Positions 1-64,000 of a DNA stretch of 64,000 bases are shown here, piece after piece; positions within the stretch are counted from its first letter, which is position 1; each line of letters starts with the position of its first letter. This DNA comes from Lysobacteraceae bacterium (GTDB lineage Bacteria > Pseudomonadota > Gammaproteobacteria > Xanthomonadales > Xanthomonadaceae), in NCBI GenBank assembly GCA_004297225.1, contig SCUI01000014.1, forward strand, positions 61,943-125,942, given 5' to 3'. Made by a program: the position numbers and the translations under genes. The notes under the pieces were generated by a model. That model did not search any database, was not told the DNA's origin, and was given only the letters and a program-made list of their open reading frames with translations.

Positions 1-297
1 CGGCAGCGCATCCATCTCGAGCGCGAGGTCGGCCTTGAGGATCTCCACCGGCGTTTCGCCGATGCGCAGCTTGCCCAGGTTCTGGAAGTTGGGCAGGCCG
101 TCCAGGAACAGGATGCGCTCGGACAGCTTGTCCGCGTGCTTCATCTCGTCGATGGACTCGTGGTGCTCGTGTTCGGCGAGCTCCTTCAGACCCCAGTTCT
201 TCAGCATCTTGGCGTGCAGGAAGTACTGGTTGATCGCGATCAGCTCGTTGTACAGCGCCTTGTTGAGGTGCTCGATGACCTTGGGGTCGCCCTGCAT
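1..297 (-). CDS. bfr: Bacterioferritin, 5' part (gene continues beyond window start)
   Basis: This is the first 99 codons of a bacterioferritin, the haem-containing 24-subunit ferritin that oxidises Fe(II) and stores it as a mineral core in the cytoplasm. The N-terminus reads [19 protein letters not shown] and continues with [12 protein letters not shown] and the ferroxidase-helix motif [16 protein letters not shown]. The ferroxidase Glu residues and the conserved E-H-x-x-H-E pattern are visible. The start is the ATG at 297-295, which matches the family's invariant MxGDxxVI start. The C-terminal half, with the remaining metal ligands, lies outside the window. bfd lies immediately upstream on the same strand, so the two are probably co-transcribed. 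Confidence 0.95.
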
Positions 298-398
298 GGC
301 GTTGTGCTCCGCGGTGGGGTTGCCGCGATGCTATCGCCGCAGGCGAATCGAGGGCGGAACGCGAATCGAGTGCATTCGCGCACGTGGACAACCCCGCC

Positions 399-596
399 TC
401 AGGCCGCGTGGAGGACCGGCAAGTCGAGGGCGACGGCGTGCACTTCGTCGAGGATCTGCTGCGCCTGCTCCAGGCAGCTGCCGCAGGTGGAACCGCAGCC
501 CGTGCGCATGGTCAGCTCGGCCAGCGTGGTGCAGCCGGCGGCGGCAACCTCGCGGATCTCATGGTCGGTGACACCGTTGCAGATGCAGACGTACAC
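399..596 (-). CDS. bfd: Bacterioferritin-associated ferredoxin
   Basis: This is a 65-residue BFD-type [2Fe-2S] protein that passes electrons to bacterioferritin to mobilise stored iron. The cluster ligands are four Cys in the pattern C-x-C near residues 4 and 6 (YVCICNG) and C-x2-C in GCGSTCGSC near residues 34-41, as in the family. The GTG at 596-594 is chosen because family members begin M-Y-V-C-x-C-N-G. An ATG at 629 would add eleven residues that do not match the family. The gene lies 100 bp upstream of bfr on the same strand and downstream of a Fur-box-like sequence. This fits induction under iron limitation. Confidence 0.9.
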   Translation of the reverse strand: MYVCICNGVTDHEIREVAAAGCTTLAELTMRTGCGSTCGSCLEQAQQILDEVHAVALDLPVLHAA

Positions 597-635
597 GGGT
601 GGGCAAGCCGTCTTCTGGGACGACCGCATTCTGTT

Positions 636-654
636 GCGAATGAGAATGATTGTC
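636..654 (-). promoter_or_regulatory. Fur-box-like operator upstream of bfd
   Basis: The sequence GCGAATGAGAATGATTGTC matches the 19-bp Fur consensus GATAATGATAATCATTATC at 14 positions by eye. It sits about 40 bp upstream of the bfd GTG start and touches the stop codon of rppH at 653-655. Fur binding here would repress bfd, and perhaps bfr, when iron is plentiful. The match is read from sequence; binding is inferred. Confidence 0.65.
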
Positions 655-1258
655 AATCCTGGGCCTGGGTGCCGCGCCCCGGCGTGGCGGGGGCGACCAC
701 GCCGCGCGGACGTCTCCGCGGCGACCGCCGGTTGCCTGCCCCACCGGCTTCCGCGATCGGGTGAGGCACCGCCTCGGGCCCGGCGATCTGCCGGGCGAAC
801 GGCGCCAGGTGGCGCAGCGCGCTGCCGTAGACGCCGCGCTTGAACGTCACCACGTGCCGCATCGGGTACCAGAAGTCGACCCAGCGCCAGTCGTCGAATT
901 CGGGGGTATCGGTCAGGTCCAGGCGCAGGTCGGATTCCTCGCCGGTGAACTGCAGCAGGAACCAGACCTGCTTCTGGCCGATGCACACGATCCGGTCATT
1001 GCGGCGGATCGCCCGCTGCGGCAGGCGATAACGCAGCCAGCCGGGCGTCACCCCGAGCACGGCGACGTGGTCCGGGCCGAGGCCGGTTTCCTCCTGCAGC
1101 TCGCGGTACATCGCCTCGAGCGGGGTTTCGTCGGTGTTCATCCCGCCTTGCGGGAACTGCCAGCCGTCACGCCGGACCCGCCGCGCCCAGAACACCCGCC
1201 CGTCCGGGCGCATGAGCACGATGCCGACGTTCGGCCTGTATCCGTCCGGATCGATCAC
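653..1258 (-). CDS. rppH: RNA pyrophosphohydrolase (Nudix)
   Basis: This 201-residue Nudix hydrolase removes pyrophosphate from the 5' triphosphate of mRNA, which triggers RNase E-dependent decay. The start region reads [15 protein letters not shown], the hallmark of RppH. The Nudix box Gx5Ex7REUxEExGU is complete in [20 protein letters not shown] and the following TGL. The RppH substrate segment GWLRYRLP also follows. The GTG at 1258-1256 is taken because homologues start M-I-D-x-D-G-Y-R. The C-terminal 40 residues are Arg/Pro rich and family-variable. The gene is monocistronic here, divergent from the tRNA locus on its right, and ends on the Fur-like site upstream of bfd. Confidence 0.93.
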
Positions 1259-1424
1259 GATGCGGACTCCTGAATGCACTGCGACCGACTCTGCCACGCA
1301 CCCGCGGCGGGGACAAGCCGCCGCCCCGTCGAATTGACGGCGGCGGCCCGGGCGTGGAAAATTGCGGGTTCGCCGCGCCGCAAGGGCCGGCCCGGGTGCC
1401 ACCGCCGCGCCCCGCTGCACCCAT

Positions 1425-1464
1425 GGCTATGTAGCTCAGACGGTTAGAGCGCGAGACTCATAAT
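1425..1464 (+). repeat. Partial duplicate of the tRNA-Met 5' half
   Basis: These 40 bases are identical to the first 40 bases of the tRNA-Met gene at 1497-1536, from the acceptor 5' strand through the D arm and anticodon loop. After 1464 the match breaks off, and 32 unrelated bases separate it from the complete gene. The fragment cannot fold as a tRNA because the T arm and 3' acceptor strand are missing. It is probably a scar of recombination at an integration hot spot next to the accessory region. Confidence 0.9.
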
Positions 1465-1496
1465 GTCAGGGTCGTGGAGGCGGAAATTTACAATTT

Positions 1497-1573
1497 GGCT
1501 ATGTAGCTCAGACGGTTAGAGCGCGAGACTCATAATCCCGAGGTCGGTGGTTCGATTCCACCCATAGCCACCA
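1497..1573 (+). tRNA. tRNA-Met (CAU anticodon), encoded CCA
   Basis: The 77-nt gene folds as a standard cloverleaf: acceptor GGCTATG/CATAGCC, D stem GCTC/GAGC, T stem GGTGG/CCACC with loop TTCGATT, discriminator A and encoded CCA. The anticodon loop CTCATAA gives CAU. The elongator initiator-type G-C pairs are absent, so it is an elongator tRNA-Met, or less likely a lysidine-modified Ile2. The anticodon stem CGAGA/TCCCG contains an A29-C41 mismatch where G-C would be expected. The gene marks the left boundary of the accessory region. Confidence 0.93.
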
Positions 1574-1605
1574 AACTCTGCAATAAAAACAACAGGTTGA
1601 GAGAC

Positions 1606-1634
1606 AAAAGCCCGCCATCGATGCGGGCTTTTCT
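1606..1634 (+). terminator. Rho-independent terminator after tRNA-Met
   Basis: AAAAGCCCGC pairs with GCGGGCTTTT across a seven-base loop, giving a 10-bp stem that ends in a T run, 33 bp after the tRNA CCA end. The symmetric A/T flanks would let it work in both directions. Confidence 0.85.
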
Positions 1635-1820
1635 GTGACAGTTTTTCCGCCACGGCCAGATTGGGGGTCATCCTCAGCCAGCCCTCGGCATTGGGCTCCC
1701 GGCGTCGTCAAAATGGCTGTGACAGTTTCCGTGACAAGCGGATGTGTCACAGATCCGAGTGCGGGCCGGGGATGACCCCGACACTACCGTCGGTATCGGG
1801 CCCGGCAGAGGATTGCCGCT

Positions 1821-1980
1821 ATGTGCTACTCCGCCCGCTTTGAGCACGACTACCGCAAGTACCAGCGTGAGTACGGTTCTGACGTCCGCCTGGCCGAGTT
1901 CGCCAAGCTTGTCCGTGGAACAAGCCGGTGGCGCCAAGATGAAGCTGCCCAAGGCGGTCGACGACGCCTTCGCCGGCGTG
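1821..1980 (+). pseudogene. Truncated, frameshifted SRAP (YedK/HMCES-like) gene
   Basis: The start codon is followed by MCYSARFEHDYRKYQREYG, which resembles the N-terminus of SOS-response-associated peptidase (SRAP) proteins. In that family Cys2 becomes the N-terminal nucleophile that crosslinks abasic DNA. Near 1912 the homology shifts to another frame, which continues EQAGGAKMKLPKAVDDAFAG, again SRAP-like. It then stops around 1980. About 160 nt of an expected 650-700 nt remain, so this is a relic. The family assignment rests on the short N-terminal match. Confidence 0.6.
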
Positions 1981-2165
1981 ACCGACCACGGCATCTCCGA
2001 GGAATCGCCACTTGGAAGCGGAACCCATAGCTCATGGGAACGAGGTAAAACACCAATCTCAACGCATGAGACTCAACCTGAGCAGGATTGAATCGCGAGG
2101 TCACCACTTTCCGTGACACGTCTGTCGGCCTGACTGAAGTTACTTACTCCACAAGGACTCAGCTC

Positions 2166-2312
2166 ATGAATTTTCCTGGAAACCCAAACAATCCCGAGAA
2201 CCCGAAGCATCCGCCCCACCCAGAGCATCCACCACACCCCGAACACCCACCGCATCCGACAAAGCCTGGCCCCAATCCGCCACCGAAGCCCCCGCCGCGC
2301 GAAGTAGGATAA
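2166..2312 (+). CDS. Small Pro/His-rich protein ending in Gly, candidate conjugated modifier
   Basis: This predicted 48-residue protein is almost wholly low complexity. It has an Asn/Pro N-terminus (MNFPGNPNNPENP), then repeated HPPHPE units, then Pro/Lys, and ends in R-E-V-G. No beta-grasp fold is apparent. The AAGGACT upstream is a plausible ribosome binding site 7-8 nt before the ATG. The stop codon lies 6 nt before the ATG of the E2-E1 gene, whose ribosome site AGGA overlaps the last codons, so the two genes should be translationally coupled. E1 enzymes activate C-terminal Gly residues, so the terminal Gly and operon position suggest a substrate or modifier. That role is inference; I know no named family for it. 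Confidence 0.7.
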   Translation: MNFPGNPNNPENPKHPPHPEHPPHPEHPPHPTKPGPNPPPKPPPREVG

Positions 2313-2318
2313 ACGTTG

Positions 2319-4052
2319 ATGGAGGTGCCAGTTGCTGGTCCCCTATGGGACTCACACTTCCCAGGCCTCATGGCTTGGGAGCTGGAGCGACTGAGGAAAC
2401 GCGCGCGCGCTGTAGAGATCGACCAGCCTAAGCTTGCCAAAGGCTTACTCGTTGTGCGCTTCGAGTGGCCTTTCGGCGAGAGCTTCCTAGCGTTGGAAGC
2501 AAGCTTCCCTAGTTCTTACCCGTTTTTACGGCCCCAGGTGCGGCTGCTGTCAGGGCGGGAAGATTGGCCTGAGCATCACGTCAGTCCTGTGGACGGCACA
2601 GTTTGCTTACTCGGTCGCGACACCGCGCAGTGGTCGCCGGCTTACCACTTGGCAAAGTTGCTCACAGATCAGCTAGAGAATGCCCTGCTCGGCGATGGCG
2701 CTGAGGATCCGCAAGCCGAGCCCGCCGACGTTTGGTGGAACGGCTTGGCACCATTGCCTGACTCCTATTGCCTAGTTGACAGCGATTGGAAATTTGACGA
2801 GGAAAGTCAAGGCAGGCTTGATTTCTTTTATGTGCTCGACGAATGCGAGACTCCTCGGATTCGCGGCGTGATTCGACGGGTGCTCGCAGATGACGACACC
2901 GTACTCGCCGAGTGGAGTGGGCCATTACCAGCTGAGCTTGCGCAGGCCAAGCGTCGAATATCGGTCCGTTGGTATCGTGCAGGTCACGTGGTGTTGCCAC
3001 ACGAGCCTGTGGTCGCGCAGCTTCGCGAGCTGCGTAACCAGCACCTAGGAGGCCTTGGGGCGCCTACTAGCGTCGGCAAGAACCTATCAGTGCGACCGTT
3101 CGTCCTCGTACACCCAATTGAAAAGTTGGGCGGAGGCCACGTAGAAGGATGGATCTTTGGACTGGAATGGGGCACTCCACGAGCCTTCGGCAAGAAGGGA
3201 CGTCGGGCAGACCACGGCATCAAATTGAGCTTTCTGCCGATTCTGCGTGCCGGGAGCGGCGACTTGCACCAGCGGGTGCCGGACGCTGCACCTCTTCGTG
3301 GCAAACGAGTCGCCGTGTTTGGAGTCGGAGCAATTGGAGCGCCTATTGCAATTGAACTTGCGCGCAATGGCGTCGCCGAACTGCGTTTGGTGGATCACGA
3401 TATTGTGGAGCCAGGAAACAGTGAGCGTTGGCCACTCGGTGCCGCGAGTTGGGGTCGTCGAAAGACGGAGGCCTTGGCCGAGCACCTGAGAAGCCAATTT
3501 CCTGACGTAACGATCGTGCCTGTGCACCATCAACTCGGCCATTCTTCAGAACAGGGCACGGATGATTCGGCTTTGGCTTTGGCGTTGGTGGGCGCGGACA
3601 TTGTGGTCGACGCAATGGTCTCCTCCGGTGTGACCTATTTCCTATGGGATCGCTGCATGCGGCAAGGCGCCTCACTGGTGAAGGTCGGCGCTACTCCGAC
3701 GTTAGGCGGAGGATCCGTCGTACTCTACGTTCGAGGGGGCGGATGTCCCGTGTGTTTGCAATACGCGCGTATCGACGAGTCGGTGGCGACGCCTCCCGGC
3801 GGCGGGGAGACCCCTTTGGGTATCCAGCCACCTGGCTGTGGCGAACGAACCTTCACTGGCGCTGACTATGATTTGCAGGAGCTCTCTCTGCAGAGTGTGC
3901 GATTGGTTGTCGACACGTTGCGGGAGGGCAAACAGTCCGGCCTCGTTCAGACTTTGGCCCTCAAGAATATGGACGGCGAACGGATACTTCCACGCTGGTC
4001 GGAACAGGCTTTGCCGCAACACATCGCGTGTTGCGCCAAACCCGATATCTGA
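2319..4052 (+). CDS. E2-E1 fusion ubiquitin-like conjugation enzyme (Cap2-like)
   Basis: The 577-residue protein has an N-terminal E2/UBC-like domain (about 1-130), a linker (130-310) and a C-terminal ThiF/E1 adenylation domain (about 325-577). The E2 segment carries HHVSPVDGTVCLLGR with the candidate catalytic Cys96. The E1 domain has the nucleotide loop FGVGAIGA near 334-341 and VDHDIVEPGN-SERW. It also has a Cys pair C476-x2-C479 with C571/C572, probably binding zinc, and the E1 catalytic Cys507 in PGCGERTFTGADYDL. The layout matches Cap2 of type II CBASS. The ATG at 2319 is preferred over TTG 2316 because of the AGGA spacing. The downstream JAB gene overlaps its stop (TGATG). No CD-NTase gene is near, so CBASS itself is not supported. 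Confidence 0.88.
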   Translation: MEVPVAGPLWDSHFPGLMAWELERLRKRARAVEIDQPKLAKGLLVVRFEWPFGESFLALEASFPSSYPFLRPQVRLLSGREDWPEHHVSPVDGTVCLLGRDTAQWSPAYHLAKLLTDQLENALLGDGAEDPQAEPADVWWNGLAPLPDSYCLVDSDWKFDEESQGRLDFFYVLDECETPRIRGVIRRVLADDDTVLAEWSGPLPAELAQAKRRISVRWYRAGHVVLPHEPVVAQLRELRNQHLGGLGAPTSVGKNLSVRPFVLVHPIEKLGGGHVEGWIFGLEWGTPRAFGKKGRRADHGIKLSFLPILRAGSGDLHQRVPDAAPLRGKRVAVFGVGAIGAPIAIELARNGVAELRLVDHDIVEPGNSERWPLGAASWGRRKTEALAEHLRSQFPDVTIVPVHHQLGHSSEQGTDDSALALALVGADIVVDAMVSSGVTYFLWDRCMRQGASLVKVGATPTLGGGSVVLYVRGGGCPVCLQYARIDESVATPPGGGETPLGIQPPGCGERTFTGADYDLQELSLQSVRLVVDTLREGKQSGLVQTLALKNMDGERILPRWSEQALPQHIACCAKPDI

Positions 4053-4600
4053 TGGGCCTTGCCGTGCCGGAACCGCAACGAGTACTGGTCACTTTTTCGG
4101 CGGAGCTTCTCGCGCAAGCTAAGTGCGAGGTCGATGCCACTTTTCCTTTCGAATCGGGCGGCGTTCTGATGGGAAGTTGGCAATCGCCGACAGATGTGGT
4201 TGTGCGGGCCGTGATCGGGCCGGGACCCCAAGCCGAGCACAAACTATTTGCTTTTCGCCCCGATCTAACTTGGCAGCACGAGCAGATCGCGAGCCATTAC
4301 TTGCAGTCAGAAGGAACCGTTACCTACTTGGGCGATTGGCACAGCCATCCCCGTGCCGAACATGGTCGACTCAGCTATCGTGATGAGCAGGCGCTATATT
4401 CGATCATGTCCACCCCTGAGGCCCAATGCCCCGCACCACTCATGGCCATCTTGTGGGGTGCCCCAGACGCCTGGGGCCTGTCTGTGTGGCAAGCGCTCCG
4501 CGGCTGGGTTCCGCCATGGCGCAAGGTGCGGCTCCGATCGCTGCATTGCGCAGTCGCACCTTCGCCCAAAAGCGCGGATTCAGCTATTTGCACACGCTAG
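4052..4600 (+). CDS. JAB/JAMM metallopeptidase (Cap3/deconjugase-like)
   Basis: This 182-residue Mov34/MPN/PAD-1-type protein has a complete JAMM zinc site: Glu34 in FESGGVL, then GDWHSHP with His97 and His99, and LSYRDEQ with Ser108 and Asp111. Such enzymes cleave isopeptide or peptide bonds after a ubiquitin-like C-terminus. Its partner is the E2-E1 gene, whose TGA overlaps this ATG as TGATG. That overlap decides the start; an in-frame ATG at 4028 would need a 25-nt overlap. It probably matures the modifier or removes it from targets. Length and order match Cap3 of CBASS-type operons, but no cyclase gene accompanies it. Confidence 0.88.
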   Translation: MGLAVPEPQRVLVTFSAELLAQAKCEVDATFPFESGGVLMGSWQSPTDVVVRAVIGPGPQAEHKLFAFRPDLTWQHEQIASHYLQSEGTVTYLGDWHSHPRAEHGRLSYRDEQALYSIMSTPEAQCPAPLMAILWGAPDAWGLSVWQALRGWVPPWRKVRLRSLHCAVAPSPKSADSAICTR

Positions 4601-4661
4601 ACGAATGTACGCTTCCGACCTAAAGCGGACCTTGTCGTGAACGATCACTAAGACAGCAGGC

Positions 4662-4784
4662 GTGGACTTTAGAGTCGTACGTTCGACCCGTCGCAGCAAG
4701 CTCGGCGTGAGCGAGCAGCGTCTGCAGGCCATGGAGACTGCGTTGACCCACGCGATGGGACAGGCACCTACTAGGCGCGGCTGA
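4662..4784 (+). CDS. Possible 40-residue ORF between the JAB and nuclease genes
   Basis: A GTG-started frame encodes 40 residues, rich in Arg at the start (VRSTRRSKLG) and end (PTRRG), followed by TGA. No family is recognised and no convincing ribosome site is seen. It lies in the 269-bp space between the JAB gene and the large nuclease gene, which otherwise shows no feature. It may be a gene remnant or chance. Confidence 0.2.
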   Translation: MDFRVVRSTRRSKLGVSEQRLQAMETALTHAMGQAPTRRG

Positions 4785-4869
4785 CGCTGGTGATCACAGG
4801 TTGCTGGTAGCGGTGGAGCGCCCGTCGTAGGAAACGACACACATGGCAGTAATCTGACGACCAAGACCT

Positions 4870-7800
4870 GTGGGAAAAGCCGCTTTGAGCACTGAATACG
4901 GGGATGAGGGTCAGGGCGCGCCCTTCGACGTCGAAGCCTTCCAGGCGACGATGGCTGAGCACCAACGCTGGGCGCAGCTCGACGTTTCGCTTGGAGAGGC
5001 AAGCGAGGCGGTAAAAGATTTGTGCGCCGATTTGGCCCGCTTTGAACGGGGGGCTGCTGTTTCCCTGGTTTCGGCGCTGCTGACGATTCCTCGATATCAA
5101 TCCAACTGCATCCGAATCGAATTGTTGGTTGCCCTAGCGGTATTGCATTGCCGAGGGACAGAGGTGCCCCAAATCTCGGACCTCGGGCGTTGGTTCTCGG
5201 AGATCGGTAGCTCCCAATGTGCGGCGGGGGAAGATCCCGCGGAGGACGTATTTGTCACGTTGGTCCTATACCGCGAGGAGCAATTCCTCCTCCTCGAGGG
5301 AGTATGGGAGTCTGCTGGCTTCTATACACAGCGCGTCCTTGAAGTCCTTGAAACTACACCCGACAAGCACTGGTTCGCTGAACTTACGTCGTGCGTGAGG
5401 GCCGGTCTGCTCGTTTCGGACTTGGTCTGCCAGAGATCTGGTCTGCGCCGATATCAAGCCGGTTCGGAAGTTAGACGCCAAGAAATTGACGTGAACTTGA
5501 TTGGTAGCTCCGACGAGTTGAGAGCTCGGATCTTGCTGCCAGTGGCGGAATTGGAGCATCTCGGCATCACGAAAGAGATGCTAAAGCCTTTCATCCTCCC
5601 CCCGCGTGCTCTGGACGAAATGGCGCACCAAAGGGTGGGTCTGAGTGCGCTCGATCGGCATCCGCTCATCGACCTTGGCGAGACGCTTCTTGTCGCGATG
5701 CCAACAGCGCTATCGATCGCAATACGAAACCTGGTCATTGAGACGATGGTCAGCGCGGAGTCGATCGATGCCTTCGACCGCGTCATTTCGATTAAATACG
5801 CGGAACTACTGTCAAGCACTCCACTTCTCGGGAGCGCGATGCACGCCCCCGTGAATTGGTACCTCGCTGAGCATGACCGCATAAGTAGCTTCATTTTTGA
5901 AGTCGATGCCGGCCACGTCATAGCGTTCCACCTGTTCCTGCCATCAGCCCGAACTCACACCACCGGCGGATTCAAGGAGATCGGGCAGCTAAGCAAAGCT
6001 CTCTGCGAAGCTATTGAGCAATCAATGCGCGGAGCAGAGAAGGGCTACGCGAGGTTGCACGAGCTGAGGCGTGGTCTTCACGTGGTGGTGGGATGCGGCT
6101 GGGGAAAGGGCTACTCAGGCGAATTTTCGAGAGAGGGAGACTCTGCTTGGGGATTCGAGTCGATGTCAGCGGCCGACCTGATTCGGCTAAGCGCGATTCC
6201 TGAAATGACGATCGACCACTTCTGGCGAATTGAGGCCGGCCTGCACGCGGCTGAGGCCGCAGGCGTGGAAATCGTGAACTTGAACGGGATCCTCAATTTA
6301 TTTGGATGGGTGAGAGCAAACCACGGACATCTGGTTCCGCACGCAGATCTGCCAGAAGGGCGGGTCTCTCAGGATCGGCCGCTTTGGATCACCCCTCCTC
6401 TCGACCTGATCCGTGACGTGCGCGTCGAGGCCGATCAAAGCAACGACCTTCACATGGCCGTGGACCCCGCCGGGAAGCACCACTTTGTTCGACGAACGGA
6501 ACCGAACTCACTTTTCGACTCCGAGAGTGCTAGACGCCTGTACGGATGCGAAGACTGCGTCGAGCATGGTGAGCTGATTGCCTTGTACGAAGGCGTGCGA
6601 TCCCTTTGGCTTGGTGTGCAAACGCCAAGGATTCGGTCACGTAGCCTGCATTTCAAACTATGGGAAATGGCCGCAGTGTGGCTTCACCGTATCGGTTACG
6701 TTATCGATCCGATTTCAGGGTCCGGTGAATCGCTCAAGCTGACTCTGATCTTCGAAGACGAGGAAATGGATCCGAGGAAGGTGGATGTTGAGCCGCACTC
6801 CGACACCTCTGGTTTGTGCTCCTATTCAGTGAACCGTACAAAGCGCGAGGCCGAACTGCGATTTGGATCGGGGTTCATGGATTTCTTCAGAATCCCAGAG
6901 AATGTCGCGGAGCGCGCGGTCGTCCGAACCATGCTTCGCGCTTTGCTCACCCTACTTCAAGTTCCCCATGTGAAGGCCGTCGCGGAGGAACTGGAGCCGC
7001 AAATAGTGCTCAACGACCAGGCGCGCAGTTTTCACATCTTTCACGCATATCAGTACCTGGACTACGTGAGAGGTAGCCTGCCAAGTCGCCTAATAGAGAT
7101 CGAGAAAATCGACGATGCAATGGTTAGACTGGGCCTCGGCTGGAGAGCCCAAGAAGTCGAAGAAAATCAAATCACTGGAAAGCAGGAGTGCACCCAGTTC
7201 TTAAATCGCGTCGCCGCACTCGTGGTTGTCGACATTGTTTCAGCACTAAGCAAGTACAACCGTCGTGCGACTATAGAAAGGCTGCTGCTTAATTGCTTGA
7301 AGGCACAGGACCAAGAGCAGCATTGGAAGCGCACGTCTGCGGCGCTCATCGGCTTGCACGGCGCGGGCCCCAAGGTGTTGGAGACGGTTGTCGAACAGGT
7401 TTCGCGTTTCACTGGAGCGCATGTAACCAGTCGCGTTCTCGTTGAGGTGGCGCTCTGCGCCTGCCCTGAATCAGGCGAGGCAATGCCTGCAGATATTGAG
7501 TTGAGCGTCCTGCTGGCCAGGGTCTCCCTGCTTATTCGTATAGGAGGCATGTCCGACGCGATTCATTACAACGTTCTTGAGCCTCGCTTGGCGATTTCGT
7601 CATTGGGCGACATCTTGGTGAGGGACGATTTTGGGCGTGAGATCGTCGAGCCAATGCTCTCGCAGGCAATTGGGGAGGGGTTCGTAGAAGGGGCCCCCAA
7701 GCAGCGTCGCAACTATCAGATGCCTAAGACGCAGGGTAGTACCCGAGAGGCTTTCGGCGAGATGTTTTACTCAGCGTGGCAAACGGAAATGGGGTTCACA

Positions 7801-8685
7801 ATCGACGACGCCCGAGAGATGATTGATGCAGTAGAGCATCATGCACTGGCGTCGGATCGATTGCCGATTTTTAGCATGCGCCGAAGCGAGCTAGAAAAGT
7901 TGCTATCGCCGGTGACTGACAATGAAAAGGCAAAACGGTTCGTTTCCGCATTTTTGTTGTCGCCGAGGCCGCAGTGGGATAAGCCGCCATCGGGATTCGC
8001 TCGTCGAGACATATACCCCTGGCGATTTGGACGCCGACTCTCGGTTGTGACGCGCCCCCTGGTTCAGATCGATGAAACAAAGGATCCCGCAGTTTTCATT
8101 TCACCGGACCTACTACGAAAGGGCTTCGCGTACGTCATTGATCAGGCATTCAATGGAACGCTTGATCCATCGTTCTTCTCGTCTGATCAAATGCGGAATG
8201 AATGGCTCGGAGTTGCTGGTGAGGGGCACACATTCAATCACGAGGTTGCAGAGTTGCTCATGGCCGACGGCTGGACGGCGCGAGAAAACGTGGGACTACC
8301 GGAAGTTCTTAATCGAAAGTTGGTTCGCGACTACGGAGACATCGACGTCCTTGCTTGGCGTGCCGACCGCGATGAGGTGTTGGTAATCGAATGCAAGGAC
8401 CTCTCATTTGCTCGAAACGCGTCTGAGATAGCGGCCTTGCTTTCTGACTATCAGGGCCGCCAAAAGGGAGGCAAACCGGACAAGCTTTTGCGCCATCTCG
8501 AGCGCTTTAGGTTGCTGGAGGCAGAGTCATCCGTGACTAGCCGAGTAACTGGGAAAGCTACTTTTCGACTCACTTCGTGCCTTGTGACTAGTAGGATCGT
8601 TCCAATGCAGTTCGCGAAAATTGACGCGTTGAGCGGAAGTTTCGTTGGAACCGTGAAGAGTCTGCTTGAAAGACTTCGGGCGTAG
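4870..8685 (+). CDS. Large protein with C-terminal PD-(D/E)xK nuclease motif
   Basis: This is a 1271-residue predicted cytoplasmic protein of unknown family. Most of it is mixed alpha/beta with no motif I recognise. Near the C-terminus, DYGDIDVLAWRADRDEVL followed by VIECKD gives Asp1157/Asp1159, Glu1174 and Lys1176, the layout of a restriction-endonuclease-like (PD-D/ExK) active site. A predicted helix follows, as in Mrr/NERD-like nucleases. The GTG at 4870 is the longest start; TTG 4885 or ATG 4951 are alternatives. It is on the same strand as the E2-E1/JAB operon but 269 bp away. It may be that system's effector, an independent defence nuclease, or unrelated cargo. Confidence 0.7.
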   Translation: MGKAALSTEYGDEGQGAPFDVEAFQATMAEHQRWAQLDVSLGEASEAVKDLCADLARFERGAAVSLVSALLTIPRYQSNCIRIELLVALAVLHCRGTEVPQISDLGRWFSEIGSSQCAAGEDPAEDVFVTLVLYREEQFLLLEGVWESAGFYTQRVLEVLETTPDKHWFAELTSCVRAGLLVSDLVCQRSGLRRYQAGSEVRRQEIDVNLIGSSDELRARILLPVAELEHLGITKEMLKPFILPPRALDEMAHQRVGLSALDRHPLIDLGETLLVAMPTALSIAIRNLVIETMVSAESIDAFDRVISIKYAELLSSTPLLGSAMHAPVNWYLAEHDRISSFIFEVDAGHVIAFHLFLPSARTHTTGGFKEIGQLSKALCEAIEQSMRGAEKGYARLHELRRGLHVVVGCGWGKGYSGEFSREGDSAWGFESMSAADLIRLSAIPEMTIDHFWRIEAGLHAAEAAGVEIVNLNGILNLFGWVRANHGHLVPHADLPEGRVSQDRPLWITPPLDLIRDVRVEADQSNDLHMAVDPAGKHHFVRRTEPNSLFDSESARRLYGCEDCVEHGELIALYEGVRSLWLGVQTPRIRSRSLHFKLWEMAAVWLHRIGYVIDPISGSGESLKLTLIFEDEEMDPRKVDVEPHSDTSGLCSYSVNRTKREAELRFGSGFMDFFRIPENVAERAVVRTMLRALLTLLQVPHVKAVAEELEPQIVLNDQARSFHIFHAYQYLDYVRGSLPSRLIEIEKIDDAMVRLGLGWRAQEVEENQITGKQECTQFLNRVAALVVVDIVSALSKYNRRATIERLLLNCLKAQDQEQHWKRTSAALIGLHGAGPKVLETVVEQVSRFTGAHVTSRVLVEVALCACPESGEAMPADIELSVLLARVSLLIRIGGMSDAIHYNVLEPRLAISSLGDILVRDDFGREIVEPMLSQAIGEGFVEGAPKQRRNYQMPKTQGSTREAFGEMFYSAWQTEMGFTIDDAREMIDAVEHHALASDRLPIFSMRRSELEKLLSPVTDNEKAKRFVSAFLLSPRPQWDKPPSGFARRDIYPWRFGRRLSVVTRPLVQIDETKDPAVFISPDLLRKGFAYVIDQAFNGTLDPSFFSSDQMRNEWLGVAGEGHTFNHEVAELLMADGWTARENVGLPEVLNRKLVRDYGDIDVLAWRADRDEVLVIECKDLSFARNASEIAALLSDYQGRQKGGKPDKLLRHLERFRLLEAESSVTSRVTGKATFRLTSCLVTSRIVPMQFAKIDALSGSFVGTVKSLLERLRA

Positions 8686-9068
8686 CTCGCCTTGGCGCAC
8701 TTGCACATGACGGCGGTTCAAAAATGTCGCGTGTAGGCATGGATGCGTCCTATGCATCAGTGGAGCGGCGTGATGACGCCAAGCTAAGGCCGTCCAGTCG
8801 TCTTATTGCGAGAGCTAGGTTAGAGCCGCTTTGATCTTCTACTCGCAATAGTCCTGATTTCGACAAGGTGCACTAGCTCGTCCTGTGGATGTCCGCTGCT
8901 GGCCGAAAGCAGCCGTCATTAAAGTAGTGCTGCCGATAGGACTTACGCCGCTGCGCCCCTTAGCCCTGCCGGGCAATGGCCCGTCTAGGGGCAGCAAGCT
9001 GGCGCATTTCCCTCTCTGATTCGATCAGCGGCATACTCCCGCCAGGGGAGACCGGGGACGCACTGAGA
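8686..9068 (+). other. Intergenic region before hsdR with inverted repeats
   Basis: No convincing gene is seen. TATTGCGAG at 8804-8812 pairs with CTCGCAATA at 8842-8850 across 29 nt, a 9-bp inverted repeat. At about 8888-8912, GTCCGCTGCTGGCCG and AAAGCAGCCGTC form a GCTGC/GCAGC hairpin of a kind often seen between genes in proteobacteria. The rest may be decayed sequence. Confidence 0.4.
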
Positions 9069-12000
9069 ATGCAGGAGAACCACCTCGAAGACGCCTGCCT
9101 GGACTGGCTTGCGAGTGTCGGCTGGAAGGCCATCGAAGGGGAAGCGGTCGCCCCCGGGGGTGAGGTTGAGGCCCGTAAGCGGTGGTCGGACGTTGTGCTG
9201 GCTCCTCGGCTCCGGCGGGCCGTGGCGCGGCTCAACCCGAAGCTCTCCACCGCCGAAGTCGACGCCGTCGTTGCCAAAGTCTCCGGCTACAGCCACCAGT
9301 CCCTGGTTGACGGCAATCGCGAGATCTACGACTGGCTGCGCAACGGCGTCCCGCTGGAACGCACCGCCAGCGACGGACGGCGAGAGGTGCTGCGCGTCCC
9401 CGTGATCGACTTCGGCGGCGCCAACGACTTGCTGGCCGTCCGCCAGTTCACGGTGCAGGGCTCAAAACTGCGGCGGCCGGACATCGTACTGTTCGTCAAC
9501 GGCTTGCCGCTGGTTGTCGTCGAACTCAAGAACCCGGCCGATCTCCACGCCGACTTCGAGGCGGCCTGGAACCAGATCCAGAACTACAAGGTCGAGATCC
9601 CGCAGCTCTTCTGGTTCAACCTGCTCAACGTGGTCTCCGACGGCACAGTGGCACGCTACGGCTCGCTCAGCGCGGAACTGGCGCGCTACTCGCGCTGGCG
9701 GTTGCTGGACGGCAAGAAGGTGGGCAAGGAGCAGCTCGAGCTGGAAGTGCTCATGCGCGGCCTGCTCGATCCGGCGACGCTGCTGGACTTCTTCCGCGGT
9801 TTTGTCGCCTACGGTGGCGCGGACGGCGGCGCCAGCTTCAAGATCATCGCCCAGTGGCACCAGTACCACGGAGTGAAGAAAGCCGTCGCGCGAGCGGTGG
9901 AGGCCCTCACCCACCGCAAGGACGGCAAGGGCGGGGTGATCTGGTTCACCCAGGGCTCGGGCAAGTCCCTGTTGGCACTGTTCTACGTGATGGCGCTGCG
10001 CGACCGACCAGAGTTCGGCAACCCAACCGTGGTAATGGTCACCGACCGCAACGACCTCGACGGCCAACTCTACGAGACCTTCGCCGACAGCGCCTGGTCC
10101 TTGCGCGCCACGCCGGTGCAGGCTAATAGCCGCGATGGCCTGCGCCGGATGCTGTCCGAAGTGCAGGCCGGCGGCGTGTTCTTCACCACCATCAACAAGT
10201 TCGCACCGGAGCCGGGGCAGACCTCGGTGCCGGTGCTGTGCGAGCGCGACAACGTGGTGGTGATCGCGGACGAGGCGCACCGCACCCAGTACGGCTTCCG
10301 CGCCGATATGGATAGCAGGACCGGCAAGACCAAGTACGGCCTGGCCAAGTACATGCGCGACGCGTTGCCCAACGCCATCTACCTGGGTATGACCGGCACG
10401 CCGGTCAGCCTCGACGACCGCGATACCGAGGCCGTATTCGGCACCTACGTGGACGTCTACGACATGATCGCCGCCCAGGAAGACGAGGCGGTGGTCCCGG
10501 TCAGCTACGAGTCGCGGATCATCGAGCTGCGCTTCAACGAGGCCGAGAAGCAGGCGCTGATGGACGAGTTCCTCGACGCCACCGGCGACGAGGACGAAGC
10601 CGAACAGGACCGCACCGCCAGCCGCCATACCCGGCTGGAGGCGCTGGCGATGGCCGACGGCCGGCTGGCCACCCTGGCCGAGGACCTGGTGCAGCACTGG
10701 GAGGCGCGCAAGCAGTCGGTGACTGGCAAGGCGATGATCGTCGCCGTCTCGCGGGAGGCGGCGGTGCGCCTGTACAACGAAATCGTGAAACTGCGGCCGG
10801 ACTGGCATTCGGACGACCTCAACGCAGGCCGGATCAAGGTGGTGATGACCGGCAGCTCGGCCGACCCGCCGCACTTCCAGCCGCACCGCACCGACAAGGC
10901 CGACCGCAAGCTGCTGGAGAAGCGCTTCAAGCAGGCGCCCGACGAACTGAAACCGGGCGAGGTGCCGCTGGAACTGGTGATCGTGCGCGACATGTGGCTG
11001 ACCGGCTTCGATGCACCGCCCGTGCACACCCTGTACGTGGACAAGCCCATGCAGGGCCATGGCCTGATGCAGGCGATCGCCCGCACCAACCGGATCTGGA
11101 AGGACAAGCCGGGCGGCCTGGTGGTGGACTACATCGGCATCGGCGAGGAGCTGAAGAAGGCGATCCGCCAGTACACCCGCGACAGTGGCGCCGAGCGCGA
11201 ACCGGTGGACACTTCGGGCGCCGCGCTGGGCGTCCTGCTCGATACCCTGGATGTCATCCGCAAGGAGTTCTTCGCGGGCTTCGATTACAGTGGATTCGAG
11301 GATCCGAAACGGGCCCTCGCGCTTCTGGCGCCGGCGATGGAGCATATTCTCCAGCGCGACCCTGAGCCTGACGACAAGGGCCGCAACCGCGGCGTGCGCG
11401 CCTACTTGGACCAGGTGGCCAAGCTGACCCGGGCGCAGGCCCTGGCCGGCACCCGCCCCGAGGCCATGGCCGTGCGCGAGGAGATCGCCTTCTTCCAAGC
11501 GGTGCGCGTGAGCCTGATCAAGCTGACCCGCTCGGCCGGCGGGATGTCGCGACTCGAGAAAGAGGCCGCGCTGCGCCAGCTCGTGGCCAAGGGGGTACTG
11601 GTCGAGGGCGTGAACGACCTCTACCGCACCCTGGGGCTGGAGAAGCCGGACATCAGCCTGCTCGACGAACGGTTCCTCGCTCAGATCCGAGAGCTGCCGA
11701 CCAAGAACCTGGCCGCTGAGCTGCTGGAGCGACTGCTCGCCGACCAGATCCGCTCTCGCGGCCAGAAGAACGCGCTGCAGGGCAAGGAATTCGCCACCCG
11801 GCTGGAAGAGGCGATCAACCGCTACCAAAACCGCGGCCTGACCACGGTCGAGGTGATCGAGGAGCTGATCCGGCTGGCCAAGGAGATCAACGAGGCACGC
11901 CCGCCGGATGGCATGAGCGAGGAGGAGTTCGCCTTCTACCAGGCGCTGGCCGAAAACGAATCCGCCGTGCGCGAGCTTGGCCATCCCGTGCTGCGCGCGC

Positions 12001-12197
12001 TGGCCCAGGAGCTGACGGACAAGCTGCGCAAGTCGGCGACAATCAACTGGCAGAACCGGAAGGATTCACGGGCGCGGATGGTGGCCATGGTGAAGGTGTT
12101 GCTGGCGAGGCACAGGTACCCGCCGGACAAGCAGCCGGAGGCAATCGAGAAGGTGATTGCGCAGGCGGAGTTGTTGGCGGATTCGTGGGCGGCGTAG
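9069..12197 (+). CDS. hsdR: Type I restriction enzyme, R (motor/nuclease) subunit
   Basis: This 1042-residue HsdR translocates DNA with ATP hydrolysis and cuts unmodified DNA at a distance. The N-terminal nuclease site is RRPDIVLF followed by VVELKN (about residues 135-155, the D...ExK pattern). The helicase has Walker A TQGSGKS near 295 and the Walker B/DEAH box VIADEAHRTQYG near 400, then later SF2 motifs (GMTGTPV, QAIARTNR). The ATG at 9069 (MQENHLEDACLDW) is preferred over the upstream in-frame start at 8976, because HsdR proteins start like this and the extra 31 residues look non-coding. It is transcribed toward hsdMS, which lie on the other strand beyond a toxin-antitoxin operon. Confidence 0.95.
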   Translation: MQENHLEDACLDWLASVGWKAIEGEAVAPGGEVEARKRWSDVVLAPRLRRAVARLNPKLSTAEVDAVVAKVSGYSHQSLVDGNREIYDWLRNGVPLERTASDGRREVLRVPVIDFGGANDLLAVRQFTVQGSKLRRPDIVLFVNGLPLVVVELKNPADLHADFEAAWNQIQNYKVEIPQLFWFNLLNVVSDGTVARYGSLSAELARYSRWRLLDGKKVGKEQLELEVLMRGLLDPATLLDFFRGFVAYGGADGGASFKIIAQWHQYHGVKKAVARAVEALTHRKDGKGGVIWFTQGSGKSLLALFYVMALRDRPEFGNPTVVMVTDRNDLDGQLYETFADSAWSLRATPVQANSRDGLRRMLSEVQAGGVFFTTINKFAPEPGQTSVPVLCERDNVVVIADEAHRTQYGFRADMDSRTGKTKYGLAKYMRDALPNAIYLGMTGTPVSLDDRDTEAVFGTYVDVYDMIAAQEDEAVVPVSYESRIIELRFNEAEKQALMDEFLDATGDEDEAEQDRTASRHTRLEALAMADGRLATLAEDLVQHWEARKQSVTGKAMIVAVSREAAVRLYNEIVKLRPDWHSDDLNAGRIKVVMTGSSADPPHFQPHRTDKADRKLLEKRFKQAPDELKPGEVPLELVIVRDMWLTGFDAPPVHTLYVDKPMQGHGLMQAIARTNRIWKDKPGGLVVDYIGIGEELKKAIRQYTRDSGAEREPVDTSGAALGVLLDTLDVIRKEFFAGFDYSGFEDPKRALALLAPAMEHILQRDPEPDDKGRNRGVRAYLDQVAKLTRAQALAGTRPEAMAVREEIAFFQAVRVSLIKLTRSAGGMSRLEKEAALRQLVAKGVLVEGVNDLYRTLGLEKPDISLLDERFLAQIRELPTKNLAAELLERLLADQIRSRGQKNALQGKEFATRLEEAINRYQNRGLTTVEVIEELIRLAKEINEARPPDGMSEEEFAFYQALAENESAVRELGHPVLRALAQELTDKLRKSATINWQNRKDSRARMVAMVKVLLARHRYPPDKQPEAIEKVIAQAELLADSWAA

Positions 12198-12414
12198 TGC
12201 AAGGGCGGGAGCGACTGATTACGACCCAGAGTGGACGTTTGCCCCTGAGGCGGGGCGGCCGAAGATCGCTGGGTTTGACCCCTTCGAACACCACTGCGCT
12301 GCGGCAGGGCTCGACAAAGCCCCGTTGCGGGGGCGTGTCTGGGAGGCAGGGCTTCAGCACAAGGCCTGCCGGGTCGTCACTCGTGACGCTGGACCAGCGA
12401 AGCCCGTATTAGGC

Positions 12415-13545
12415 CTAGGCCGTCGTGGCGCTGGTGGCCGAGGCCAGCACGCGCTCGAACTCCCGCACCTCTTCCACGACGAATGCCAAGTGGTGGCTAG
12501 TGTCGTACGCGATCCACTTTCCATGACCGTTCTTCACAGGCAGGCCGTTGCTGCAATCGGCGATGACCTGGTCGCCCCAGCTGAAGCCCGGCAAAAATTC
12601 TTTCGCGTTGGCGATTTCAGCCGCAACCGCCGGCATTTGCAATGCCCAACCTCCCGCAATCGAATGGCCGCGCGAGACAAGGAAAGCCTTGTCGCACGTG
12701 TACCGGATTTTTGCGTTGGCATTAGGGTTGCGAATGGCATCATTTGAGCTGGGACCGCGCACACCGTAGTCACCGAACGCCAACGGAATGCCGCTGAATT
12801 CAGTGCGGAGCGCCTGCCACAGCAGCATTTCCTTGCGAATCACCTTCGCAGTGCTGTCCTTCTTTTTAACCGCCAAGTCGACAGATTTGGGCATCGAAGA
12901 TCCTGCGGTGGCGATGTACCGGAACCCATACCCACTGAGCAATTTCAGCACGCGAGTTGCGTCACTCGTGATGTCGATCAGCGGCTTACTCGTAAGATCG
13001 CCAAGATCGACCAGCACAGCGCACTCCGCCGGACTCAGCTGCATGTCCTCCAGCATCTCGTGCATGCGGTCGTGGAAAACGTCCGGCTCTGCCGCATCCT
13101 CGACCGCACTGGCCTCGAGGCGAAGACAGACGTAGGGAGCGCCCGACAGATCCAGGCCGCGCATCGCGAGTTTGTAGAGCTGATCGTCCCAACGGTCGTA
13201 CCCCACCACTGGTGCCACCGTAACGCCCTGCCCCCTGAGGCTGGCATAGAGGTAAGCCAGCGCGTGCTCGCCGGTTTCAACCGTGGCGTCAGGTGCCCAG
13301 TTGAAGGCGTCCGCAAGCACCAAGTCACCCCCCCAATACTTGGCAATGCTCTCTGCGACCTCATCCAGATAGTCCGACTTCGGCGTAAAACTGTTCTGGT
13401 ACTTCTTCGCCTTCTGCCGGTTCTCGCTGATGACGGGAACATCGAATAGCGGATGAATGACTGCAGCGTGCGCTGCGTCCATGTGCTTGGACGCTTCGTA
13501 CTCGCTCGTCAGAGACTTCAGAATCGGGAGATACGTCGGAGCCAT
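12415..13545 (-). CDS. Beta-family protein (T4 beta-protein-like)
   Basis: The 376-residue protein begins MAPTYLPILKSLTSEYEAS, the typical start of the beta protein family (PF14350), and keeps the family's later segments such as VLVDLGDL and GDYGVRGP. The biochemical role of this family is not established. The start at 13545 lies one base after the stop of the HTH-IrrE gene, so it is translated as the last gene of that operon. Beta-family proteins are often found beside XRE/IrrE genes and on mobile or defence islands. It may be the toxin target, a third toxin-antitoxin component or an independent effector. Confidence 0.8.
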   Translation of the reverse strand: MAPTYLPILKSLTSEYEASKHMDAAHAAVIHPLFDVPVISENRQKAKKYQNSFTPKSDYLDEVAESIAKYWGGDLVLADAFNWAPDATVETGEHALAYLYASLRGQGVTVAPVVGYDRWDDQLYKLAMRGLDLSGAPYVCLRLEASAVEDAAEPDVFHDRMHEMLEDMQLSPAECAVLVDLGDLTSKPLIDITSDATRVLKLLSGYGFRYIATAGSSMPKSVDLAVKKKDSTAKVIRKEMLLWQALRTEFSGIPLAFGDYGVRGPSSNDAIRNPNANAKIRYTCDKAFLVSRGHSIAGGWALQMPAVAAEIANAKEFLPGFSWGDQVIADCSNGLPVKNGHGKWIAYDTSHHLAFVVEEVREFERVLASATSATTA

Positions 13546-13546
13546 G

Positions 13547-14761
13547 TCACACCTCACTCGAAAACGGAAAGAGCGACCGAACTTGCTGCTGCCCAACCAA
13601 ATCGGAGAAAGCCGTGTAGTTGCTGGACTCCTTTCGGAGTCTGCCTGCGACGATTGCCGGATGTATCCGAAGCTCTCTCGCCAGCTTTTCGATCGTCTCC
13701 CTACTGGGGGAAAGATACGCCTCGCTCCGGCGCCACATAATCCTTGGAATGAAAGCCTCGCGCGCTAGTCTGTTCGCCTCGGCCTCTCGTCGGTCCTCGG
13801 ACGACGCATCCAGGTCGTCTAAGAAAGCCTCGTCGTTGCCGACGTGCTTCCAGATGTGTGCAACCTCGTGGACCAGCGTGAACCAGAAGTTGTCGAGCCT
13901 GTCATATCGTAGGGTCAAACCAATGATGGGTGTGCCGTCCGCGTCCTTCAATGCAGCGCCGTCCAGCTGAGTCCCCTTGAGGTGAGGTTCGATCACTACG
14001 GCAATGCCGTGACGCCCCAAGAACTCGACCGCCAGAAGTGGGCCTCGCTCCGACCAGCTCAGTTGGGCGAGCTCGCGTAGGAAGCCCGCGGTCAGCATCT
14101 CCGGCTCATAGGGACCCAACCTCGGCTTCAGCGCGCGCGCCTGCTGGATCACACGAGCGAGCCAGGCGTAGAGCGCATATCTAGTCGTCGGAGAGGCCGC
14201 TTCTCCACCAATGCTTCGGCGGAAGGCAGCCGCCCCAAACTGGAGCCCGGCGTCCTCGATGAACCCCTTCACCAGTTCCTCGACACCGGTCTTCGTTTTC
14301 GCAGGCAGGTCCGCCAGCCACCCACGACGTGCCATCTCTTTGAAGGGAAACTTCGACCAATCAACGTCCGCCTTGCCCGACGTGGCGTGATCTTCCGGAA
14401 CCGACAGCCCAATCAGCGTCTCAGCCGAGATGCCGAGCCCAATGGACAGCGCCCGGATCATCTGGACAGTAAGGGGACGCTTCCGACCCAGTACCTCGGA
14501 CACCCGGCTACGCGTTCCGAAATACGGGACGAGATCAGCTTGCTTAAGCCCCTTTTCCTGCATGCGGAATTGGATGGCGTCGACGGGGTCGGGGGCCTCA
14601 ATCGGAAACTTGCTGTTCTCGTATGCCTCGATCAGGACGGTAAGAAGTTCCAGCCGGTCGCCATCCGCGGAACCCGCAGGGGGCTGTCGCGCCATGAGCT
14701 CCTGTACCTCCCGCAGGTAGGTGAGGTACTGCTCTTCGGTGCGAATAACTTTAGCGTTCAT
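13547..14761 (-). CDS. HigA-like XRE regulator fused to ImmA/IrrE metallopeptidase
   Basis: The 404-residue protein has a helix-turn-helix domain around residues 60-115 (KQADLVPYFGTRSRVSEVLG) of the HigA antitoxin type. It is fused to a C-terminal M78/IrrE peptidase domain with HEVAH at 298-302 and a distal Glu in REAEANRLAREAF near 327. IrrE/ImmA peptidases classically cleave a repressor upon stress. Here repressor and protease are in one chain, so the protein may cleave itself or its partner. It overlaps the upstream toxin gene by 11 nt and is followed after one base by the beta gene. Two matched palindromes flanking the operon promoter are probable operators for its HTH domain. Confidence 0.88.
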   Translation of the reverse strand: MNAKVIRTEEQYLTYLREVQELMARQPPAGSADGDRLELLTVLIEAYENSKFPIEAPDPVDAIQFRMQEKGLKQADLVPYFGTRSRVSEVLGRKRPLTVQMIRALSIGLGISAETLIGLSVPEDHATSGKADVDWSKFPFKEMARRGWLADLPAKTKTGVEELVKGFIEDAGLQFGAAAFRRSIGGEAASPTTRYALYAWLARVIQQARALKPRLGPYEPEMLTAGFLRELAQLSWSERGPLLAVEFLGRHGIAVVIEPHLKGTQLDGAALKDADGTPIIGLTLRYDRLDNFWFTLVHEVAHIWKHVGNDEAFLDDLDASSEDRREAEANRLAREAFIPRIMWRRSEAYLSPSRETIEKLARELRIHPAIVAGRLRKESSNYTAFSDLVGQQQVRSLFPFSSEV

Positions 14762-15020
14762 AGGGATTGTCGATATTGTTCATTTCGAGGATCAGGGCTA
14801 CGCCCTGTGCGAAAGCGACTTGGAGCCGCAGCCAGTACCCGCTGGTTCCGATGGGGAAGAGGAAGTCGCCGGGGGGCCTCGTCCGCGCGTTCGGGAACTG
14901 TTCGGTGACGTCCTCTGGCCGCCGCCAGTGCGCGTGGGCCACCTCGGAACACCAGCCGCGGAGCCAGCGATCGACGTCTTCAGTCCCCCGTTTCAGCTTT
15001 TCGCGGCCAATGAGCTTCAT
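14751..15020 (-). CDS. HigB-type RelE-fold toxin
   Basis: This is an 89-residue member of the HigB toxin family (PF09907), ribosome-associated or free mRNA endonucleases. The segment WLRGWCSEVAHAHWRRPEDV followed by TEQFPNA is the family's signature helix region. The C-terminal half (SGYWLRLQVAFAQGVALILE) corresponds to the beta sheet, although the usual Arg/Tyr catalytic tail is less clear. It is the first gene of the operon, overlapping the antitoxin-protease gene by 11 nt. The promoter TTGACC-17-TAATCT lies just upstream, and the leader is very short. Toxin-first order is typical for HigBA. Confidence 0.85.
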   Translation of the reverse strand: MKLIGREKLKRGTEDVDRWLRGWCSEVAHAHWRRPEDVTEQFPNARTRPPGDFLFPIGTSGYWLRLQVAFAQGVALILEMNNIDNPYER

Positions 15021-15027
15021 GTGGTGT

Positions 15028-15092
15028 GTTCTCGATTTGGGAACAGATTAGCGGCAACTCTTGAACAGGTCAAGCGTTCCCGTTGTGGGAAC
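15028..15092 (-). promoter_or_regulatory. Promoter with two flanking palindromic operators for higB operon
   Basis: On the minus strand, -35 TTGACC (15073-15068) and -10 TAATCT (15050-15045) are spaced by 17 bp. A perfect palindrome GTTCCC-GTTGT-GGGAAC (15076-15092) lies immediately upstream of the -35. Its near-copy GTTCTC-GATTT-GGGAAC (15028-15044) lies immediately downstream of the -10. The paired sites fit autorepression by the HTH domain of the antitoxin-protease. Confidence 0.75.
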
Positions 15093-15615
15093 TCGTGGCC
15101 GAAGCTGCCCTCCCCAGAATGGGGAAACGCGACGCGATTGGCGCATGACTATGCCTTTGGACCTGACCCAGCTCGTTTTGGGGGAGATCCTCAATCTCCA
15201 CAACTCTCTCTTAGCCAAGCCGGCTGTGCGGAAGACCTTTCGGCGGAAGAGAGGGACCTGATCGCCTGTGTCGAGGCGCTGCGAGCCTCGCAGGAGGTCG
15301 AGTCCGAACCGGTACACGAAGCTGGGCGCGGGAATGGGGTCGGGGAGGAATGGGGGGCGGGTTCACTCCCGACCTGAAATGGAGCTCTTTTGCCAGGTGC
15401 TTCGGTCTCGGCGGATGGCGTGTCGGCTAATCTTTCCGGCACGCCCACCTGTTTGGCCGGCACGCCGGCCCCGAAGCCGACACGCGGGGCTATTGGATCG
15501 AGGGGCCAGCTACCCAAGCCTCGGACCGGCGAGCAGCGTCTTGGCTTCCAGTTGTCGTTGGGTAAGCGCCCTATCACAACCGGACTCTCTCCATGGCTGG
15601 TTGGACATCCGTGGC
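15093..15615. other. Gene-free spacer between higB promoter and hsdS
   Basis: No coding region is convincing on either strand. A third, weaker palindrome TCCCC-AGAAT-GGGGA lies at 15111-15125. A GC-rich hairpin GGCCGGC-AC-GCCGGCC lies at 15455-15470, 145 bp downstream of the hsdS stop. It lacks a T run, so its role as a terminator is doubtful. Confidence 0.5.
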
Positions 15616-16969
15616 TTAAACGCTGGCCTCGTCCACGAGAGTCTCAGCGTCGGACAAGCGAAGCTTGCCGGAGATTAGACGGGGGAGAAGCGTGTCTCGG
15701 AGCTGTTCAAGCGCACTGACAAGCTTGAGATTTTTCTCAATTTTGCACAGCAACGGGGCGACCACTCCATCGAACGACGCAAGCACTCGGTTAGTTGGCT
15801 CGATAACTGGACACAGCTCAGCAGAGTCCCTCGCCAGAGCGAGAACGGTCGTCCCAGTGGCATGGCCAACCGCTCTCTCCCTGAAAGCAGACTGCTGAAA
15901 CGCAAAGAACAAATAACGTTTCCATACATCCGCGCTAGGCCGCTTAACTACAACCTTGAACACGTGGTGGGATACGAACGCTGGATCGTACCCGGTAGGT
16001 ACAAACAAGGCTCTCCCCAAGATCTGTCGGTGTTGCGTCATGTCCGTGTTGGCCATGATCAAGTCGCCTCCGCGAACCACATGTCTATCGCGATAAGCGC
16101 CCGTATAACGCTTTATATTTTCGGTGGCAAACGTTCGAATCGCATTGAAGCAACCAAGGTTGAACATAAAGGCGCCCTCTGACTCACGGAGTCCCGCACC
16201 CTTATATGAGCAGCCTTTTATAAGTTCAGCGACAGCACTAATTTTCGTGAGCATCCAGCCCTTCGGGATCGGACCAAACTCAAGGTCTTCGAACTCGCTT
16301 GGGAACAAGGCAGCGGTCGCGGCGTCCATGCCTTCGGGTTCGCGACCCTCGGCCTTGGCGCGGACGGGGTCGAAGTCCACGAACCAGGACTTGAACAGGG
16401 CTTGGGCGATGGCTTCGAGGGTGGAGTTGGCTTGGCGCAGGTTGTCGATGCGGTCATCCAGCGAACTAAGAGTCGAGGCGATTGATCGCTGTTCGTGAAG
16501 CCCGGGCACAGGAATCGTCATTGCTCGCAGCAAGCCAAGATTGATGTGCGGCACCCCTGCTGCCACCGCGTTGTCTTGGATTTGCGAGATGAAGTCGTGG
16601 CTTTTCGCTGCGTAGTACACGTAGACGGGATCTGCTTTAGATTCATCCACCGTCAGCTTCATCTGACTCTGAGAAATTACGTATGTGTCGTATGGCTCAG
16701 CCGGCACCAGCGACACCTGCCCCAAGGTTCCCCGCTGAGTGAATACGATGTCTCCAGGCTTCGCCGTGTTAGTGCGCAACCTATCGGCCTTTTCTTGCGA
16801 CACATAAACAAAATCGCCACCGACCCAGCGTTCACTCAAGTTCTGGCCACGAATGACAGGGACGCCTCGTTCAACGTAATCCCCCGAGACGAGATTTGAT
16901 CCGAATGGCCCAGCTGCTGTTGAGTTTGGAGTAGGTGATGCCAGTTGAATCAGTGTGGAACGTTCGAAG

Positions 16970-16980
<11 letters not shown>
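15616..16980 (-). CDS. hsdS: Type I restriction-modification specificity subunit
   Basis: This 454-residue HsdS carries two target-recognition domains (about 1-165 and 235-405), each followed by a conserved helical spacer. The first spacer is EQRSIASTLSSLDDRIDNL and the second is the segment around SALEQLRDTLLPRLISGKL at the C-terminus. It determines the DNA sequence read by the methylase and the full restriction complex. It overlaps the end of hsdM by 11 nt, so the two are translated together. The second recognition domain is more AT-rich than hsdM, as is usual for swapped specificity domains. Target sequence cannot be deduced from this reading. Confidence 0.93.
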
Positions 16981-18571
<1,591 letters not shown>

Positions 18572-18671
18572 TTCATCCCCTACTACAACCGTGACCTTCG
18601 CAACTTCCGTTCTCGCGGCCTGATTCAGTAACCGCTGGGCCAGTTCTCGCGGTCGTCCCCTGGCGCATCCT

Positions 18672-18911
18672 TCAGCCCCCGCCTGGCGGCGGGGGATCGC
18701 GGACTAGCTCGACCAGGTCCTCTATCCGGCACCCGAAATAGACACACAGCCGCTCCAAGGTGTCCGTCCGGACATGCGAGCTGTGATTGAGCATTCGCGA
18801 AAGGGTGATCCGGCCGATTCCGGTCGCCTCGGCAATCTCCACGAGGGGAAGGCGGCGCCGCTCCCGGAACTCGAAGTCCGCGATCCGTTCCTTGAGCTTG
18901 AATCGAAGCAT
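18672..18911 (-). CDS. Cro/CI-type HTH regulator
   Basis: This is a 79-residue single-domain XRE regulator. Helices 2-3 are in LPLVEIAEATGIGRITLSRM (about 21-40), followed by the conserved LERLCVYFGCRIEDLVEL segment, and the tail is Pro/Gly. It is divergent from the AlpA-like gene and integrase. Two 20-bp palindromes in the 135-bp divergent region, one overlapping its own leader, make it the likely repressor of both directions. hsdM lies downstream on the same strand, 100 bp away. Confidence 0.85.
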   Translation of the reverse strand: MLRFKLKERIADFEFRERRRLPLVEIAEATGIGRITLSRMLNHSSHVRTDTLERLCVYFGCRIEDLVELVRDPPPPGGG

Positions 18912-18927
18912 CGAGCCTGAACCCCAT

Positions 18928-19014
18928 ATGAATCGTTAGTGATTCATTAGCGTGTCTAACTTTGCAAATGGCCCTTCCTTGATACAACGGAACTGTGAAT
19001 CACAAACGATTCAC
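18928..19014. promoter_or_regulatory. Two matched operators in the divergent XRE/integrase region
   Basis: ATGAATC-GTTAGT-GATTCAT (18928-18947) and GTGAATC-ACAAAC-GATTCAC (18995-19014) share 7-bp arms and six-base spacers, with centres 67 bp apart. One sits upstream of each divergent gene. They are probable binding sites of the 79-residue XRE protein and would control integrase expression. Confidence 0.75.
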
Positions 19015-19046
19015 TTGTACCCGTAACCCCGCAAGGAGCGCCTGAA

Positions 19047-19307
19047 ATGAACCAGACCTACCTTACCACCGATCAGTTGGCTGGGCTGATCCACTACGAC
19101 GCCCGGACGATCCGCAACCGCCTCAAGGACGCGGTCCTGCTGGAGGGCACGCACTACATCCGACCCTTTGGCGGGCGGAAGATCCTCTTCATCTGGGAGG
19201 CCATCCAGCGCGATATCGGCAGCTTCTCCCTCGGCCGGGCGCCTGCGACCACGGTGGCATCCGCCGCCGGGATTCCGATGGCCAATGGCGGGCTGGCCCA
19301 TGGCTAA
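19047..19307 (+). CDS. AlpA/MerR-like HTH protein, likely excisionase
   Basis: This 86-residue protein has a winged-helix excisionase-like N-terminus (YLTTDQLAGLIHYDARTIRN followed by RLKDAVL) and a typical H-Y-I-R-P-x-G-G-R-K-I-L-F wing near residues 37-50. Such proteins bend DNA at attachment sites to direct the integrase toward excision, or activate integrase transcription. It overlaps the integrase start by 8 nt. The ribosome site AAGGAGCG lies 9 nt upstream. Confidence 0.78.
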   Translation: MNQTYLTTDQLAGLIHYDARTIRNRLKDAVLLEGTHYIRPFGGRKILFIWEAIQRDIGSFSLGRAPATTVASAAGIPMANGGLAHG

Positions 19308-20601
19308 GGTCCGCGTACGCCCCGAAGCGGGGACGCTCTATCTGGACTTCTTCTACCGCGGGGTCCGGTGCCGGGAGCAGACCGCCTTGCCGGACACGGC
19401 GGAGAACCGCCGTCGCGTCCAGGCGCTGATGAACCGGATCTCGAAGGAAATCCGGCAGGGCCTGTTCGACTACGCGGCGACCTTTCCCGAGAGCCCCAGG
19501 GCGGCGCGCTTCGCCGATGCCGCGCCCGGGCGTTCGCCCATCGCGACCACGCCCGGCACTCAGCCCCCCGCTGAGACGCCCACCTTCGCCGAATTCTCGG
19601 TGACCTGGCGCAAGGAGATGGCTCCCCAATGGCGGCGCCAGCACCGCGAGAGCGTCGACGCGACGTTCGACGCGCACCTGCTGGCCGAATTCGGTGACCG
19701 CCCGATCGGGTCGATCTCCAAGGCCGACGTGCTGACCTTCCGCGCAAAGCTCGCCGAGCTCCCCGGTCGCTCGAGTGCGCGACTGACCTCGACCACGATC
19801 AACCGGATCATGGGCTTGTTGCGCCAATGCCTCACGGAGGCGAGCGAGCGGTTCGGGACTGCCGACGTCTTCAAGGGCATCAAGCGGCTCAAGGGTCGCC
19901 GGCCGGACGTCAAGCCGTTCTCGCTCGAGGAGGTCGAGAGGATCCGCACGAGCATCCGGCCTGACTACCGCGACTACGTCACCTGCCGATTCTTCACCGG
20001 CATGCGCACTGGCGAGATCAACGGCCTGAAGTGGAAATACGTGGATCTGGACAACGGCCTGATCCAGGTTCGCGAGGTGTTCTCCGCCGGCGAGTCGGAG
20101 GCGGACGCGAAGACGGAAACCTCAATCCGGGACATTCCGATGCTGCCGCCCGTCAGGGAAGCGCTCCTGCGGCTGTGGCAGGCGCGGGACCCGGAGTGCG
20201 AGTACGTGTTCGCCACGCGCGGAGGTTATCCGATCGATGCGCACAACTTCGCGAACCGCGTCTGGTATCCGCTGTTGCGGTATCTCGACATCGAAAGGCG
20301 CCGACCCTACCAGACGCGCCACACAACGGCGACGCTCATGCTCGCCTCCGGCGAGAACCCGGAATGGATCGCCCGCCTGATGGGGCACGCCAACACCCAG
20401 ATGCTGTTCACCGTGTACTCGCGCTACGTCCCGAACCTGACGCGCAACGATGGCCAGGCCATCACCGGTCTGCTCAACAGCCGCTACCAAACCAGTACCG
20501 CCGCCGAGCCCGAGTCGACCGATGCGATGGCGCTGCTCGGGAAGCTGTCGCCCAAGGAACTGCAGGAACTCATCCAACTTTCCAGGAGGAACGCACAATG
20601 A
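19300..20601 (+). CDS. Tyrosine-family site-specific integrase
   Basis: This 433-residue phage/ICE-type integrase has an N-terminal arm-binding domain, a core-binding domain (about 110-215) and a catalytic domain. Catalytic features are Arg in FFTGMRTGEI near 234, TRHTTATLM near 338 giving the H-x-x-R region, LMGHANTQM near 361, and the Tyr in FTVYSRYVP near 373. The ATG at 19300 begins MAKVRVRPEAGTLYLDF, typical of integrases that read single-stranded-like leader folds. The AlpA-like gene overlaps upstream, and the HD/TraI gene starts on its stop (ATGA). No tRNA or clear att core is adjacent, so its attachment site in this window is unknown. Confidence 0.93.
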   Translation: MAKVRVRPEAGTLYLDFFYRGVRCREQTALPDTAENRRRVQALMNRISKEIRQGLFDYAATFPESPRAARFADAAPGRSPIATTPGTQPPAETPTFAEFSVTWRKEMAPQWRRQHRESVDATFDAHLLAEFGDRPIGSISKADVLTFRAKLAELPGRSSARLTSTTINRIMGLLRQCLTEASERFGTADVFKGIKRLKGRRPDVKPFSLEEVERIRTSIRPDYRDYVTCRFFTGMRTGEINGLKWKYVDLDNGLIQVREVFSAGESEADAKTETSIRDIPMLPPVREALLRLWQARDPECEYVFATRGGYPIDAHNFANRVWYPLLRYLDIERRRPYQTRHTTATLMLASGENPEWIARLMGHANTQMLFTVYSRYVPNLTRNDGQAITGLLNSRYQTSTAAEPESTDAMALLGKLSPKELQELIQLSRRNAQ

Positions 20602-21437
20602 ACGGACTCTCCAGCCGCTTTGCCGTAGGCGCCGGTGAGGAACCCGAGCGCATTCCAGCGCTTGTCGAGGTGGTGGAGGCTGCGGGCCCGAGTGGCAGCG
20701 TCGTCCGCATCCAGACCCATACCGGTTCGCGCTTGGCCTGGTGCTGGGTGGAATTGAACAGGCACGACACGGTCCGTCGTGGGTACGCCAGCATCCTGCC
20801 GTTCCGGCGATCCATTCCCCAGGAGGTGCTTGTCGGCTTCGAACCAAATGACCACATTCCGATGCGGGACCTTGTCCACGACGGCCTGTGCCCCATTCCG
20901 GACGTCGTGGCCCAGACCGTGGCTTTGGTGGAATCCATCGACCACCCCGGGATCCGCGAATGCGTGACCTCCGCCCTGCTCGATTCCCGCGCCTGCCCAC
21001 GGTATTGGCGTTGCCCGGCTTCCCTGGCGCATCACCATGCATTCGAAGGCGGGCTTGCGCTGCATTCCCTCGAGGTCGCGACACTCGTGGCCTCCAGCCG
21101 CGGCCTCAGCACTAGGGACAGGGATCTGGGCATCGCCTATGCGTTGCTTCACGACTATGGAAAGGTCCTCTGCTATGCCGATGGCCGCTACACCAAACAC
21201 CAGAAGCGCGGACACGTGGCGGTGGGCCTGGAACTGCTGGAGCTCCATGTCCAGAACGTCGGCTGGAGTGACCCGGAAGCAGAGACCCACCTGATGGAAT
21301 TGCTCGGCGGACCCCAACAGGGGCCCTACCCGCTTGCATTGGGTCGCATCGTCAAGGCCTTCGACCAGAAGAGCTGCGAGGCGGATCGCCTGCGGCGCGA
21401 GGCGCGCATCTCTCCAAATGAGACCGCGAAGACATGA
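20598..21437 (+). CDS. TraI-type HD-domain protein
   Basis: The 279-residue protein has a C-terminal HD phosphohydrolase-like domain with AHHHAFEGGLALHSLEVATL near 144-163 and YALLHDYGKVL near 179. This resembles the HD domain of TraI_2-type relaxases found in integrating conjugative elements. The rest of a relaxase is missing. A strong AGGAGGA ribosome site lies 8 nt before the ATG, which overlaps the integrase stop as ATGA, so it is translated with the integrase. It may help process element DNA; the exact role is unknown. Confidence 0.75.
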   Translation: MNGLSSRFAVGAGEEPERIPALVEVVEAAGPSGSVVRIQTHTGSRLAWCWVELNRHDTVRRGYASILPFRRSIPQEVLVGFEPNDHIPMRDLVHDGLCPIPDVVAQTVALVESIDHPGIRECVTSALLDSRACPRYWRCPASLAHHHAFEGGLALHSLEVATLVASSRGLSTRDRDLGIAYALLHDYGKVLCYADGRYTKHQKRGHVAVGLELLELHVQNVGWSDPEAETHLMELLGGPQQGPYPLALGRIVKAFDQKSCEADRLRREARISPNETAKT

Positions 21438-21509
21438 AATCTCATTCGTCCCGGATGCCACTTCGAAAATGTCGCAGGTGGGACGGCTCCACCGACAAGG
21501 AATCCCTAC

Positions 21510-22022
21510 ATGAAGTCTAAAGATGATCGGACTGGAACTGGCTCTCTTGCGTCGAGCTTTCTGGAAGGGCTGCGGGAGTCCCCTGCGCTCTTCTTCGGTC
21601 CTGCAATCGCAATGTGGCGATGGATGGGCCGAATCGGGGCACGGGTCTCGCGTCGGGCACCGCCAGCCTTCCGTCGACCGATAAACGCCTCGTCCCGCCT
21701 CGGAAACGCACTGCCACTCGAGCCGGAAAAATCTGTCTGGGCAGCCGTCTATGCCAGCTTTTGGGATGATCCCGCAGAAGCGATCAGGCGAGCAGATCTG
21801 GCGGTCTTCGGACTGAGGCTCGCTGCAATCAAGGACGCGTCGCCCGCCCCTGAGTTCGAACTCGCCCCACGTGGCGTGGTCCTGTCCTACGAACAATTCT
21901 GCGCCTGGTATCCGGTCGCCCTTGAGCTCGCAACGCCTCGCTCAAGATTCCGGCAACCGGACGAAATGGCCTGCCGGGACGCCTATGATCGTTACCAGCA
22001 GTCCAAGGGCGATTTCTACTGA
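21510..22022 (+). CDS. Hypothetical protein
   Basis: This 170-residue protein is not recognised. The N-terminal half has a weakly hydrophobic amphipathic stretch (FLEGLRESPALFFGPAIAMW) and is basic. The second half is acidic with Trp/Tyr-rich segments (LSYEQFCAWYPVALELATP). It is downstream of the TraI-type gene on the same strand, 72 bp apart, with AAGGAAT upstream as a plausible ribosome site. It may be part of the mobile module. Confidence 0.5.
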   Translation: MKSKDDRTGTGSLASSFLEGLRESPALFFGPAIAMWRWMGRIGARVSRRAPPAFRRPINASSRLGNALPLEPEKSVWAAVYASFWDDPAEAIRRADLAVFGLRLAAIKDASPAPEFELAPRGVVLSYEQFCAWYPVALELATPRSRFRQPDEMACRDAYDRYQQSKGDFY

Positions 22023-22111
22023 GTTGCGACTTCCGGCACAAATCTCTGCTTTTGAGACTGGAGGCTGATCCGATTTGGGGCGGGGAATTGACCCCAAAAG
22101 GAGAAATCGCA

Positions 22112-22285
22112 ATGAGATTTGTGCTCTATCGCGATCGGACCGGCAACTGGCGCTGGACTCTCTACGCCTCCAACGGCGCCAAAATCGCGGACTCTGCAGA
22201 AGGTTACGTGAACAAGACAGATGCCCGACACGGGATTGACCTCGTGAAGTCGACTAATTCGATGACACCTGTCATCGAACAGTAG
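22112..22285 (+). CDS. DUF1508 (YegP-like) small protein
   Basis: The 57-residue protein is one DUF1508 repeat: RFVLYRDRTGNWRWTLYASN followed by G-x-x-I-A-D-S-x-E-G-Y. Function is unknown; members are small beta-alpha proteins found singly or in tandem. AAAAGGAG lies 8 nt before the ATG at 22112, which is why this start is chosen over the ATG at 22052. A good terminator follows at 22300. Confidence 0.85.
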   Translation: MRFVLYRDRTGNWRWTLYASNGAKIADSAEGYVNKTDARHGIDLVKSTNSMTPVIEQ

Positions 22286-22299
22286 ATACGAGGCGCCTC

Positions 22300-22336
22300 G
22301 CGGCGACTCATCCAAATGGGTCGCCGCCTTCTTTTC
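22300..22336 (+). terminator. Rho-independent terminator after DUF1508 gene
   Basis: GCGGCGAC (22300-22307) pairs with GTCGCCGC (22320-22327) around a 12-nt loop, followed by CTTCTTTT. Confidence 0.8.
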
Positions 22337-22502
22337 GAGCAGGCAACGGTTGCCATAGAACTGGGTGCCGGTCCACCAACTTTTTGCGTGTCGCTCTACC
22401 CCTGCTCAAGCCTGCACCGAAGATTCGAGTGCCCGAAAGTCGCTAGGCCGACTCGGCCATCGTCTGAACCCAGCGAGCGCAAGCTGTCGTTCGGTGGGAA
22501 AG

Positions 22503-23261
22503 TCACGTTGTATTCTCGCCCATCGGTACGAGCCAGACTTCTTGCAGCCGGAAAAAGTCCTTCGCCAGTAACGCAAGAACGGCCCCAGGTATCAAGGCGG
22601 CGAGATTTGGTCCGAGCATTGCGAAGCAAGCAGCTGTTGATGCTCCCGCTCCAAGGATGCACAAGAAGCCCTTCCGGCGGCGTTCCTTACACTCATCCGC
22701 CCTCCGACGACTAAGCTCGGCGACTCGCTCAGACAGCCCGGCAAGCTCAGTTCGCGTCTTCCCGCCAGTTTTCGTTACGCGGCCGACCACCCCCGGCACT
22801 GCACGGAAGTTGTGGATGGTGAAGTAGTGGATACCGCGACCTGACCCCGCCTCTTCTCCTCTGGTCTTGAAATACTCGATTCGGAAAAGCGCATTGGCAC
22901 CGATTGCACTCGCGTGCCCGCGGAGCTCTGCTTTCGCCGCCTCGGGTGAATCCCGCGAGGCACCCAGGATGATCCATGGAATCGACTCGAGCAGCTCCCA
23001 TTCCGCGAGCTCCGCGCCTTTCGTCTCCACAATGTCCGGGGGCGTTTCATATCGGCAACCAGCAGGGCTGCTGACCACCCGGACACCCCGGGCACGATAG
23101 CCCTTGGGTGTGGCCGTTTCCTCGAACTCCACGCGCAGTCCTTGATGCAGCGGAGCTGCATGGACCAGGTCCTGCTCGTGGAGGTAGTAATCGATCCCAT
23201 CATCCCCGCGCACGAAGCCATACCGCTTGCTGGGAAGAAATGACTTGACTGTTCCCTGCAT
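22503..23261 (-). CDS. Cold-shock-domain protein with C-terminal membrane segments
   Basis: The 252-residue protein starts with a cold shock domain (MQGTVKSFLPSKRYGFVRGD, then DYYLHEQDL). The middle region (about 75-195) is unrecognised. The C-terminus after residue 205 has a basic turn (DECKERRRKGFLCILGAG) and one or two hydrophobic segments (about 212-245). The ATG at 23261 is chosen because it begins the cold shock domain and has GGAAGGG upstream. A nucleic-acid-binding domain on a membrane-tethered chain resembles CSD-DUF1294 proteins in outline, but DUF1294 itself is not evident. It is divergent from the 23449 gene. Confidence 0.65.
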   Translation of the reverse strand: MQGTVKSFLPSKRYGFVRGDDGIDYYLHEQDLVHAAPLHQGLRVEFEETATPKGYRARGVRVVSSPAGCRYETPPDIVETKGAELAEWELLESIPWIILGASRDSPEAAKAELRGHASAIGANALFRIEYFKTRGEEAGSGRGIHYFTIHNFRAVPGVVGRVTKTGGKTRTELAGLSERVAELSRRRADECKERRRKGFLCILGAGASTAACFAMLGPNLAALIPGAVLALLAKDFFRLQEVWLVPMGENTT

Positions 23262-23448
23262 GGAGCCCTTCCACGATGCCCTGCCGGATCTCGAGAATAT
23301 CTGAATATCCGATACTCGGCGTCGCTGTCGAGGGGCGGTGGAGCGTTCGAAGGCCGCCGCCTCTTCGGAGGAGTAGGCGACCGTGTGCAACTTGTGGGGA
23401 CCCGTCCGGGTGCTATTGCTGGATCAGTCCATCAGCCTAGAGCGTCGA

Positions 23449-23772
23449 ATGTCCGACACCCCTTCCCCAGATAGCGCCTCCGCTGGATCGTACGATGACA
23501 CTGCCTTCCAGGCGAAAATCCATGCTGCGCTGCAGTGGCGAGCTGCCACGGGCTGGCCGGGGAAGGGAGAGGATCTGGCGCTGGCCGCCCGGCTCTACAG
23601 TCGCTACCGCGGGCCTACTGAGCCCGAGGCGGTATACATGGCTTGGCATCACGATCTTGCCTCAGCCCTGTTTGATCAGCTGGCACAGACGTCGCCCCCT
23701 GAGGAACTGGGTCACCGCCACGTCTTGTGCATGCTGCTCCTGCGGGCCGCCACCCTGGAGCTCGGTCTCTAA
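23449..23772 (+). CDS. Hypothetical acidic protein
   Basis: This 107-residue protein is not recognised. It is helical, with alternating short segments such as FQAKIHAALQWRAATGWP and LCMLLLRAATLEL at the C-terminus. The ATG at 23449 is chosen over 23383 because the upstream residues look non-coding. It ends 4 nt inside the end of the convergent XRE gene. Confidence 0.45.
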   Translation: MSDTPSPDSASAGSYDDTAFQAKIHAALQWRAATGWPGKGEDLALAARLYSRYRGPTEPEAVYMAWHHDLASALFDQLAQTSPPEELGHRHVLCMLLLRAATLELGL

Positions 23773-24068
23773 TGCCTGCCGCGTGGCTTTCCGGCCCTTC
23801 GGATTCCCTTGCCATGGCGGCGGATTGGGCCGAGCTCGGATTCCAGCCCGTCGATAAACGTTCTCAGATCGCTCCCCAGAAGAAAACAAATGTCGCGCAA
23901 CTCCAGGGTGTCCAGCCGCCGGACTCCGCGCTCGACATCACTGATAAACGATTGAGATCGTCCGAGCTGGCCGGAAAGCATCACCTGAGTAACGCCGGCG
24001 TCGATCCGCAGTTCGCGCAGGCGCCGCAGGAGCACTTCGTATTCGGTTCGATGGATGGTCTTGGCCAT
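23769..24068 (-). CDS. XRE-family HTH regulator
   Basis: The 99-residue regulator has an HTH in LRELRIDAGVTQVMLSGQLG followed by RSQSFISDVERGVRRL (about 17-52), the classic Cro/CI pattern. The tail is basic. It is convergent with the hypothetical gene at 23449, overlapping its stop by 4 nt. Its target is unknown. Confidence 0.82.
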   Translation of the reverse strand: MAKTIHRTEYEVLLRRLRELRIDAGVTQVMLSGQLGRSQSFISDVERGVRRLDTLELRDICFLLGSDLRTFIDGLESELGPIRRHGKGIRRAGKPRGRH

Positions 24069-24272
24069 GGCCACGACTTGACGGCGTGGCGTCCGACGCT
24101 ATATTCAGTATTCCGATATCTGAACTCGCGATATTTGGAGACCCTGGGGAGGGCCGGAGTTCGATTGCTGTTGTCCTTCAACTGATGCCGTGTCCTGGGC
24201 GTGGGTTTTTCCCAACGGGCAAGTCCTGCTGCACGCACGGCTTTGCAGCGCGCCTTTTAGACGGAGGTAACC

Positions 24273-24632
24273 ATGACGCGATCAAACGTTCTTGCCGCGG
24301 CACTTTTAGCGTCTCTCTTGACCGCCTGCAGCTCGCCAAGTCCGACCGGCGCCTCTGGAGCCTCGGCAATGGAGATCGACCAAACCGCAGTCTGCGAGGT
24401 CACGGACTGGCACCACGATGTGGTCAAGACCGCTTGCAGCCCCGGGCAGAAAGTGCTCTTTCTCCCGAATAGCTGGGGCAACGAACAGTTGCCCGTCGTC
24501 TTCGCCGCAGTCAATTGCGACCTGCGCTTCAGTGTCGCGATGACAGTAGGCGGGGTGGCATGCATTTTCGCACCCATCGCGGGTGACACGAATACCGCAG
24601 GCGAAGAGTCCAACGGGACGAAGAAAGAATGA
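24273..24632 (+). CDS. Small lipoprotein
   Basis: The 119-residue protein starts with a lipoprotein signal (MTRSNVLAAALLASLLTACS) whose lipobox L-T-A-C puts the lipidated Cys at 19. The mature part has four further Cys (CEVTDWHHDVVKTAC, CDLRF, VACIF), suggesting disulfides. GGAGG lies 7 nt before the ATG. Function is unknown. Confidence 0.7.
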   Translation: MTRSNVLAAALLASLLTACSSPSPTGASGASAMEIDQTAVCEVTDWHHDVVKTACSPGQKVLFLPNSWGNEQLPVVFAAVNCDLRFSVAMTVGGVACIFAPIAGDTNTAGEESNGTKKE

Positions 24633-24962
24633 TGGCCGTTGTGAGGGTCGCATTTACTAGCGCGGGAGGCAAAAGAACCCTGCAGGCGACCGCTATTCAA
24701 CAAGTAGGCAAGTAGCGGCTACTTGCCTACTTGGCTACCGGTTGAAGTATCACTGCTTTCAAGGCCTTCGCCGTCCAAGTGGAGTCGGGGAAACTGGCGA
24801 GGCGCTACCATCCGGGCTTGTACGGTATCGACCGACCAATTTCGCTACCGCATGGCTCTAAGCCAAGGTCCTGGTGCCCAGCAACGGTCGGCAAAGCTCC
24901 AATCCGATACAGCTTGGCTGGACACCGTGAGGTCCCAACCGTGACTGCTTGACGCCCAGCAC
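24633..24962. other. Gene-free stretch containing a long palindrome
   Basis: No gene is supported. The main structure is the palindrome at 24701-24733, described separately. Confidence 0.5.
24701..24733. repeat. 33-bp near-perfect palindrome
   Basis: A 16-bp arm CAAGTAGGCAAGTAGC is followed by one G and its exact reverse complement. No T run follows. It could be a cruciform-forming site, a bidirectional transcription stop or a recombination site in the mobile module. Confidence 0.85.
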
Positions 24963-25247
24963 CTAGATGCTCTCAGGCCATTCCAAACGGGTCGCATAGG
25001 TAAGCGGCTCTGTCCGGCAACTCTCACGCCACCCGGAAACATCTTGGGGCAACGCCAGTCCCACACCCAGTCCGGACGGATGCCGGAACCGTGCCATTGC
25101 GGTGACATCCTCGATTGTCGGGTAGTGTCGCGCGATTGCGACAGCGCGTCGACGCATGGCAAGCGGCAGGCTGGGATCTCGCGCGATTTCAATGAGGAGA
25201 CTCCCACCCCAGAGCAGCGCCCTGGTACGTTCCTCCGGCATGGTCAT
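24963..25247 (-). CDS. BPSL0761-family protein
   Basis: The 94-residue protein begins MTMPEERTRALLWGGSLLIE and contains RRRAVAIARHYPTIED, the pattern of the small BPSL0761 family of unknown function found on proteobacterial islands. AGGAGG lies 6-7 nt before the ATG at 25247, which decides the start. The C-terminal 40 residues are not conserved in my recollection of the family. Confidence 0.7.
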   Translation of the reverse strand: MTMPEERTRALLWGGSLLIEIARDPSLPLAMRRRAVAIARHYPTIEDVTAMARFRHPSGLGVGLALPQDVSGWRESCRTEPLTYATRLEWPESI

Positions 25248-25548
25248 AAGCAGCCTCCTGTTTGCCTGACCGTAGCGTGCAGCATCCGCGTCCCACAACT
25301 TGCGACGACTTGTCGCCGCCCCTTGTCCGTCGAAACGACAGTGTCCGTGCTGGATTCGGAATGCGGGAGAGCAAAACCCTAGCGACCCGGTACCTCTGCC
25401 GGATCCGTCACGATCCAACGTGCGGCAGAAGAGGCAGTTAACCAAAAGGCTTATCGCAAGGAGCAGTTCCCATTCCACGAACATACGGGCGTGCGGAGGC
25501 CGACTGATATCAATCACCCGCCCGATAAAACGCTCGTCTCGCAGTGAA
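25248..25548. other. Spacer between BPSL0761 gene and dsbA
   Basis: I see no gene or clear terminator. The spacer separates the mobile-module genes from the RiPP cluster, both read on the minus strand here. Confidence 0.4.
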
Positions 25549-26172
25549 CTACAACTGTGCCTTTTTGATTAGCCAGATAGTTAGCGCCTCCAACTCTTCA
25601 TATGAGCCCACCTCACCGGTCATGTAACGACCGTCAACAACGAATGCTGGAGTTCCTAGCAACTGAATATGTTCATAGATCTTTCGGTCCTCTTCCAAAC
25701 GATCGGAGACTTCAGGCGACTCTGCAGCCGCTCGGAAGCTGTTCGGATCGACACCATACTTCTTATAGAAGGCGGCCATGTCCCCCACTGAGCCTTTACC
25801 CTGCAGAGTAAAGATCACGTAGTTGAAGGCGTCCTCGTGGGCCACTTTGGCGACTCCGAGCTTCTCTGCCGCGTAATACGAGCGCGCGAAGGGTTCCCAT
25901 GTCTCGGACCAAGCCACGGGAACCATACGTACCGAAACGCCCTTCGGTAAACCACTTGCTATGCGCGTCACGTTTCCCTGAAACTTGAAACAATGCACAC
26001 ACGCGTACGAAAAGAACTCCACGACTTCTCCGCTTGGTAAACCACTGCTCGGCGCAAGAACTTTGTACGCAGTCCCCGCCTTCCAATTCTTTTCAGCGCT
26101 TACAGCGGCAAGTGGCACCACCAGGGCACCAATCAGGGCCAGCAAAACTGCATTTCGCCAGGAACGATTCAT
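25549..26172 (-). CDS. DsbA-type thiol:disulfide oxidoreductase of the RiPP cluster
   Basis: This 207-residue periplasmic DsbA has a signal peptide (NAVLLALIGALVVPLAAVSA, about 8-26). The thioredoxin-fold active site is C58-V-H-C61 in FFSYACVHCFKF, and the cis-Pro loop is LGTPAF with Pro175. The usual DsbA dipeptide is P-H, so V-H is a variant that may change redox potential. The ATG at 26172 has AGGAGGTGACG just upstream and lies 17 bp after the exporter gene's stop, so it is the last gene of the RiPP operon. It probably forms the disulfide between the two Cys of the exported peptide; that role is inferred. Confidence 0.9.
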   Translation of the reverse strand: MNRSWRNAVLLALIGALVVPLAAVSAEKNWKAGTAYKVLAPSSGLPSGEVVEFFSYACVHCFKFQGNVTRIASGLPKGVSVRMVPVAWSETWEPFARSYYAAEKLGVAKVAHEDAFNYVIFTLQGKGSVGDMAAFYKKYGVDPNSFRAAAESPEVSDRLEEDRKIYEHIQLLGTPAFVVDGRYMTGEVGSYEELEALTIWLIKKAQL

Positions 26173-26189
26173 TACGTCACCTCCTTGTT

Positions 26190-28292
26190 TCAATTGACAA
26201 GCGCAGCCTCACGTTCATGAGGAGCCTGAGCTTCTGCCAGGTTGATAATTCTTTCCGCTGATCGAATGGTCTCCTCTCTATGAGCAAAGATGATCCGTGT
26301 CATCCGTAGCGAGGAGATTGCTGAGCTGATTCTGCTTTCATTACCGACATCCAAATGGCTAGTCGCTTCATCAAGAAGGATCATTCGGGGCTTCTTATAG
26401 AGAGCCCGTGCCAACATCACGCGCTGTCTCTGGCCACCCGATAGCCCCCCACCGCGCCCAGACACTCTCGTCTCATACTTCATCGGCATGTTTTCGATGT
26501 CTTCGTGGATCGATGCTGTCTGCGCTGCCCATCGCATGACATCTTCATCGACCCCGGGATCGAACCAAGAAATGTTCTCCTTGACCGAGCCGCTAAATAG
26601 ACAGTCGTCCTGCAACACGGTTGAACATATTCTTCTTAGGCCAGGCAAACCGATCTCAGTAAGAGGCAGTCCCCCGACCAAAATTTCACCCTCTGTTGGC
26701 TCAACCAGACCCAGCATTAGTTTAGCCAATGTCGACTTTCCAGAACCGCTCTCTCCAACGATCGCCACGGATTCCCCTGCCGATATCTCAATATTCAGGT
26801 TTCGGAAGACCCACGGATCAGATGGAGAGTATCTGAACCCCAGGTTCCTTATGCGCAAGCTCGGAGTGAGCGAGGAGGTATCAAAATTCTCTGGGCCGAG
26901 GTTCTGCCGCGGAGCCAACGCATACTCGGCTATGCCCTCGAAATGTGCCTTCAAGTGCCTAATTTCAAGCACTTTCTCCGCCAGCAGACTGATTTTTGTG
27001 TAGAAGATATCTGCGTAACTAACGCACGCCACCATCATCCCGCTAGTGAAGTCCCCACTCCTAGCAAGATAAATGGCGCAAGTGATAATTAGTACACGGG
27101 ACATAGAGAACATCCCTTGACCAAACGGGATCATTGTTCCAATGATCCTCGAACCCTTGAAGGAGAAATCCAACGCTTTTCGCAAGCTCTCTACGTTCTT
27201 TCTTGCACATCGATCCTGCTGATTTGCAGCATATACCGACTCGATACCGCCTATGGTTTCAATGAGTTCACCCTGAGCTGTTGCAATCCATGCGATCTCG
27301 CTCCTGGAAATATCGACGACTCGACTCACCATGAGCCATCTCGCTACAAAGTACGCGGCAGCTACAGCACATACAATTCCCGCCAACGGCTTGCTATAGA
27401 TGAAAAGCGCACCGATAGCGAAAACCCCAAAGAGCCCAGACAAGACTCCATCAACTGCGCCTTTTGTTATGGCGTCCTGGATGGCTCGTAAGGACTGAAA
27501 CTTTGTAGCCACGTCGCCTACATGCCGCGCCCCGAAAAATTCAGGGGGGAGTTTAAGAACGTGCGCGAGAAGCTTGTGATACCAATCTAGGTTAAGCGCC
27601 GCTCCTAGCTTGGCCAAAGCCCAGTTCTTGGCAATGATTGCCAAGAATTGGACGGCGACCACCGCCAGGAATGCGCCAGTGACAAGCCAGATCAGTTTGT
27701 TGCCCACTGGATCTGTAAAGTTGTCTACTGCCCATTGAATTTGCCAAGGAATGACGATCCCCAGCATTTCTGCTAATAGAGCTAGGAGCAGGATGCAAAT
27801 TAATTGAAAGCGAAACTTGGAGATGTGCTGAATCGCATCCCTAAGCCCATATCTTGATCTCAGATCGACACTCTCAAACCGCTCGCCAGGGGACACCTCC
27901 AACGCTATGCTCGAATACTCATCTTGAAAGTCGCGCTTTTTTAAGACCCTCTTTCCCAACGCCGGATCGTGCACAACGTACTTTTCGGCAATTATTTCCT
28001 TGAGTACGACAAAGTGGTTTAGGCGACAGAATAGGACGCACGGCAACGCAATCTTTCCCAAATTCTCAGCAGGTACTGAGTATGCTCGGGCCTGGAACCC
28101 TAATTCTCGAAGAATCGCAACTAATCTATGTAGACTCGTGCCCTTGATCGACGTTCCGAACTTGGATCGAAGATAAGGAAGATCAACGAGACAGCCATAA
28201 TAGGTCGAGATCATGGCAACACACGCTTGACCACACTCGTGTATTTCCGATTGCAGAATTACGGGAAGTTTTCTCATGCCAAAGACCGCCAT
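26190..28292 (-). CDS. Peptidase-containing ABC exporter (C39, PCAT)
   Basis: This is an approximately 700-residue bacteriocin-type exporter. An N-terminal C39 peptidase domain has Cys20 in ILQSEIHECGQAC, His93 in LNHFVVL and Asp109 in VHDPALGK. Six membrane helices follow (about 165-430), then the ATPase with Walker A GESGSGKST, signature LSGGQRQR and Walker B MILLDEATSHLD. The C39 domain cuts leader peptides after Gly-Gly or Gly-Ala, and the precursor at 33018-33161 has VVGA at the predicted junction. The start is uncertain: ATG 28292 leaves 16 bp after the permease stop, and 28325 or 28277 are alternatives. It is co-oriented with all RiPP genes. Confidence 0.92.
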   Translation of the reverse strand: MAVFGMRKLPVILQSEIHECGQACVAMISTYYGCLVDLPYLRSKFGTSIKGTSLHRLVAILRELGFQARAYSVPAENLGKIALPCVLFCRLNHFVVLKEIIAEKYVVHDPALGKRVLKKRDFQDEYSSIALEVSPGERFESVDLRSRYGLRDAIQHISKFRFQLICILLLALLAEMLGIVIPWQIQWAVDNFTDPVGNKLIWLVTGAFLAVVAVQFLAIIAKNWALAKLGAALNLDWYHKLLAHVLKLPPEFFGARHVGDVATKFQSLRAIQDAITKGAVDGVLSGLFGVFAIGALFIYSKPLAGIVCAVAAAYFVARWLMVSRVVDISRSEIAWIATAQGELIETIGGIESVYAANQQDRCARKNVESLRKALDFSFKGSRIIGTMIPFGQGMFSMSRVLIITCAIYLARSGDFTSGMMVACVSYADIFYTKISLLAEKVLEIRHLKAHFEGIAEYALAPRQNLGPENFDTSSLTPSLRIRNLGFRYSPSDPWVFRNLNIEISAGESVAIVGESGSGKSTLAKLMLGLVEPTEGEILVGGLPLTEIGLPGLRRICSTVLQDDCLFSGSVKENISWFDPGVDEDVMRWAAQTASIHEDIENMPMKYETRVSGRGGGLSGGQRQRVMLARALYKKPRMILLDEATSHLDVGNESRISSAISSLRMTRIIFAHREETIRSAERIINLAEAQAPHEREAALVN

Positions 28293-28308
28293 GTCTTGCT
28301 GAGTGTGC

Positions 28309-29529
28309 TTAAAGTCGAACTGCATCCATTGGCGACATATTGGATGCGACAGAGACACTTTTAGCGATCGAAGCAAGACACACCACCTCGAAAGCCAAGG
28401 CTAGGATTAGGATCTCATCTAACCCGAGGCTCGGCAGGCCGAATCTAGCAACAAGAATGTTGCTGGTCGCAAAGTAGCCAAGGCAACCGAGAAAGACGCC
28501 GCCCCCGACAACCAGCGTGCTCTCCAGGGCGAAGTGCATGAATATCTGTGCCTTGGTCGCACCGAGTGCTCGCCTGATGCCAATAGACTTGCTTCGTTGT
28601 CTAATCCAGTATGAAGTGATCCCAGATACCCCAATGACGCATACAACAAGTACGGCAGCCAGCACGACTGTAAGCAGTTGCGCCAGTGCCCGCTCATATC
28701 TGAAATAGTCCGATGTTGTTCTTTCCAAGCTCTTCACTACAACCGACGTGCGGCTAGAGTCGTTTGACATCAACGCCTCTCTGAGGGAATCGACAAACTG
28801 CTGATCGCTTCTCTCATTCCGAACCAAGTAGAACCCGCCAGCAAACGGTTCTGCCATACGGATGACACACAGGTTGGAATTTCCTGAGCTATCGATGATC
28901 GGCTTGGATATGTCGCGAACAACTCCAACTATGGTCGCTTGGTTTAATCCATTGTCACCATAGAACAGGACCTTTCCTACGGCGCTTTCGTTTCCAAATA
29001 GCTCAGCCTTAAGGGAATTCGTTATAAGAACAGCCTGACCAAGAATCTCGCTGCTATCATTTGAATATGGTGTCGCGTCGTCTTCCGTCAATCCTCGCCC
29101 AGAAACAATCTCCAGTTTCAAGGCCTCAAGCGCACCCTTCGTTCCAAGATAGACTGCAACATCTTCTACTGCGGCTCTTCGACTATGTGACACAAGACTC
29201 AAGGAGACAGTTTGCATTTGACTTCCAGCCGGAACAGAGTTGATCTGACCGGCTGATCCATTGCCTTGCAACAACATATCCAAGGAAGCCAAATCCCGAC
29301 GTGCCGCCGCATTGGCTTGAATTGCGGACTCGACCGCTCCTTCATCGCCGGAATCGATGACGTAGAGATTTTCCGGGTTAGGAGGAAGCGTCACTTGCGA
29401 CATCAGACTAATTTTATTCAGGATAAGCGCACCGCCATTCCCAGTCAGGACAAAGCAAGCTGCCACCTCGAAGATAATTAGGCCAACAATTACCTTGTGC
29501 CTTGCGAGGGCGCGAATTAAAGGTCCCAT
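28309..29529 (-). CDS. FtsX/MacB-type permease, second copy
   Basis: The 406-residue permease has an N-terminal helix (about 12-32), a large periplasmic MacB-PCD-like domain (35-270) and three C-terminal helices (about 285-400). These carry GIRRALGATKAQIFMHFALE, the FtsX-family coupling motif. It starts 4 bp after the stop of the first permease. No separate MacB/LolD-type ATPase is encoded in the cluster. It may help export or confer self-protection. Confidence 0.88.
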   Translation of the reverse strand: MGPLIRALARHKVIVGLIIFEVAACFVLTGNGGALILNKISLMSQVTLPPNPENLYVIDSGDEGAVESAIQANAAARRDLASLDMLLQGNGSAGQINSVPAGSQMQTVSLSLVSHSRRAAVEDVAVYLGTKGALEALKLEIVSGRGLTEDDATPYSNDSSEILGQAVLITNSLKAELFGNESAVGKVLFYGDNGLNQATIVGVVRDISKPIIDSSGNSNLCVIRMAEPFAGGFYLVRNERSDQQFVDSLREALMSNDSSRTSVVVKSLERTTSDYFRYERALAQLLTVVLAAVLVVCVIGVSGITSYWIRQRSKSIGIRRALGATKAQIFMHFALESTLVVGGGVFLGCLGYFATSNILVARFGLPSLGLDEILILALAFEVVCLASIAKSVSVASNMSPMDAVRL

Positions 29530-29533
29530 GCGG

Positions 29534-30835
29534 CTACTCCACGTTCAGATTGTTGAGTGGCTTTGCTCTCGCCGAAGCCCATGCGGGGAACAAGCTGGAC
29601 GTAACAGACGCAACTACTGAGAGTACGATAGCGGCAACGAAGGTATTGGGGTCTCCGTGAATTACCGAGCTGTACAACGTTGGTAACCTGGCCAAGAGAT
29701 ACAAGCCAGTAAACGAAACCAATACGGCGAACACGCCTGCAATGAGACCAACAAGCGCGCCTTCGAATAGTGCTTGGTTTACGATATCTAGTTGCGAGGC
29801 GCCAAGTGCTCTCCTTAGCGCGAATTCCCTTCGTCTGCGAAGTGACAGCGACAACAGCAGAGCGGCCGCATTGATCAAACAAACAGAGAGCAGCCCGTAC
29901 GCCAGGTACGTCTGGAGCTTGAGTTCTGGCGTAACTAGGCCAGCCTCATCCAGATAATCTTCGACTCCCTGCAGCGAAACGTTCGCCGGCAGTTCGAATC
30001 GACCACTTTCCTTCTGTGATGAGTAGTACTGTCTAAGAAACGTTAGATAAGCTTGCTTTCCTGATTGATCTGGCAGATGTACCCACATCGTAAGCCAGCC
30101 ACAGGAAGCGGTCTCCAAGGCTGCAATTTGCGACCAGCCAGCACCCCAACAATTGAAGTCGGCGACGACCGGCAATTTGAGCTGCATCGCTGTACTCAGA
30201 GGTAGGAAGACCTCGTCTTTGGTATTGAAGCCGCCTTTTGATAGATCGTAGAACCTCGGCGTAGGGTCCCACTTCCCGACAACTCCGAGGACACTGAATC
30301 CAGTTCCGTTTATTACAACTCTTTCGCCAACCGGCCTTTTGTCACCGAATAATCTAGCTGCAGCATCAGACGACAGGACAACATATCTAGATCGCTCGGT
30401 ATCGTCGGCCGAGCTCCAGCCTGAGCCAGCTTTGAATGGCACATCAAAAGTACCAAAGAAGGCCGCGTTGGCGTATCTCAGATTCATCTTTGTAGCGCGC
30501 TGTGCTCTTGTGCCAGTCACCATTCCTACTCCGCCAGCAGACAGCGCAACTTCACCTGATGGCCCACCTCTGGCGAGATTATTGGCGTCAATCCAACTCA
30601 ACAGTTTCGGCGGTGAGGCATCCACCGACATTTCAACTTCCGATCTCGGGTCGAACCGAGGGGAATACAGAGAGTCACTGCGACCAGGAATTGGATCCTG
30701 AGTGATTGCTCCCAGCACCGACAGTATCGACACAGCTACTCCAGCCCCCACTGCGATCAGTGCGACAACGCCGGCCATTAAACGAGCGTTCCTTCGAATG
30801 GTTCCGACTGCCCAATCGAGTTGTGGTGCAATCAT
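29534..30835 (-). CDS. FtsX/MacB-type permease, first copy
   Basis: The 433-residue permease has the same layout as its downstream neighbour: helix at about 20-42, periplasmic domain to about 310, then three helices with FALRRALGASQLDIVNQALF. The two are paralogues, probably forming a heterodimer. The ATG overlaps the stop of the preceding 55-residue gene as ATGA. The ATPase that would energise them is not encoded here. Confidence 0.88.
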   Translation of the reverse strand: MIAPQLDWAVGTIRRNARLMAGVVALIAVGAGVAVSILSVLGAITQDPIPGRSDSLYSPRFDPRSEVEMSVDASPPKLLSWIDANNLARGGPSGEVALSAGGVGMVTGTRAQRATKMNLRYANAAFFGTFDVPFKAGSGWSSADDTERSRYVVLSSDAAARLFGDKRPVGERVVINGTGFSVLGVVGKWDPTPRFYDLSKGGFNTKDEVFLPLSTAMQLKLPVVADFNCWGAGWSQIAALETASCGWLTMWVHLPDQSGKQAYLTFLRQYYSSQKESGRFELPANVSLQGVEDYLDEAGLVTPELKLQTYLAYGLLSVCLINAAALLLSLSLRRRREFALRRALGASQLDIVNQALFEGALVGLIAGVFAVLVSFTGLYLLARLPTLYSSVIHGDPNTFVAAIVLSVVASVTSSLFPAWASARAKPLNNLNVE

Positions 30836-30999
30836 TTCTGCATCCCCAGTAAGCTCTCGTCAATCTCCAATTGATTTACGCAGAAGCCGTCAAACCATCC
30901 GGCCATCGATACAGCCTCACGATTGTCTGCTCCGGTCTCCCACTTTTGTATTGACGCGAACGGTCTCGCATCTTCATTAAGATGTTCTACGAGAGTCAT
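30832..30999 (-). CDS. 55-residue protein inside the RiPP operon
   Basis: A short gene of 55 codons joins the ATP-grasp and permease genes by ATGA overlaps at both ends (30999-30996 and 30835-30832), which decides its start. AAAGGA lies 7 nt upstream. The product begins MTLVEHLNEDARPFASIQKW and is acidic with two Trp and one Cys (WFDGFCVN). No family is recognised. It could be an accessory subunit for the ligase, a leader-binding factor or an immunity peptide. Confidence 0.75.
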   Translation of the reverse strand: MTLVEHLNEDARPFASIQKWETGADNREAVSMAGWFDGFCVNQLEIDESLLGMQK

Positions 31000-31958
31000 C
31001 CACATTTCCTTTGTGTAAGTTCTTGTGCTATTGCTTCGGTAATTGGAAATGCTGTATCCACTTCGATGTTCTGATACATGCCAGAAGGGTTTAGCTCGAG
31101 GAAGATCAACTCCCCCTCCTTTGTCAACCCCAAGTCGATCGCCGCATACCTAAGATCGAGCATCCTGACCATCTGGACGAGCTTTTCCACAGTCTGCTGG
31201 GGAACGACTATGCGCTTGTATCTGTTCCCCGCCAGGATGGCATGCTTAATGTCCAGATGGCCGTCGATTGGATCTATGGCCGCACAGAAAACTTGGTCGC
31301 CAACAACGGTGCACCGTATCTCCAGATCAATCTCAAGCATTTCCTGGACCAACGCTGGCGCCTCGTAGCGCTCGTGTCCTTCCAACTGCGAAGCCGTCAG
31401 CGACTTGGCCATTAGTTTCTTTCCGGGGGACTCTTGCGGCCGGCCTGAGCCAAGAACTTTACATACTCCGTTTCCTCCGACCCGCTCGATGAAGCTAGCG
31501 ATATCGCTCGGCTCAATAGCAACAGCTGTTCGGGGGATCCTCAAACCGACAGACCGTGCGACTTCCAACTGCCCGAGCCGGTCAGCAGATTTCTCGATCG
31601 CATGCACGCTGTTCATCCATAAAGGGTGCACAATGCTTTGAGCAATGAACTTCCAAAAGTACTTCCATTCCGCTTGAATAAATGCATCGCGAGTTCCAGG
31701 AGCCGATGCATGCGATGGCAGATACCAGCGATGCCATACCCCTACGACGGAAGACGGCTTAACTGACTTAAATTCCCCTTTAAGTTCAATATGTGTTCTT
31801 CCGTTATCAATGTCGATATAAATGTCACCGTCAAATGGGCGCGCTTGATCGAGGGCAATGCATCGATAGCCAAGCTCGGTAACCGCATCTTTGATCCATA
31901 TATGATCATCGTCCCTGATATCGTTGAAGACCAGGACGACCCTGTCAGAACTTTTCAT
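30996..31958 (-). CDS. ATP-grasp peptide ligase (grasp-with-SPASM/MvdD-like)
   Basis: This 320-residue ATP-grasp enzyme has the family's late motif FLELNPSGMYQNIEVD near 285-300 (metal/phosphate site). RimK/MvdD-like segments include CTVVGDQVFCAAIDPIDG and the lysine region KVLGSGRPQE. Enzymes of this type activate Asp/Glu side-chain carboxylates of a precursor peptide to form ester or amide crosslinks. The ATG at 31958 overlaps the SPASM gene end by 14 nt; the extra N-terminal residues from 32024 look non-native. With the SPASM protein it forms the grasp-with-SPASM pair. Confidence 0.9.
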   Translation of the reverse strand: MKSSDRVVLVFNDIRDDDHIWIKDAVTELGYRCIALDQARPFDGDIYIDIDNGRTHIELKGEFKSVKPSSVVGVWHRWYLPSHASAPGTRDAFIQAEWKYFWKFIAQSIVHPLWMNSVHAIEKSADRLGQLEVARSVGLRIPRTAVAIEPSDIASFIERVGGNGVCKVLGSGRPQESPGKKLMAKSLTASQLEGHERYEAPALVQEMLEIDLEIRCTVVGDQVFCAAIDPIDGHLDIKHAILAGNRYKRIVVPQQTVEKLVQMVRMLDLRYAAIDLGLTKEGELIFLELNPSGMYQNIEVDTAFPITEAIAQELTQRKCG

Positions 31959-32844
31959 ACTGAAAGCTCTCGAGCCTGGGCTCGTACTGGCAACCTCTCG
32001 GCGCGCTACGTATGTTCTTTGCATCCACCCGGAGAGCAGCGCTCCAAATACAAGCCTCTCTCAATTCGCAGTCCATGCAAACGTCGCGCAAGCCTTTATG
32101 ATTGGAGGAGTATCGTTGGAACTCGAGGCTTGACTCGCCAGGAGATGGGAAAGAGAACTCTGATAGGTGCCCAAAACTGACGGTGGACTCAAGCCAACTT
32201 GGCCATACGATCCCAGCTTTGTCGATGAAGACGAAGCCGTATCCCTCATGCCTTTTTGAGTTAACAAGTAGAGACTTGTAGTCCAAAGCAAGTTGAAATC
32301 GAATTTGATGGCTTTCTTCCTTATTCGCCTTTCTTGTCCCTATCTGCCTCCCCGATTTGGAGAATATCTTCGTTTCGAGCTGTCTTCCTATCGAGTACCC
32401 AATCTCATATGGAACGCCAAAGCTCTTGATGATTTCCTCTTTCGCGCTCGAAGATTCGACACTTGATTCATAAAGAACGATTACGTGACTGGTGAAGCCT
32501 GCCCCGATAAGCTCACGCACTATTTCCACCGACTTGGCGTTTGTAACGAACCCACCAGAGATGATCAGCGTCTTGGCCGGCGGTGTCAGACACTGATTAC
32601 CTGTTCTTATGGAAGTTCTAGGCGATATGAGTGACGTCGCGTATTCGAGATACCCAGTCTCAACTAGTCTTGTCTTGATTCTCTCGTTTTCCGCCGTTGC
32701 TGCATCGCTTGCGGCGACCTTCTCCCACGCACGGAGAGACAGACGCATCAGCGTTCTACGCCGAACGTTGATCAGTGCGACACGACGATAGCCGGATACC
32801 ACAACCGTAGATTCCGGAACTACTACATCCGAACCAAGTTCCAC
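31945..32844 (-). CDS. SPASM-domain peptide maturation protein (grasp-with-SPASM)
   Basis: The 299-residue protein has a C-terminal SPASM-like cysteine set C256-x2-C259-x5-C265-x19-C285 (DVCMDCELREACIW ... RGCQYEP), expected to bind an auxiliary Fe-S cluster. No radical-SAM CxxxCxxC motif is present, which matches the known SPASM partner of ATP-grasp ligases. The N-terminus aligns with the family from VPESTVVVSGYRRVALINVR. The GTG at 32844 is therefore the probable start, although an open frame extends to 33027. It lies 173 bp after the precursor gene with a hairpin between them. Confidence 0.82.
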   Translation of the reverse strand: MELGSDVVVPESTVVVSGYRRVALINVRRRTLMRLSLRAWEKVAASDAATAENERIKTRLVETGYLEYATSLISPRTSIRTGNQCLTPPAKTLIISGGFVTNAKSVEIVRELIGAGFTSHVIVLYESSVESSSAKEEIIKSFGVPYEIGYSIGRQLETKIFSKSGRQIGTRKANKEESHQIRFQLALDYKSLLVNSKRHEGYGFVFIDKAGIVWPSWLESTVSFGHLSEFSFPSPGESSLEFQRYSSNHKGLRDVCMDCELREACIWSAALRVDAKNIRSAPRGCQYEPRLESFQYEKF

Positions 32845-32980
32845 TCTTAGCCCCCATTTCCTAAGTACGGGCCTTGACTTCCTGGAACACGAATGCCGGC
32901 GAGTGGACGCACCGATCGGCGTCGACCGTGCCGTCGCCTTCTGAGCTGTGGCAATTCGAGAAGCCGGGCGAAATATGGAT

Positions 32981-33009
32981 GGCGCCCCAAGACGAAGCCT
33001 TGGGGCGCC
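32981..33009 (-). terminator. Attenuator hairpin after precursor gene
   Basis: GGCGCCCCAAG pairs perfectly with CTTGGGGCGCC across a 7-nt loop, 8 bp after the precursor stop codon on the minus strand. The tail ATCCATATTTCG is only partly U-rich. Such partial terminators keep precursor mRNA in excess over biosynthetic genes. Confidence 0.75.
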
Positions 33010-33017
33010 CGTACCAA

Positions 33018-33161
33018 CTAGTCGCAAGTCACCGTGGAAGATCCATCGGGGTTGTGATAGATCGTCACACCTTGGCCCTTCTCGCAGCGAATGGACTGGA
33101 CAGCGCCAACCACCTCGTGCAGGGTCTCTTCGCTCATCTCAACAAGCTGAAAGTCTTGCAT
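33018..33161 (-). CDS. RiPP precursor peptide
   Basis: The 47-residue peptide begins MQDFQLVEMSEETLHEVVGA, an acidic leader ending in V-V-G-A that resembles double-Gly-type leaders cut by C39 exporters. The 27-residue core follows, with Cys26 and Cys46, several Ser/Thr, Asp39 and Asp47, and one Lys, and ends TVTCD. The Thr/Ser and Asp/Glu set suits ATP-grasp ester formation, and the two Cys suit a disulfide made by the cluster's DsbA. AAGGAG lies 8 nt before the ATG. It is the first gene of the minus-strand operon. Identity is inferred from position and sequence character, since no exact family is recalled. Confidence 0.8.
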   Translation of the reverse strand: MQDFQLVEMSEETLHEVVGAVQSIRCEKGQGVTIYHNPDGSSTVTCD

Positions 33162-33171
33162 TTCCCTCTCC

Positions 33172-33198
33172 TTGAATAGCGTTCAAGTAGCGTGAACG
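33172..33198 (-). promoter_or_regulatory. Overlapping palindromes upstream of the precursor gene
   Basis: CGTTCA-AGTAGCG-TGAACG (33180-33198) overlaps TTGAA-TAGCG-TTCAA (33172-33186), within 40 bp upstream of the precursor start. They could be an operator for an outside regulator, since no regulator gene is in the cluster. No clear -35/-10 pair is seen. Confidence 0.4.
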
Positions 33199-34059
33199 CG
33201 CGCTATCCATGCATTACGCATGAATCCCGTTGCCTATCCCTTCCTTGGGCGAGGGATGCAGCTTATCGCTTGAATTTTTATCCCCAGATTCGAAGTTTGT
33301 TCGTGGCCTTCGCAGATGCTATTCCATGCAACGCCAACTCCACCTGATTACGGCCATATGCCTCGGAACACTCTGACTTGTCCAACGATCCGTGATGAGA
33401 TCTCACCGGACGAGAGTCGAACAATCGATGCTTAACGGGCCTTGATTTTTGCGCTCACCCAGTAGAAAAAGTCAAGTCCGACTTGGATCAGCGCCAAGAC
33501 TAACGGGGATTCACGCAGGGGTCTAGAAAGCAGCAGATAGGCATCATGCGCGTTACGCACGAGGGGCCGCGGCCTTGTTTCGTCGCCAACGAGCGGCATC
33601 ACCACCATACGGTGGGCAGGACGCTTACGGCGTAGCGGCCCGAGGGCCGTGAACCCTCAGATGACTCTGTAACCGGTTACAACGGCCGACTTTCGAAACG
33701 TGACGCTGCGATGCAGCATGTTCCTTGGCGATGCCTACCCGGTGAAATTCGGTAGCGGTCAATAGCTCTGCATTTAGCTGCCGCAAATGCTTCTCGTCGG
33801 TAAAGTACGAGCATCGGTAGCCTAGTAGCGGCTATCGTGTTTTCGGCTATGGCGACGACTGTTTGCGCGATCCACAGCATGCAGGTTTGAGGCAATTCGC
33901 ATCGGGACGGGTCCTTTCGCGCCTTGCTGATTTGACGGTCATGGCTCCGACCCGGATTCGCATCCTTCACCCGCAACCTCGGCTTCAATCACGGGGGTTG
34001 GAGAGAACGGCGCCCCGAATCGATGGCAGGGTCGGGTGATCCAGCCTTAGGGAATCGCC
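33199..34059. other. Gene-free region between RiPP cluster and 34060 gene
   Basis: About 860 bp without a supported gene. It must contain the RiPP promoter at its left end and the promoter of the 34060 gene at its right. An open frame on the minus strand (33677-33988) gives an Arg-rich, unrecognised product and is not called. The stretch has mixed composition and may hold decayed sequence. Confidence 0.5.
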
Positions 34060-34806
34060 GTGCCAAACTTCGAACGACCCTTCTTTGAGATTCCGGTGAC
34101 GAAACGATCTGATGCCCCCAACGGGCCTACGCCCGTGCCGTTGAACGACCTCCCGGTGCTTCGAACCATCCCGAAGGCCGTTTCTGGCATCGTTCGCGCC
34201 TTCCATCCGCTGGCCTGTGAAGTCTTCGCCTATTCGGACCGGTTCCGCGTATATGTCGGAAGTAGTTCAGGGGAAAACTTGGCAGAGCTCAATGCTCCGC
34301 TCAATCTCCCATCACAAATGGCGTTGACTGCCTCCGAACTCGCTGCAAACGCAGCCAAATCGAGCCCGCTTCCTCTCGCAGCAGCCGTGACGTCCATTTC
34401 TGTTGCGGGCTTGCTTCGCTGCTTCGTTTCGGCCCAATCGCAGAGTCACCTAACACCGACATTTACCGACGAAACCGGCGTGCATCCGGTGCCCACTCTT
34501 TCGCCTCAACTCTTTGTTGGCGGCACCGAGCGCAACGCACGAAGCCGATCGGGCTCATTCAAAATCGTTGGAGCATTCTTCGCCGCCAACAGAGGGCTTG
34601 TTGTCAGGGTGACCGACGACCTCCTCGACGCAGTTCTGCCGAAGGATCTGGAAACCAAGATCGCGACCCTACGCGTCTCCGATCTACAGCGCGGGGTCCT
34701 GTTCGAGGGGACATTGGCACAAGACGAAGGCGGATGGCACGCCTTGCCAGGCGGAACCATCGTGGTTCAGACAGCCCTGCCGGAGATGCTTGACTCTGAC
34801 GTGTGA
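34060..34806 (+). CDS. Hypothetical protein
   Basis: This 248-residue protein is not recognised. It is predicted soluble, with a central small-residue helical part (ALTASELAANAAKSSPLPLA). The start is GTG with TTAGGGA upstream. Its last 40 bases overlap the end of the convergent 1723-residue gene on the other strand. It may be an accessory factor of that gene, but there is no direct evidence. Confidence 0.45.
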   Translation: MPNFERPFFEIPVTKRSDAPNGPTPVPLNDLPVLRTIPKAVSGIVRAFHPLACEVFAYSDRFRVYVGSSSGENLAELNAPLNLPSQMALTASELAANAAKSSPLPLAAAVTSISVAGLLRCFVSAQSQSHLTPTFTDETGVHPVPTLSPQLFVGGTERNARSRSGSFKIVGAFFAANRGLVVRVTDDLLDAVLPKDLETKIATLRVSDLQRGVLFEGTLAQDEGGWHALPGGTIVVQTALPEMLDSDV

Positions 34807-37800
34807 GTTGCGAGGCAGCGCCAAAGCCACACCATCGCCAGAATCCAGCGCATCGCGCTGGCGTGTACGCTCGCTTGATCGCCTACAACACACGATAGTG
34901 TTGAAACGCCAGAGGCGACGGTAATTTGCAGCCGCGCACCTGTCCTGGCCACCAATTGTTCAGCAGATTGCAGTTCCGTAAGAGAATTTAGCACCAACAC
35001 GACGCTGGACTCATGCAGACGATGCACATAGCCCTGCTGCAGCCAAGCTTCCACAAGAACATCGAGCCAAGGTTCCGGCGCCTTTTCAAGAAGCTCGAAC
35101 AGGCCACGCGTCCCGTCCAGATGTCGGGCCGGCGGCATCACCGCCCGGCTTTGCCGGATGCCCTCAATGCGCCATGGCGCCGCGCCTGTTCTAACGACCA
35201 ATTGCGCAGCAGCAGCCTCCAACGCGTCGGCCTGGACCGCAGAAATTCCGGACCGGGTCATCGCGTCCGATGCATCAAGAGTCCTCGACCGGCAACGTGC
35301 AAATAGATCGACGTGTTTCGGAGCGACAACCCGCTGCCTGTGGAGCAGCGGTGGGTCAGAAACCCTCTCTTCGAGCCTGCTGGCAATCGGTGCCTGCAAT
35401 CGATCGAGAACGACTCCGTAGTAGTTTGAACCTTCTGACCGTTTGTCGCGATACCAGGCCTGGTCCATGACATTCGCAGGAAGGCCGGTTGTAGCGATTA
35501 CGCGCCCTCGTTCAGGGGCGTTTGCCGCTACAAGATACGAGCGCAATGGAACACCCAGGTCATGGATGTAGCTACCCAGCGTTGTTCGGATGTCGACATG
35601 TCCACACTCCCGGAGTGCGCGATGGACGATGCGGGGAGATGGTTTAGGAGAACCCAACGCGGAGCCGAGTCGGGCGGTGACGCGCCTTTTTCGTAACCAG
35701 TAAACGCGGGCGTTGCGGTCATTCGTTGCCCATTTCAGGAGTTGGTTGACCCGCTCGGCAAGGAAGGGGCGGGCAAACCTCCTGCGGGAACCCGGCGCCT
35801 CTGCAAAAAGTGGCTGTTTCCACCAGGAGTCTCCCGCAGCTGCCGTCTCTTCCGATAGCCACTCCATCACCCATTCCCTTCTTGACCCCCATAGGGCGCC
35901 CTCGAGTCGCACAAACCCAACCGATGTCAGCGTTTTAGCTTCGCCGAATTCACCGGTTCGATGGATGTGAAGGAAGTCGTTTTCCTTATCGAACAAGTGG
36001 AGGTCGCCGAGCACCAGTCCATGAGCGGAGCCGGGGCGCACTCCACTTGCCTCGAGGAGAATGAAGCTCAATACCCGGAGGGTGGAGGCGCGGATATCCT
36101 GGGGAGTGGCGTCGAGCCTGTTGCGCTCCCGTTCCGCATCCGCCTCAAGTTCCCCCAGGACACGCAAGATTTCCGCATCGGACAAGGCACCTGGCGCCAT
36201 CGATCGAACACGAGCCCCGCTGAACTCAGCCAAGGGGGCGAAGTCCACCGCTGGGAGGCCATGCACGGACTCGAGATAGCGATGCAGCTTTGCCAGTTCC
36301 TCAAGGACATCAGCACGTGTCGAGACAGGCTTCTGGCAAAGCACAGCAAGATAGGCTGCTTGAATGTCACCGCTTTTTTCCAGCAACAGGGATTTCGGAC
36401 CGAGCACATCCAGAAGCGCGCGGCCGAATCTCGTGATTTCCTTGTGTAATGTCCCCTGGCTCAGGCGCGCCCGCCGTTTTCCACCATGACGCAGGCGGTG
36501 CAGCGCGTACTCGATGAGGACACGCAAGTTTTCCGTTTTAGTTTCTTCCCGAAGGGCTAAGAGCGATTTTTCCAAGCCGCCTCGCCACGCGTACTTTCCG
36601 TCCGACCGCTTGCCTGCAGACCGACGCGAGACCTGAGAGTTCAATATGCGCGTCAATTTGGAATAACTTGATCGCTCAACAGACGTTGCAGGGTCGCGCT
36701 CGCGCGCCGCCGATTCCTTGACGTGCCCGAATGGAGCTTCGTCCATGACGGCGTCGTTGATCGCGGTGCGCAGTGGCCATTGATCCTCGATCGCAATGCT
36801 GCGTTTGGTGCTGACGCATGCGACCCGCTGCCCTTCCATGATGAGACGCTCGGGACCAGAAAGTTCGAGGCGCCCAGCCATTTGAAGAGTCCCCTCTACC
36901 AGCTTCAGGTGGCTCATGCCTTCGCCAGCCTTGGCAACGTCACCCAGCCGTTGTTTCACCCAGACTTCGAGCTTCTGGGGGGTTAAAGGCCTCCCTTTGG
37001 GTGCCTCCCGAGCGCGGCGCGCGAGGATACCTGCCTCAACCCCTGCCAACACCAAGGGGATTTCCGAATGGTTGAGCCGTGCAGGTACAAGCAACCGCTC
37101 GCGGCTGCATTGGCTCCTCTCGGCCGAGGATGCCGACCCGACTGCAGCCGCCGCCAACTCAAGATCACGATAGGGCGTGCCGGCTAGGACGGAGAGCTGC
37201 GCGATTCCGGGCCGGTCCCGGGCGCGGTTTTGACGCGACAGGAGCCCGAGCTTGCCGCGCATCGCCTCGGCGTGACGAACGGCCAAGCCGATGCCCGGTA
37301 GAAACGGCGACAGCTGCGTGGTGACCGATAGGTGCCTCCGTGGCGGCAGGGGACCGAGGACAATCTTCTCCTTGATCGCCTTTGCGACGAGCTCATGAAT
37401 CAGGTGCTCTGCTGCTAAGGCTTCCAATGCCGATGCACGCTGCTGATCACCGTTGCTAACACGATCTCGAAGGAGGAAGTAATGCTCCTCCTGGAGAACA
37501 ATCGGTCCAGTGGATGGGTATGCCGGGTTCGCGAGGAGCAGTCTCTTGTCGGTGTCGATGGTCAGGGCGGGGAGATACTCGGCGAATGCAGAAGCCAGCC
37601 TGGGCAACACAAGGTCCTCGACCACCTTTCGTTTCTCAATGAACTCTTCCCTTACCCCGCGAACATGCACGGCATGTTCGCGTTCGAAGTTCGCCCGCTC
37701 CTCCTGCCAGTCCTTCAATAGCCGGTCGGGAACACCGCGCCATGACCACGCAGGGGTGCGCTGTAGGGTTGGGTACCAGCCATCCTCAACCAGAATTTCG

Positions 37801-39938
37801 TCGATCAGACCTCCCATTCGGAGGCCGAATTCCTTCGGCGAGAGTGGCGAATGATCCGCCAAAGCGAAGGAGGGGGTGATGACCCACCCAAGCTGCCCAT
37901 GCCGCAGCTGCCAGTCGACACCCTTTTCCAACAAGCGTTGGCTCAGACGATGCCGGTAATGGTTGGGGACTTCATCCAGCGGCACAGGCATGGTTTCCGC
38001 GAACTCCACCATGCTCAGTGGTGTTGCGCCATCCCCATCGGCAGGCAAGGAGAAAAGCGGCAAGGTACTTTCAAGCACGCCCTGCGCCCACTGGGCTATT
38101 GCAGTATCGTGATGCTTTGCGAGAGGAATCAGCCTGTCGATGTAATCGCGGAGTGCTGCCGTCCACCGCCAGCCTGTGGCGGCAATCCGTGTCTTGCGCA
38201 ACACATCGACCAGCTTATCTTCCAGAACGACCAAGCCGTATTCGGGAATTACGGAGTCGAGTGACAAATCGGATATTGATCGTCCAGGTCTGATTCCCGT
38301 TGCCGCGCATAGCGATGCAGCGAGAAGATTTCGCTCCGCGACCAGACTCGCTTTCCACCCTCCCTTTCGCCGCGCAGCGCTATACGCGGTTTTCCGCAGC
38401 AGCCTCGGCCATTCGCGGGCAAATTCATCTCTGAGTACCAGTCTCGATCCAATGGAACCATTTCGGCCGGCCGGAATGGGGACGTCCTCGCCGAACCATC
38501 TCTCCAAACGCGCAGCGACCGCCTGCGCGACCGATGACTCAGGCACCGCCCCGTAGTAGGCCGGGCCCAGCGAGGCCGAAAATGTGTCCCGCATCGCCAG
38601 CTGGGCGACCTCGGGCCCAAACTCTTCGGTCAACGCCGCAGCCAGAACCAGACGGAAGCGGGCGGCTCCGAAATGCGCACCGGGCAAAAGCTCGGCTACG
38701 ACATTGCGCAACCTATCGGACCCGTACTTTGCCTGAGGTAAAACCGGGCTTCCGGGATGAGGTTGAGGAGTCCCTGCAAGCTTTTTTAGGGCGTCGTGCA
38801 GGGACGGGGGAATCGGCCAGCAAAGCGTGTCGCTGGACGGTTTTAGGTTCTTCACTAAGGATGACGGGGGCGTTACGGCCCCGGCAGGGCGTTTTATTCG
38901 AATCTGCAGAACTGGTGCGTCGGTCCAGAGGATTGCGTCCCCCGAATGGTCAGAAGCGCCCCATGTCACATTTCCCAGGTCTTTCTCCCTGAATCCCGTC
39001 GCGATCTGGAAACTCAGGGCCAGATATGACCCACCCGCAGAACTGCCCAGCCTTGCTACTGTTTCACGTCCGAGACGGAGGGACTGGCGCGCGACCTGGG
39101 TAATGATTGCTTCGGGGAGCAATTGATCGGCATGCAGTGGCAGGGCGACCTCCCCCGATTGCCGAAGCAGATGGTGTGCGGTTGCAAGAGAGTGCGTCGC
39201 CCGGGTGCGCAAGCCGTCGAAGGCTGCGCCGGAAATCTCTGTAGCCGTCCACTCGATGTCATCATCGCCGCACGTCGGATCTCCCCAGAGGGGGACCTCC
39301 GGTGATCCGATGTCGATCGCCAAGTCACTTGGCGCAGGGATTGCCTGGCGTAGTTGCCGCGGGTCCGCCAACATCCATCGGGCCACTCGGTGGTTAAGCA
39401 AGCCGCTCCAGAGCCGGTTGAACGTCTGGTGGATCCGGCTCCCGTTTGCTATCTCCCGATCCAACTGCGCCAGGAGCGTGGGGATGGACGCGGCTCCTGC
39501 GACAAGCCCCCGCAAATCCGCATTCGAATCCTCAATCGCGTGCCTGACGATTCTGGCGACGTCCTTGATTCTCGTGCGAAGAGCCCGATCCCTCCCCTCG
39601 GGACCCAGCGCCAGATTCAGCAAGATCGCCGTAAGACACGTGAGGCTCGGGGGCGGCCGAACTTGGTTCCAGGCCATCAGCGCGGCGACGACGGGGATTA
39701 CCTGCTTCGCCTCGGCGGAAAGATGGAGCTCCCGCCGGCTAAGGGGACCCGGATGCGGACCCGGGGGCCAATAAGCACGTAAGGCCGCCAGGATGGCGAG
39801 ATCGCTGGGAGCGAGGTCGTCCGCCAACGCCTCGAGCGCGCGACGGGTGGCGACCTCGATGGCTGGTTCCAGGTGCTGGCAGTCCAGGGCCCAGAGCGGA
39901 TGCTTGGTCGCCTGGTCCCCGATTGGCGCGATTGCCAT
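34767..39938 (-). CDS. Large protein with three tyrosine-recombinase-like segments
   Basis: The 1723-residue protein has three separated segments that resemble the Arg-containing box of tyrosine recombinases: IATGFREKDLGNVTW near 315, AATGIRPGRSISDLSL near 550 and EASGVRPGSAHGLVLGDL near 1300. Each is followed by box-II-like sequence: RLVLAAALTEEFGP with AYYG in the first, HYRHRLSQRLLEKG in the second, and ECGHVDIRTTLGSYIHDL near 1450 in the third. Several catalytic positions look degenerate. It starts at ATG 39938, close to the right edge of the accessory region. Fusion of three recombinase-like modules in one chain is unusual; trios of separate recombinases (RIT elements) are known. The function is inferred only. 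Confidence 0.6.
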   Translation of the reverse strand: MAIAPIGDQATKHPLWALDCQHLEPAIEVATRRALEALADDLAPSDLAILAALRAYWPPGPHPGPLSRRELHLSAEAKQVIPVVAALMAWNQVRPPPSLTCLTAILLNLALGPEGRDRALRTRIKDVARIVRHAIEDSNADLRGLVAGAASIPTLLAQLDREIANGSRIHQTFNRLWSGLLNHRVARWMLADPRQLRQAIPAPSDLAIDIGSPEVPLWGDPTCGDDDIEWTATEISGAAFDGLRTRATHSLATAHHLLRQSGEVALPLHADQLLPEAIITQVARQSLRLGRETVARLGSSAGGSYLALSFQIATGFREKDLGNVTWGASDHSGDAILWTDAPVLQIRIKRPAGAVTPPSSLVKNLKPSSDTLCWPIPPSLHDALKKLAGTPQPHPGSPVLPQAKYGSDRLRNVVAELLPGAHFGAARFRLVLAAALTEEFGPEVAQLAMRDTFSASLGPAYYGAVPESSVAQAVAARLERWFGEDVPIPAGRNGSIGSRLVLRDEFAREWPRLLRKTAYSAARRKGGWKASLVAERNLLAASLCAATGIRPGRSISDLSLDSVIPEYGLVVLEDKLVDVLRKTRIAATGWRWTAALRDYIDRLIPLAKHHDTAIAQWAQGVLESTLPLFSLPADGDGATPLSMVEFAETMPVPLDEVPNHYRHRLSQRLLEKGVDWQLRHGQLGWVITPSFALADHSPLSPKEFGLRMGGLIDEILVEDGWYPTLQRTPAWSWRGVPDRLLKDWQEERANFEREHAVHVRGVREEFIEKRKVVEDLVLPRLASAFAEYLPALTIDTDKRLLLANPAYPSTGPIVLQEEHYFLLRDRVSNGDQQRASALEALAAEHLIHELVAKAIKEKIVLGPLPPRRHLSVTTQLSPFLPGIGLAVRHAEAMRGKLGLLSRQNRARDRPGIAQLSVLAGTPYRDLELAAAAVGSASSAERSQCSRERLLVPARLNHSEIPLVLAGVEAGILARRAREAPKGRPLTPQKLEVWVKQRLGDVAKAGEGMSHLKLVEGTLQMAGRLELSGPERLIMEGQRVACVSTKRSIAIEDQWPLRTAINDAVMDEAPFGHVKESAARERDPATSVERSSYSKLTRILNSQVSRRSAGKRSDGKYAWRGGLEKSLLALREETKTENLRVLIEYALHRLRHGGKRRARLSQGTLHKEITRFGRALLDVLGPKSLLLEKSGDIQAAYLAVLCQKPVSTRADVLEELAKLHRYLESVHGLPAVDFAPLAEFSGARVRSMAPGALSDAEILRVLGELEADAERERNRLDATPQDIRASTLRVLSFILLEASGVRPGSAHGLVLGDLHLFDKENDFLHIHRTGEFGEAKTLTSVGFVRLEGALWGSRREWVMEWLSEETAAAGDSWWKQPLFAEAPGSRRRFARPFLAERVNQLLKWATNDRNARVYWLRKRRVTARLGSALGSPKPSPRIVHRALRECGHVDIRTTLGSYIHDLGVPLRSYLVAANAPERGRVIATTGLPANVMDQAWYRDKRSEGSNYYGVVLDRLQAPIASRLEERVSDPPLLHRQRVVAPKHVDLFARCRSRTLDASDAMTRSGISAVQADALEAAAAQLVVRTGAAPWRIEGIRQSRAVMPPARHLDGTRGLFELLEKAPEPWLDVLVEAWLQQGYVHRLHESSVVLVLNSLTELQSAEQLVARTGARLQITVASGVSTLSCVVGDQASVHASAMRWILAMVWLWRCLATHTSESSISGRAV

Positions 39939-40272
39939 GGGATGAGACTAGTCCCAGGGTCGCGGGTTCTGCAAGGTCCGTGACAACCTTCTTATGCGCT
40001 AATGCACATTGTTTGCGGTTCGGCGCATTCGTGCTGACGGAAGCCACTGGAACTGTAAGAATCATGTTTGTGACATTTATTATGGTATTTCAACTACTTA
40101 GCCTAGTAGATGATGGCTCCAGCGCGCGACGATTCTTCATGTTCTGTATCTTCATGTCACTCGACGTATTTCATCGCTCCCACTCTCATAATCAGCCACC
40201 ATCCGCACGCAACTGACGCCATCGTGACGCGCCGCTTCCTACTGTCGGGCCTCCCGGCCGAGGAGCATCGCC
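39939..40272. other. AT-rich junction between island and core
   Basis: No gene is seen. Composition turns AT-rich around 40040-40190 (ATTTATTATGGTATTTC and similar) and then returns to high GC at the DUF3606 gene. It probably contains the island's right junction; no copy of the tRNA-Met 3' end was found here. Confidence 0.5.
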
Positions 40273-40464
40273 ATGACCGACAACACCGCCGATCGCGGCC
40301 CGCTGGACCGCAGCCGCATTTCGCTCTCGCAGGACTTCGAGGTCCGCTACTGGTCGCAGCGCTTCGGCATCGACGAACAAGCGTTGCGCGAGGCCGTGGA
40401 GGATGTCGGCCCATCGGTGCAGGACGTGGAGCAGTACCTGGCCAACCGCGATGGCTTGCACTGA
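40273..40464 (+). CDS. DUF3606 small protein
   Basis: The 63-residue protein matches DUF3606 (DRSRISLSQDFEVRYWSQRF followed by GIDEQALREAV). Function is unknown; members are small and acidic. GAGGAG lies 7 nt before the ATG. It is convergent with the operon on its right. Confidence 0.85.
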   Translation: MTDNTADRGPLDRSRISLSQDFEVRYWSQRFGIDEQALREAVEDVGPSVQDVEQYLANRDGLH

Positions 40465-40470
40465 GCCGGC

Positions 40471-41154
40471 TCAAGGCTCCGCGCGGAAAGTGGTGATGTC
40501 GCGCGGTCCCCGCTGCCGGTAGAGCGCACGCAGGCCGGCGAGCCAGCCGGGCCGCCCCGTGGCGAAGTCGTCGCGCGAGAATCGATCCGTGTCGCAGCGA
40601 CCAAATGGGCGGCCCTTGCGCATCCTGCCGCCGCTCATGATCTCGTCGACCAGCGTCGGCCGCAGGTTCGGTCGCGAAGGGCAATGACTGTGGATCGATT
40701 GACCGAGCGTGGAATGCCCTTCCATGCAGACGGGCGCGACCGCGCAGGTCGTGACCGCTCCGTTCGAGGTCATCCGTACGGAAAATCCCTGGTCGTTGCC
40801 GCAAATCTCGGCGCACGCCTCGTAGGTCTGGCGTTGCGAGTAGTCCACCATCGCCAGCCGCACGCGCTGCAGGAACGGGACCAGCGCCTCGCCGGGTTCG
40901 CTGGCGATGTCGCCGATCGAACGGATCGGCACGCGCTTGCCGAGCGAGGGGATCAGGATCTCACGGGGAATGTCGATGCCGCGGGTGGCGCCTTCCGCCC
41001 AGATGAACTCGTACGGTACGGCGATCCCGGGTTCGAACGCCTCCCCGGGCAGAGGCGGTGGCGCCGGACGTTCGCGCCACAGCCACCACGCCGCGAGCGC
41101 CACCAGCGCCAGCAACGCGAACAGCGCCAGCCACCAACGCGTGCGCCGGCTCAC
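40471..41154 (-). CDS. Membrane-anchored protein with JAMM/DUF4329-like motif
   Basis: The 227-residue protein has an N-terminal membrane anchor (WWLALFALLALVALAAWWLW, about 7-26). The outer domain holds SIHSHCP near 155 and FSRDDF near 190, an H-x-H...S-x-x-D arrangement like DUF4329/JAB domains, plus several Cys. A possible upstream Glu lies in YEACAEICGN. The GTG at 41154 overlaps the stop of the caspase gene (GTGA), so both are translated together. The likely role is a periplasmic metal-dependent hydrolase; the active site is not proven. Confidence 0.65.
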   Translation of the reverse strand: MSRRTRWWLALFALLALVALAAWWLWRERPAPPPLPGEAFEPGIAVPYEFIWAEGATRGIDIPREILIPSLGKRVPIRSIGDIASEPGEALVPFLQRVRLAMVDYSQRQTYEACAEICGNDQGFSVRMTSNGAVTTCAVAPVCMEGHSTLGQSIHSHCPSRPNLRPTLVDEIMSGGRMRKGRPFGRCDTDRFSRDDFATGRPGWLAGLRALYRQRGPRDITTFRAEP

Positions 41155-42542
41155 GGATCGGCACCGGCGCCAGCAGGCGCGAAGGCTTCGTGCGTTTCGA
41201 CCAGCCCGCGCATGAATTCCATCATCGCCGCTTCGTCGTCGCCATTGCCGGCGAGCGCGAGCTTCGCGCGCGCCTCGCCTATGCCCTGCGCACTGGCGAG
41301 CTGCCACCAGTAGCGCGCGACATGGCCTTCGCTGTCGCTGGCCTTGAGCGAATGGAGCAAGGTGCCGAGGTCGGTGCGCGCGGCGGCGTGCCCGGCACGG
41401 GCGAGCCCTTCGAGCCGGCGCAGCGCATCTGCGGTATCACCGCGCTCCCATGAACGCGTGGCCAGCGCCAATGCAGCGTTGGCGTCGCCGCGCGCCGCCT
41501 GTTCCTCCAGGCTTGCATCGGTGCGGCTGCCATCCTGCGCCAGGGTCCGTGCAAGCTGCGCCTGTCGTGCCCAATAGCGCCCCGCGGCGCGCCGCTCCGG
41601 GGTGATTTCCAGGCCGAGCAGCGTTGTCGTTCCCGCTCGCGCCGGATCCGTCGATGCAGGCAGCGCGCCTAACTGCGGGAAGCGGTCGACCTGTGCGTTC
41701 ATCCATGGCTGCTGGGCGCCATGGGTCTGCTGCATGACGATGCTTGCAGCGGACAGGAAGGCCTGGTCCCAACTGGCGACCTCGCGCGACCTCAGGGCAC
41801 TGGCCAGGAAATAGCTGTATGGCGAGTGGTCGGCGTCCACGCCGTAGCTGCGCAGGCTGTCGAGTGCCACGCGGCCCGGCGCCGTTGCGTAGGCGAGGAT
41901 GGTGCCGCGCGCCGGCGAAAGTTCGCCCAGCGCGCGCGCCGCCTGGAGGCCGCGCGCGGGCGCCACGCGGCACGCGTCGATGATCGCGACCAGTGCCGGC
42001 GTGCCCTGCCCGAGGGTCCACACCAGCTCGTCCAGTCGCACGCCATTGTTGCGCACGGCCTGGCGATCGAGCTTGCCGATCGCAGCCGGCAGGTCCACCG
42101 GCATCAGGTAGTTGGCGTGCTCGAACTCGAAACCATGGCCGGCGAAATACAGCACCCGCAGCTCGGCACCGGCCGACATCGCCTCGAACGCAGCGACGTC
42201 CTCGCGCATGCCGTCGAGGTCGCGATCGACCGCCAGCAGCACCTCGTAGCCGCGTTCCCGCAGCGCGCTGGCGATCAATGCCGCATCGCGCGGCGCGCCG
42301 GCGAGCGCGTCGCCGTGCGCATAGGCACCGTTGCCGAACACCAGCGCGTAACGGCGCGACCCTGCGGAAGCGGGCGCCAGCGTGGTGCTGCGCCCGCTGG
42401 CTTGCGCAGCGCCGGGCGCGTTGGCCGCGCTGGCCAGTGGCGCCGGCGGCACCGCGCGTGGAGGCGGTGGGGTCATGGAGCCACCGGCTTCACACGCGGC
42501 CAGCGTGGCGAACAAGGCGATCGCCAGCCACCGGATCAACAT
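41151..42542 (-). CDS. Caspase-family (C14) lipoprotein
   Basis: This 463-residue protein has a lipoprotein signal (MLIRWLAIALFATLAAC, lipid Cys17). It has a Pro/Ala linker and a caspase/metacaspase p20-like domain with YALVFGNGAY, catalytic His136 in YFAGHGFE and Cys191 in AIIDACRV. The C-terminal half (about 330-450) has Sel1/TPR-like helical pairs (RGDANAALALATRSWERGD). The start overlaps the PilZ stop (TGATG). It is placed between a PilZ gene and a JAMM-like gene, suggesting an envelope protease module linked to signalling. Its substrate is unknown. Confidence 0.88.
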   Translation of the reverse strand: MLIRWLAIALFATLAACEAGGSMTPPPPRAVPPAPLASAANAPGAAQASGRSTTLAPASAGSRRYALVFGNGAYAHGDALAGAPRDAALIASALRERGYEVLLAVDRDLDGMREDVAAFEAMSAGAELRVLYFAGHGFEFEHANYLMPVDLPAAIGKLDRQAVRNNGVRLDELVWTLGQGTPALVAIIDACRVAPARGLQAARALGELSPARGTILAYATAPGRVALDSLRSYGVDADHSPYSYFLASALRSREVASWDQAFLSAASIVMQQTHGAQQPWMNAQVDRFPQLGALPASTDPARAGTTTLLGLEITPERRAAGRYWARQAQLARTLAQDGSRTDASLEEQAARGDANAALALATRSWERGDTADALRRLEGLARAGHAAARTDLGTLLHSLKASDSEGHVARYWWQLASAQGIGEARAKLALAGNGDDEAAMMEFMRGLVETHEAFAPAGAGADP

Positions 42543-42898
42543 CACTGCGCCCCCTGTCGTGCCAGCCAATGGACGATGTGGCGCGCGCAGGCCCCATCGA
42601 GGTGGATGAAACGGGTGCCCGCGCGCAGCAGGCCGTCCGTATCCTCGCGCAGGTCCAGCACCTGCAGGCCGGCGACGATGGTCGCGCGACGTCCACCTTC
42701 CAGCGGCAATTCGAAGCGCACCTGGTAAAGCGTGTCCTCGACGAGCGGTTCGGCGACCAGCAGCGTCATGCCGCCGCCCGACAGGTCGATCGCGCGGCCG
42801 AGCACCGCGCCGGAAAGGTCGTCGAACACCTGCGGCTGCCCGGCGACATCGAAGCGATGTCCCAGGCGCGGGTCGTGGCCGCCCGGTTGCAGGCTCAC
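42542..42898 (-). CDS. PilZ-domain protein
   Basis: The 118-residue protein has a PilZ c-di-GMP-binding fold with RHxxR-like start LGHRFDVAG and the DLSGGGM motif (D/NxSxxG) near 40. The first Arg box is degenerate, so ligand binding is uncertain. The GTG at 42898 overlaps the DUF1631 stop (GTGA), and its own stop overlaps the caspase ATG. DUF1631-PilZ pairs are typical of xanthomonads. Confidence 0.8.
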   Translation of the reverse strand: MSLQPGGHDPRLGHRFDVAGQPQVFDDLSGAVLGRAIDLSGGGMTLLVAEPLVEDTLYQVRFELPLEGGRRATIVAGLQVLDLREDTDGLLRAGTRFIHLDGACARHIVHWLARQGAQ

Positions 42899-44196
42899 GG
42901 CGCCGCCCCTGCCGCGGCTGCGCGGCGCATCACCCAGGCTTCGCCCGAAGCCAGCATGCGCGCGAGCAGGTCGGCCTCGAAGATGATTTCGCAACCGCTC
43001 TCCGCGCAGTCCAGCAACAGCCGTGGCGGGTCGTCGTGGTGCGCCACCACATGCGCATGCAGGAAGCCGCCGCGGCCCGCCGAAAAGCCCAGCATGGCCC
43101 CGGGCGACAACTGCCGCAGGCGTTCGAAGCATCGCTGCTCGCGGACCCCGCGTTCCTGGGCAGGGGCATCGTCCTCGCCGGCAACTTCATTCCCGCGATC
43201 CGCGCCTGCATCGCCTTCCGTGGCCGAGGTCAAGCGGGCGGCAAGCTGGCCGGCTTCATCCTCGCCATAACCCAGGTCCCGAAACGCCTTGTCCAGCCAG
43301 GCCCGCGCCTCCAGCGGCGGCACGCCTTGCGCGAGGGCCGCGTCCTGCAGGCTTTGCGCGACTTCCAGGCATTCGCTCCACTGGTTGGAATCGCGGCCGT
43401 GGCGCATCAGGTAGCGCGCCAGCGCCGCCATCGCATCGCGACGGCCGCGGCGCGAACCGGGAGGCAAGCGTGCCTGCGGCGCGATCGATTCCGCGGCGCG
43501 GCCAACCGCCTGCAACGCGTCGCGTTCGGTGGCGCGCGCGATGTCGATGGCGATGTGCGCCTGCCTGCGCAACGGCACGAACGACATGCCGCGCAGGATG
43601 CCGGCGTCGTCGAGCGCCGCGTCCACCGCTTCGGCGAATCGCGGATACAGGACCACGCCATCGAGGTCGAAGCGGCGATAGAGGGCGAGTCGCGCATGCG
43701 GACACAGGCCAAGACCGGCGGCCGCTTCCGCCAGCGCGTCGCAGAACGCACGCGGCCCGAGTGGCAGGTCCATGGCCGGCATCGGGGGCCGCGCCAGCAA
43801 CACGCCGAAGCGCTGCCCGAGCAGCAACAGCGGCAAGCTGGCGCTGCCGCGCAGGCGGCGCGCGATCGCGGCGAGGATCGAGTCCTCTTCGGCCACGTCC
43901 AGTTCCACCAGGCTCAGTTCGCGCTTGGCCTCCGGTCGCGCGGCGTCGCCGGGCATCGCGCGCAGCATGCCGGCGGCCGTGCAGTTTCCAGCAAGCGCGT
44001 CGACCATGCCCCGCGCGAAAGTCTCGCCACCCACCGCGAGCGCGGCGACCGAAACCTTGCAACACTCCTCCTCGCTCGCCGGCCCGGACTCGGCCAGCGC
44101 GGGAGGAATCGCGGCCAGGTCCTCGGCCAGCCATCCGCGCAGCTGCAGTTGCAGCTGTTCCAGTATTTCCCGGGAGCGACTCGAAATCCCCTGCAC
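42895..44196 (-). CDS. DUF1631-family protein
   Basis: The 433-residue protein is a short DUF1631 member. Features are helical N-terminal segments (SREILEQLQLQLRGWLAEDL) and the C-terminal EQRCFERLRQLSPGAMLGFS typical of DUF1631, followed by a PilZ-like beta section. The function is not established; members sit beside PilZ genes and may handle c-di-GMP signals. It is first in an overlapping four-gene operon (DUF1631, PilZ, caspase, JAMM-like). Confidence 0.8.
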   Translation of the reverse strand: MQGISSRSREILEQLQLQLRGWLAEDLAAIPPALAESGPASEEECCKVSVAALAVGGETFARGMVDALAGNCTAAGMLRAMPGDAARPEAKRELSLVELDVAEEDSILAAIARRLRGSASLPLLLLGQRFGVLLARPPMPAMDLPLGPRAFCDALAEAAAGLGLCPHARLALYRRFDLDGVVLYPRFAEAVDAALDDAGILRGMSFVPLRRQAHIAIDIARATERDALQAVGRAAESIAPQARLPPGSRRGRRDAMAALARYLMRHGRDSNQWSECLEVAQSLQDAALAQGVPPLEARAWLDKAFRDLGYGEDEAGQLAARLTSATEGDAGADRGNEVAGEDDAPAQERGVREQRCFERLRQLSPGAMLGFSAGRGGFLHAHVVAHHDDPPRLLLDCAESGCEIIFEADLLARMLASGEAWVMRRAAAAGAAP

Positions 44197-44237
44197 GGGT
44201 CGATGGTAAGCCCATGCAGCACCGCTTTCGCGGCCGG

Positions 44238-44474
44238 TCAGGCGTCCGGGCGGTGGTGCGCGGCCAGCCAGCGGGCCAGCGTCTGCGCATGGGCCTTGGG
44301 CAGGTGGACGAAGCGCACGCCCGCGAGCCGCTCTCCGCCGGCGGTTTCGCGCTGGCTGACGACCTGCACGCCCGCTTCGATCATCTGCGGTTGCCGTCCG
44401 CCGAAGTCCAGCGCCACCTGCATCGGCGTGGCCGGAACCACGCGCGGACTACGCCGGGCTTCGGCGCCGGTCAC
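44238..44474 (-). CDS. Short PilZ-like protein, second copy
   Basis: The 78-residue protein (PRVVPATPMQVALDFGGRQP ... GVRFVHLPKAHAQTLARWLA) corresponds to the C-terminal half of the PilZ protein at 42542-42898, whose end reads RFIHLDGACARHIVHWLA. The first PilZ half is missing or diverged. The GTG at 44474 overlaps the terminal stop of the broken DUF1631 gene. It may be functional or a relic. Confidence 0.6.
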   Translation of the reverse strand: MTGAEARRSPRVVPATPMQVALDFGGRQPQMIEAGVQVVSQRETAGGERLAGVRFVHLPKAHAQTLARWLAAHHRPDA

Positions 44475-45302
44475 TGTCCCGCCCCCCTCGCCGACGCCCG
44501 GTTTCCCGCTGCCGCACCCGTGCGCGCTTCGCCGCCCTCCTGGGTCCCGCTCGAGCGGATGATCCAGACCGCACCCTCCGCCATGCGCCGGGCCAGCATG
44601 TCCAGCTCGTACAGGCCTTCCTGGCCATCGTTCTAGTCCGCGAGCAGGAGCAGGCGCGGTTCGGGATAGTGGTAGCGAACGCGGGCGAAGCCCAGGTCGC
44701 CGTGCACTTCCGAAAAGCCGAGCAACGTGCCCACCGGCAGCGCCGCCAGGCGCTCGAAGCAACGTTGCTCGCGCGCACCGCGGTTGCTCGTTGCCGCGCC
44801 ATTGGCCTCGACCGGGGCCGCCGCGCCGGCGGTGACCAGGCCGACAGCCAGCCGTTCGGCCTCCTCGGGTTCGTAGCCGATAGAGCGCAGGGCGTCGTCG
44901 ATCCAGCGCCGCACCCCTGGCGGCGCCGGCTCGCGCCGCCGCACGGCGTCGAGCACGCTGCGCGCCACATCCAGTCCTTCGGCCCACCATCGCATCCTCA
45001 TCCAGCAACTGCAGTCCACCCGTGCGCGAGGCCGGCAGCGAATCCGGGACGCCGCCCGGGCAGGCGCGCTGCAACGAGGCGAGCACCGCCGGCAAGGCTT
45101 CGTCCCGGCGCCGCCGCAGCGAAGCGAGCGACTCCGCGCAGCAGGCGCGGCCGCTGTCGCGGACGCCGGCTTCCAGCCCGGCCAGGGCCCGGTCGATCAT
45201 CGCGCTGAAATCCTGGCCCATCACCGCCGGCGCTTGCTCGAACAGACGGGCGAGGATGCGCTGGGCGCGGTTGGCGACGGGACGCGGTGTGAAGGCGGCC
45301 AT
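44471..45302 (-). pseudogene. DUF1631 gene broken by frameshift and amber stop
   Basis: A second DUF1631 gene starts at 45302 ([20 protein letters not shown]) and reads normally to about 44993. Homology then changes frame near 44990 (into [17 protein letters not shown]) and runs to a TAG at 44635-44633. Beyond the TAG the same frame continues with homologous sequence (NDGQEGLYELDMLARRMAEG). That mirrors the paralogue's EIIFEADLLARMLASG and reaches the GTGA junction with the PilZ copy. Two lesions suggest real decay, but sequencing error cannot be excluded. Confidence 0.75.
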
Positions 45303-45372
45303 GGCCCACATCGTGGATGCCAAAGTGCCCGCATGGCGTGAACCCCGTCGAGAATCCGTAGAATCCGCGGCG

Positions 45373-45744
45373 ATGGAAATCTACAAGCAGTTCTCGCTCG
45401 AGGCCGCGCATCGCCTGCCGAACGTGCCGCAAGGGCACAAGTGCGCGCGCCTGCATGGCCATTCGTTCCGGGTGGAAATCCGCGTGCGCGGCGAGCCGGA
45501 TCCGCATACCGGCTGGGTGCTGGATTTCGCCGATATCAAGGCGGCGTTCGCCCCGCTGGAGGCGCAGCTCGACCACCACTACCTGAACGACGTCCCGGGC
45601 CTGGAAAATCCCACCAGCGAGCACCTCGCCCGCTGGATCTGGGACCGCCTGGCGCCGGCGCTGCCGATGCTGAGCGAGGTCGTGGTACACGAGACTTGCA
45701 CTTCGGGTTGCCACTACCGCGGACCTGCGCACACGCTGGCCTAA
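45373..45744 (+). CDS. queD: 6-carboxytetrahydropterin synthase
   Basis: This 123-residue QueD converts dihydroneopterin triphosphate to 6-carboxytetrahydropterin in queuosine synthesis. Zinc ligands His13 (AAHRL), His28 and His30 (LHGHSF) and catalytic Cys24 (GHKCARL) are present. [13 protein letters not shown] and [11 protein letters not shown] carry the other family residues. It stands alone between the DUF1631 locus and the cco cluster. Confidence 0.95.
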
Positions 45745-45769
45745 CGGCAGCTAACTGCTTTCCGGGACC

Positions 45770-45783
45770 TTGATCCAGGTCAA
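45770..45783 (+). promoter_or_regulatory. FNR/ANR-type box upstream of ccoN
   Basis: TTGATCCAGGTCAA matches TTGAT-N4-ATCAA at nine of ten positions, 67 bp before the ccoN start. This fits activation of the cbb3 oxidase at low oxygen. Confidence 0.75.
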
Positions 45784-45849
45784 GCCCATCCGGCCGCGCG
45801 AACGGCGACAATGCGCGTCAAGATTCCGTGAAACTGCCGGGGCTTCCCG

Positions 45850-47343
45850 ATGCTGCTACCTGATACCGCGCCGACGGCACCGCCGGCGGGGCAAGGCGCG
45901 CCTGCGCCCGCCGCGTTCTACAACGACCGGGTGGTCCACCAGTTCGCGGTCGCGACCGTGTTCTGGGGCATCGTCGGCATGGCGGTCGGCGTGCTCATCG
46001 CCGCCCAGCTGTACTGGCCGGCGCTCAACTTCGATACCCCGTGGCTAACCTACAGCCGACTGCGCCCGCTGCACACCAACGGCGTGATCTTCGCCTTCGG
46101 CGGCTCGGCGCTGTTCGCCACCTCGCTGTACGTGGTGCAACGCACCTGCCACGTGCGCCTGGTCTCCGACCGGCTCGCGCAGTTCGTGTTCTGGGGCTGG
46201 CAGGCGGCGATGGTCGGCGCGGTCATCACCCTTCCGCTGGGCATCACCCAGGGCAAGGAATACGCCGAGCTCGAGTGGCCGCTCGACATCCTGATCGCGG
46301 TGGTCTGGGTCAGCTACGGCTGGCTGTTCTTCGCCACCGTGGCGAAGCGCGTGGTCAAGCACATCTACGTCGCCAACTGGTTCTTCGGCGCCTACATCAT
46401 CGGCGTCGGCCTGCTGCACATCGTCAACAACCTGGCGATCCCGTCGGGCCTGTGGAAGTCCTATCCCGTGTACAGCGGCGCGGTCGACGCCATGGCGCAG
46501 TGGTGGTACGGCCACAACGCGGTCGCGTTCCTGCTGACCGTGGGCTTCCTGGCGATGATGTACTACTTCGTGCCCAAGCAGGCGCAGCGCCCGGTGTATT
46601 CCTACCGGCTGTCGATCGTGCACTTCTGGGCGCTGATCTCGATCTACATGTGGGCCGGCCCGCACCACCTGCACTACACCGCGCTGCCGGACTGGGCGCA
46701 GTCGGTGGGCATGGTGTTCTCGGTGATCCTGCTGGCGCCCTCGTGGGGCGGCGCGATGAACGGCATCCTCACGCTGTCCGGCGTGTGGCACAAGCTGCGC
46801 ACCGACCCGATCCTGAAATTCCTGATCGTGGCGATCAGCTTCTACATGATCGCGACGTTCGAGGGCCCGCTGCTCTCGATCAAGACGGTCAACTCGCTCA
46901 GCCACTACACCGACTGGACCGTGGGCCACGTGCACGCCGGTACCCTGGGCTGGGTGGCGATGATCACCATCGGCTCGCTGTACTCGCTGTATCCGCGACT
47001 GCTCGGCCTGCAGGGGATGTATTCGACCAAGCTGGTCGACGCGCACTTCTGGATGCACACGCTGGGCGTGGTGTTCTACATCGTCTCGATGTGGATCGCC
47101 GGCATCACCCAGGGCCTGATGTGGCGCGCCACCAACGCCGACGGCACGCTGACCTACAGCTTCGTCGAGTCGCTGGTCGCGACCTACCCCTATTACCTGG
47201 GCCGCCTGCTCGGCGGAACCCTGATCCTGGCCGGCATGTGCCTGATGGGCTGGCACATGTGGCGCACGCATGCGATGGCGCGGGAGGCGGCCCCGAACCC
47301 GGTGCTGCCGCCGCACGCCGACGAAGCCACCGCGGCGGCCTGA
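45850..47343 (+). CDS. ccoN: cbb3-type cytochrome c oxidase subunit I
   Basis: This 497-residue, twelve-helix catalytic subunit contains the haem b and b3-CuB site and reduces O2 at high affinity. Conserved histidine segments are [38 protein letters not shown] and [12 protein letters not shown]. The first 20 residues are variable. It leads the ccoNOQP operon under an FNR-type box. ccoO follows after 9 bp. Confidence 0.97.
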
Positions 47344-47352
47344 GAACGAACC

Positions 47353-47967
47353 ATGGCACTCGCACACGAGAAGATCGAAAAGAACGTCGGCCTGCTGGCC
47401 GTGCTGGTGGCCGTCGCCGTCTCGCTCGGCGGCCTGGCGGAAATCGTGCCGCTGATGTTCCAGGCCGAGGCGATCCAGCCGCTGCCGGGCGTCAAGCCCT
47501 ATCCGCCGCTGCAGCTCGCCGGCCGCGACGTCTACGTCCGCGAAGGCTGCTACGGCTGCCATTCGCAGATGGTGCGCACGTTGCGCTTCGAGACCGAGCG
47601 CTACGGCCATTACTCGCTGGCCGGCGAATCGGTGTACGACCGCCCGTTCCAGTGGGGTTCCAAGCGCACCGGGCCGGACCTGGCGCGCGTGGGCGGCCGC
47701 TATTCCGACGACTGGCACCGCGTGCACCTGGTGGATCCGCGCGCGGTGGTGCCCGAATCCAACATGCCCGCGTTCCCGTGGCTGGCCGAGGCGGAAGTCG
47801 ACGCCGGCGCGGTGGTGTCCAGCATGAAGGCGCTCAAGCGCCTCGGCGATCCCTACACGGACGAGCAGATCGCGAAGGCCGCCGGCGAGGTCGCCGGCAA
47901 GACCGAACTCGATGCCGTGGTCGCCTATCTCCAGGGCCTCGGCAAGCACGCACCCCGCGGGAACTGA
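47353..47967 (+). CDS. ccoO: cbb3 oxidase subunit II (mono-haem cytochrome c)
   Basis: The 204-residue membrane-anchored cytochrome has one N-terminal helix ([20 protein letters not shown]). The haem site is CYGCH in [15 protein letters not shown], and the axial Met is probably in [10 protein letters not shown]. It passes electrons from CcoP to CcoN. Confidence 0.97.
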
Positions 47968-47971
47968 CGCC

Positions 47972-48100
47972 ATGCTTTCCGGAATCGTGACATTGCTGCT
48001 GTTGCTGCTGTTCGTCGGCATCTGGGTCTGGGCCTGGCAGCCGCGCAAGCGCTCGGACTTCGAGGACGCGGCGCGGCTGGCCGTGGAGGACGACCGATGA
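47972..48100 (+). CDS. ccoQ: cbb3 oxidase subunit IV
   Basis: The 42-residue protein has one membrane helix (LSGIVTLLLLLLFVGIWVWA) and the tail PRKRSDFEDAARL typical of CcoQ/FixQ, which stabilises the complex. It starts 4 bp after ccoO and its stop overlaps the ccoP ATG (ATGA). Confidence 0.93.
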   Translation: MLSGIVTLLLLLLFVGIWVWAWQPRKRSDFEDAARLAVEDDR

Positions 48101-49038
48101 GCAGCGGCTGGTCGTGGTACGTCATCGCCCTGGTGGTGTTCAACCTCGCGGGCTGCACATGGCTGCTGTGGTGGACGGCCAAGCGCCGGCCGGGCGACCC
48201 GCGCCCGGAGGACACCAGCCATTACTGGGACGGCGACATCACCGAATTCAACAAGCCGATGCCGCGCTGGTGGATCCTCGGCTTCTACATCGCGATCGCC
48301 TTCGGCGTCGCCTACCTGTTCTGGTTTGGCGGCCTCGGCGGCTACCAGGGCATGGGCCGCTGGAGTTCGCAGGGCGAGCACGCGCAGGCCAAGGCCGCGG
48401 CCGATGCCCGCCTCGAACAGACCTTCGCCGCCTACAAGGGCCAACCGCTGCCGGCGCTCGCCGGCAATCCGCAGGCGCGCGAACTGGGCCGCTCGATCTT
48501 CGCCAACACCTGCGCCACCTGCCACGGCTCCTCGGCGCAGGGCGCGACCGGCTACCCGAACCTGTCCGACGACATCTGGCACTGGGGCGGCGCGCCGGAA
48601 CGCGTGCTGGAAACCGTGGTCGACGGCCGCGAGGGCGTGATGCCGCCGTGGGGCACCGTGCTCACCGGCATGGGCGGCCCGAACGCCGTGGATTACGTGT
48701 CCGCCTACGTGCGCAGCCTCTCCAATCCGGAAGCGATGCGGAACAACTTCCTCGCCGCGCAGGGCAAGCCGCTGTACGAAGGCGTGTGCGTCGCCTGCCA
48801 CGGCATCGAAGGCAAGGGCAATCCCGAGCTGGGCGCGCCGGACCTGACCGACGGCTACTGGATGTACGGCGGCAGCAGCGAGGCGATCCGCGAAAGCATC
48901 GCCAACGGTCGCAAGGGCAGCATGCCGGCGCACGGCGAACTGCTGGGCGAGACCCGCGCGCGCCTCGTCGCCGCGTATGTCTGGTCGCTTTCGAACCGGA
49001 AGGGGAATGGCGCCGCGCCGCGCGCCGGGTCACACTGA
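48097..49038 (+). CDS. ccoP: cbb3 oxidase subunit III (di-haem cytochrome c)
   Basis: The 313-residue protein has two N-terminal helices (about 7-27 and 57-77). Two cytochrome c domains have the haem motifs CATCH near 140 and CVACH near 230. The typical CcoP cytoplasmic segment HYWDGDITEFNKPMPRWW is present. It accepts electrons from the bc1 complex or soluble cytochromes. Confidence 0.97.
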   Translation: MSSGWSWYVIALVVFNLAGCTWLLWWTAKRRPGDPRPEDTSHYWDGDITEFNKPMPRWWILGFYIAIAFGVAYLFWFGGLGGYQGMGRWSSQGEHAQAKAAADARLEQTFAAYKGQPLPALAGNPQARELGRSIFANTCATCHGSSAQGATGYPNLSDDIWHWGGAPERVLETVVDGREGVMPPWGTVLTGMGGPNAVDYVSAYVRSLSNPEAMRNNFLAAQGKPLYEGVCVACHGIEGKGNPELGAPDLTDGYWMYGGSSEAIRESIANGRKGSMPAHGELLGETRARLVAAYVWSLSNRKGNGAAPRAGSH

Positions 49039-49042
49039 TTCG

Positions 49043-49333
49043 ATGACCCTCCCCGACCCGCAATTCGACCATCCGCCCCGCCCGCTGGTGCAGCGGGTGG
49101 GCGCGATCGTCTGGCCCAGCTTCTTCGCCGCAGGCGTGGCGACGATGGTGTTCTTCGCCTTCGTCGACCCGATCGACCTGGGCCGGATGACCTTCCCGCA
49201 CGTGGAGATCACCCGCGGCGTCGGTTACACGATCGGATTCTTCACCTTCTGGCTGGCGACGGCGTCCTCCAGCCTCTTCACCTGGATCCTGCTGCGACCC
49301 TCGAGCCGCTTCAACGGTCCACGACAGCGGTAG
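49043..49333 (+). CDS. Small membrane protein in cco cluster
   Basis: The 96-residue protein has two predicted helices (IVWPSFFAAGVATMVFFAFV and GVGYTIGFFTFWLATASSSL) and no recognised family. It lies 4 bp after ccoP and 6 bp before ccoG, so it is co-expressed with the oxidase. Similar small proteins are found at this place in xanthomonads; a role in assembly is plausible. Confidence 0.7.
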   Translation: MTLPDPQFDHPPRPLVQRVGAIVWPSFFAAGVATMVFFAFVDPIDLGRMTFPHVEITRGVGYTIGFFTFWLATASSSLFTWILLRPSSRFNGPRQR

Positions 49334-49339
49334 GAAGCA

Positions 49340-50881
49340 GTGGGCAAGCAGATCGACATCGACGTGCTGGACGACGGCGGGGACTCGCTTTACGTCAGCG
49401 AGCGCAAGGTCTATCCGCGCGACGTCTCCGGTACCTTCGACCGGCTGCGCAAGGCGGCGGTGTTCTGGCTGCTGGGCATGTACTACCTGTTCCCGTGGCT
49501 GAGCTGGGACGGCCGCCAGGCGGTGCTGTTCGACCTGCCGGCGCGCAAGTTCCACGTCTTCGGGCTGACCTTCTGGCCGCAGGACTTCAGCCTGCTGGCG
49601 ATGCTGCTGGTGATCCTCGCGCTCACCCTGTTCTTCGCCACCGCGCTCGCCGGGCGCCTGTGGTGCGGCTACGCGTGCCCGCAGACGGTGTGGACCGAAG
49701 TGTTCCTGTGGATGGAGCGCTGGACCGAGGGCGACCGCGCCAAGCGGATGAAGCTCGACGCCGGCCCGTGGACGCGCGAGAAGTTCCTGCGCAAGGGCGG
49801 CAAGCACGCCCTGTGGATCGCGTTCTCGCTGTGGACCGGCTTCACCTTCGTCGGCTTCTTCACCCCGATCACCAGCCTCGGCGCGCGGATCTGGCCGTTC
49901 GACTGGAACGGATGGGAAACCTTCTGGGTGCTGTTCTACGGTGGCGCCACGCTGGGCAACGCCGGCTTCCTGCGCGAGCAGGTGTGCAAGTACATGTGCC
50001 CGTACGCGCGCTTCCAGAGCGCGATGTTCGACCGCGACACCCTGGTCATCGCCTACGACCCGATGCGCGGCGAGCCGCGCGGCCCGCGCAAGCGCGGCCT
50101 GCCGAGCGTGCTGCAGCGCGCCCGCGGCCTGCTCGACGTGCGCACCGCCTACGACTACGTGTTCCGCGCCAGCCGCCACCCGAGCGCGGCGCAGGCGCGG
50201 CTGCAGGCCGCCGGCACGATCACCTTCGACACCGGCGCCGAGGCCCCGCCGCTGCCGAAGTTCGCCTTCGAGGAACTGGGCGACTGCATCGACTGCACCA
50301 TGTGCGTGCAGGTCTGCCCGGTCGGCATCGACATCCGCAACGGCCTGCAGTACGAGTGCATCGCCTGCGGCGCCTGCATCGACGCCTGCGACGACGTGAT
50401 GGACAAGATGGGCTACGAAAAGGGCCTGATCCGCTACACCACGCAGAACGCGATCGACGGCAAGCCGACGCGGGTGCTGCGGCCGCGCATCATCGTCTAC
50501 GCGGTGCTGCTGACCACGCTGGTCGCCGCCTGGGCCTGGGGAATCGGCCACCGCAGCGCGTTCATCGCCGACGTGCTGCGCGACCGCAACGCGCTGTACC
50601 GCGTGGTCGGGGACGGCGTCGAGAACGGCTACACGCTGAAGCTGGCGAACAAGACCGAGGCCGACGCGACCTACGTGGTGCGGATCGAGTCGCCGACGCA
50701 GGGACTGGCGCTGCGCGGCGGCCCGCTCGAGTTGAAGGTGCCCGCGGGCGAAGTCGCGGCGCAGGGCCTGGACGTGGTCGCGCCGGCCGGCGTGCGCGGG
50801 CGCCACGCGGTCGAATTCGTGATCGAATCGGCCGACGGCGCCAGCGAGCGCGTCGACAGCACCTTCCTCGGCCCCCTGTGA
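49340..50881 (+). CDS. ccoG: Cytochrome c oxidase accessory protein CcoG (Cu(II) reductase type)
   Basis: The 513-residue FixG/RdxA-type membrane protein has polyferredoxin Cys motifs CIDCTMCVQVCP and CIACGACIDAC near 315-350. It also has the CGYACPQTVW segment near 110 and a C-terminal FixG-like beta domain. It is thought to reduce copper for delivery to the cbb3 centre. The start is GTG with TAGGAAG upstream. Confidence 0.94.
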   Translation: MGKQIDIDVLDDGGDSLYVSERKVYPRDVSGTFDRLRKAAVFWLLGMYYLFPWLSWDGRQAVLFDLPARKFHVFGLTFWPQDFSLLAMLLVILALTLFFATALAGRLWCGYACPQTVWTEVFLWMERWTEGDRAKRMKLDAGPWTREKFLRKGGKHALWIAFSLWTGFTFVGFFTPITSLGARIWPFDWNGWETFWVLFYGGATLGNAGFLREQVCKYMCPYARFQSAMFDRDTLVIAYDPMRGEPRGPRKRGLPSVLQRARGLLDVRTAYDYVFRASRHPSAAQARLQAAGTITFDTGAEAPPLPKFAFEELGDCIDCTMCVQVCPVGIDIRNGLQYECIACGACIDACDDVMDKMGYEKGLIRYTTQNAIDGKPTRVLRPRIIVYAVLLTTLVAAWAWGIGHRSAFIADVLRDRNALYRVVGDGVENGYTLKLANKTEADATYVVRIESPTQGLALRGGPLELKVPAGEVAAQGLDVVAPAGVRGRHAVEFVIESADGASERVDSTFLGPL

Positions 50882-50891
50882 GCATGCCCGC

Positions 50892-51422
50892 ATGACCCCG
50901 GACAACACGCCGACTTCCTCCCCGTGGCGCCAGCCGATCGTCTGGCTGGTCGTGGCGCTGGTCGCCGCCGCCGTGATCGGCGGCGTGGTCATGGTGCGCG
51001 TCGCTGGCCAGGACGGCCCGATGGACGCGGTACCCGATGACGTCGCGCGCACCGGCCAGGTGCAGCAGGCCGACCTGGGCCCGGACGCGGTGGCCGCCGA
51101 ACGCAAGCTCAGCGCGATCGTGCGCGTGGATGCGAAGACCGGCATCGTCGAGGTCATCCCCGTGACCGGCGAGTTCGAACGCGACCAGCCGCTGCGGCTG
51201 CAGCTGCACCATCCGTTGCGCGCGGCCGAGGACGCGATGCTCGAGCTCGCGCCCAGCGACGCGGGCTGGCGCACCGAGGCCACGCCTGCGCTCGGCCACG
51301 ACTGGAACCTGCTGCTGGCGCCCGCCGATGGCGCCTGGCGCCTGCGCGGCCGCCTGCCCCGCGGCCAGCTGGCCGCGCGGGTGCATCCCGCGCTCGACGA
51401 CGAAGGCGCTCCCGCGCCCTGA
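50892..51422 (+). CDS. ccoH: FixH/CcoH family assembly protein
   Basis: The 176-residue protein has one helix (about 16-38, VWLVVALVAAAVIGGVVMVR) and a periplasmic FixH-type domain. It assists late assembly of cbb3 oxidase. It sits between ccoG and ccoI in the usual order, 10 bp after ccoG. The C-terminal RGRLPRGQLAARVHPALDD is less conserved. Confidence 0.85.
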   Translation: MTPDNTPTSSPWRQPIVWLVVALVAAAVIGGVVMVRVAGQDGPMDAVPDDVARTGQVQQADLGPDAVAAERKLSAIVRVDAKTGIVEVIPVTGEFERDQPLRLQLHHPLRAAEDAMLELAPSDAGWRTEATPALGHDWNLLLAPADGAWRLRGRLPRGQLAARVHPALDDEGAPAP

Positions 51423-51430
51423 CCGCGGCG

Positions 51431-53824
51431 ATGGACGCCACAGCGGCCTGCCACCACTGCGGCGAACCCTTGCCGCAGGTCCCCGAACGCGTGCGCCTGG
51501 ATGGCATCGAACGCGCGTTCTGCTGCAGCGGCTGCGCCGCAGCCGCGCAATGGATCCGGGATGCGCGCCTTGGCGACTATTACCGCCTGCGCAGCGAGCC
51601 CGCTGCGCGTGTCGGCACCGAACTGCCGGACATGGCGGTGTGGGATCGCGAGGACCTCATCGCCGGCCACGCCCGCGACATCGACGGCGGCCGCGAGATC
51701 ACCGTGCTCACCGATGGCATGCGCTGCGCCGCTTGCGCGTGGCTGATCGACCGCGCGCTGAGCCAGGATCCGGCAGTGCGCGAAGTCACCGCCAACGCCG
51801 TGACCGGGCGCATCCGCATCGCCTGGGACCCGGCGCGCGCACCGCTGTCGAAGCTGCTTTCGCGGCTCGCCGCGCTGGGCTACCGCCCCTTCCTGGCAAC
51901 CGGCGAAGCGCGCGAGCGCGAACGCCGCCGGGAGCGCAACCGCGCGGTGATCCGCATCGGCCTGGCCGGCCTTGGCGCAATGCAGGCGATGATGTTCGCC
52001 GAGGCGCTGTACCTGGACACCAGCGGGCAGATGCCGCTGCCCACCCGCGACTTCTTCCGCTGGATCACCTTCCTGGTCTCCACGCCGGTGGTGTTCTGGG
52101 CCGGCTGGCCGTTCATCGCCGGCGCCCTGCGCGAAATCCGCCTGCGCCGGCTGGGCATGGACACGCTGGTCGCCGGCTCGACCCTGCTGGCCTACTTCGC
52201 CAGCGTCTGGGGCACGGTCACCGGCGCCGAACACGTCTGGTACGACGCCGCGGTGATGTTCGTGTTCCTGCTGCTGGTCGCAAGGCAGCTGGAACAACGC
52301 GCGCGCGGCATCGCCAGCGCGCAGGTCGATGCGCTGGCGCGCGCGCGACCCGCGTTCGCCACCCGTGAGCGCGGGGACGGCAGCCGCGAATCGATCCCGC
52401 TGGCGCAACTGCAGGCGGGCGACATCGCGTGGGTCGCGGTCGGCGAACCGGTGCCGGCCGACGGCGAGTTGCTCGACGCTGACGCATGGTTCGAGGAAGC
52501 GCTGCTGACCGGCGAGTCCAGCGCGGTGCACAAGCACGCCGGGGCGCCGGTGTTCGCCGGCACCGCCTGCCGCGAGCATCCCGCGCGACTGCGCGTGACC
52601 CGCGTCGGCAGCGACACCCGGCTGGCGCAACTGGCGCGACTGGTGGAACAGGCGCAGGCGCACCGGCCGGCACTGGCGCGCGGCGCCGAGCGCGTCGCCA
52701 GCTGGTTCGTCGCCGGGTTGCTGCTGGCCGCCGTCGCCGTGTACGCATGGTGGCGCGTGCATGATCCCGACCGCGCATTCGAAGTGGTGCTGGCGCTGCT
52801 CGTGGTCAGCTGTCCCTGCGCGTTGTCGCTCGCGGTACCGGCGGCACTGGCCACCGCGCATGGCGCGCTGGCCCGGATCGGCGTGCTTGCCGTGCGCCCG
52901 GAAGCGCTGGAGCGACTCGCGCAGGCCACCGACGTCGTGTTCGACAAGACCGGCACGCTCGGCGACGGCCAGCCGCGATTGCTGTCGGTGGACGCCCTGC
53001 GCGGCCTCGCCGAAAGGGATGCCTTGCGCATCGCCGCGGCGCTGGAACGCGACAGCAGCCATCCGCTGCGCACCGCGTTCGCCGACGTCGACGACGCGCC
53101 GGTGGCGGCTGGCGTGCGCGCGGTCGCCGGCCTGGGCGTGGAGGGCGACGTCGACGGCGTGCACTGGCGCCTGGGCCAGGCCGCGTTCGCCACCGGCGGC
53201 GAGGATGACGGTGCGATCTGGCTCGGCAACGACCAGGGCGCGCAGGCACGCTTCGTCGTCGCCGAGGGCGAGCGCCCCGACGCGCGGGTGGCGCTGGAAG
53301 CGCTGCGCGGGCTCGGCCTGCGCCTGCACCTGTCCAGCGGCGATGGTGCACGCGCGGTGCAGGCGTTCGCGGCGCGGATGGGCATCGCCGAGCCGCTGTC
53401 GCGGCAGTCGCCGGAGGACAAGCTCGCGTATGCGCGCCGCCTGCAGGCGCAGGGCCGCGTGGTGGCCATGGTCGGCGACGGCCTCAACGACGCACCGGTG
53501 CTTGCCGGCGCCGACGTGTCGCTGGCGATCGGCGACGGCACCGCGCTTGCGCAGCGCGCGGCGGACCTCGTGATCGGCGGCTCGCTGCGGCAGTTGCCGG
53601 CGGCGATCACGGTGGCGGGGCGCACGCGGCGGATCATCCGCCAGAACCTGGCCTGGGCCCTGGGCTACAACCTGTTGGCGCTGCCGCTGGCGGCCGCCGG
53701 GCTGGTCACGCCGTGGCTGGCCGCGCTGGGCATGGCATTGTCGTCGTTGCTGGTCACGGTCAATGCGCTGCGCCTGGCGCGCGTCGAACACGCCCGCAAG
53801 GCCACGCGCGAGGTACGCGCATGA
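51431..53824 (+). CDS. ccoI: Copper-exporting P1B-type ATPase for cbb3 assembly
   Basis: The 797-residue FixI/CcoI ATPase has an N-terminal metal-binding Cys set (CHHCG and CCSGC), then a heavy-metal domain with MRCAACAWL near 98. Membrane helices follow, with the CPC transport motif at 461-463. Phospho-Asp505 is in DKTGTLGDGQ and the hinge is GDGLNDAPVLAGADVS. It supplies copper for the oxidase. The ccoS start overlaps its stop. Confidence 0.95.
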   Translation: MDATAACHHCGEPLPQVPERVRLDGIERAFCCSGCAAAAQWIRDARLGDYYRLRSEPAARVGTELPDMAVWDREDLIAGHARDIDGGREITVLTDGMRCAACAWLIDRALSQDPAVREVTANAVTGRIRIAWDPARAPLSKLLSRLAALGYRPFLATGEARERERRRERNRAVIRIGLAGLGAMQAMMFAEALYLDTSGQMPLPTRDFFRWITFLVSTPVVFWAGWPFIAGALREIRLRRLGMDTLVAGSTLLAYFASVWGTVTGAEHVWYDAAVMFVFLLLVARQLEQRARGIASAQVDALARARPAFATRERGDGSRESIPLAQLQAGDIAWVAVGEPVPADGELLDADAWFEEALLTGESSAVHKHAGAPVFAGTACREHPARLRVTRVGSDTRLAQLARLVEQAQAHRPALARGAERVASWFVAGLLLAAVAVYAWWRVHDPDRAFEVVLALLVVSCPCALSLAVPAALATAHGALARIGVLAVRPEALERLAQATDVVFDKTGTLGDGQPRLLSVDALRGLAERDALRIAAALERDSSHPLRTAFADVDDAPVAAGVRAVAGLGVEGDVDGVHWRLGQAAFATGGEDDGAIWLGNDQGAQARFVVAEGERPDARVALEALRGLGLRLHLSSGDGARAVQAFAARMGIAEPLSRQSPEDKLAYARRLQAQGRVVAMVGDGLNDAPVLAGADVSLAIGDGTALAQRAADLVIGGSLRQLPAAITVAGRTRRIIRQNLAWALGYNLLALPLAAAGLVTPWLAALGMALSSLLVTVNALRLARVEHARKATREVRA

Positions 53825-54012
53825 ACATCCTGTTGCTGCTGATCCCGCTGAGCCTGGTGTTGATCGGCATCGCCGTCTGGATCTTCCTGTGGGCCGTGCG
53901 CCGGGGCCAGTTCGAGGACCTCGATACGCCCGCGCTCGACATCCTGCGCGACGACGAGCACGAGCGCCCGCGGCGCGCTGCGGATGAAGGCGGCGACGAC
54001 GATGCCGATTGA
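53821..54012 (+). CDS. ccoS: cbb3 oxidase maturation protein CcoS
   Basis: The 63-residue protein has one membrane helix (LLLIPLSLVLIGIAVWIFLW) and the CcoS motif AVRRGQFEDLDTP. It is needed for cofactor insertion into the oxidase. It overlaps ccoI (ATGA) and the next gene by 11 nt. Confidence 0.93.
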   Translation: MNILLLLIPLSLVLIGIAVWIFLWAVRRGQFEDLDTPALDILRDDEHERPRRAADEGGDDDAD

Positions 54013-54730
54013 CCTGCTCACGCTCGGCGCCGCGGCGCTGACCGGGCTGCTTGGCGGCGCGCATTGCGCGGCCATGTGCGGCGGCATCGCCACCGGCTTC
54101 TCCGCGCTGTCCGGACGCGGCGGCTGGTGGCGCGCGCTGCAGCCCAACCTCGGGCGCGTGCTCGGCTATGTGCTGGCCGGTGCGATCGTCGGCGGCATCG
54201 GCCACGGCCTGCTCGACATCGCACGCATGCAATCGCTGGCCATCGCGATGCGCGCCGCCGTCGGCGTCGTGCTGGTGGTCGCCGCGCTGCGCCTGCTCGG
54301 CGTCGGTCGTGCGCTCGGGTTCAGCGCAATGCCCGGCGCGCGCTTGTGGAGCTGGTTGCGGCCGTTGCAACGCCGTGTGCTGCTGTCCGCCGACGGCCCC
54401 GGCAAGCGCATCGCGCTGGGCATGCTGTGGGGCTGGATGCCTTGCGGCTTGAGCACCACCATGCTGGCGGCCGCGTGGCTGCAGGCGAACGCGATGAACG
54501 GCGCCCTGACGATGGCCGCGTTCGGACTGGGAACCCTGCCGCTGATGTTGCCGCTTACATGGTCGGGCGCCCGACTCGGGCAGAAGCTGCTGCGCGGCCG
54601 CTGGCGGATCGCCGCGGCACTGCTGGTGCTGCTTGCCGGCGTGGTCACCCTGGCCGCGCCGTGGTTGATGCAGCACCCCGCCATCCACGGCGTGCTCGCC
54701 GCGCTCGGCTGCCTGCCAGCGGCGATGTAG
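54002..54730 (+). CDS. SafE/TauE-like membrane protein (CcoI-linked, copper-related)
   Basis: The 242-residue membrane protein of the sulfite exporter TauE/SafE family (DsbD-like) has GGAHCAAMCGG near 17-27 and MLWGWMPCGL near 142, the paired Cys motifs of this clade, and six or seven helices. It commonly follows ccoS and may help handle copper or thiols. The ATG at 54002 is preferred because it starts at the membrane segment. Its TAG stop lies in the REP arm. Confidence 0.88.
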   Translation: MPIDLLTLGAAALTGLLGGAHCAAMCGGIATGFSALSGRGGWWRALQPNLGRVLGYVLAGAIVGGIGHGLLDIARMQSLAIAMRAAVGVVLVVAALRLLGVGRALGFSAMPGARLWSWLRPLQRRVLLSADGPGKRIALGMLWGWMPCGLSTTMLAAAWLQANAMNGALTMAAFGLGTLPLMLPLTWSGARLGQKLLRGRWRIAAALLVLLAGVVTLAAPWLMQHPAIHGVLAALGCLPAAM

Positions 54731-54784
54731 AGCCGACCCATGGTCGGCTGCCGTTTCCACGAGCCGACCATGGGTCGGCTCTAC
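54727..54784. repeat. REP-type palindrome
   Basis: Two perfect 23-bp arms beginning GTAGAGCCGACCCATGG and ending in the reverse complement CTCTAC surround a 12-nt loop. Similar GTAGAGCCGACC palindromes recur in Stenotrophomonas and relatives. It lies between convergent genes and includes both their TAG stop codons. It probably also acts as a bidirectional terminator. Confidence 0.9.
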
Positions 54785-56022
54785 GACATCGCCAGCATCG
54801 CGGCGGCGGCCAGGACGGATGCCGTGAGCCCGAACGCCACGCGCCAGCCGTAATGCACGCCACCACTGGCGAATGCCAGCACCGACTTTGAAATCGCAGC
54901 GGCGCCGAGCAGCGCCAGGATTCCCCACCGCGCAAGCCCGGGCGCCAGTGCGCCAGTGGTCGCAAGCTGGGCCACGGTGGCGCCGGCCGCGTGCAATTCG
55001 ACCAGCGCCGCAAGCGCCGCCGCCAGCAGCGCGCCGCCTTCGCCGAACCACAGTCGCATCCACGCGGAAACCAGCATCACCACCGCGACCACCACGGCGA
55101 GCAGCAGCGCATGGCTCAGGTGGAAGGCGCGCGCCGGGGGTTCCTTCGGCAATTGGCGGTCGCGTCCGGGCGGACGCACGCCGAGCGCGCCACCCACCAG
55201 CAACACCAGCGCCGCCGCACCCAGCGGCATCGCCATCGACCGCAGCAGCGCCGGCGCGGCCACGCCGATGACCGCGACGAACAACAGCAGCGAGGCGGCA
55301 TTCGCGAGCAGGGCCGCGGCCACCGCGGAAACCAGCAGCGCCGGCTGTTCGCGCACGCGTCCACCGAAGCCGGCGACGGCCGCGGTGGACGAGGCGAAGC
55401 CCGCGAAGAAGCCGGCGATGGCCAGGCCCCAGCGTGCGCCGAGCGCACGCAGCGCGATGTGGCCGGCCATGCCGACCGCCATGACCAGCACCACGAACTT
55501 CCACAGCATCGCGGGGCGCAGGGCACCCCAGGGGTCGAGCGGATGGTCGGGCAGCAGCGGCAGCACGACCAGCGCGGCGGCGGCCAGCAGCAGCATGTCG
55601 TGCAGCTCGCCTTCGCGGATGGTGTCGCGCGCCAGCCGGTGCAGCGGCGCCTTGGCCTGCAGCAGGATCGCGGCGACCACCGCCAGCGCCGCGGCCAACG
55701 CGGGGTGGCTGTGCGCCAAGGCGCCAAGCAGCGCCGTCAGCAGCAGCGCGACTTCGCTGGTGAGCCCGGGATCCTCGCGCTGGCTGGCCATGTAACTGGT
55801 CACCACCAGCGCGCCTACCGTCGCCAGTGCCACGACCAGCGCCGCGGTCCCCAGTTGCGCGGCGACCGCCGCGGCCAACGCGACCAGCGCATGGGTACGA
55901 AGGCCGGCGATGCTCCTGGTGCCCTCGACCGCACCCACCCCGTGCCGCTCGCGGACCACGCCCACCAGCAGGCCGATCGCCAGCGCGGCGACCCACCCCC
56001 TCAAGGCCGTCTCCCAGTCCAT
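54781..56022 (-). CDS. MgtC/SapB-DUF4010 family membrane protein
   Basis: The 413-residue protein has an N-terminal MgtC-like part (ALAIGLLVGVVRERHG and GLRTHALVALAAAVAAQLG) and a C-terminal DUF4010 part (GFFAGFASSTAAVAGFGGR, about 205-223), with about twelve helices. Function is not firmly known. It is on the minus strand, ends in the REP element, and starts 7 bp after the RND permease gene's stop, so it may share that operon. Confidence 0.85.
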   Translation of the reverse strand: MDWETALRGWVAALAIGLLVGVVRERHGVGAVEGTRSIAGLRTHALVALAAAVAAQLGTAALVVALATVGALVVTSYMASQREDPGLTSEVALLLTALLGALAHSHPALAAALAVVAAILLQAKAPLHRLARDTIREGELHDMLLLAAAALVVLPLLPDHPLDPWGALRPAMLWKFVVLVMAVGMAGHIALRALGARWGLAIAGFFAGFASSTAAVAGFGGRVREQPALLVSAVAAALLANAASLLLFVAVIGVAAPALLRSMAMPLGAAALVLLVGGALGVRPPGRDRQLPKEPPARAFHLSHALLLAVVVAVVMLVSAWMRLWFGEGGALLAAALAALVELHAAGATVAQLATTGALAPGLARWGILALLGAAAISKSVLAFASGGVHYGWRVAFGLTASVLAAAAMLAMS

Positions 56023-56029
56023 GTGGGCT

Positions 56030-59000
56030 TTATGCCTCGGCCGGTGGCGCCTCGTCCATCTTGTCGCCCAGCATCCGCCGGACCACCACGTAGAACACCG
56101 GGATCAGCAGCAGGCCGAGCACCGTTGCGAACAGCATGCCGCCGATCACGCCGGTGCCGATCGCGTGCCGTGCATTGGCGCCGGCGCCACTGGACAATGC
56201 CAGCGGGGAGACGCCCATGATGAACGCGAACGAGGTCATCAGGATCGGACGGAAACGCAGCTTCGCCGCCTCGACCACCGCGGTGCGCAGGGTCTTGCCG
56301 GCCGCGCGCTCGGCGATCGCGAACTCGACGATCAGGATGGCATTCTTGGCCGCCAGGCCGATCACCGTGATCAATCCGATCTTGAAGAAGATGTCGTTCG
56401 GCAGGCCGCGCAGCAGGGTGAACACGACCGCGCCGAGGACGCCGAGCGGCACCACCAGCAGCACCGATACCGGCACCGACCAGCTCTCGTACAACGCCGC
56501 CAGGCACAGGAACACCACCAGGATCGACAGCGCCATCAGCGCCGGCGCCTGGCTGCCCGAAAGGATTTCCTGGAACGATTGCCCGGTCCAGTCGTAGCCG
56601 AACCCTTCCGGCAGGTCGCTTTCGACGATCGCGCCCATCGCGTCCATCGCCTCGCCGGAGCTGTGTCCCGGCGCCTGCGAACCGACGACTTCCACCGCGG
56701 CATAGCCGTTGTAGCGGGTCAGCGAAGGCGGCGCGACCACCCACTTGGCGTCCACCACGTTGGACAGCGGGATCATCTCCGGCAGGCCGGTGCGCGGATC
56801 GGTGCTGCGCGGGCTGGGGGTGTAGAAGTGCGCCAGCGACTCCAGGCCGTTCCTGTAACCGACCTCGGCCTGCATGGTCACGCGCTTCACGCGCCCGGCA
56901 TCGACGAAGTCGTTGACGTACACCGGCGCCAGCATCAGCTGGATCGCGCGGTAGATGTCGCCCACTTCCAGCCCCATCGCCTGGGCCTGGGTGCGGTCGA
57001 CCTGCAGCTTGAGCTGCGGCGCGTCGGCGAGCGTGTTCGGTCGCACCGCGGTCAGCGCAGGGTCCTGGCTGGCCTTGGCCAGCAGCTGTCCCAGCGCCTG
57101 GCCGAGCGCTTCGCGGCCCTGGCCGGCGCGATCCTGCAGGTACATGTCGAAACCGCCGAACGCGCCGAGCCCGTTCACGGTGGGCAGGTTGATCACGAAG
57201 ATCTGCGCATCGCGGATGCCGTACAGGCTCATGTTCGCGCGCTGGATGAATTCAGCCGCGGTGACCTTGCGCTCGTCCCACGGCTTGAGCTTGACGAAGG
57301 CCATGCCGACGTTCTCGCCCTGGCCGACGAAGCTGAAGCCGGCCACCTGCATCATGCCCTCGTAGCCTTCCTGCTGCTCGAGCGTGCCGCGCACCTTCTC
57401 GAACACGGCCTTGGTCCGCGCCAGGCTCGCGCCGGGCGGCAGCTGCACGATCGCCAGCGCATAGCCCTGGTCTTCCTCGGGCAGGAAGCTGCCCGGCAGG
57501 CGCGTGAACAGGAAGCCGGTGAGCAACGCCAGCGCGGCGAACACGATCATCCAGCGCGGCGCGTGGGTGATCGCACGGCCGACATGGCCGACGTAACCGC
57601 TGCTGGCCCGGTTGTAGATGCGATTGAAGCCGCGGAAGACGAAGTTCTCGCGGTGGTGGTCGGGCGTGTGCTTGAGCAGCGTCGCGCACAGCGCCGGGGT
57701 GAAGCCGAGCGCGAGGAACGCCGAGAACCCCATCGCCAGTGCGATGGTGACCGCGAACTGCTTGTAGATCTCGCCGGCCGAGCCGCCCTGGAACGCACTG
57801 GGCACGAACACCGCGGCGAGCACCACCGTGATCGCGACCACGGCGCCGCTGATCTGGCCCATCGCCTTGACCGTCGCATCCTTCGGCGACAGGCCCTCCT
57901 CGGTCATGATCCGCTCGACGTTCTCGATCACCACGATCGCGTCGTCCACGACGATGCCGATCGCCAGCACCACGCCGAACAACGTCAGCTGGTTGATGGT
58001 GAAATCGAGCAGGTACAGGCCCAGGAACGTGCCCAGCAGCGCGATCGGGATCACCAGCGTCGGGATCAGCGTCGCGCGGAAGTTCTGCAGGAACAGCAGC
58101 ATCACCAGGAACACGAGGATGAAGGCCTCGGCGAGGGTCTTGATCACTTCCTCGATCGAGACCTGCACGAACTCCGAGCTGTCGTACGGCGAGAACCAGG
58201 TGACGCCCTGCGGGAAGTTCGGCGCCAGTTCGCCCATGCGCGCGCGCACCGCCTCGGCCACGCCCAGCGCATTCGCGCCCGGCGCCAGCTGCACGGCGAA
58301 GCCGGCCGCGGGGGCGCCGCTCCAGCGCAGGTCGAAGCCGTAGGCGGACGCGCCCTTCTCCACGCGCGCGACATCGCGCAGGCGCACGGTGCTGCCGTCG
58401 GGGTTGGCACGCAGGATGATCCCGCCGAATTCCTCGGCGGTACTGAAGCGGCCTTCGGCGGTGACCGTGGCGGTGAACGCGGTGCCTTCCGGCGCCGGTT
58501 CGGAGCCGACCCGGCCGGCGGCAAACTGCACGTTCTGCCCGCGCACCGCCTGCAGCACCTGGCTGGCCGACAACCCGTAGCCGCGCAGCTTGTCCGGGTT
58601 GAGCCAGATGTTCATCGCGTATTCGCCGCCGAACAGCTGGGTGTTGCCCACGCCGGGCACGCGCGCGATCTGGTCGAGCACGCTCGCGGCGATCAGGTCG
58701 CTGAGCGCGTTCTTGTCGTATGCGGGGTTGCTGGAGCGCAACGCCACGATCATCAGGAAGCCGGAGTTGGCCTTGGCCACCACCACGCCCTGCTGCACCA
58801 CTTCCGAGGGCAGCCGCGGCGTCGCCAGCGCGACCTTGTTCTGCACCTGCACCTGGGCGATGTCCGGGTCGGTGCCCGGGCGGAAGGTCAGCGTGATCGA
58901 GCTGCCGCCGCTGGCGCTGGACGAGGAACTGAAGTACTGCAGGTTGTCGATGCCGGTGAGCTGCTGCTCGATCACCTGGGTAACCGCGCCCTCGGTGGTC

Positions 59001-59164
59001 TCGGCGCTCGCACCCGGGTAGCTCGCGGCCACGGTGACCTGCGGCGGTGCGATGTTCGGGTACGACTCCACGCCCAGCCCGTTGATCGCCAGCAGGCCGC
59101 CCATCGCGATCAGGATCGCGATCACCCAGGCGAAAATCGGGTGGTTGATGAAGAAACGGGACAT
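56030..59164 (-). CDS. RND (HAE1) efflux permease
   Basis: The 1044-residue AcrB/MexB-type proton antiporter has RFFINHPIFAWVIAILIAMG at the N-terminus and helix-4 GIVVDDAIVVIENVERIM. The latter carries the Asp-Asp proton relay near 405. A second repeat has AKNAILIVEFA. The gene is 6 bp downstream of the adaptor gene. No outer-membrane factor gene is in the window, so it probably uses one encoded elsewhere. Substrates are likely hydrophobic drugs. Confidence 0.95.
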   Translation of the reverse strand: MSRFFINHPIFAWVIAILIAMGGLLAINGLGVESYPNIAPPQVTVAASYPGASAETTEGAVTQVIEQQLTGIDNLQYFSSSSSASGGSSITLTFRPGTDPDIAQVQVQNKVALATPRLPSEVVQQGVVVAKANSGFLMIVALRSSNPAYDKNALSDLIAASVLDQIARVPGVGNTQLFGGEYAMNIWLNPDKLRGYGLSASQVLQAVRGQNVQFAAGRVGSEPAPEGTAFTATVTAEGRFSTAEEFGGIILRANPDGSTVRLRDVARVEKGASAYGFDLRWSGAPAAGFAVQLAPGANALGVAEAVRARMGELAPNFPQGVTWFSPYDSSEFVQVSIEEVIKTLAEAFILVFLVMLLFLQNFRATLIPTLVIPIALLGTFLGLYLLDFTINQLTLFGVVLAIGIVVDDAIVVIENVERIMTEEGLSPKDATVKAMGQISGAVVAITVVLAAVFVPSAFQGGSAGEIYKQFAVTIALAMGFSAFLALGFTPALCATLLKHTPDHHRENFVFRGFNRIYNRASSGYVGHVGRAITHAPRWMIVFAALALLTGFLFTRLPGSFLPEEDQGYALAIVQLPPGASLARTKAVFEKVRGTLEQQEGYEGMMQVAGFSFVGQGENVGMAFVKLKPWDERKVTAAEFIQRANMSLYGIRDAQIFVINLPTVNGLGAFGGFDMYLQDRAGQGREALGQALGQLLAKASQDPALTAVRPNTLADAPQLKLQVDRTQAQAMGLEVGDIYRAIQLMLAPVYVNDFVDAGRVKRVTMQAEVGYRNGLESLAHFYTPSPRSTDPRTGLPEMIPLSNVVDAKWVVAPPSLTRYNGYAAVEVVGSQAPGHSSGEAMDAMGAIVESDLPEGFGYDWTGQSFQEILSGSQAPALMALSILVVFLCLAALYESWSVPVSVLLVVPLGVLGAVVFTLLRGLPNDIFFKIGLITVIGLAAKNAILIVEFAIAERAAGKTLRTAVVEAAKLRFRPILMTSFAFIMGVSPLALSSGAGANARHAIGTGVIGGMLFATVLGLLLIPVFYVVVRRMLGDKMDEAPPAEA

Positions 59165-59170
59165 GGCAGG

Positions 59171-60343
59171 TCAGTCCTTGGCCGGGGCGGGCGCGGCACC
59201 TTGCGCCGGGGGCGCGTCTTCGGCGGGCACGGCCTTGGCCGGCTGGCCGGGAATGGCGCGCTGCAGGCCGGAGACGATCACCTGGTCGCCGGCGGCGAGG
59301 CCCTCGCGCACCACCCAGTCCTGGCCGCTCGCCCGCTCGGTGACGACGTCCTTGCGCGCGACCTTGCCGTCCTTGCCGACCACCAGCACGTAGGCGCTCT
59401 TGGCATCGCGCTGGATGGCGACCTGCGGCACCACGAATACGGCCTGCTCCACGCCCAGCGTCGCCTGCACCTTCACGTAGGTGCCGGGCAGCAGCACGCC
59501 GTCGGGGTTGGCGACGCGCGCGCGCAGCGCCACCGCGCCGGTCGCGGGGTCGACCACGTCGCCGGAGAAATCGAGCACGCCGGGGCGGCCGTAGGGAGTT
59601 CCATCCGGCAGCAGGATCCGGATCTCGCGATCGCCACCGCCCGCGGCCGCCTGCCGCACCTGCGACAGTTCCTCGATGCTGATCGAGAAGTCCACGTACA
59701 TCGGGTCGAGCTGGTCGACGGTGGTCAGCAGGGTGGCTTCCTCCGCACCGACGAGCGCGCCTTCGGTCACCTGCTGCTTGCCGGCGCGGCCGCTGATGGG
59801 CGCGCGCACGGTGGTGTAACCCAGGTTGATCCGGGCCGCCTGCACCGCCGCCTGCGCAGCCTGCACCGCGGCGGCGCTGGTGCGCTCGGCGGCGATCGCG
59901 TTGTCGTAGTCGGCACGGGAAATGAACTTGCCTTCGATCAGGCCGCGCGCGCGCTCGGCCGCGGTGCGCGAGTTGGCGGCGTTGGCCTGCGCCTGCGCCA
60001 ACGAACCCTGCGCCTGGGCCAGGGTGGCCTGCAGCTGCGCCGGGTCGATCTGGAACAGCGGCTGGCCCTTGCGCACGTCGCTGCCTTCCTCGTACAGGCG
60101 GCGCTGCAGCACGCCCGGCACGCGGGCGCGCACGTCGGCGCTGCGGTAGGCGGACAGGCGGCCGACCTGCTCCTTGGTGATCGGCACGTCCTTCGGCTGC
60201 ATCACCACGACACCGACTTCGGGCGGCGGCATCTGGCCGCCGGGGCCGGCGGCGGCCTGGTCGCCCTTGCCGCAGGCGGCCAGCAGGAGCGCGGCCGAAA
60301 GCGTGGGCACGGCAAGGCGGATCAATGCCGGGAAATGGCGCAT
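59171..60343 (-). CDS. RND periplasmic adaptor lipoprotein
   Basis: This 390-residue membrane-fusion protein (AcrA/MexA type) has the lipobox LSAALLLAACGKG with Cys near 25. A lipoyl half (RARVPGVLQRRLYEEGSDVR) and a coiled-coil hairpin (about 100-160) follow, then ARINLGYTTVRAPISGRAG. It joins the inner-membrane pump to the outer-membrane channel. It is first in the operon after a palindromic promoter site. Confidence 0.94.
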   Translation of the reverse strand: MRHFPALIRLAVPTLSAALLLAACGKGDQAAAGPGGQMPPPEVGVVVMQPKDVPITKEQVGRLSAYRSADVRARVPGVLQRRLYEEGSDVRKGQPLFQIDPAQLQATLAQAQGSLAQAQANAANSRTAAERARGLIEGKFISRADYDNAIAAERTSAAAVQAAQAAVQAARINLGYTTVRAPISGRAGKQQVTEGALVGAEEATLLTTVDQLDPMYVDFSISIEELSQVRQAAAGGGDREIRILLPDGTPYGRPGVLDFSGDVVDPATGAVALRARVANPDGVLLPGTYVKVQATLGVEQAVFVVPQVAIQRDAKSAYVLVVGKDGKVARKDVVTERASGQDWVVREGLAAGDQVIVSGLQRAIPGQPAKAVPAEDAPPAQGAAPAPAKD

Positions 60344-60370
60344 GGGTACCTCGGGGGGGAGGGGGATTCC

Positions 60371-60386
60371 TATACCCGCCAGTATA
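60371..60386 (-). promoter_or_regulatory. Palindromic operator/-10 region of the efflux operon
   Basis: TATAC-CCGCCA-GTATA lies 28-43 bp upstream of the adaptor start. Its upstream arm contains TATACT, a plausible -10. A TTGACC lies 14 bp further upstream, shorter than normal. It may be the site of a TetR-type repressor encoded elsewhere. Confidence 0.45.
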
Positions 60387-60402
60387 ACATTGGGGGTTCA
60401 GG

Positions 60403-61110
60403 TCAAGCGTGCCGGAAGTCCTGCATCGTCCTTGCGGGCAACCGGAGGTGCCCCGACAGCGCCACCGGGTCGGGCGTGCCCTGCCACGGCAGCCAGCCCA
60501 GGCACGGCGCCGGCAGGCGCGCGGCCAGCAGCGCGCGGTTCTCGTCGATGCGCGCCATCGCCGGATCGATGTTGGTGCCGATCCATCCGGCCAGTTCACA
60601 GCCGTCCTCGGCGATCGCGCGCGCGCTCAGGTAGGCGTGGTTGAGGCAGCCCAGCCGCAGGCCGACCACCAGCACCACCGGCAGGCGCAGCGCGCGCACC
60701 AGGTCGGCCTGCATCAGCTCGCCGGCCAGCGGCGCCATCCAGCCGCCGACGCCTTCCACCACCACCACGTCGGCGTCGCGCTGCAGCCGTGCGTGCGCCG
60801 CCAGCATCGGTGCCAGCGACACTTCGATGCCGGCTTCGCGCGCCGCGATCTCGGGCGCCAACGGCGCCGGCAACGCATATGGATTGACGTCGTCGTAGCC
60901 CGGCGTCGGCTCGCTCGCCGCCTGCAGCGCCAGCGCATCCTCGTTGCGCAAGCCCCCGGGCGTGGGTTCGCAGCCACTGGCCAGCGGCTTCATCCCGACC
61001 GCGCGCAGCCCCTCGGCACGCAACAGGTGCAGCAGCGCGCAGCTGGACACGGTCTTGCCGATGCCGGTGTCGGTGCCGGTGACGAACACACCATCGCGGA
61101 TATCCTGCAT
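60403..61110 (-). CDS. bioD: Dethiobiotin synthetase
   Basis: This 235-residue ATP-dependent ligase closes the ureido ring of dethiobiotin from 7,8-diaminopelargonate and CO2. Walker A is FVTGTDTGIGKT near 9-20, with the conserved GMKPLASG near 39 and VEGVGGWMAPL near 117. It is upstream of the efflux operon on the same strand, and its end lies close to the efflux promoter. It is divergent from the msrC-type gene. Confidence 0.95.
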   Translation of the reverse strand: MQDIRDGVFVTGTDTGIGKTVSSCALLHLLRAEGLRAVGMKPLASGCEPTPGGLRNEDALALQAASEPTPGYDDVNPYALPAPLAPEIAAREAGIEVSLAPMLAAHARLQRDADVVVVEGVGGWMAPLAGELMQADLVRALRLPVVLVVGLRLGCLNHAYLSARAIAEDGCELAGWIGTNIDPAMARIDENRALLAARLPAPCLGWLPWQGTPDPVALSGHLRLPARTMQDFRHA

Positions 61111-61142
61111 CGGGCCATGGTAACCCCGCGTAGAATGGCCCC

Positions 61143-61631
61143 ATGAGCTTCCATGCCGCCCCGCTCACCGGGAACCGTACCGAGCAGTACGTGCAACTGC
61201 TGGACCAGGCGCGTGCGCTGATGCACGGCGAACGCGACCTGGTGGCCAATGCCGCCAACCTGTCGGCGCTGCTGTGGCATGCGCTGCCGGACCTGAACTG
61301 GTGCGGCTTCTACCTGTTCGACGGCACCGAGCTGGTGGTCGGCCCGTTCCAGGGCCTGCCCGCCTGCATCCGCATCCCGCTGGACAAGGGCGTGTGCGGC
61401 GCCGCGGCACGCACCAGGCAGGTCCAGGTGGTCCGCGACGTCAACGCGTTCGAGGGCCATATCGCCTGCGATTCGGCGTCCCGGTCCGAATGCGTGGTGC
61501 CGCTGGTCGCGAAAGATGGCACCCTGCTGGGCGTACTGGATCTCGACAGCCCCCACCTGGCGAGGTTCGACGACATCGACGCGCGCGGCCTGGAAGCCAT
61601 CGGCCGCGCCTGGGTGGAGGCCGTGCAATGA
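61143..61631 (+). CDS. msrC: Free methionine-R-sulfoxide reductase (GAF type)
   Basis: This 162-residue GAF-domain enzyme reduces free Met-R-sulfoxide. The three Cys of the fRMsr family, Cys75 (LPACIRIP), Cys85 (DKGVCGAAA) and Cys109 (HIACDSASRSE), are conserved. Cys109 corresponds to the catalytic one. Its stop overlaps the next ATG (ATGA). Confidence 0.92.
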   Translation: MSFHAAPLTGNRTEQYVQLLDQARALMHGERDLVANAANLSALLWHALPDLNWCGFYLFDGTELVVGPFQGLPACIRIPLDKGVCGAAARTRQVQVVRDVNAFEGHIACDSASRSECVVPLVAKDGTLLGVLDLDSPHLARFDDIDARGLEAIGRAWVEAVQ

Positions 61632-61963
61632 ACGCGCAACCGAAACTTCGCAACATCGGACCCAAGTCCGCGGCGTGGCTGCGCCAGGTCGGCCTGCGCA
61701 CCCGTGCCGACCTCGAAGCCGCGGGCACCGTCGATGCGTTCATGCGCGTGCGCCGCGCCGGCTTCAAGCCCGGACTCAACCTGCTGTATGCGATCGAAGG
61801 CGCGCTCAACGACTGCCATTGGCAGGAAGTGTCCGAAGCACGCCGCGGCGAACTCGTGGCCGCGACCGAAGCGGCGATCGCGGAACTGCCGCCACCGCGC
61901 GGGCGCCCGCCTGCCGGGCCGGTGACGACGACTGTGATGTCGTCGCCCGACGACGGCGAATAA
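61628..61963 (+). CDS. TfoX C-terminal-domain protein
   Basis: The 111-residue protein has the helix-hairpin-helix TfoX-C domain (LRNIGPKSAAWLRQVGLRTR followed by ADLEAAG) and no N-terminal TfoX domain. In competence regulators this domain accompanies the activating part; alone its role is unclear. It is translationally coupled to the msrC-type gene. Confidence 0.88.
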   Translation: MNAQPKLRNIGPKSAAWLRQVGLRTRADLEAAGTVDAFMRVRRAGFKPGLNLLYAIEGALNDCHWQEVSEARRGELVAATEAAIAELPPPRGRPPAGPVTTTVMSSPDDGE

Positions 61964-61974
61964 ACCGCTACAAT

Positions 61975-62125
61975 CCCTCCCGCTACGTGGTGACCCGAAG
62001 GCCTTGTGCCCAATCGGGTTGAAACGGGAAGCCGGTGACGCCGCAATCGCGGCCATTCCGGCACTGCCCCCGCAACGGTAAGCAGGCATCGCCTGCGAGT
62101 CCGGAGACCGGCCACGGAGCTCCCT
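61975..62125 (+). promoter_or_regulatory. Cobalamin riboswitch
   Basis: The leader contains the hallmarks GAAACGGGAAGCCGGTG (62021-62037) and the B12 box GCACTGCCCCCGCAACGGTA (62061-62080), then GAGTCCGGAGACCGGCC. It lies just upstream of btuB. Binding of adenosylcobalamin should block ribosome access or elongate a terminator, lowering btuB expression when B12 is plentiful. Confidence 0.93.
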
Positions 62126-62168
62126 GTGATCCCTCGCGTGCGGGCGTGCACGCCGGAGCAAAAATCCA

Positions 62169-64000
62169 TGAACGTGTTGCAGTCGCGGACCGCGCTGTCG
62201 GTCGCCGTTTTCCTTTCCCTGTCCCTGTCCCTGTCATCGGCGTCCGCCGAAGAGGCTGCCGACCTCGACCGCGTGGTCGTCACCGGCACCCGCACCGCCC
62301 TCACCGTCGACCAGTCGCTGGCCGCCGTTGAAGTCATCGACCACGACGAGATCCAGCGCAGCCAGGCGCGGTCGCTGCAGGATCTGCTGCGCGGCCGCGC
62401 CGGCATCGACCTGTCCAACCAGGGCGGCGGGGGCAAGGTGTCCACGCTGTTCCTGCGCGGCACCGAGTCCGACCACACGCTGTTCCTGGTCGACGGCGTG
62501 CGCATGGGTTCGGCGACTTCCGGGCTCACCGCGCTGCAGGACCTGCCGCTGGAGCTGATCGAACGCATCGAGATCGTGCGCGGTCCGCGCTCGAGCCTGT
62601 ACGGCAGCGAGGCGATCGGCGGCGTCATCCAGGTGTTCACCCGCGGCGCGCGCGAAGGCCTGCAACCGCGCGCGCACCTGGGCGCCGGCAGCCACGGTTT
62701 CCGCGAAGCGGGCGCCGGCCTGGACTGGGGCAATGCGCGCGCATGGCTGGGCGTGGACGCCAGCCACCAGCGCAGCGACGGCATCAGTGCCTGCCGCGGC
62801 ATCGGCGCGCCGGTGTACGCCGGTTGCGGCATGCACGCACCGGACCCGGATCTCGACGGCTACGAGCAGGACGCGATCTCGCTGCGCGCCGGCCTGCGGC
62901 CGGTCGACGGATGGAGCGCCGATGCGCGCGTGCTGCGCAGCGAGGGCCACAACCAGTTCGACGCCGATCCGATGTGGGGCCTGCCCGACAGTTCGAACAC
63001 CGTGCAGCAGGTCGTCGGCGGCAAGCTGCGCCACGACGCCGGCGGTGCCGTCGCGCTGCAGTTCACCGTGGGCCGCAACACGGATACCTCCGACAACTAC
63101 ATCGCGGGCCGGTACAACGACCGTTTCGCCACCACCCGCGACGGGGCCGGCGTGCAGGCCGACTGGCGCATCGCCAGCGGCCAGTTGCTGACGCTGGGCA
63201 GCGACTGGGCGCGCGACCGCGCCGACGTCGACGGTCCGTTCGCCACCTTCGACGCGAACCGCGGCAATCGCGCGGTGTTCGCCCAGTACCAGGGTGCGTT
63301 CGGCCGGCATGACGTGCAGCTGGCGCTGCGCCACGACGACAACGACCAGTTCGGCGGCCGCGACACCGGCAGCCTCGCCTGGGGCGTGGACTTCGCGCGC
63401 GGCCTGCGTCTCACCGCCAGCCACGGCAGCGCGTTCAAGGCGCCGACCTTCAACGAGCTCTACTACCCGTACTACGGCAACGACGCGCTGCGCCCGGAAA
63501 CTTCGCGCAGCAGCGAACTGGGCCTGGCCAGGCGCTCGGGCGCCTGGCACTGGCAGGCCAATGCCTACGAAACCCGGATCGAGGACCTGATCGTCTACGA
63601 CCCGCACCTGTTCGTCGCCAACAACATCGAGCAGGGGCGGATCCGTGGCCTGGAGCTGGGCGGCGGTGCCACCGTCGCCGGCTGGACGCTGGCCGCGCAG
63701 GCGACCTGGCTGGATGCGCGCAACGAGAGCGAGGCCAACCATGGCAACCGCCTGCCGCGGCGCGCATCGCGCGGTGTGCGCGTCGACGCGGACCGCGAAT
63801 CCGGGCGCTGGCGCCTGGGCGCCACGCTGAATGCGAAGGGCGCGATGTTCGACGATGCCGGCAACACGCTGCGCCTGCCGGGTTACGCGACCGTGGACCT
63901 GCGCGCGGAAGTGGCGCTTGCGGGTGGATGGACGTTCCAGGCGGGGCTCCGCAATGCCTTCGACCGCGACCACGAAACCGTGGCCTTTTACGAGATCGGA
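62169..64000 (+). CDS. btuB: TonB-dependent vitamin B12 receptor (3' end outside window)
   Basis: About 610 codons of an outer-membrane cobalamin transporter. A signal peptide (ALSVAVFLSLSLSLSSASA, about 9-27) is followed by a TonB box (DRVVVTGTR) and the plug domain with LFLRGTESDHTLFLVDGVRM and IEIVRGPRSSLYGSEAIGGV. Most of the 22-strand barrel follows. The reading ends at RDHETVAFYEIG, so roughly the last strand is missing. The riboswitch upstream supports B12 as substrate. The signal peptide is encoded by a tandem TCCCTG repeat. Confidence 0.93.

What the first reader, a model, noticed from the sequence alone, without database searches (positions are those of the whole stretch)
2166..4600. 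E2-E1/JAB conjugation operon with a Gly-ended, non-beta-grasp candidate modifier
Directly seen: a 48-codon gene, an E2-E1 fusion (candidate catalytic Cys96 and Cys507) and a JAMM peptidase (His97, His99, Asp111) in a tightly coupled operon (6-bp gap, then TGATG overlap). The first product is Pro/His-rich, low in complexity, and ends in E-V-G. Known: Cap2/Cap3 in type II CBASS conjugate the C-terminus of a CD-NTase, and Bil/Bub systems use ubiquitin-like proteins. Here neither a CD-NTase nor a beta-grasp protein is present. Inference: the disordered peptide may itself be the modifier, activated through its terminal Gly, which would be a new kind of conjugation tag.
Basis: partly seen in the sequence, partly recalled or inferred. 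Interest (0 to 1): 0.88.

Follow-up and report, generated by a model that had tools for sequence, protein, structure and literature searches.

The report
Disordered proline-rich peptide as ubiquitin-like tag
A tiny proline-rich gene whose product ends in glycine lies directly in front of genes for a ubiquitin-style conjugating enzyme and a matching protease, here and in widely separated bacteria; it likely supplies a floppy peptide that these enzymes would attach to other proteins, perhaps as a defence against viruses.

Summary
The operon is real and as described. I collected 49 places encoding relatives of the E2-E1 protein. A search for the small gene that ignored its last residues found it at 44; 41 of these end exactly in Val-Gly, three in Val-Gly plus one or two residues. 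A 45th, under the composition threshold, ends in Val-Ala. The other four lack the E2 part or have E2-E1 in pieces. Over 35 distinct tails the ending is always [Arg/Lys]-x-Val-[Gly/Ala], while the Pro-rich body varies and its codons are under purifying selection (pN/pS 0.12). Outside the operon no gene is shared by more than 8 of 46 loci, so there is no conserved CD-NTase or ubiquitin-like gene in reach. The E2-E1 model matches Cap2 over nearly its whole length; Cap2 conjugates CD-NTases through a C-terminal Gly or Ala. Conjugation, targets and the defence role are untested. Disordered tags (Pup) and Gly/Ala-tail activation (CBASS) are known separately, so this is a new variant of a known kind.

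The parts
2166..2312 (+). Small gene, 48 codons and stop: Pro/His-rich candidate modifier peptide
   Evidence: Present at 45 of 49 related places (44 by an ending-blind rule, 1 just below it); pN/pS 0.12; predicted unfolded, pLDDT 33-47, in an artificial chain
2298..2309 (+). Codons of the C-terminal motif R-E-V-G ([R/K]-x-V-[G/A])
   Evidence: 35 of 35 distinct tails fit; one weak database relative, P0136, has G at -4
2319..4052 (+). E2-E1 fusion, 577 aa, Cap2-like
   Evidence: ThiF 2.4e-22; model pLDDT 90.3; Foldseek best match Cap2 7to3_A, E 1.5e-23
2604..2606 (+). Cys96, candidate E2 catalytic cysteine
   Evidence: 46 of 46 covering ORF pieces
3837..3839 (+). Cys507, candidate E1 catalytic cysteine
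   Evidence: 48 of 48 covering ORF pieces
4052..4600 (+). JAB/JAMM peptidase, 182 aa; Glu34, His97, His99, Asp111
   Evidence: Prok-JAB 8.7e-8; a JAB gene at 42 of the 44 places, with the H-x-H-P...D pattern at 40

Best explanation
The 48-codon gene likely encodes the modifier of this three-gene operon: its predicted-disordered, proline-rich product would be adenylated at its C-terminal glycine by the Cap2-like E1 domain, passed through Cys507 to Cys96 of the fused E2 domain and joined to target proteins, while the JAB peptidase would trim longer precursors and take the tag off again. Shown here: the operon and its recurrence, the conserved catalytic residues, the constant [R/K]-x-V-[G/A] end, selection on the peptide sequence, and the Cap2-like fold of the model. 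Inferred: adenylation, thioester transfer, conjugation, JAB action and a role in phage defence. The targets are unknown. The Pro-rich body may act as a stiff, exposed spacer or docking strip (inference). The system works like the conjugated tail of a CBASS CD-NTase without the CD-NTase.
For: Small gene at all 41 places with a full-length E2-E1 frame. Ending-blind choice: 41 of 44 end exactly VG, 3 in VG plus AA, QQ or R; a 45th ends VA; 35 of 35 distinct tails fit [R/K]-x-V-[G/A]. Composition-matched ORFs elsewhere in the loci: 9, 1 ending G, 0 ending VG. pN/pS 0.12. No other shared gene. E2-E1 model matches Cap2 over 486 residues. Cap2 joins cGAS through a C-terminal Gly or Ala, conserved only in operons with Cap2 and Cap3 (PMC10097602, passages). 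The three tails with an extension sit beside a JAB with its motif; the two places without JAB end exactly in VG. Nine fetched stretches of other E2-E1 systems have no such small ORF.
Against: No experiment. The one docking attempt, an artificial single chain, left the peptide unplaced. Two Halomonas places have no JAB in reach, and at L067 and L004 the JAB frame lacks the motif. No family model or literature names the peptide. Profile hits to other peptides are weak: 2 of 20 have E under 1e-3.
Confidence: 0.8

Rival explanations
1. The small ORF is a regulatory leader peptide: its Pro-rich stretch stalls ribosomes and sets translation of E2-E1, and the true modifier lies elsewhere (for example a host ThiS or MoaD).
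For: It lies directly upstream and is tightly coupled: E2-E1 starts -8 to +10 nt from its stop at 41 of 42 measurable places. Pro runs can stall ribosomes (general knowledge).
Against: The constant part is the last two residues plus a basic residue at -4, not the Pro pattern. Three tails run 1-2 residues past VG and the mature end may be Ala. The overlap or short gap leaves no room for an attenuator between the genes.
Confidence: 0.08
2. The peptide is an E1-modified small natural product or sulfur carrier (as MccB does with MccA, or ThiF with ThiS), released rather than joined to proteins.
For: The E1 part of the model also matches MccB, ThiF and MoeB; the substrate is short.
Against: A fused E2 domain with a kept Cys96 and a JAB gene are hard to explain without transfer and removal; MccB and ThiF systems have neither (recalled).
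Confidence: 0.06
3. The peptide is not the modifier but a cofactor or recruiter that binds E2-E1, and the modifier is a gene not recognised here.
For: Direct evidence that the peptide is activated is lacking.
Against: It explains neither the Gly/Ala rule nor the short extensions after VG; outside the operon no ORF family is in more than 8 of 46 loci.
Confidence: 0.06

Closest known systems
Type II CBASS, Cap2 (E2-E1) and Cap3 (JAB)
   Same: Fused E2-E1 of the same overall fold, neighbouring JAB, non-beta-grasp partner ending in Gly or rarely Ala
   Different: No CD-NTase and no shared effector gene; the partner is a free 40-70 aa peptide
6A-MBL system (NCBIfam NF058523; Iyer row 6a)
   Same: E2-E1 with JAB; several neighbouring MBL-like ORFs (named by eye) end in Gly (L060, L061, L064, L065)
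   Different: JAB is fused there; the partner is a metallo-beta-lactamase; this operon scores 81 and 56 bits against a cut-off of 320. Not all partners end in Gly: the L062 and L063 ORFs do not
Bil and Bub systems
   Same: Bacterial E1, E2 and JAB used for conjugation and anti-phage defence (PMC11354881 and PMC13373217, passages)
   Different: They use beta-grasp ubiquitin-like proteins (Bub recalled); E1 and E2 are separate in Bil
Pup (pupylation)
   Same: A small intrinsically disordered protein tag of bacteria (PMC5286830, PMC3511204, abstract starts in listing)
   Different: Different, unrelated ligase; no E1-E2-JAB (recalled)
MccB with MccA
   Same: E1-like enzyme acting on the C-terminus of a short peptide (recalled); fold match of the E1 part
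   Different: No E2, no JAB, no protein target (recalled)

Membership tests
Type II CBASS | CD-NTase gene in the operon | tested here: not met
   No ORF family outside the operon is in more than 8 of 46 loci. One locus, L037, has an annotated 'nucleotidyltransferase' on the opposite strand about 0.9 kb upstream of the peptide gene; not seen as shared
Type II CBASS | E2-E1 fusion of Cap2 fold | tested here: met
Type II CBASS | Separate JAB (Cap3) gene | tested here: met
   JAB at 42 of 44 places
Type II CBASS | Partner protein ends in Gly or Ala | tested here: met
   34 G and 1 A in 35 distinct tails, after setting aside the 1-2 extra residues in three
Bil/Bub ubiquitin-like systems | Beta-grasp modifier gene in the operon | tested here: not met
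   The only small gene is 43% Pro with no predicted fold; no other shared gene
6A-MBL | E2-E1-JAB in one chain beside a metallo-beta-lactamase | tested here: not met
   JAB is a separate gene; no shared MBL; separate clade in a tree with 5 MBL proteins
Iyer 2006 row 6b | Pol-beta nucleotidyltransferase beside E2-E1 and JAB | tested here: not met
   No nucleotidyltransferase annotated near either pNGR234a copy, though that plasmid is listed in row 6b
Pupylation | PafA-type ligase | not tested
   Not searched for by name; no such gene is among those shared by the loci
Anti-phage defence system | Protects cells from phage | not testable with these tools
   Only neighbourhood evidence

The most novel reading that the evidence does not exclude
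A free-standing disordered Pro-rich peptide of 40-70 residues with a [R/K]-x-V-[G/A] end is a distinct class of E1/E2-conjugated protein modifier, spread over several bacterial phyla and overlooked because its gene is seldom annotated. The E1-E2 reaction would then need only a short tail, not a fold, and CBASS and related systems would be the same tail-conjugation chemistry with different cargo on the tail.
Probability: 0.75. Interest if true: 0.9.

Novelty: new variant of a known kind. Interest (0 to 1): 0.86.

Why it matters
[quoted passage not shown] This operon family is a direct candidate and reduces the modifier to a tail. If confirmed, it gives a minimal system for asking what an E1-E2 needs from its substrate, a short genetically encoded tag with its own removing enzyme, and a new group of candidate phage-defence systems on plasmids and islands. 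It also shows an annotation gap: the peptide gene is listed at 1 of 14 plasmid places (that gene table is known to be incomplete).

Tried and rejected
Docking by an artificial single chain (peptide, stop read as Ser, E2-E1): the peptide stayed unplaced (pLDDT 33-47); uninformative, since its C-terminus was tied to E2.

Viral relatives: none in IMG/VR with three scans and none among phage records at E 1e-10.

Filing the family as Iyer row 6c, my first idea (note), was dropped: that row has Cys in place of the E2 His and a metal-binding partner, whereas His87 is kept here in 46 of 47 covering pieces and no such partner is shared.

Whole-genome searches at E 1e-40 gave few members: 3 of 369 in the class (own genome included), 2 of 397 in the order of G001 (G001 included), 1 of 199 in the phylum of G004 (G004 itself). 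The family is rare and patchy in these samples.

Paper searches for a Pro-rich partner of bacterial E2-E1 listed nothing on it. Preprints and most subscription papers are not held, and two central papers could not be read, so I cannot say that it is absent from print.

The profile search with 21 peptides gave 20 proteins at E up to 1: 18 end VG, one VA (P0124), one VG plus six residues (P0139); one (P0136) has G instead of R/K at -4. The profile contains the VG columns, so this count is not ending-blind. The remnant in the broken locus L033 ends C-P-V-G, with C at -4; it is not among the 35 tails.

The E2-E1 tree warns of long branches, and its peptide-linked rows were chosen by similarity, so their single clade is partly by construction.

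Full report
What is there. The window holds three tightly coupled genes: a 48-codon gene (2166-2312), an E2-E1 fusion of 577 aa (2319-4052) and a JAB peptidase of 182 aa (4052-4600). Pfam gives ThiF and Prok-JAB above their cut-offs, E2 families only below theirs, and nothing for the peptide. PADLOC's E1-E2 and JAB models match; NCBIfam's 6A-MBL model matches far below its cut-off.

How common it is. A protein search found 172 relatives of E2-E1 at E 0.001 or better among the 7991 candidates scored; 120 were listed. I gathered 49 places: 31 loci from one scan of species genomes, 14 from plasmid records, 3 from whole-genome searches and the window. Hosts include Mesorhizobium, Bradyrhizobium, Sinorhizobium, Sphingobium, Halomonas, Arthrobacter, Iamia, Hymenobacter and a planctomycete MAG. 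Some are near-copies from related strains. The family is patchy: at E 1e-40, 3 of 369 genomes of the class and 2 of 397 of a rhizobial order, each count including the genome at the centre of the search.

The key test. At each place I looked for an ORF of 30-250 codons that stops from 300 nt upstream to 60 nt downstream of the E2-E1 match start and whose last 45 residues are at least 42% P+G+H and 20% P. For L057 and L058, which had to be turned round, the stop was sought within 400 nt upstream to 100 nt downstream. The ending was not used. 44 of 49 places have one, with 34 distinct 30-residue tails: 41 end exactly in VG, three in VGAA (L015), VGQQ (L039) and VGR (L058). Of the five others, L057 has one under the composition threshold, ending RKVA; L020 and L029 match only the E1 part; L032 and L033 have E2-E1 in pieces and still show remnants ending PPRVVG and PDCPVG. 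All 41 places with a single E2-E1 frame of 540 aa or more have the peptide gene. Counting L057 and setting aside the extra residues, the 35 distinct tails have R (31) or K (4) at -4, V (35) at -2 and G (34) or A (1) at -1; -3 is free. Composition-matched ORFs elsewhere in the same loci: 9, of which 1 ends in G and 0 in VG, a small control.

Other E2-E1 systems as a control. Nine fetched stretches, eight found with the 6A-MBL model (two overlap in one genome, some are partial) and one CBASS, hold no such small ORF. Beside their E2-E1 lie MBL-like ORFs, named by eye, of which four end in Gly (L060, L061, L064, L065) and two do not (L062, L063), and at L073 a DncV-like nucleotidyltransferase (Pfam 3.8e-20) ending GFA.

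Selection and coupling. In the last 25 codons of close relatives, in six groups that I chose, pN/pS is 0.12 and changes fall at codon positions 1/2/3 as 167/126/1100 (95 pairs, not independent; identical pairs and pairs with more than 25 changes left out). So the peptide is translated and its sequence is kept. At 41 of 42 measurable places the first possible E2-E1 start is -8 to +10 nt from the peptide stop.

Neighbours. In 46 loci with longer flanks, the most widely shared ORF family outside the operon (45 aa or more) is in 8 loci. One locus, L037, has an annotated nucleotidyltransferase on the opposite strand. A JAB gene is found at 42 of the 44 places, 40 with the motif; Halomonas L030 and L034 have none in reach, and the JAB frames of L004 and L067 lack the motif.

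Reading. Cap2 forms a thioester with the C-terminal Gly of cGAS, and Gly or Ala is conserved there only in operons with Cap2 and Cap3 (PMC10097602, passages). The same signature, Gly with rare Ala next to a JAB gene, is found here on a peptide with no partner fold. The three extended tails sit beside a JAB with its motif, and the JAB-less places end exactly at VG; numbers are small, but this fits maturation by JAB. Activation, transfer and conjugation are inferred. The target and the purpose of the Pro-rich body are unknown.

Context. The operon lies between a tRNA-Met (1497-1573, first part duplicated at 1424) and a recombinase-like ORF at 19168 (named by eye), with a Upx relative (1575 bits against NCBI's cut-off of 1900), PD-Lambda-2 components and a type I restriction-modification system between. 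Elsewhere, of 10 flanking proteins that I picked at 8 loci, 3 match defence models: GajA and GajB at L027 and PDC-S49 at L037. A defence role is likely, not shown.

Known or new. Iyer et al. 2006 (section 14 and table passages) list pNGR234a in row 6b (E2-E1, JAB, pol-beta nucleotidyltransferase). That plasmid has two copies of the present operon, each with the peptide, with no nucleotidyltransferase annotated near. The peptide gene is annotated at 1 of 14 plasmid places (Hymenobacter), in a gene table known to be incomplete. A 2025 review calls Cap2 the only known system activating a non-beta-grasp protein (PMC12355090, passages). Pup is a disordered tag made by other enzymes (abstract starts). 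I file this as a new variant of a known kind.

Noticed in passing
window 1424-20601: Likely integrated defence island: tRNA-Met with a 51-nt partial duplication (1424-1474, 92% to 1496-1546), then the trio, a Upx relative, type I restriction-modification genes, PD-Lambda-2 B and C, and a recombinase-like ORF at 19168.
   Followed up: partly
window 1821-2030: A 69-aa ORF starting MCYSARFEHDYRKY looks like a cut-off SRAP/YedK-type gene (by eye only), between the tRNA and the operon.
   Followed up: no
window 25549-30835: ABC transporter with a possible peptidase domain, a DsbA-like ORF and two FtsX/MacB-like ORFs (by eye): perhaps a bacteriocin or peptide export cluster.
   Followed up: no
L030:7797-8492, L034:7795-8535: In Halomonas the JAB gene is missing and an opposite-strand ORF that looks like a serine recombinase (by eye) follows E2-E1 directly.
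   Followed up: partly
L060, L061, L064, L065: MBL-like ORFs beside 6A-MBL E2-E1-JAB genes end in Gly, so they may be the tail substrates of that system as CD-NTases are in CBASS.
   Followed up: partly
L029:5911-7307: A Caulobacter MAG relative has an E1-only ORF followed by JAB, with no E2 domain and no Pro-rich peptide gene found.
   Followed up: partly
L072:4551-6592: On an Iamia plasmid the E2-E1 is encoded by two overlapping ORFs, which may be a natural split or a frameshift.
   Followed up: no
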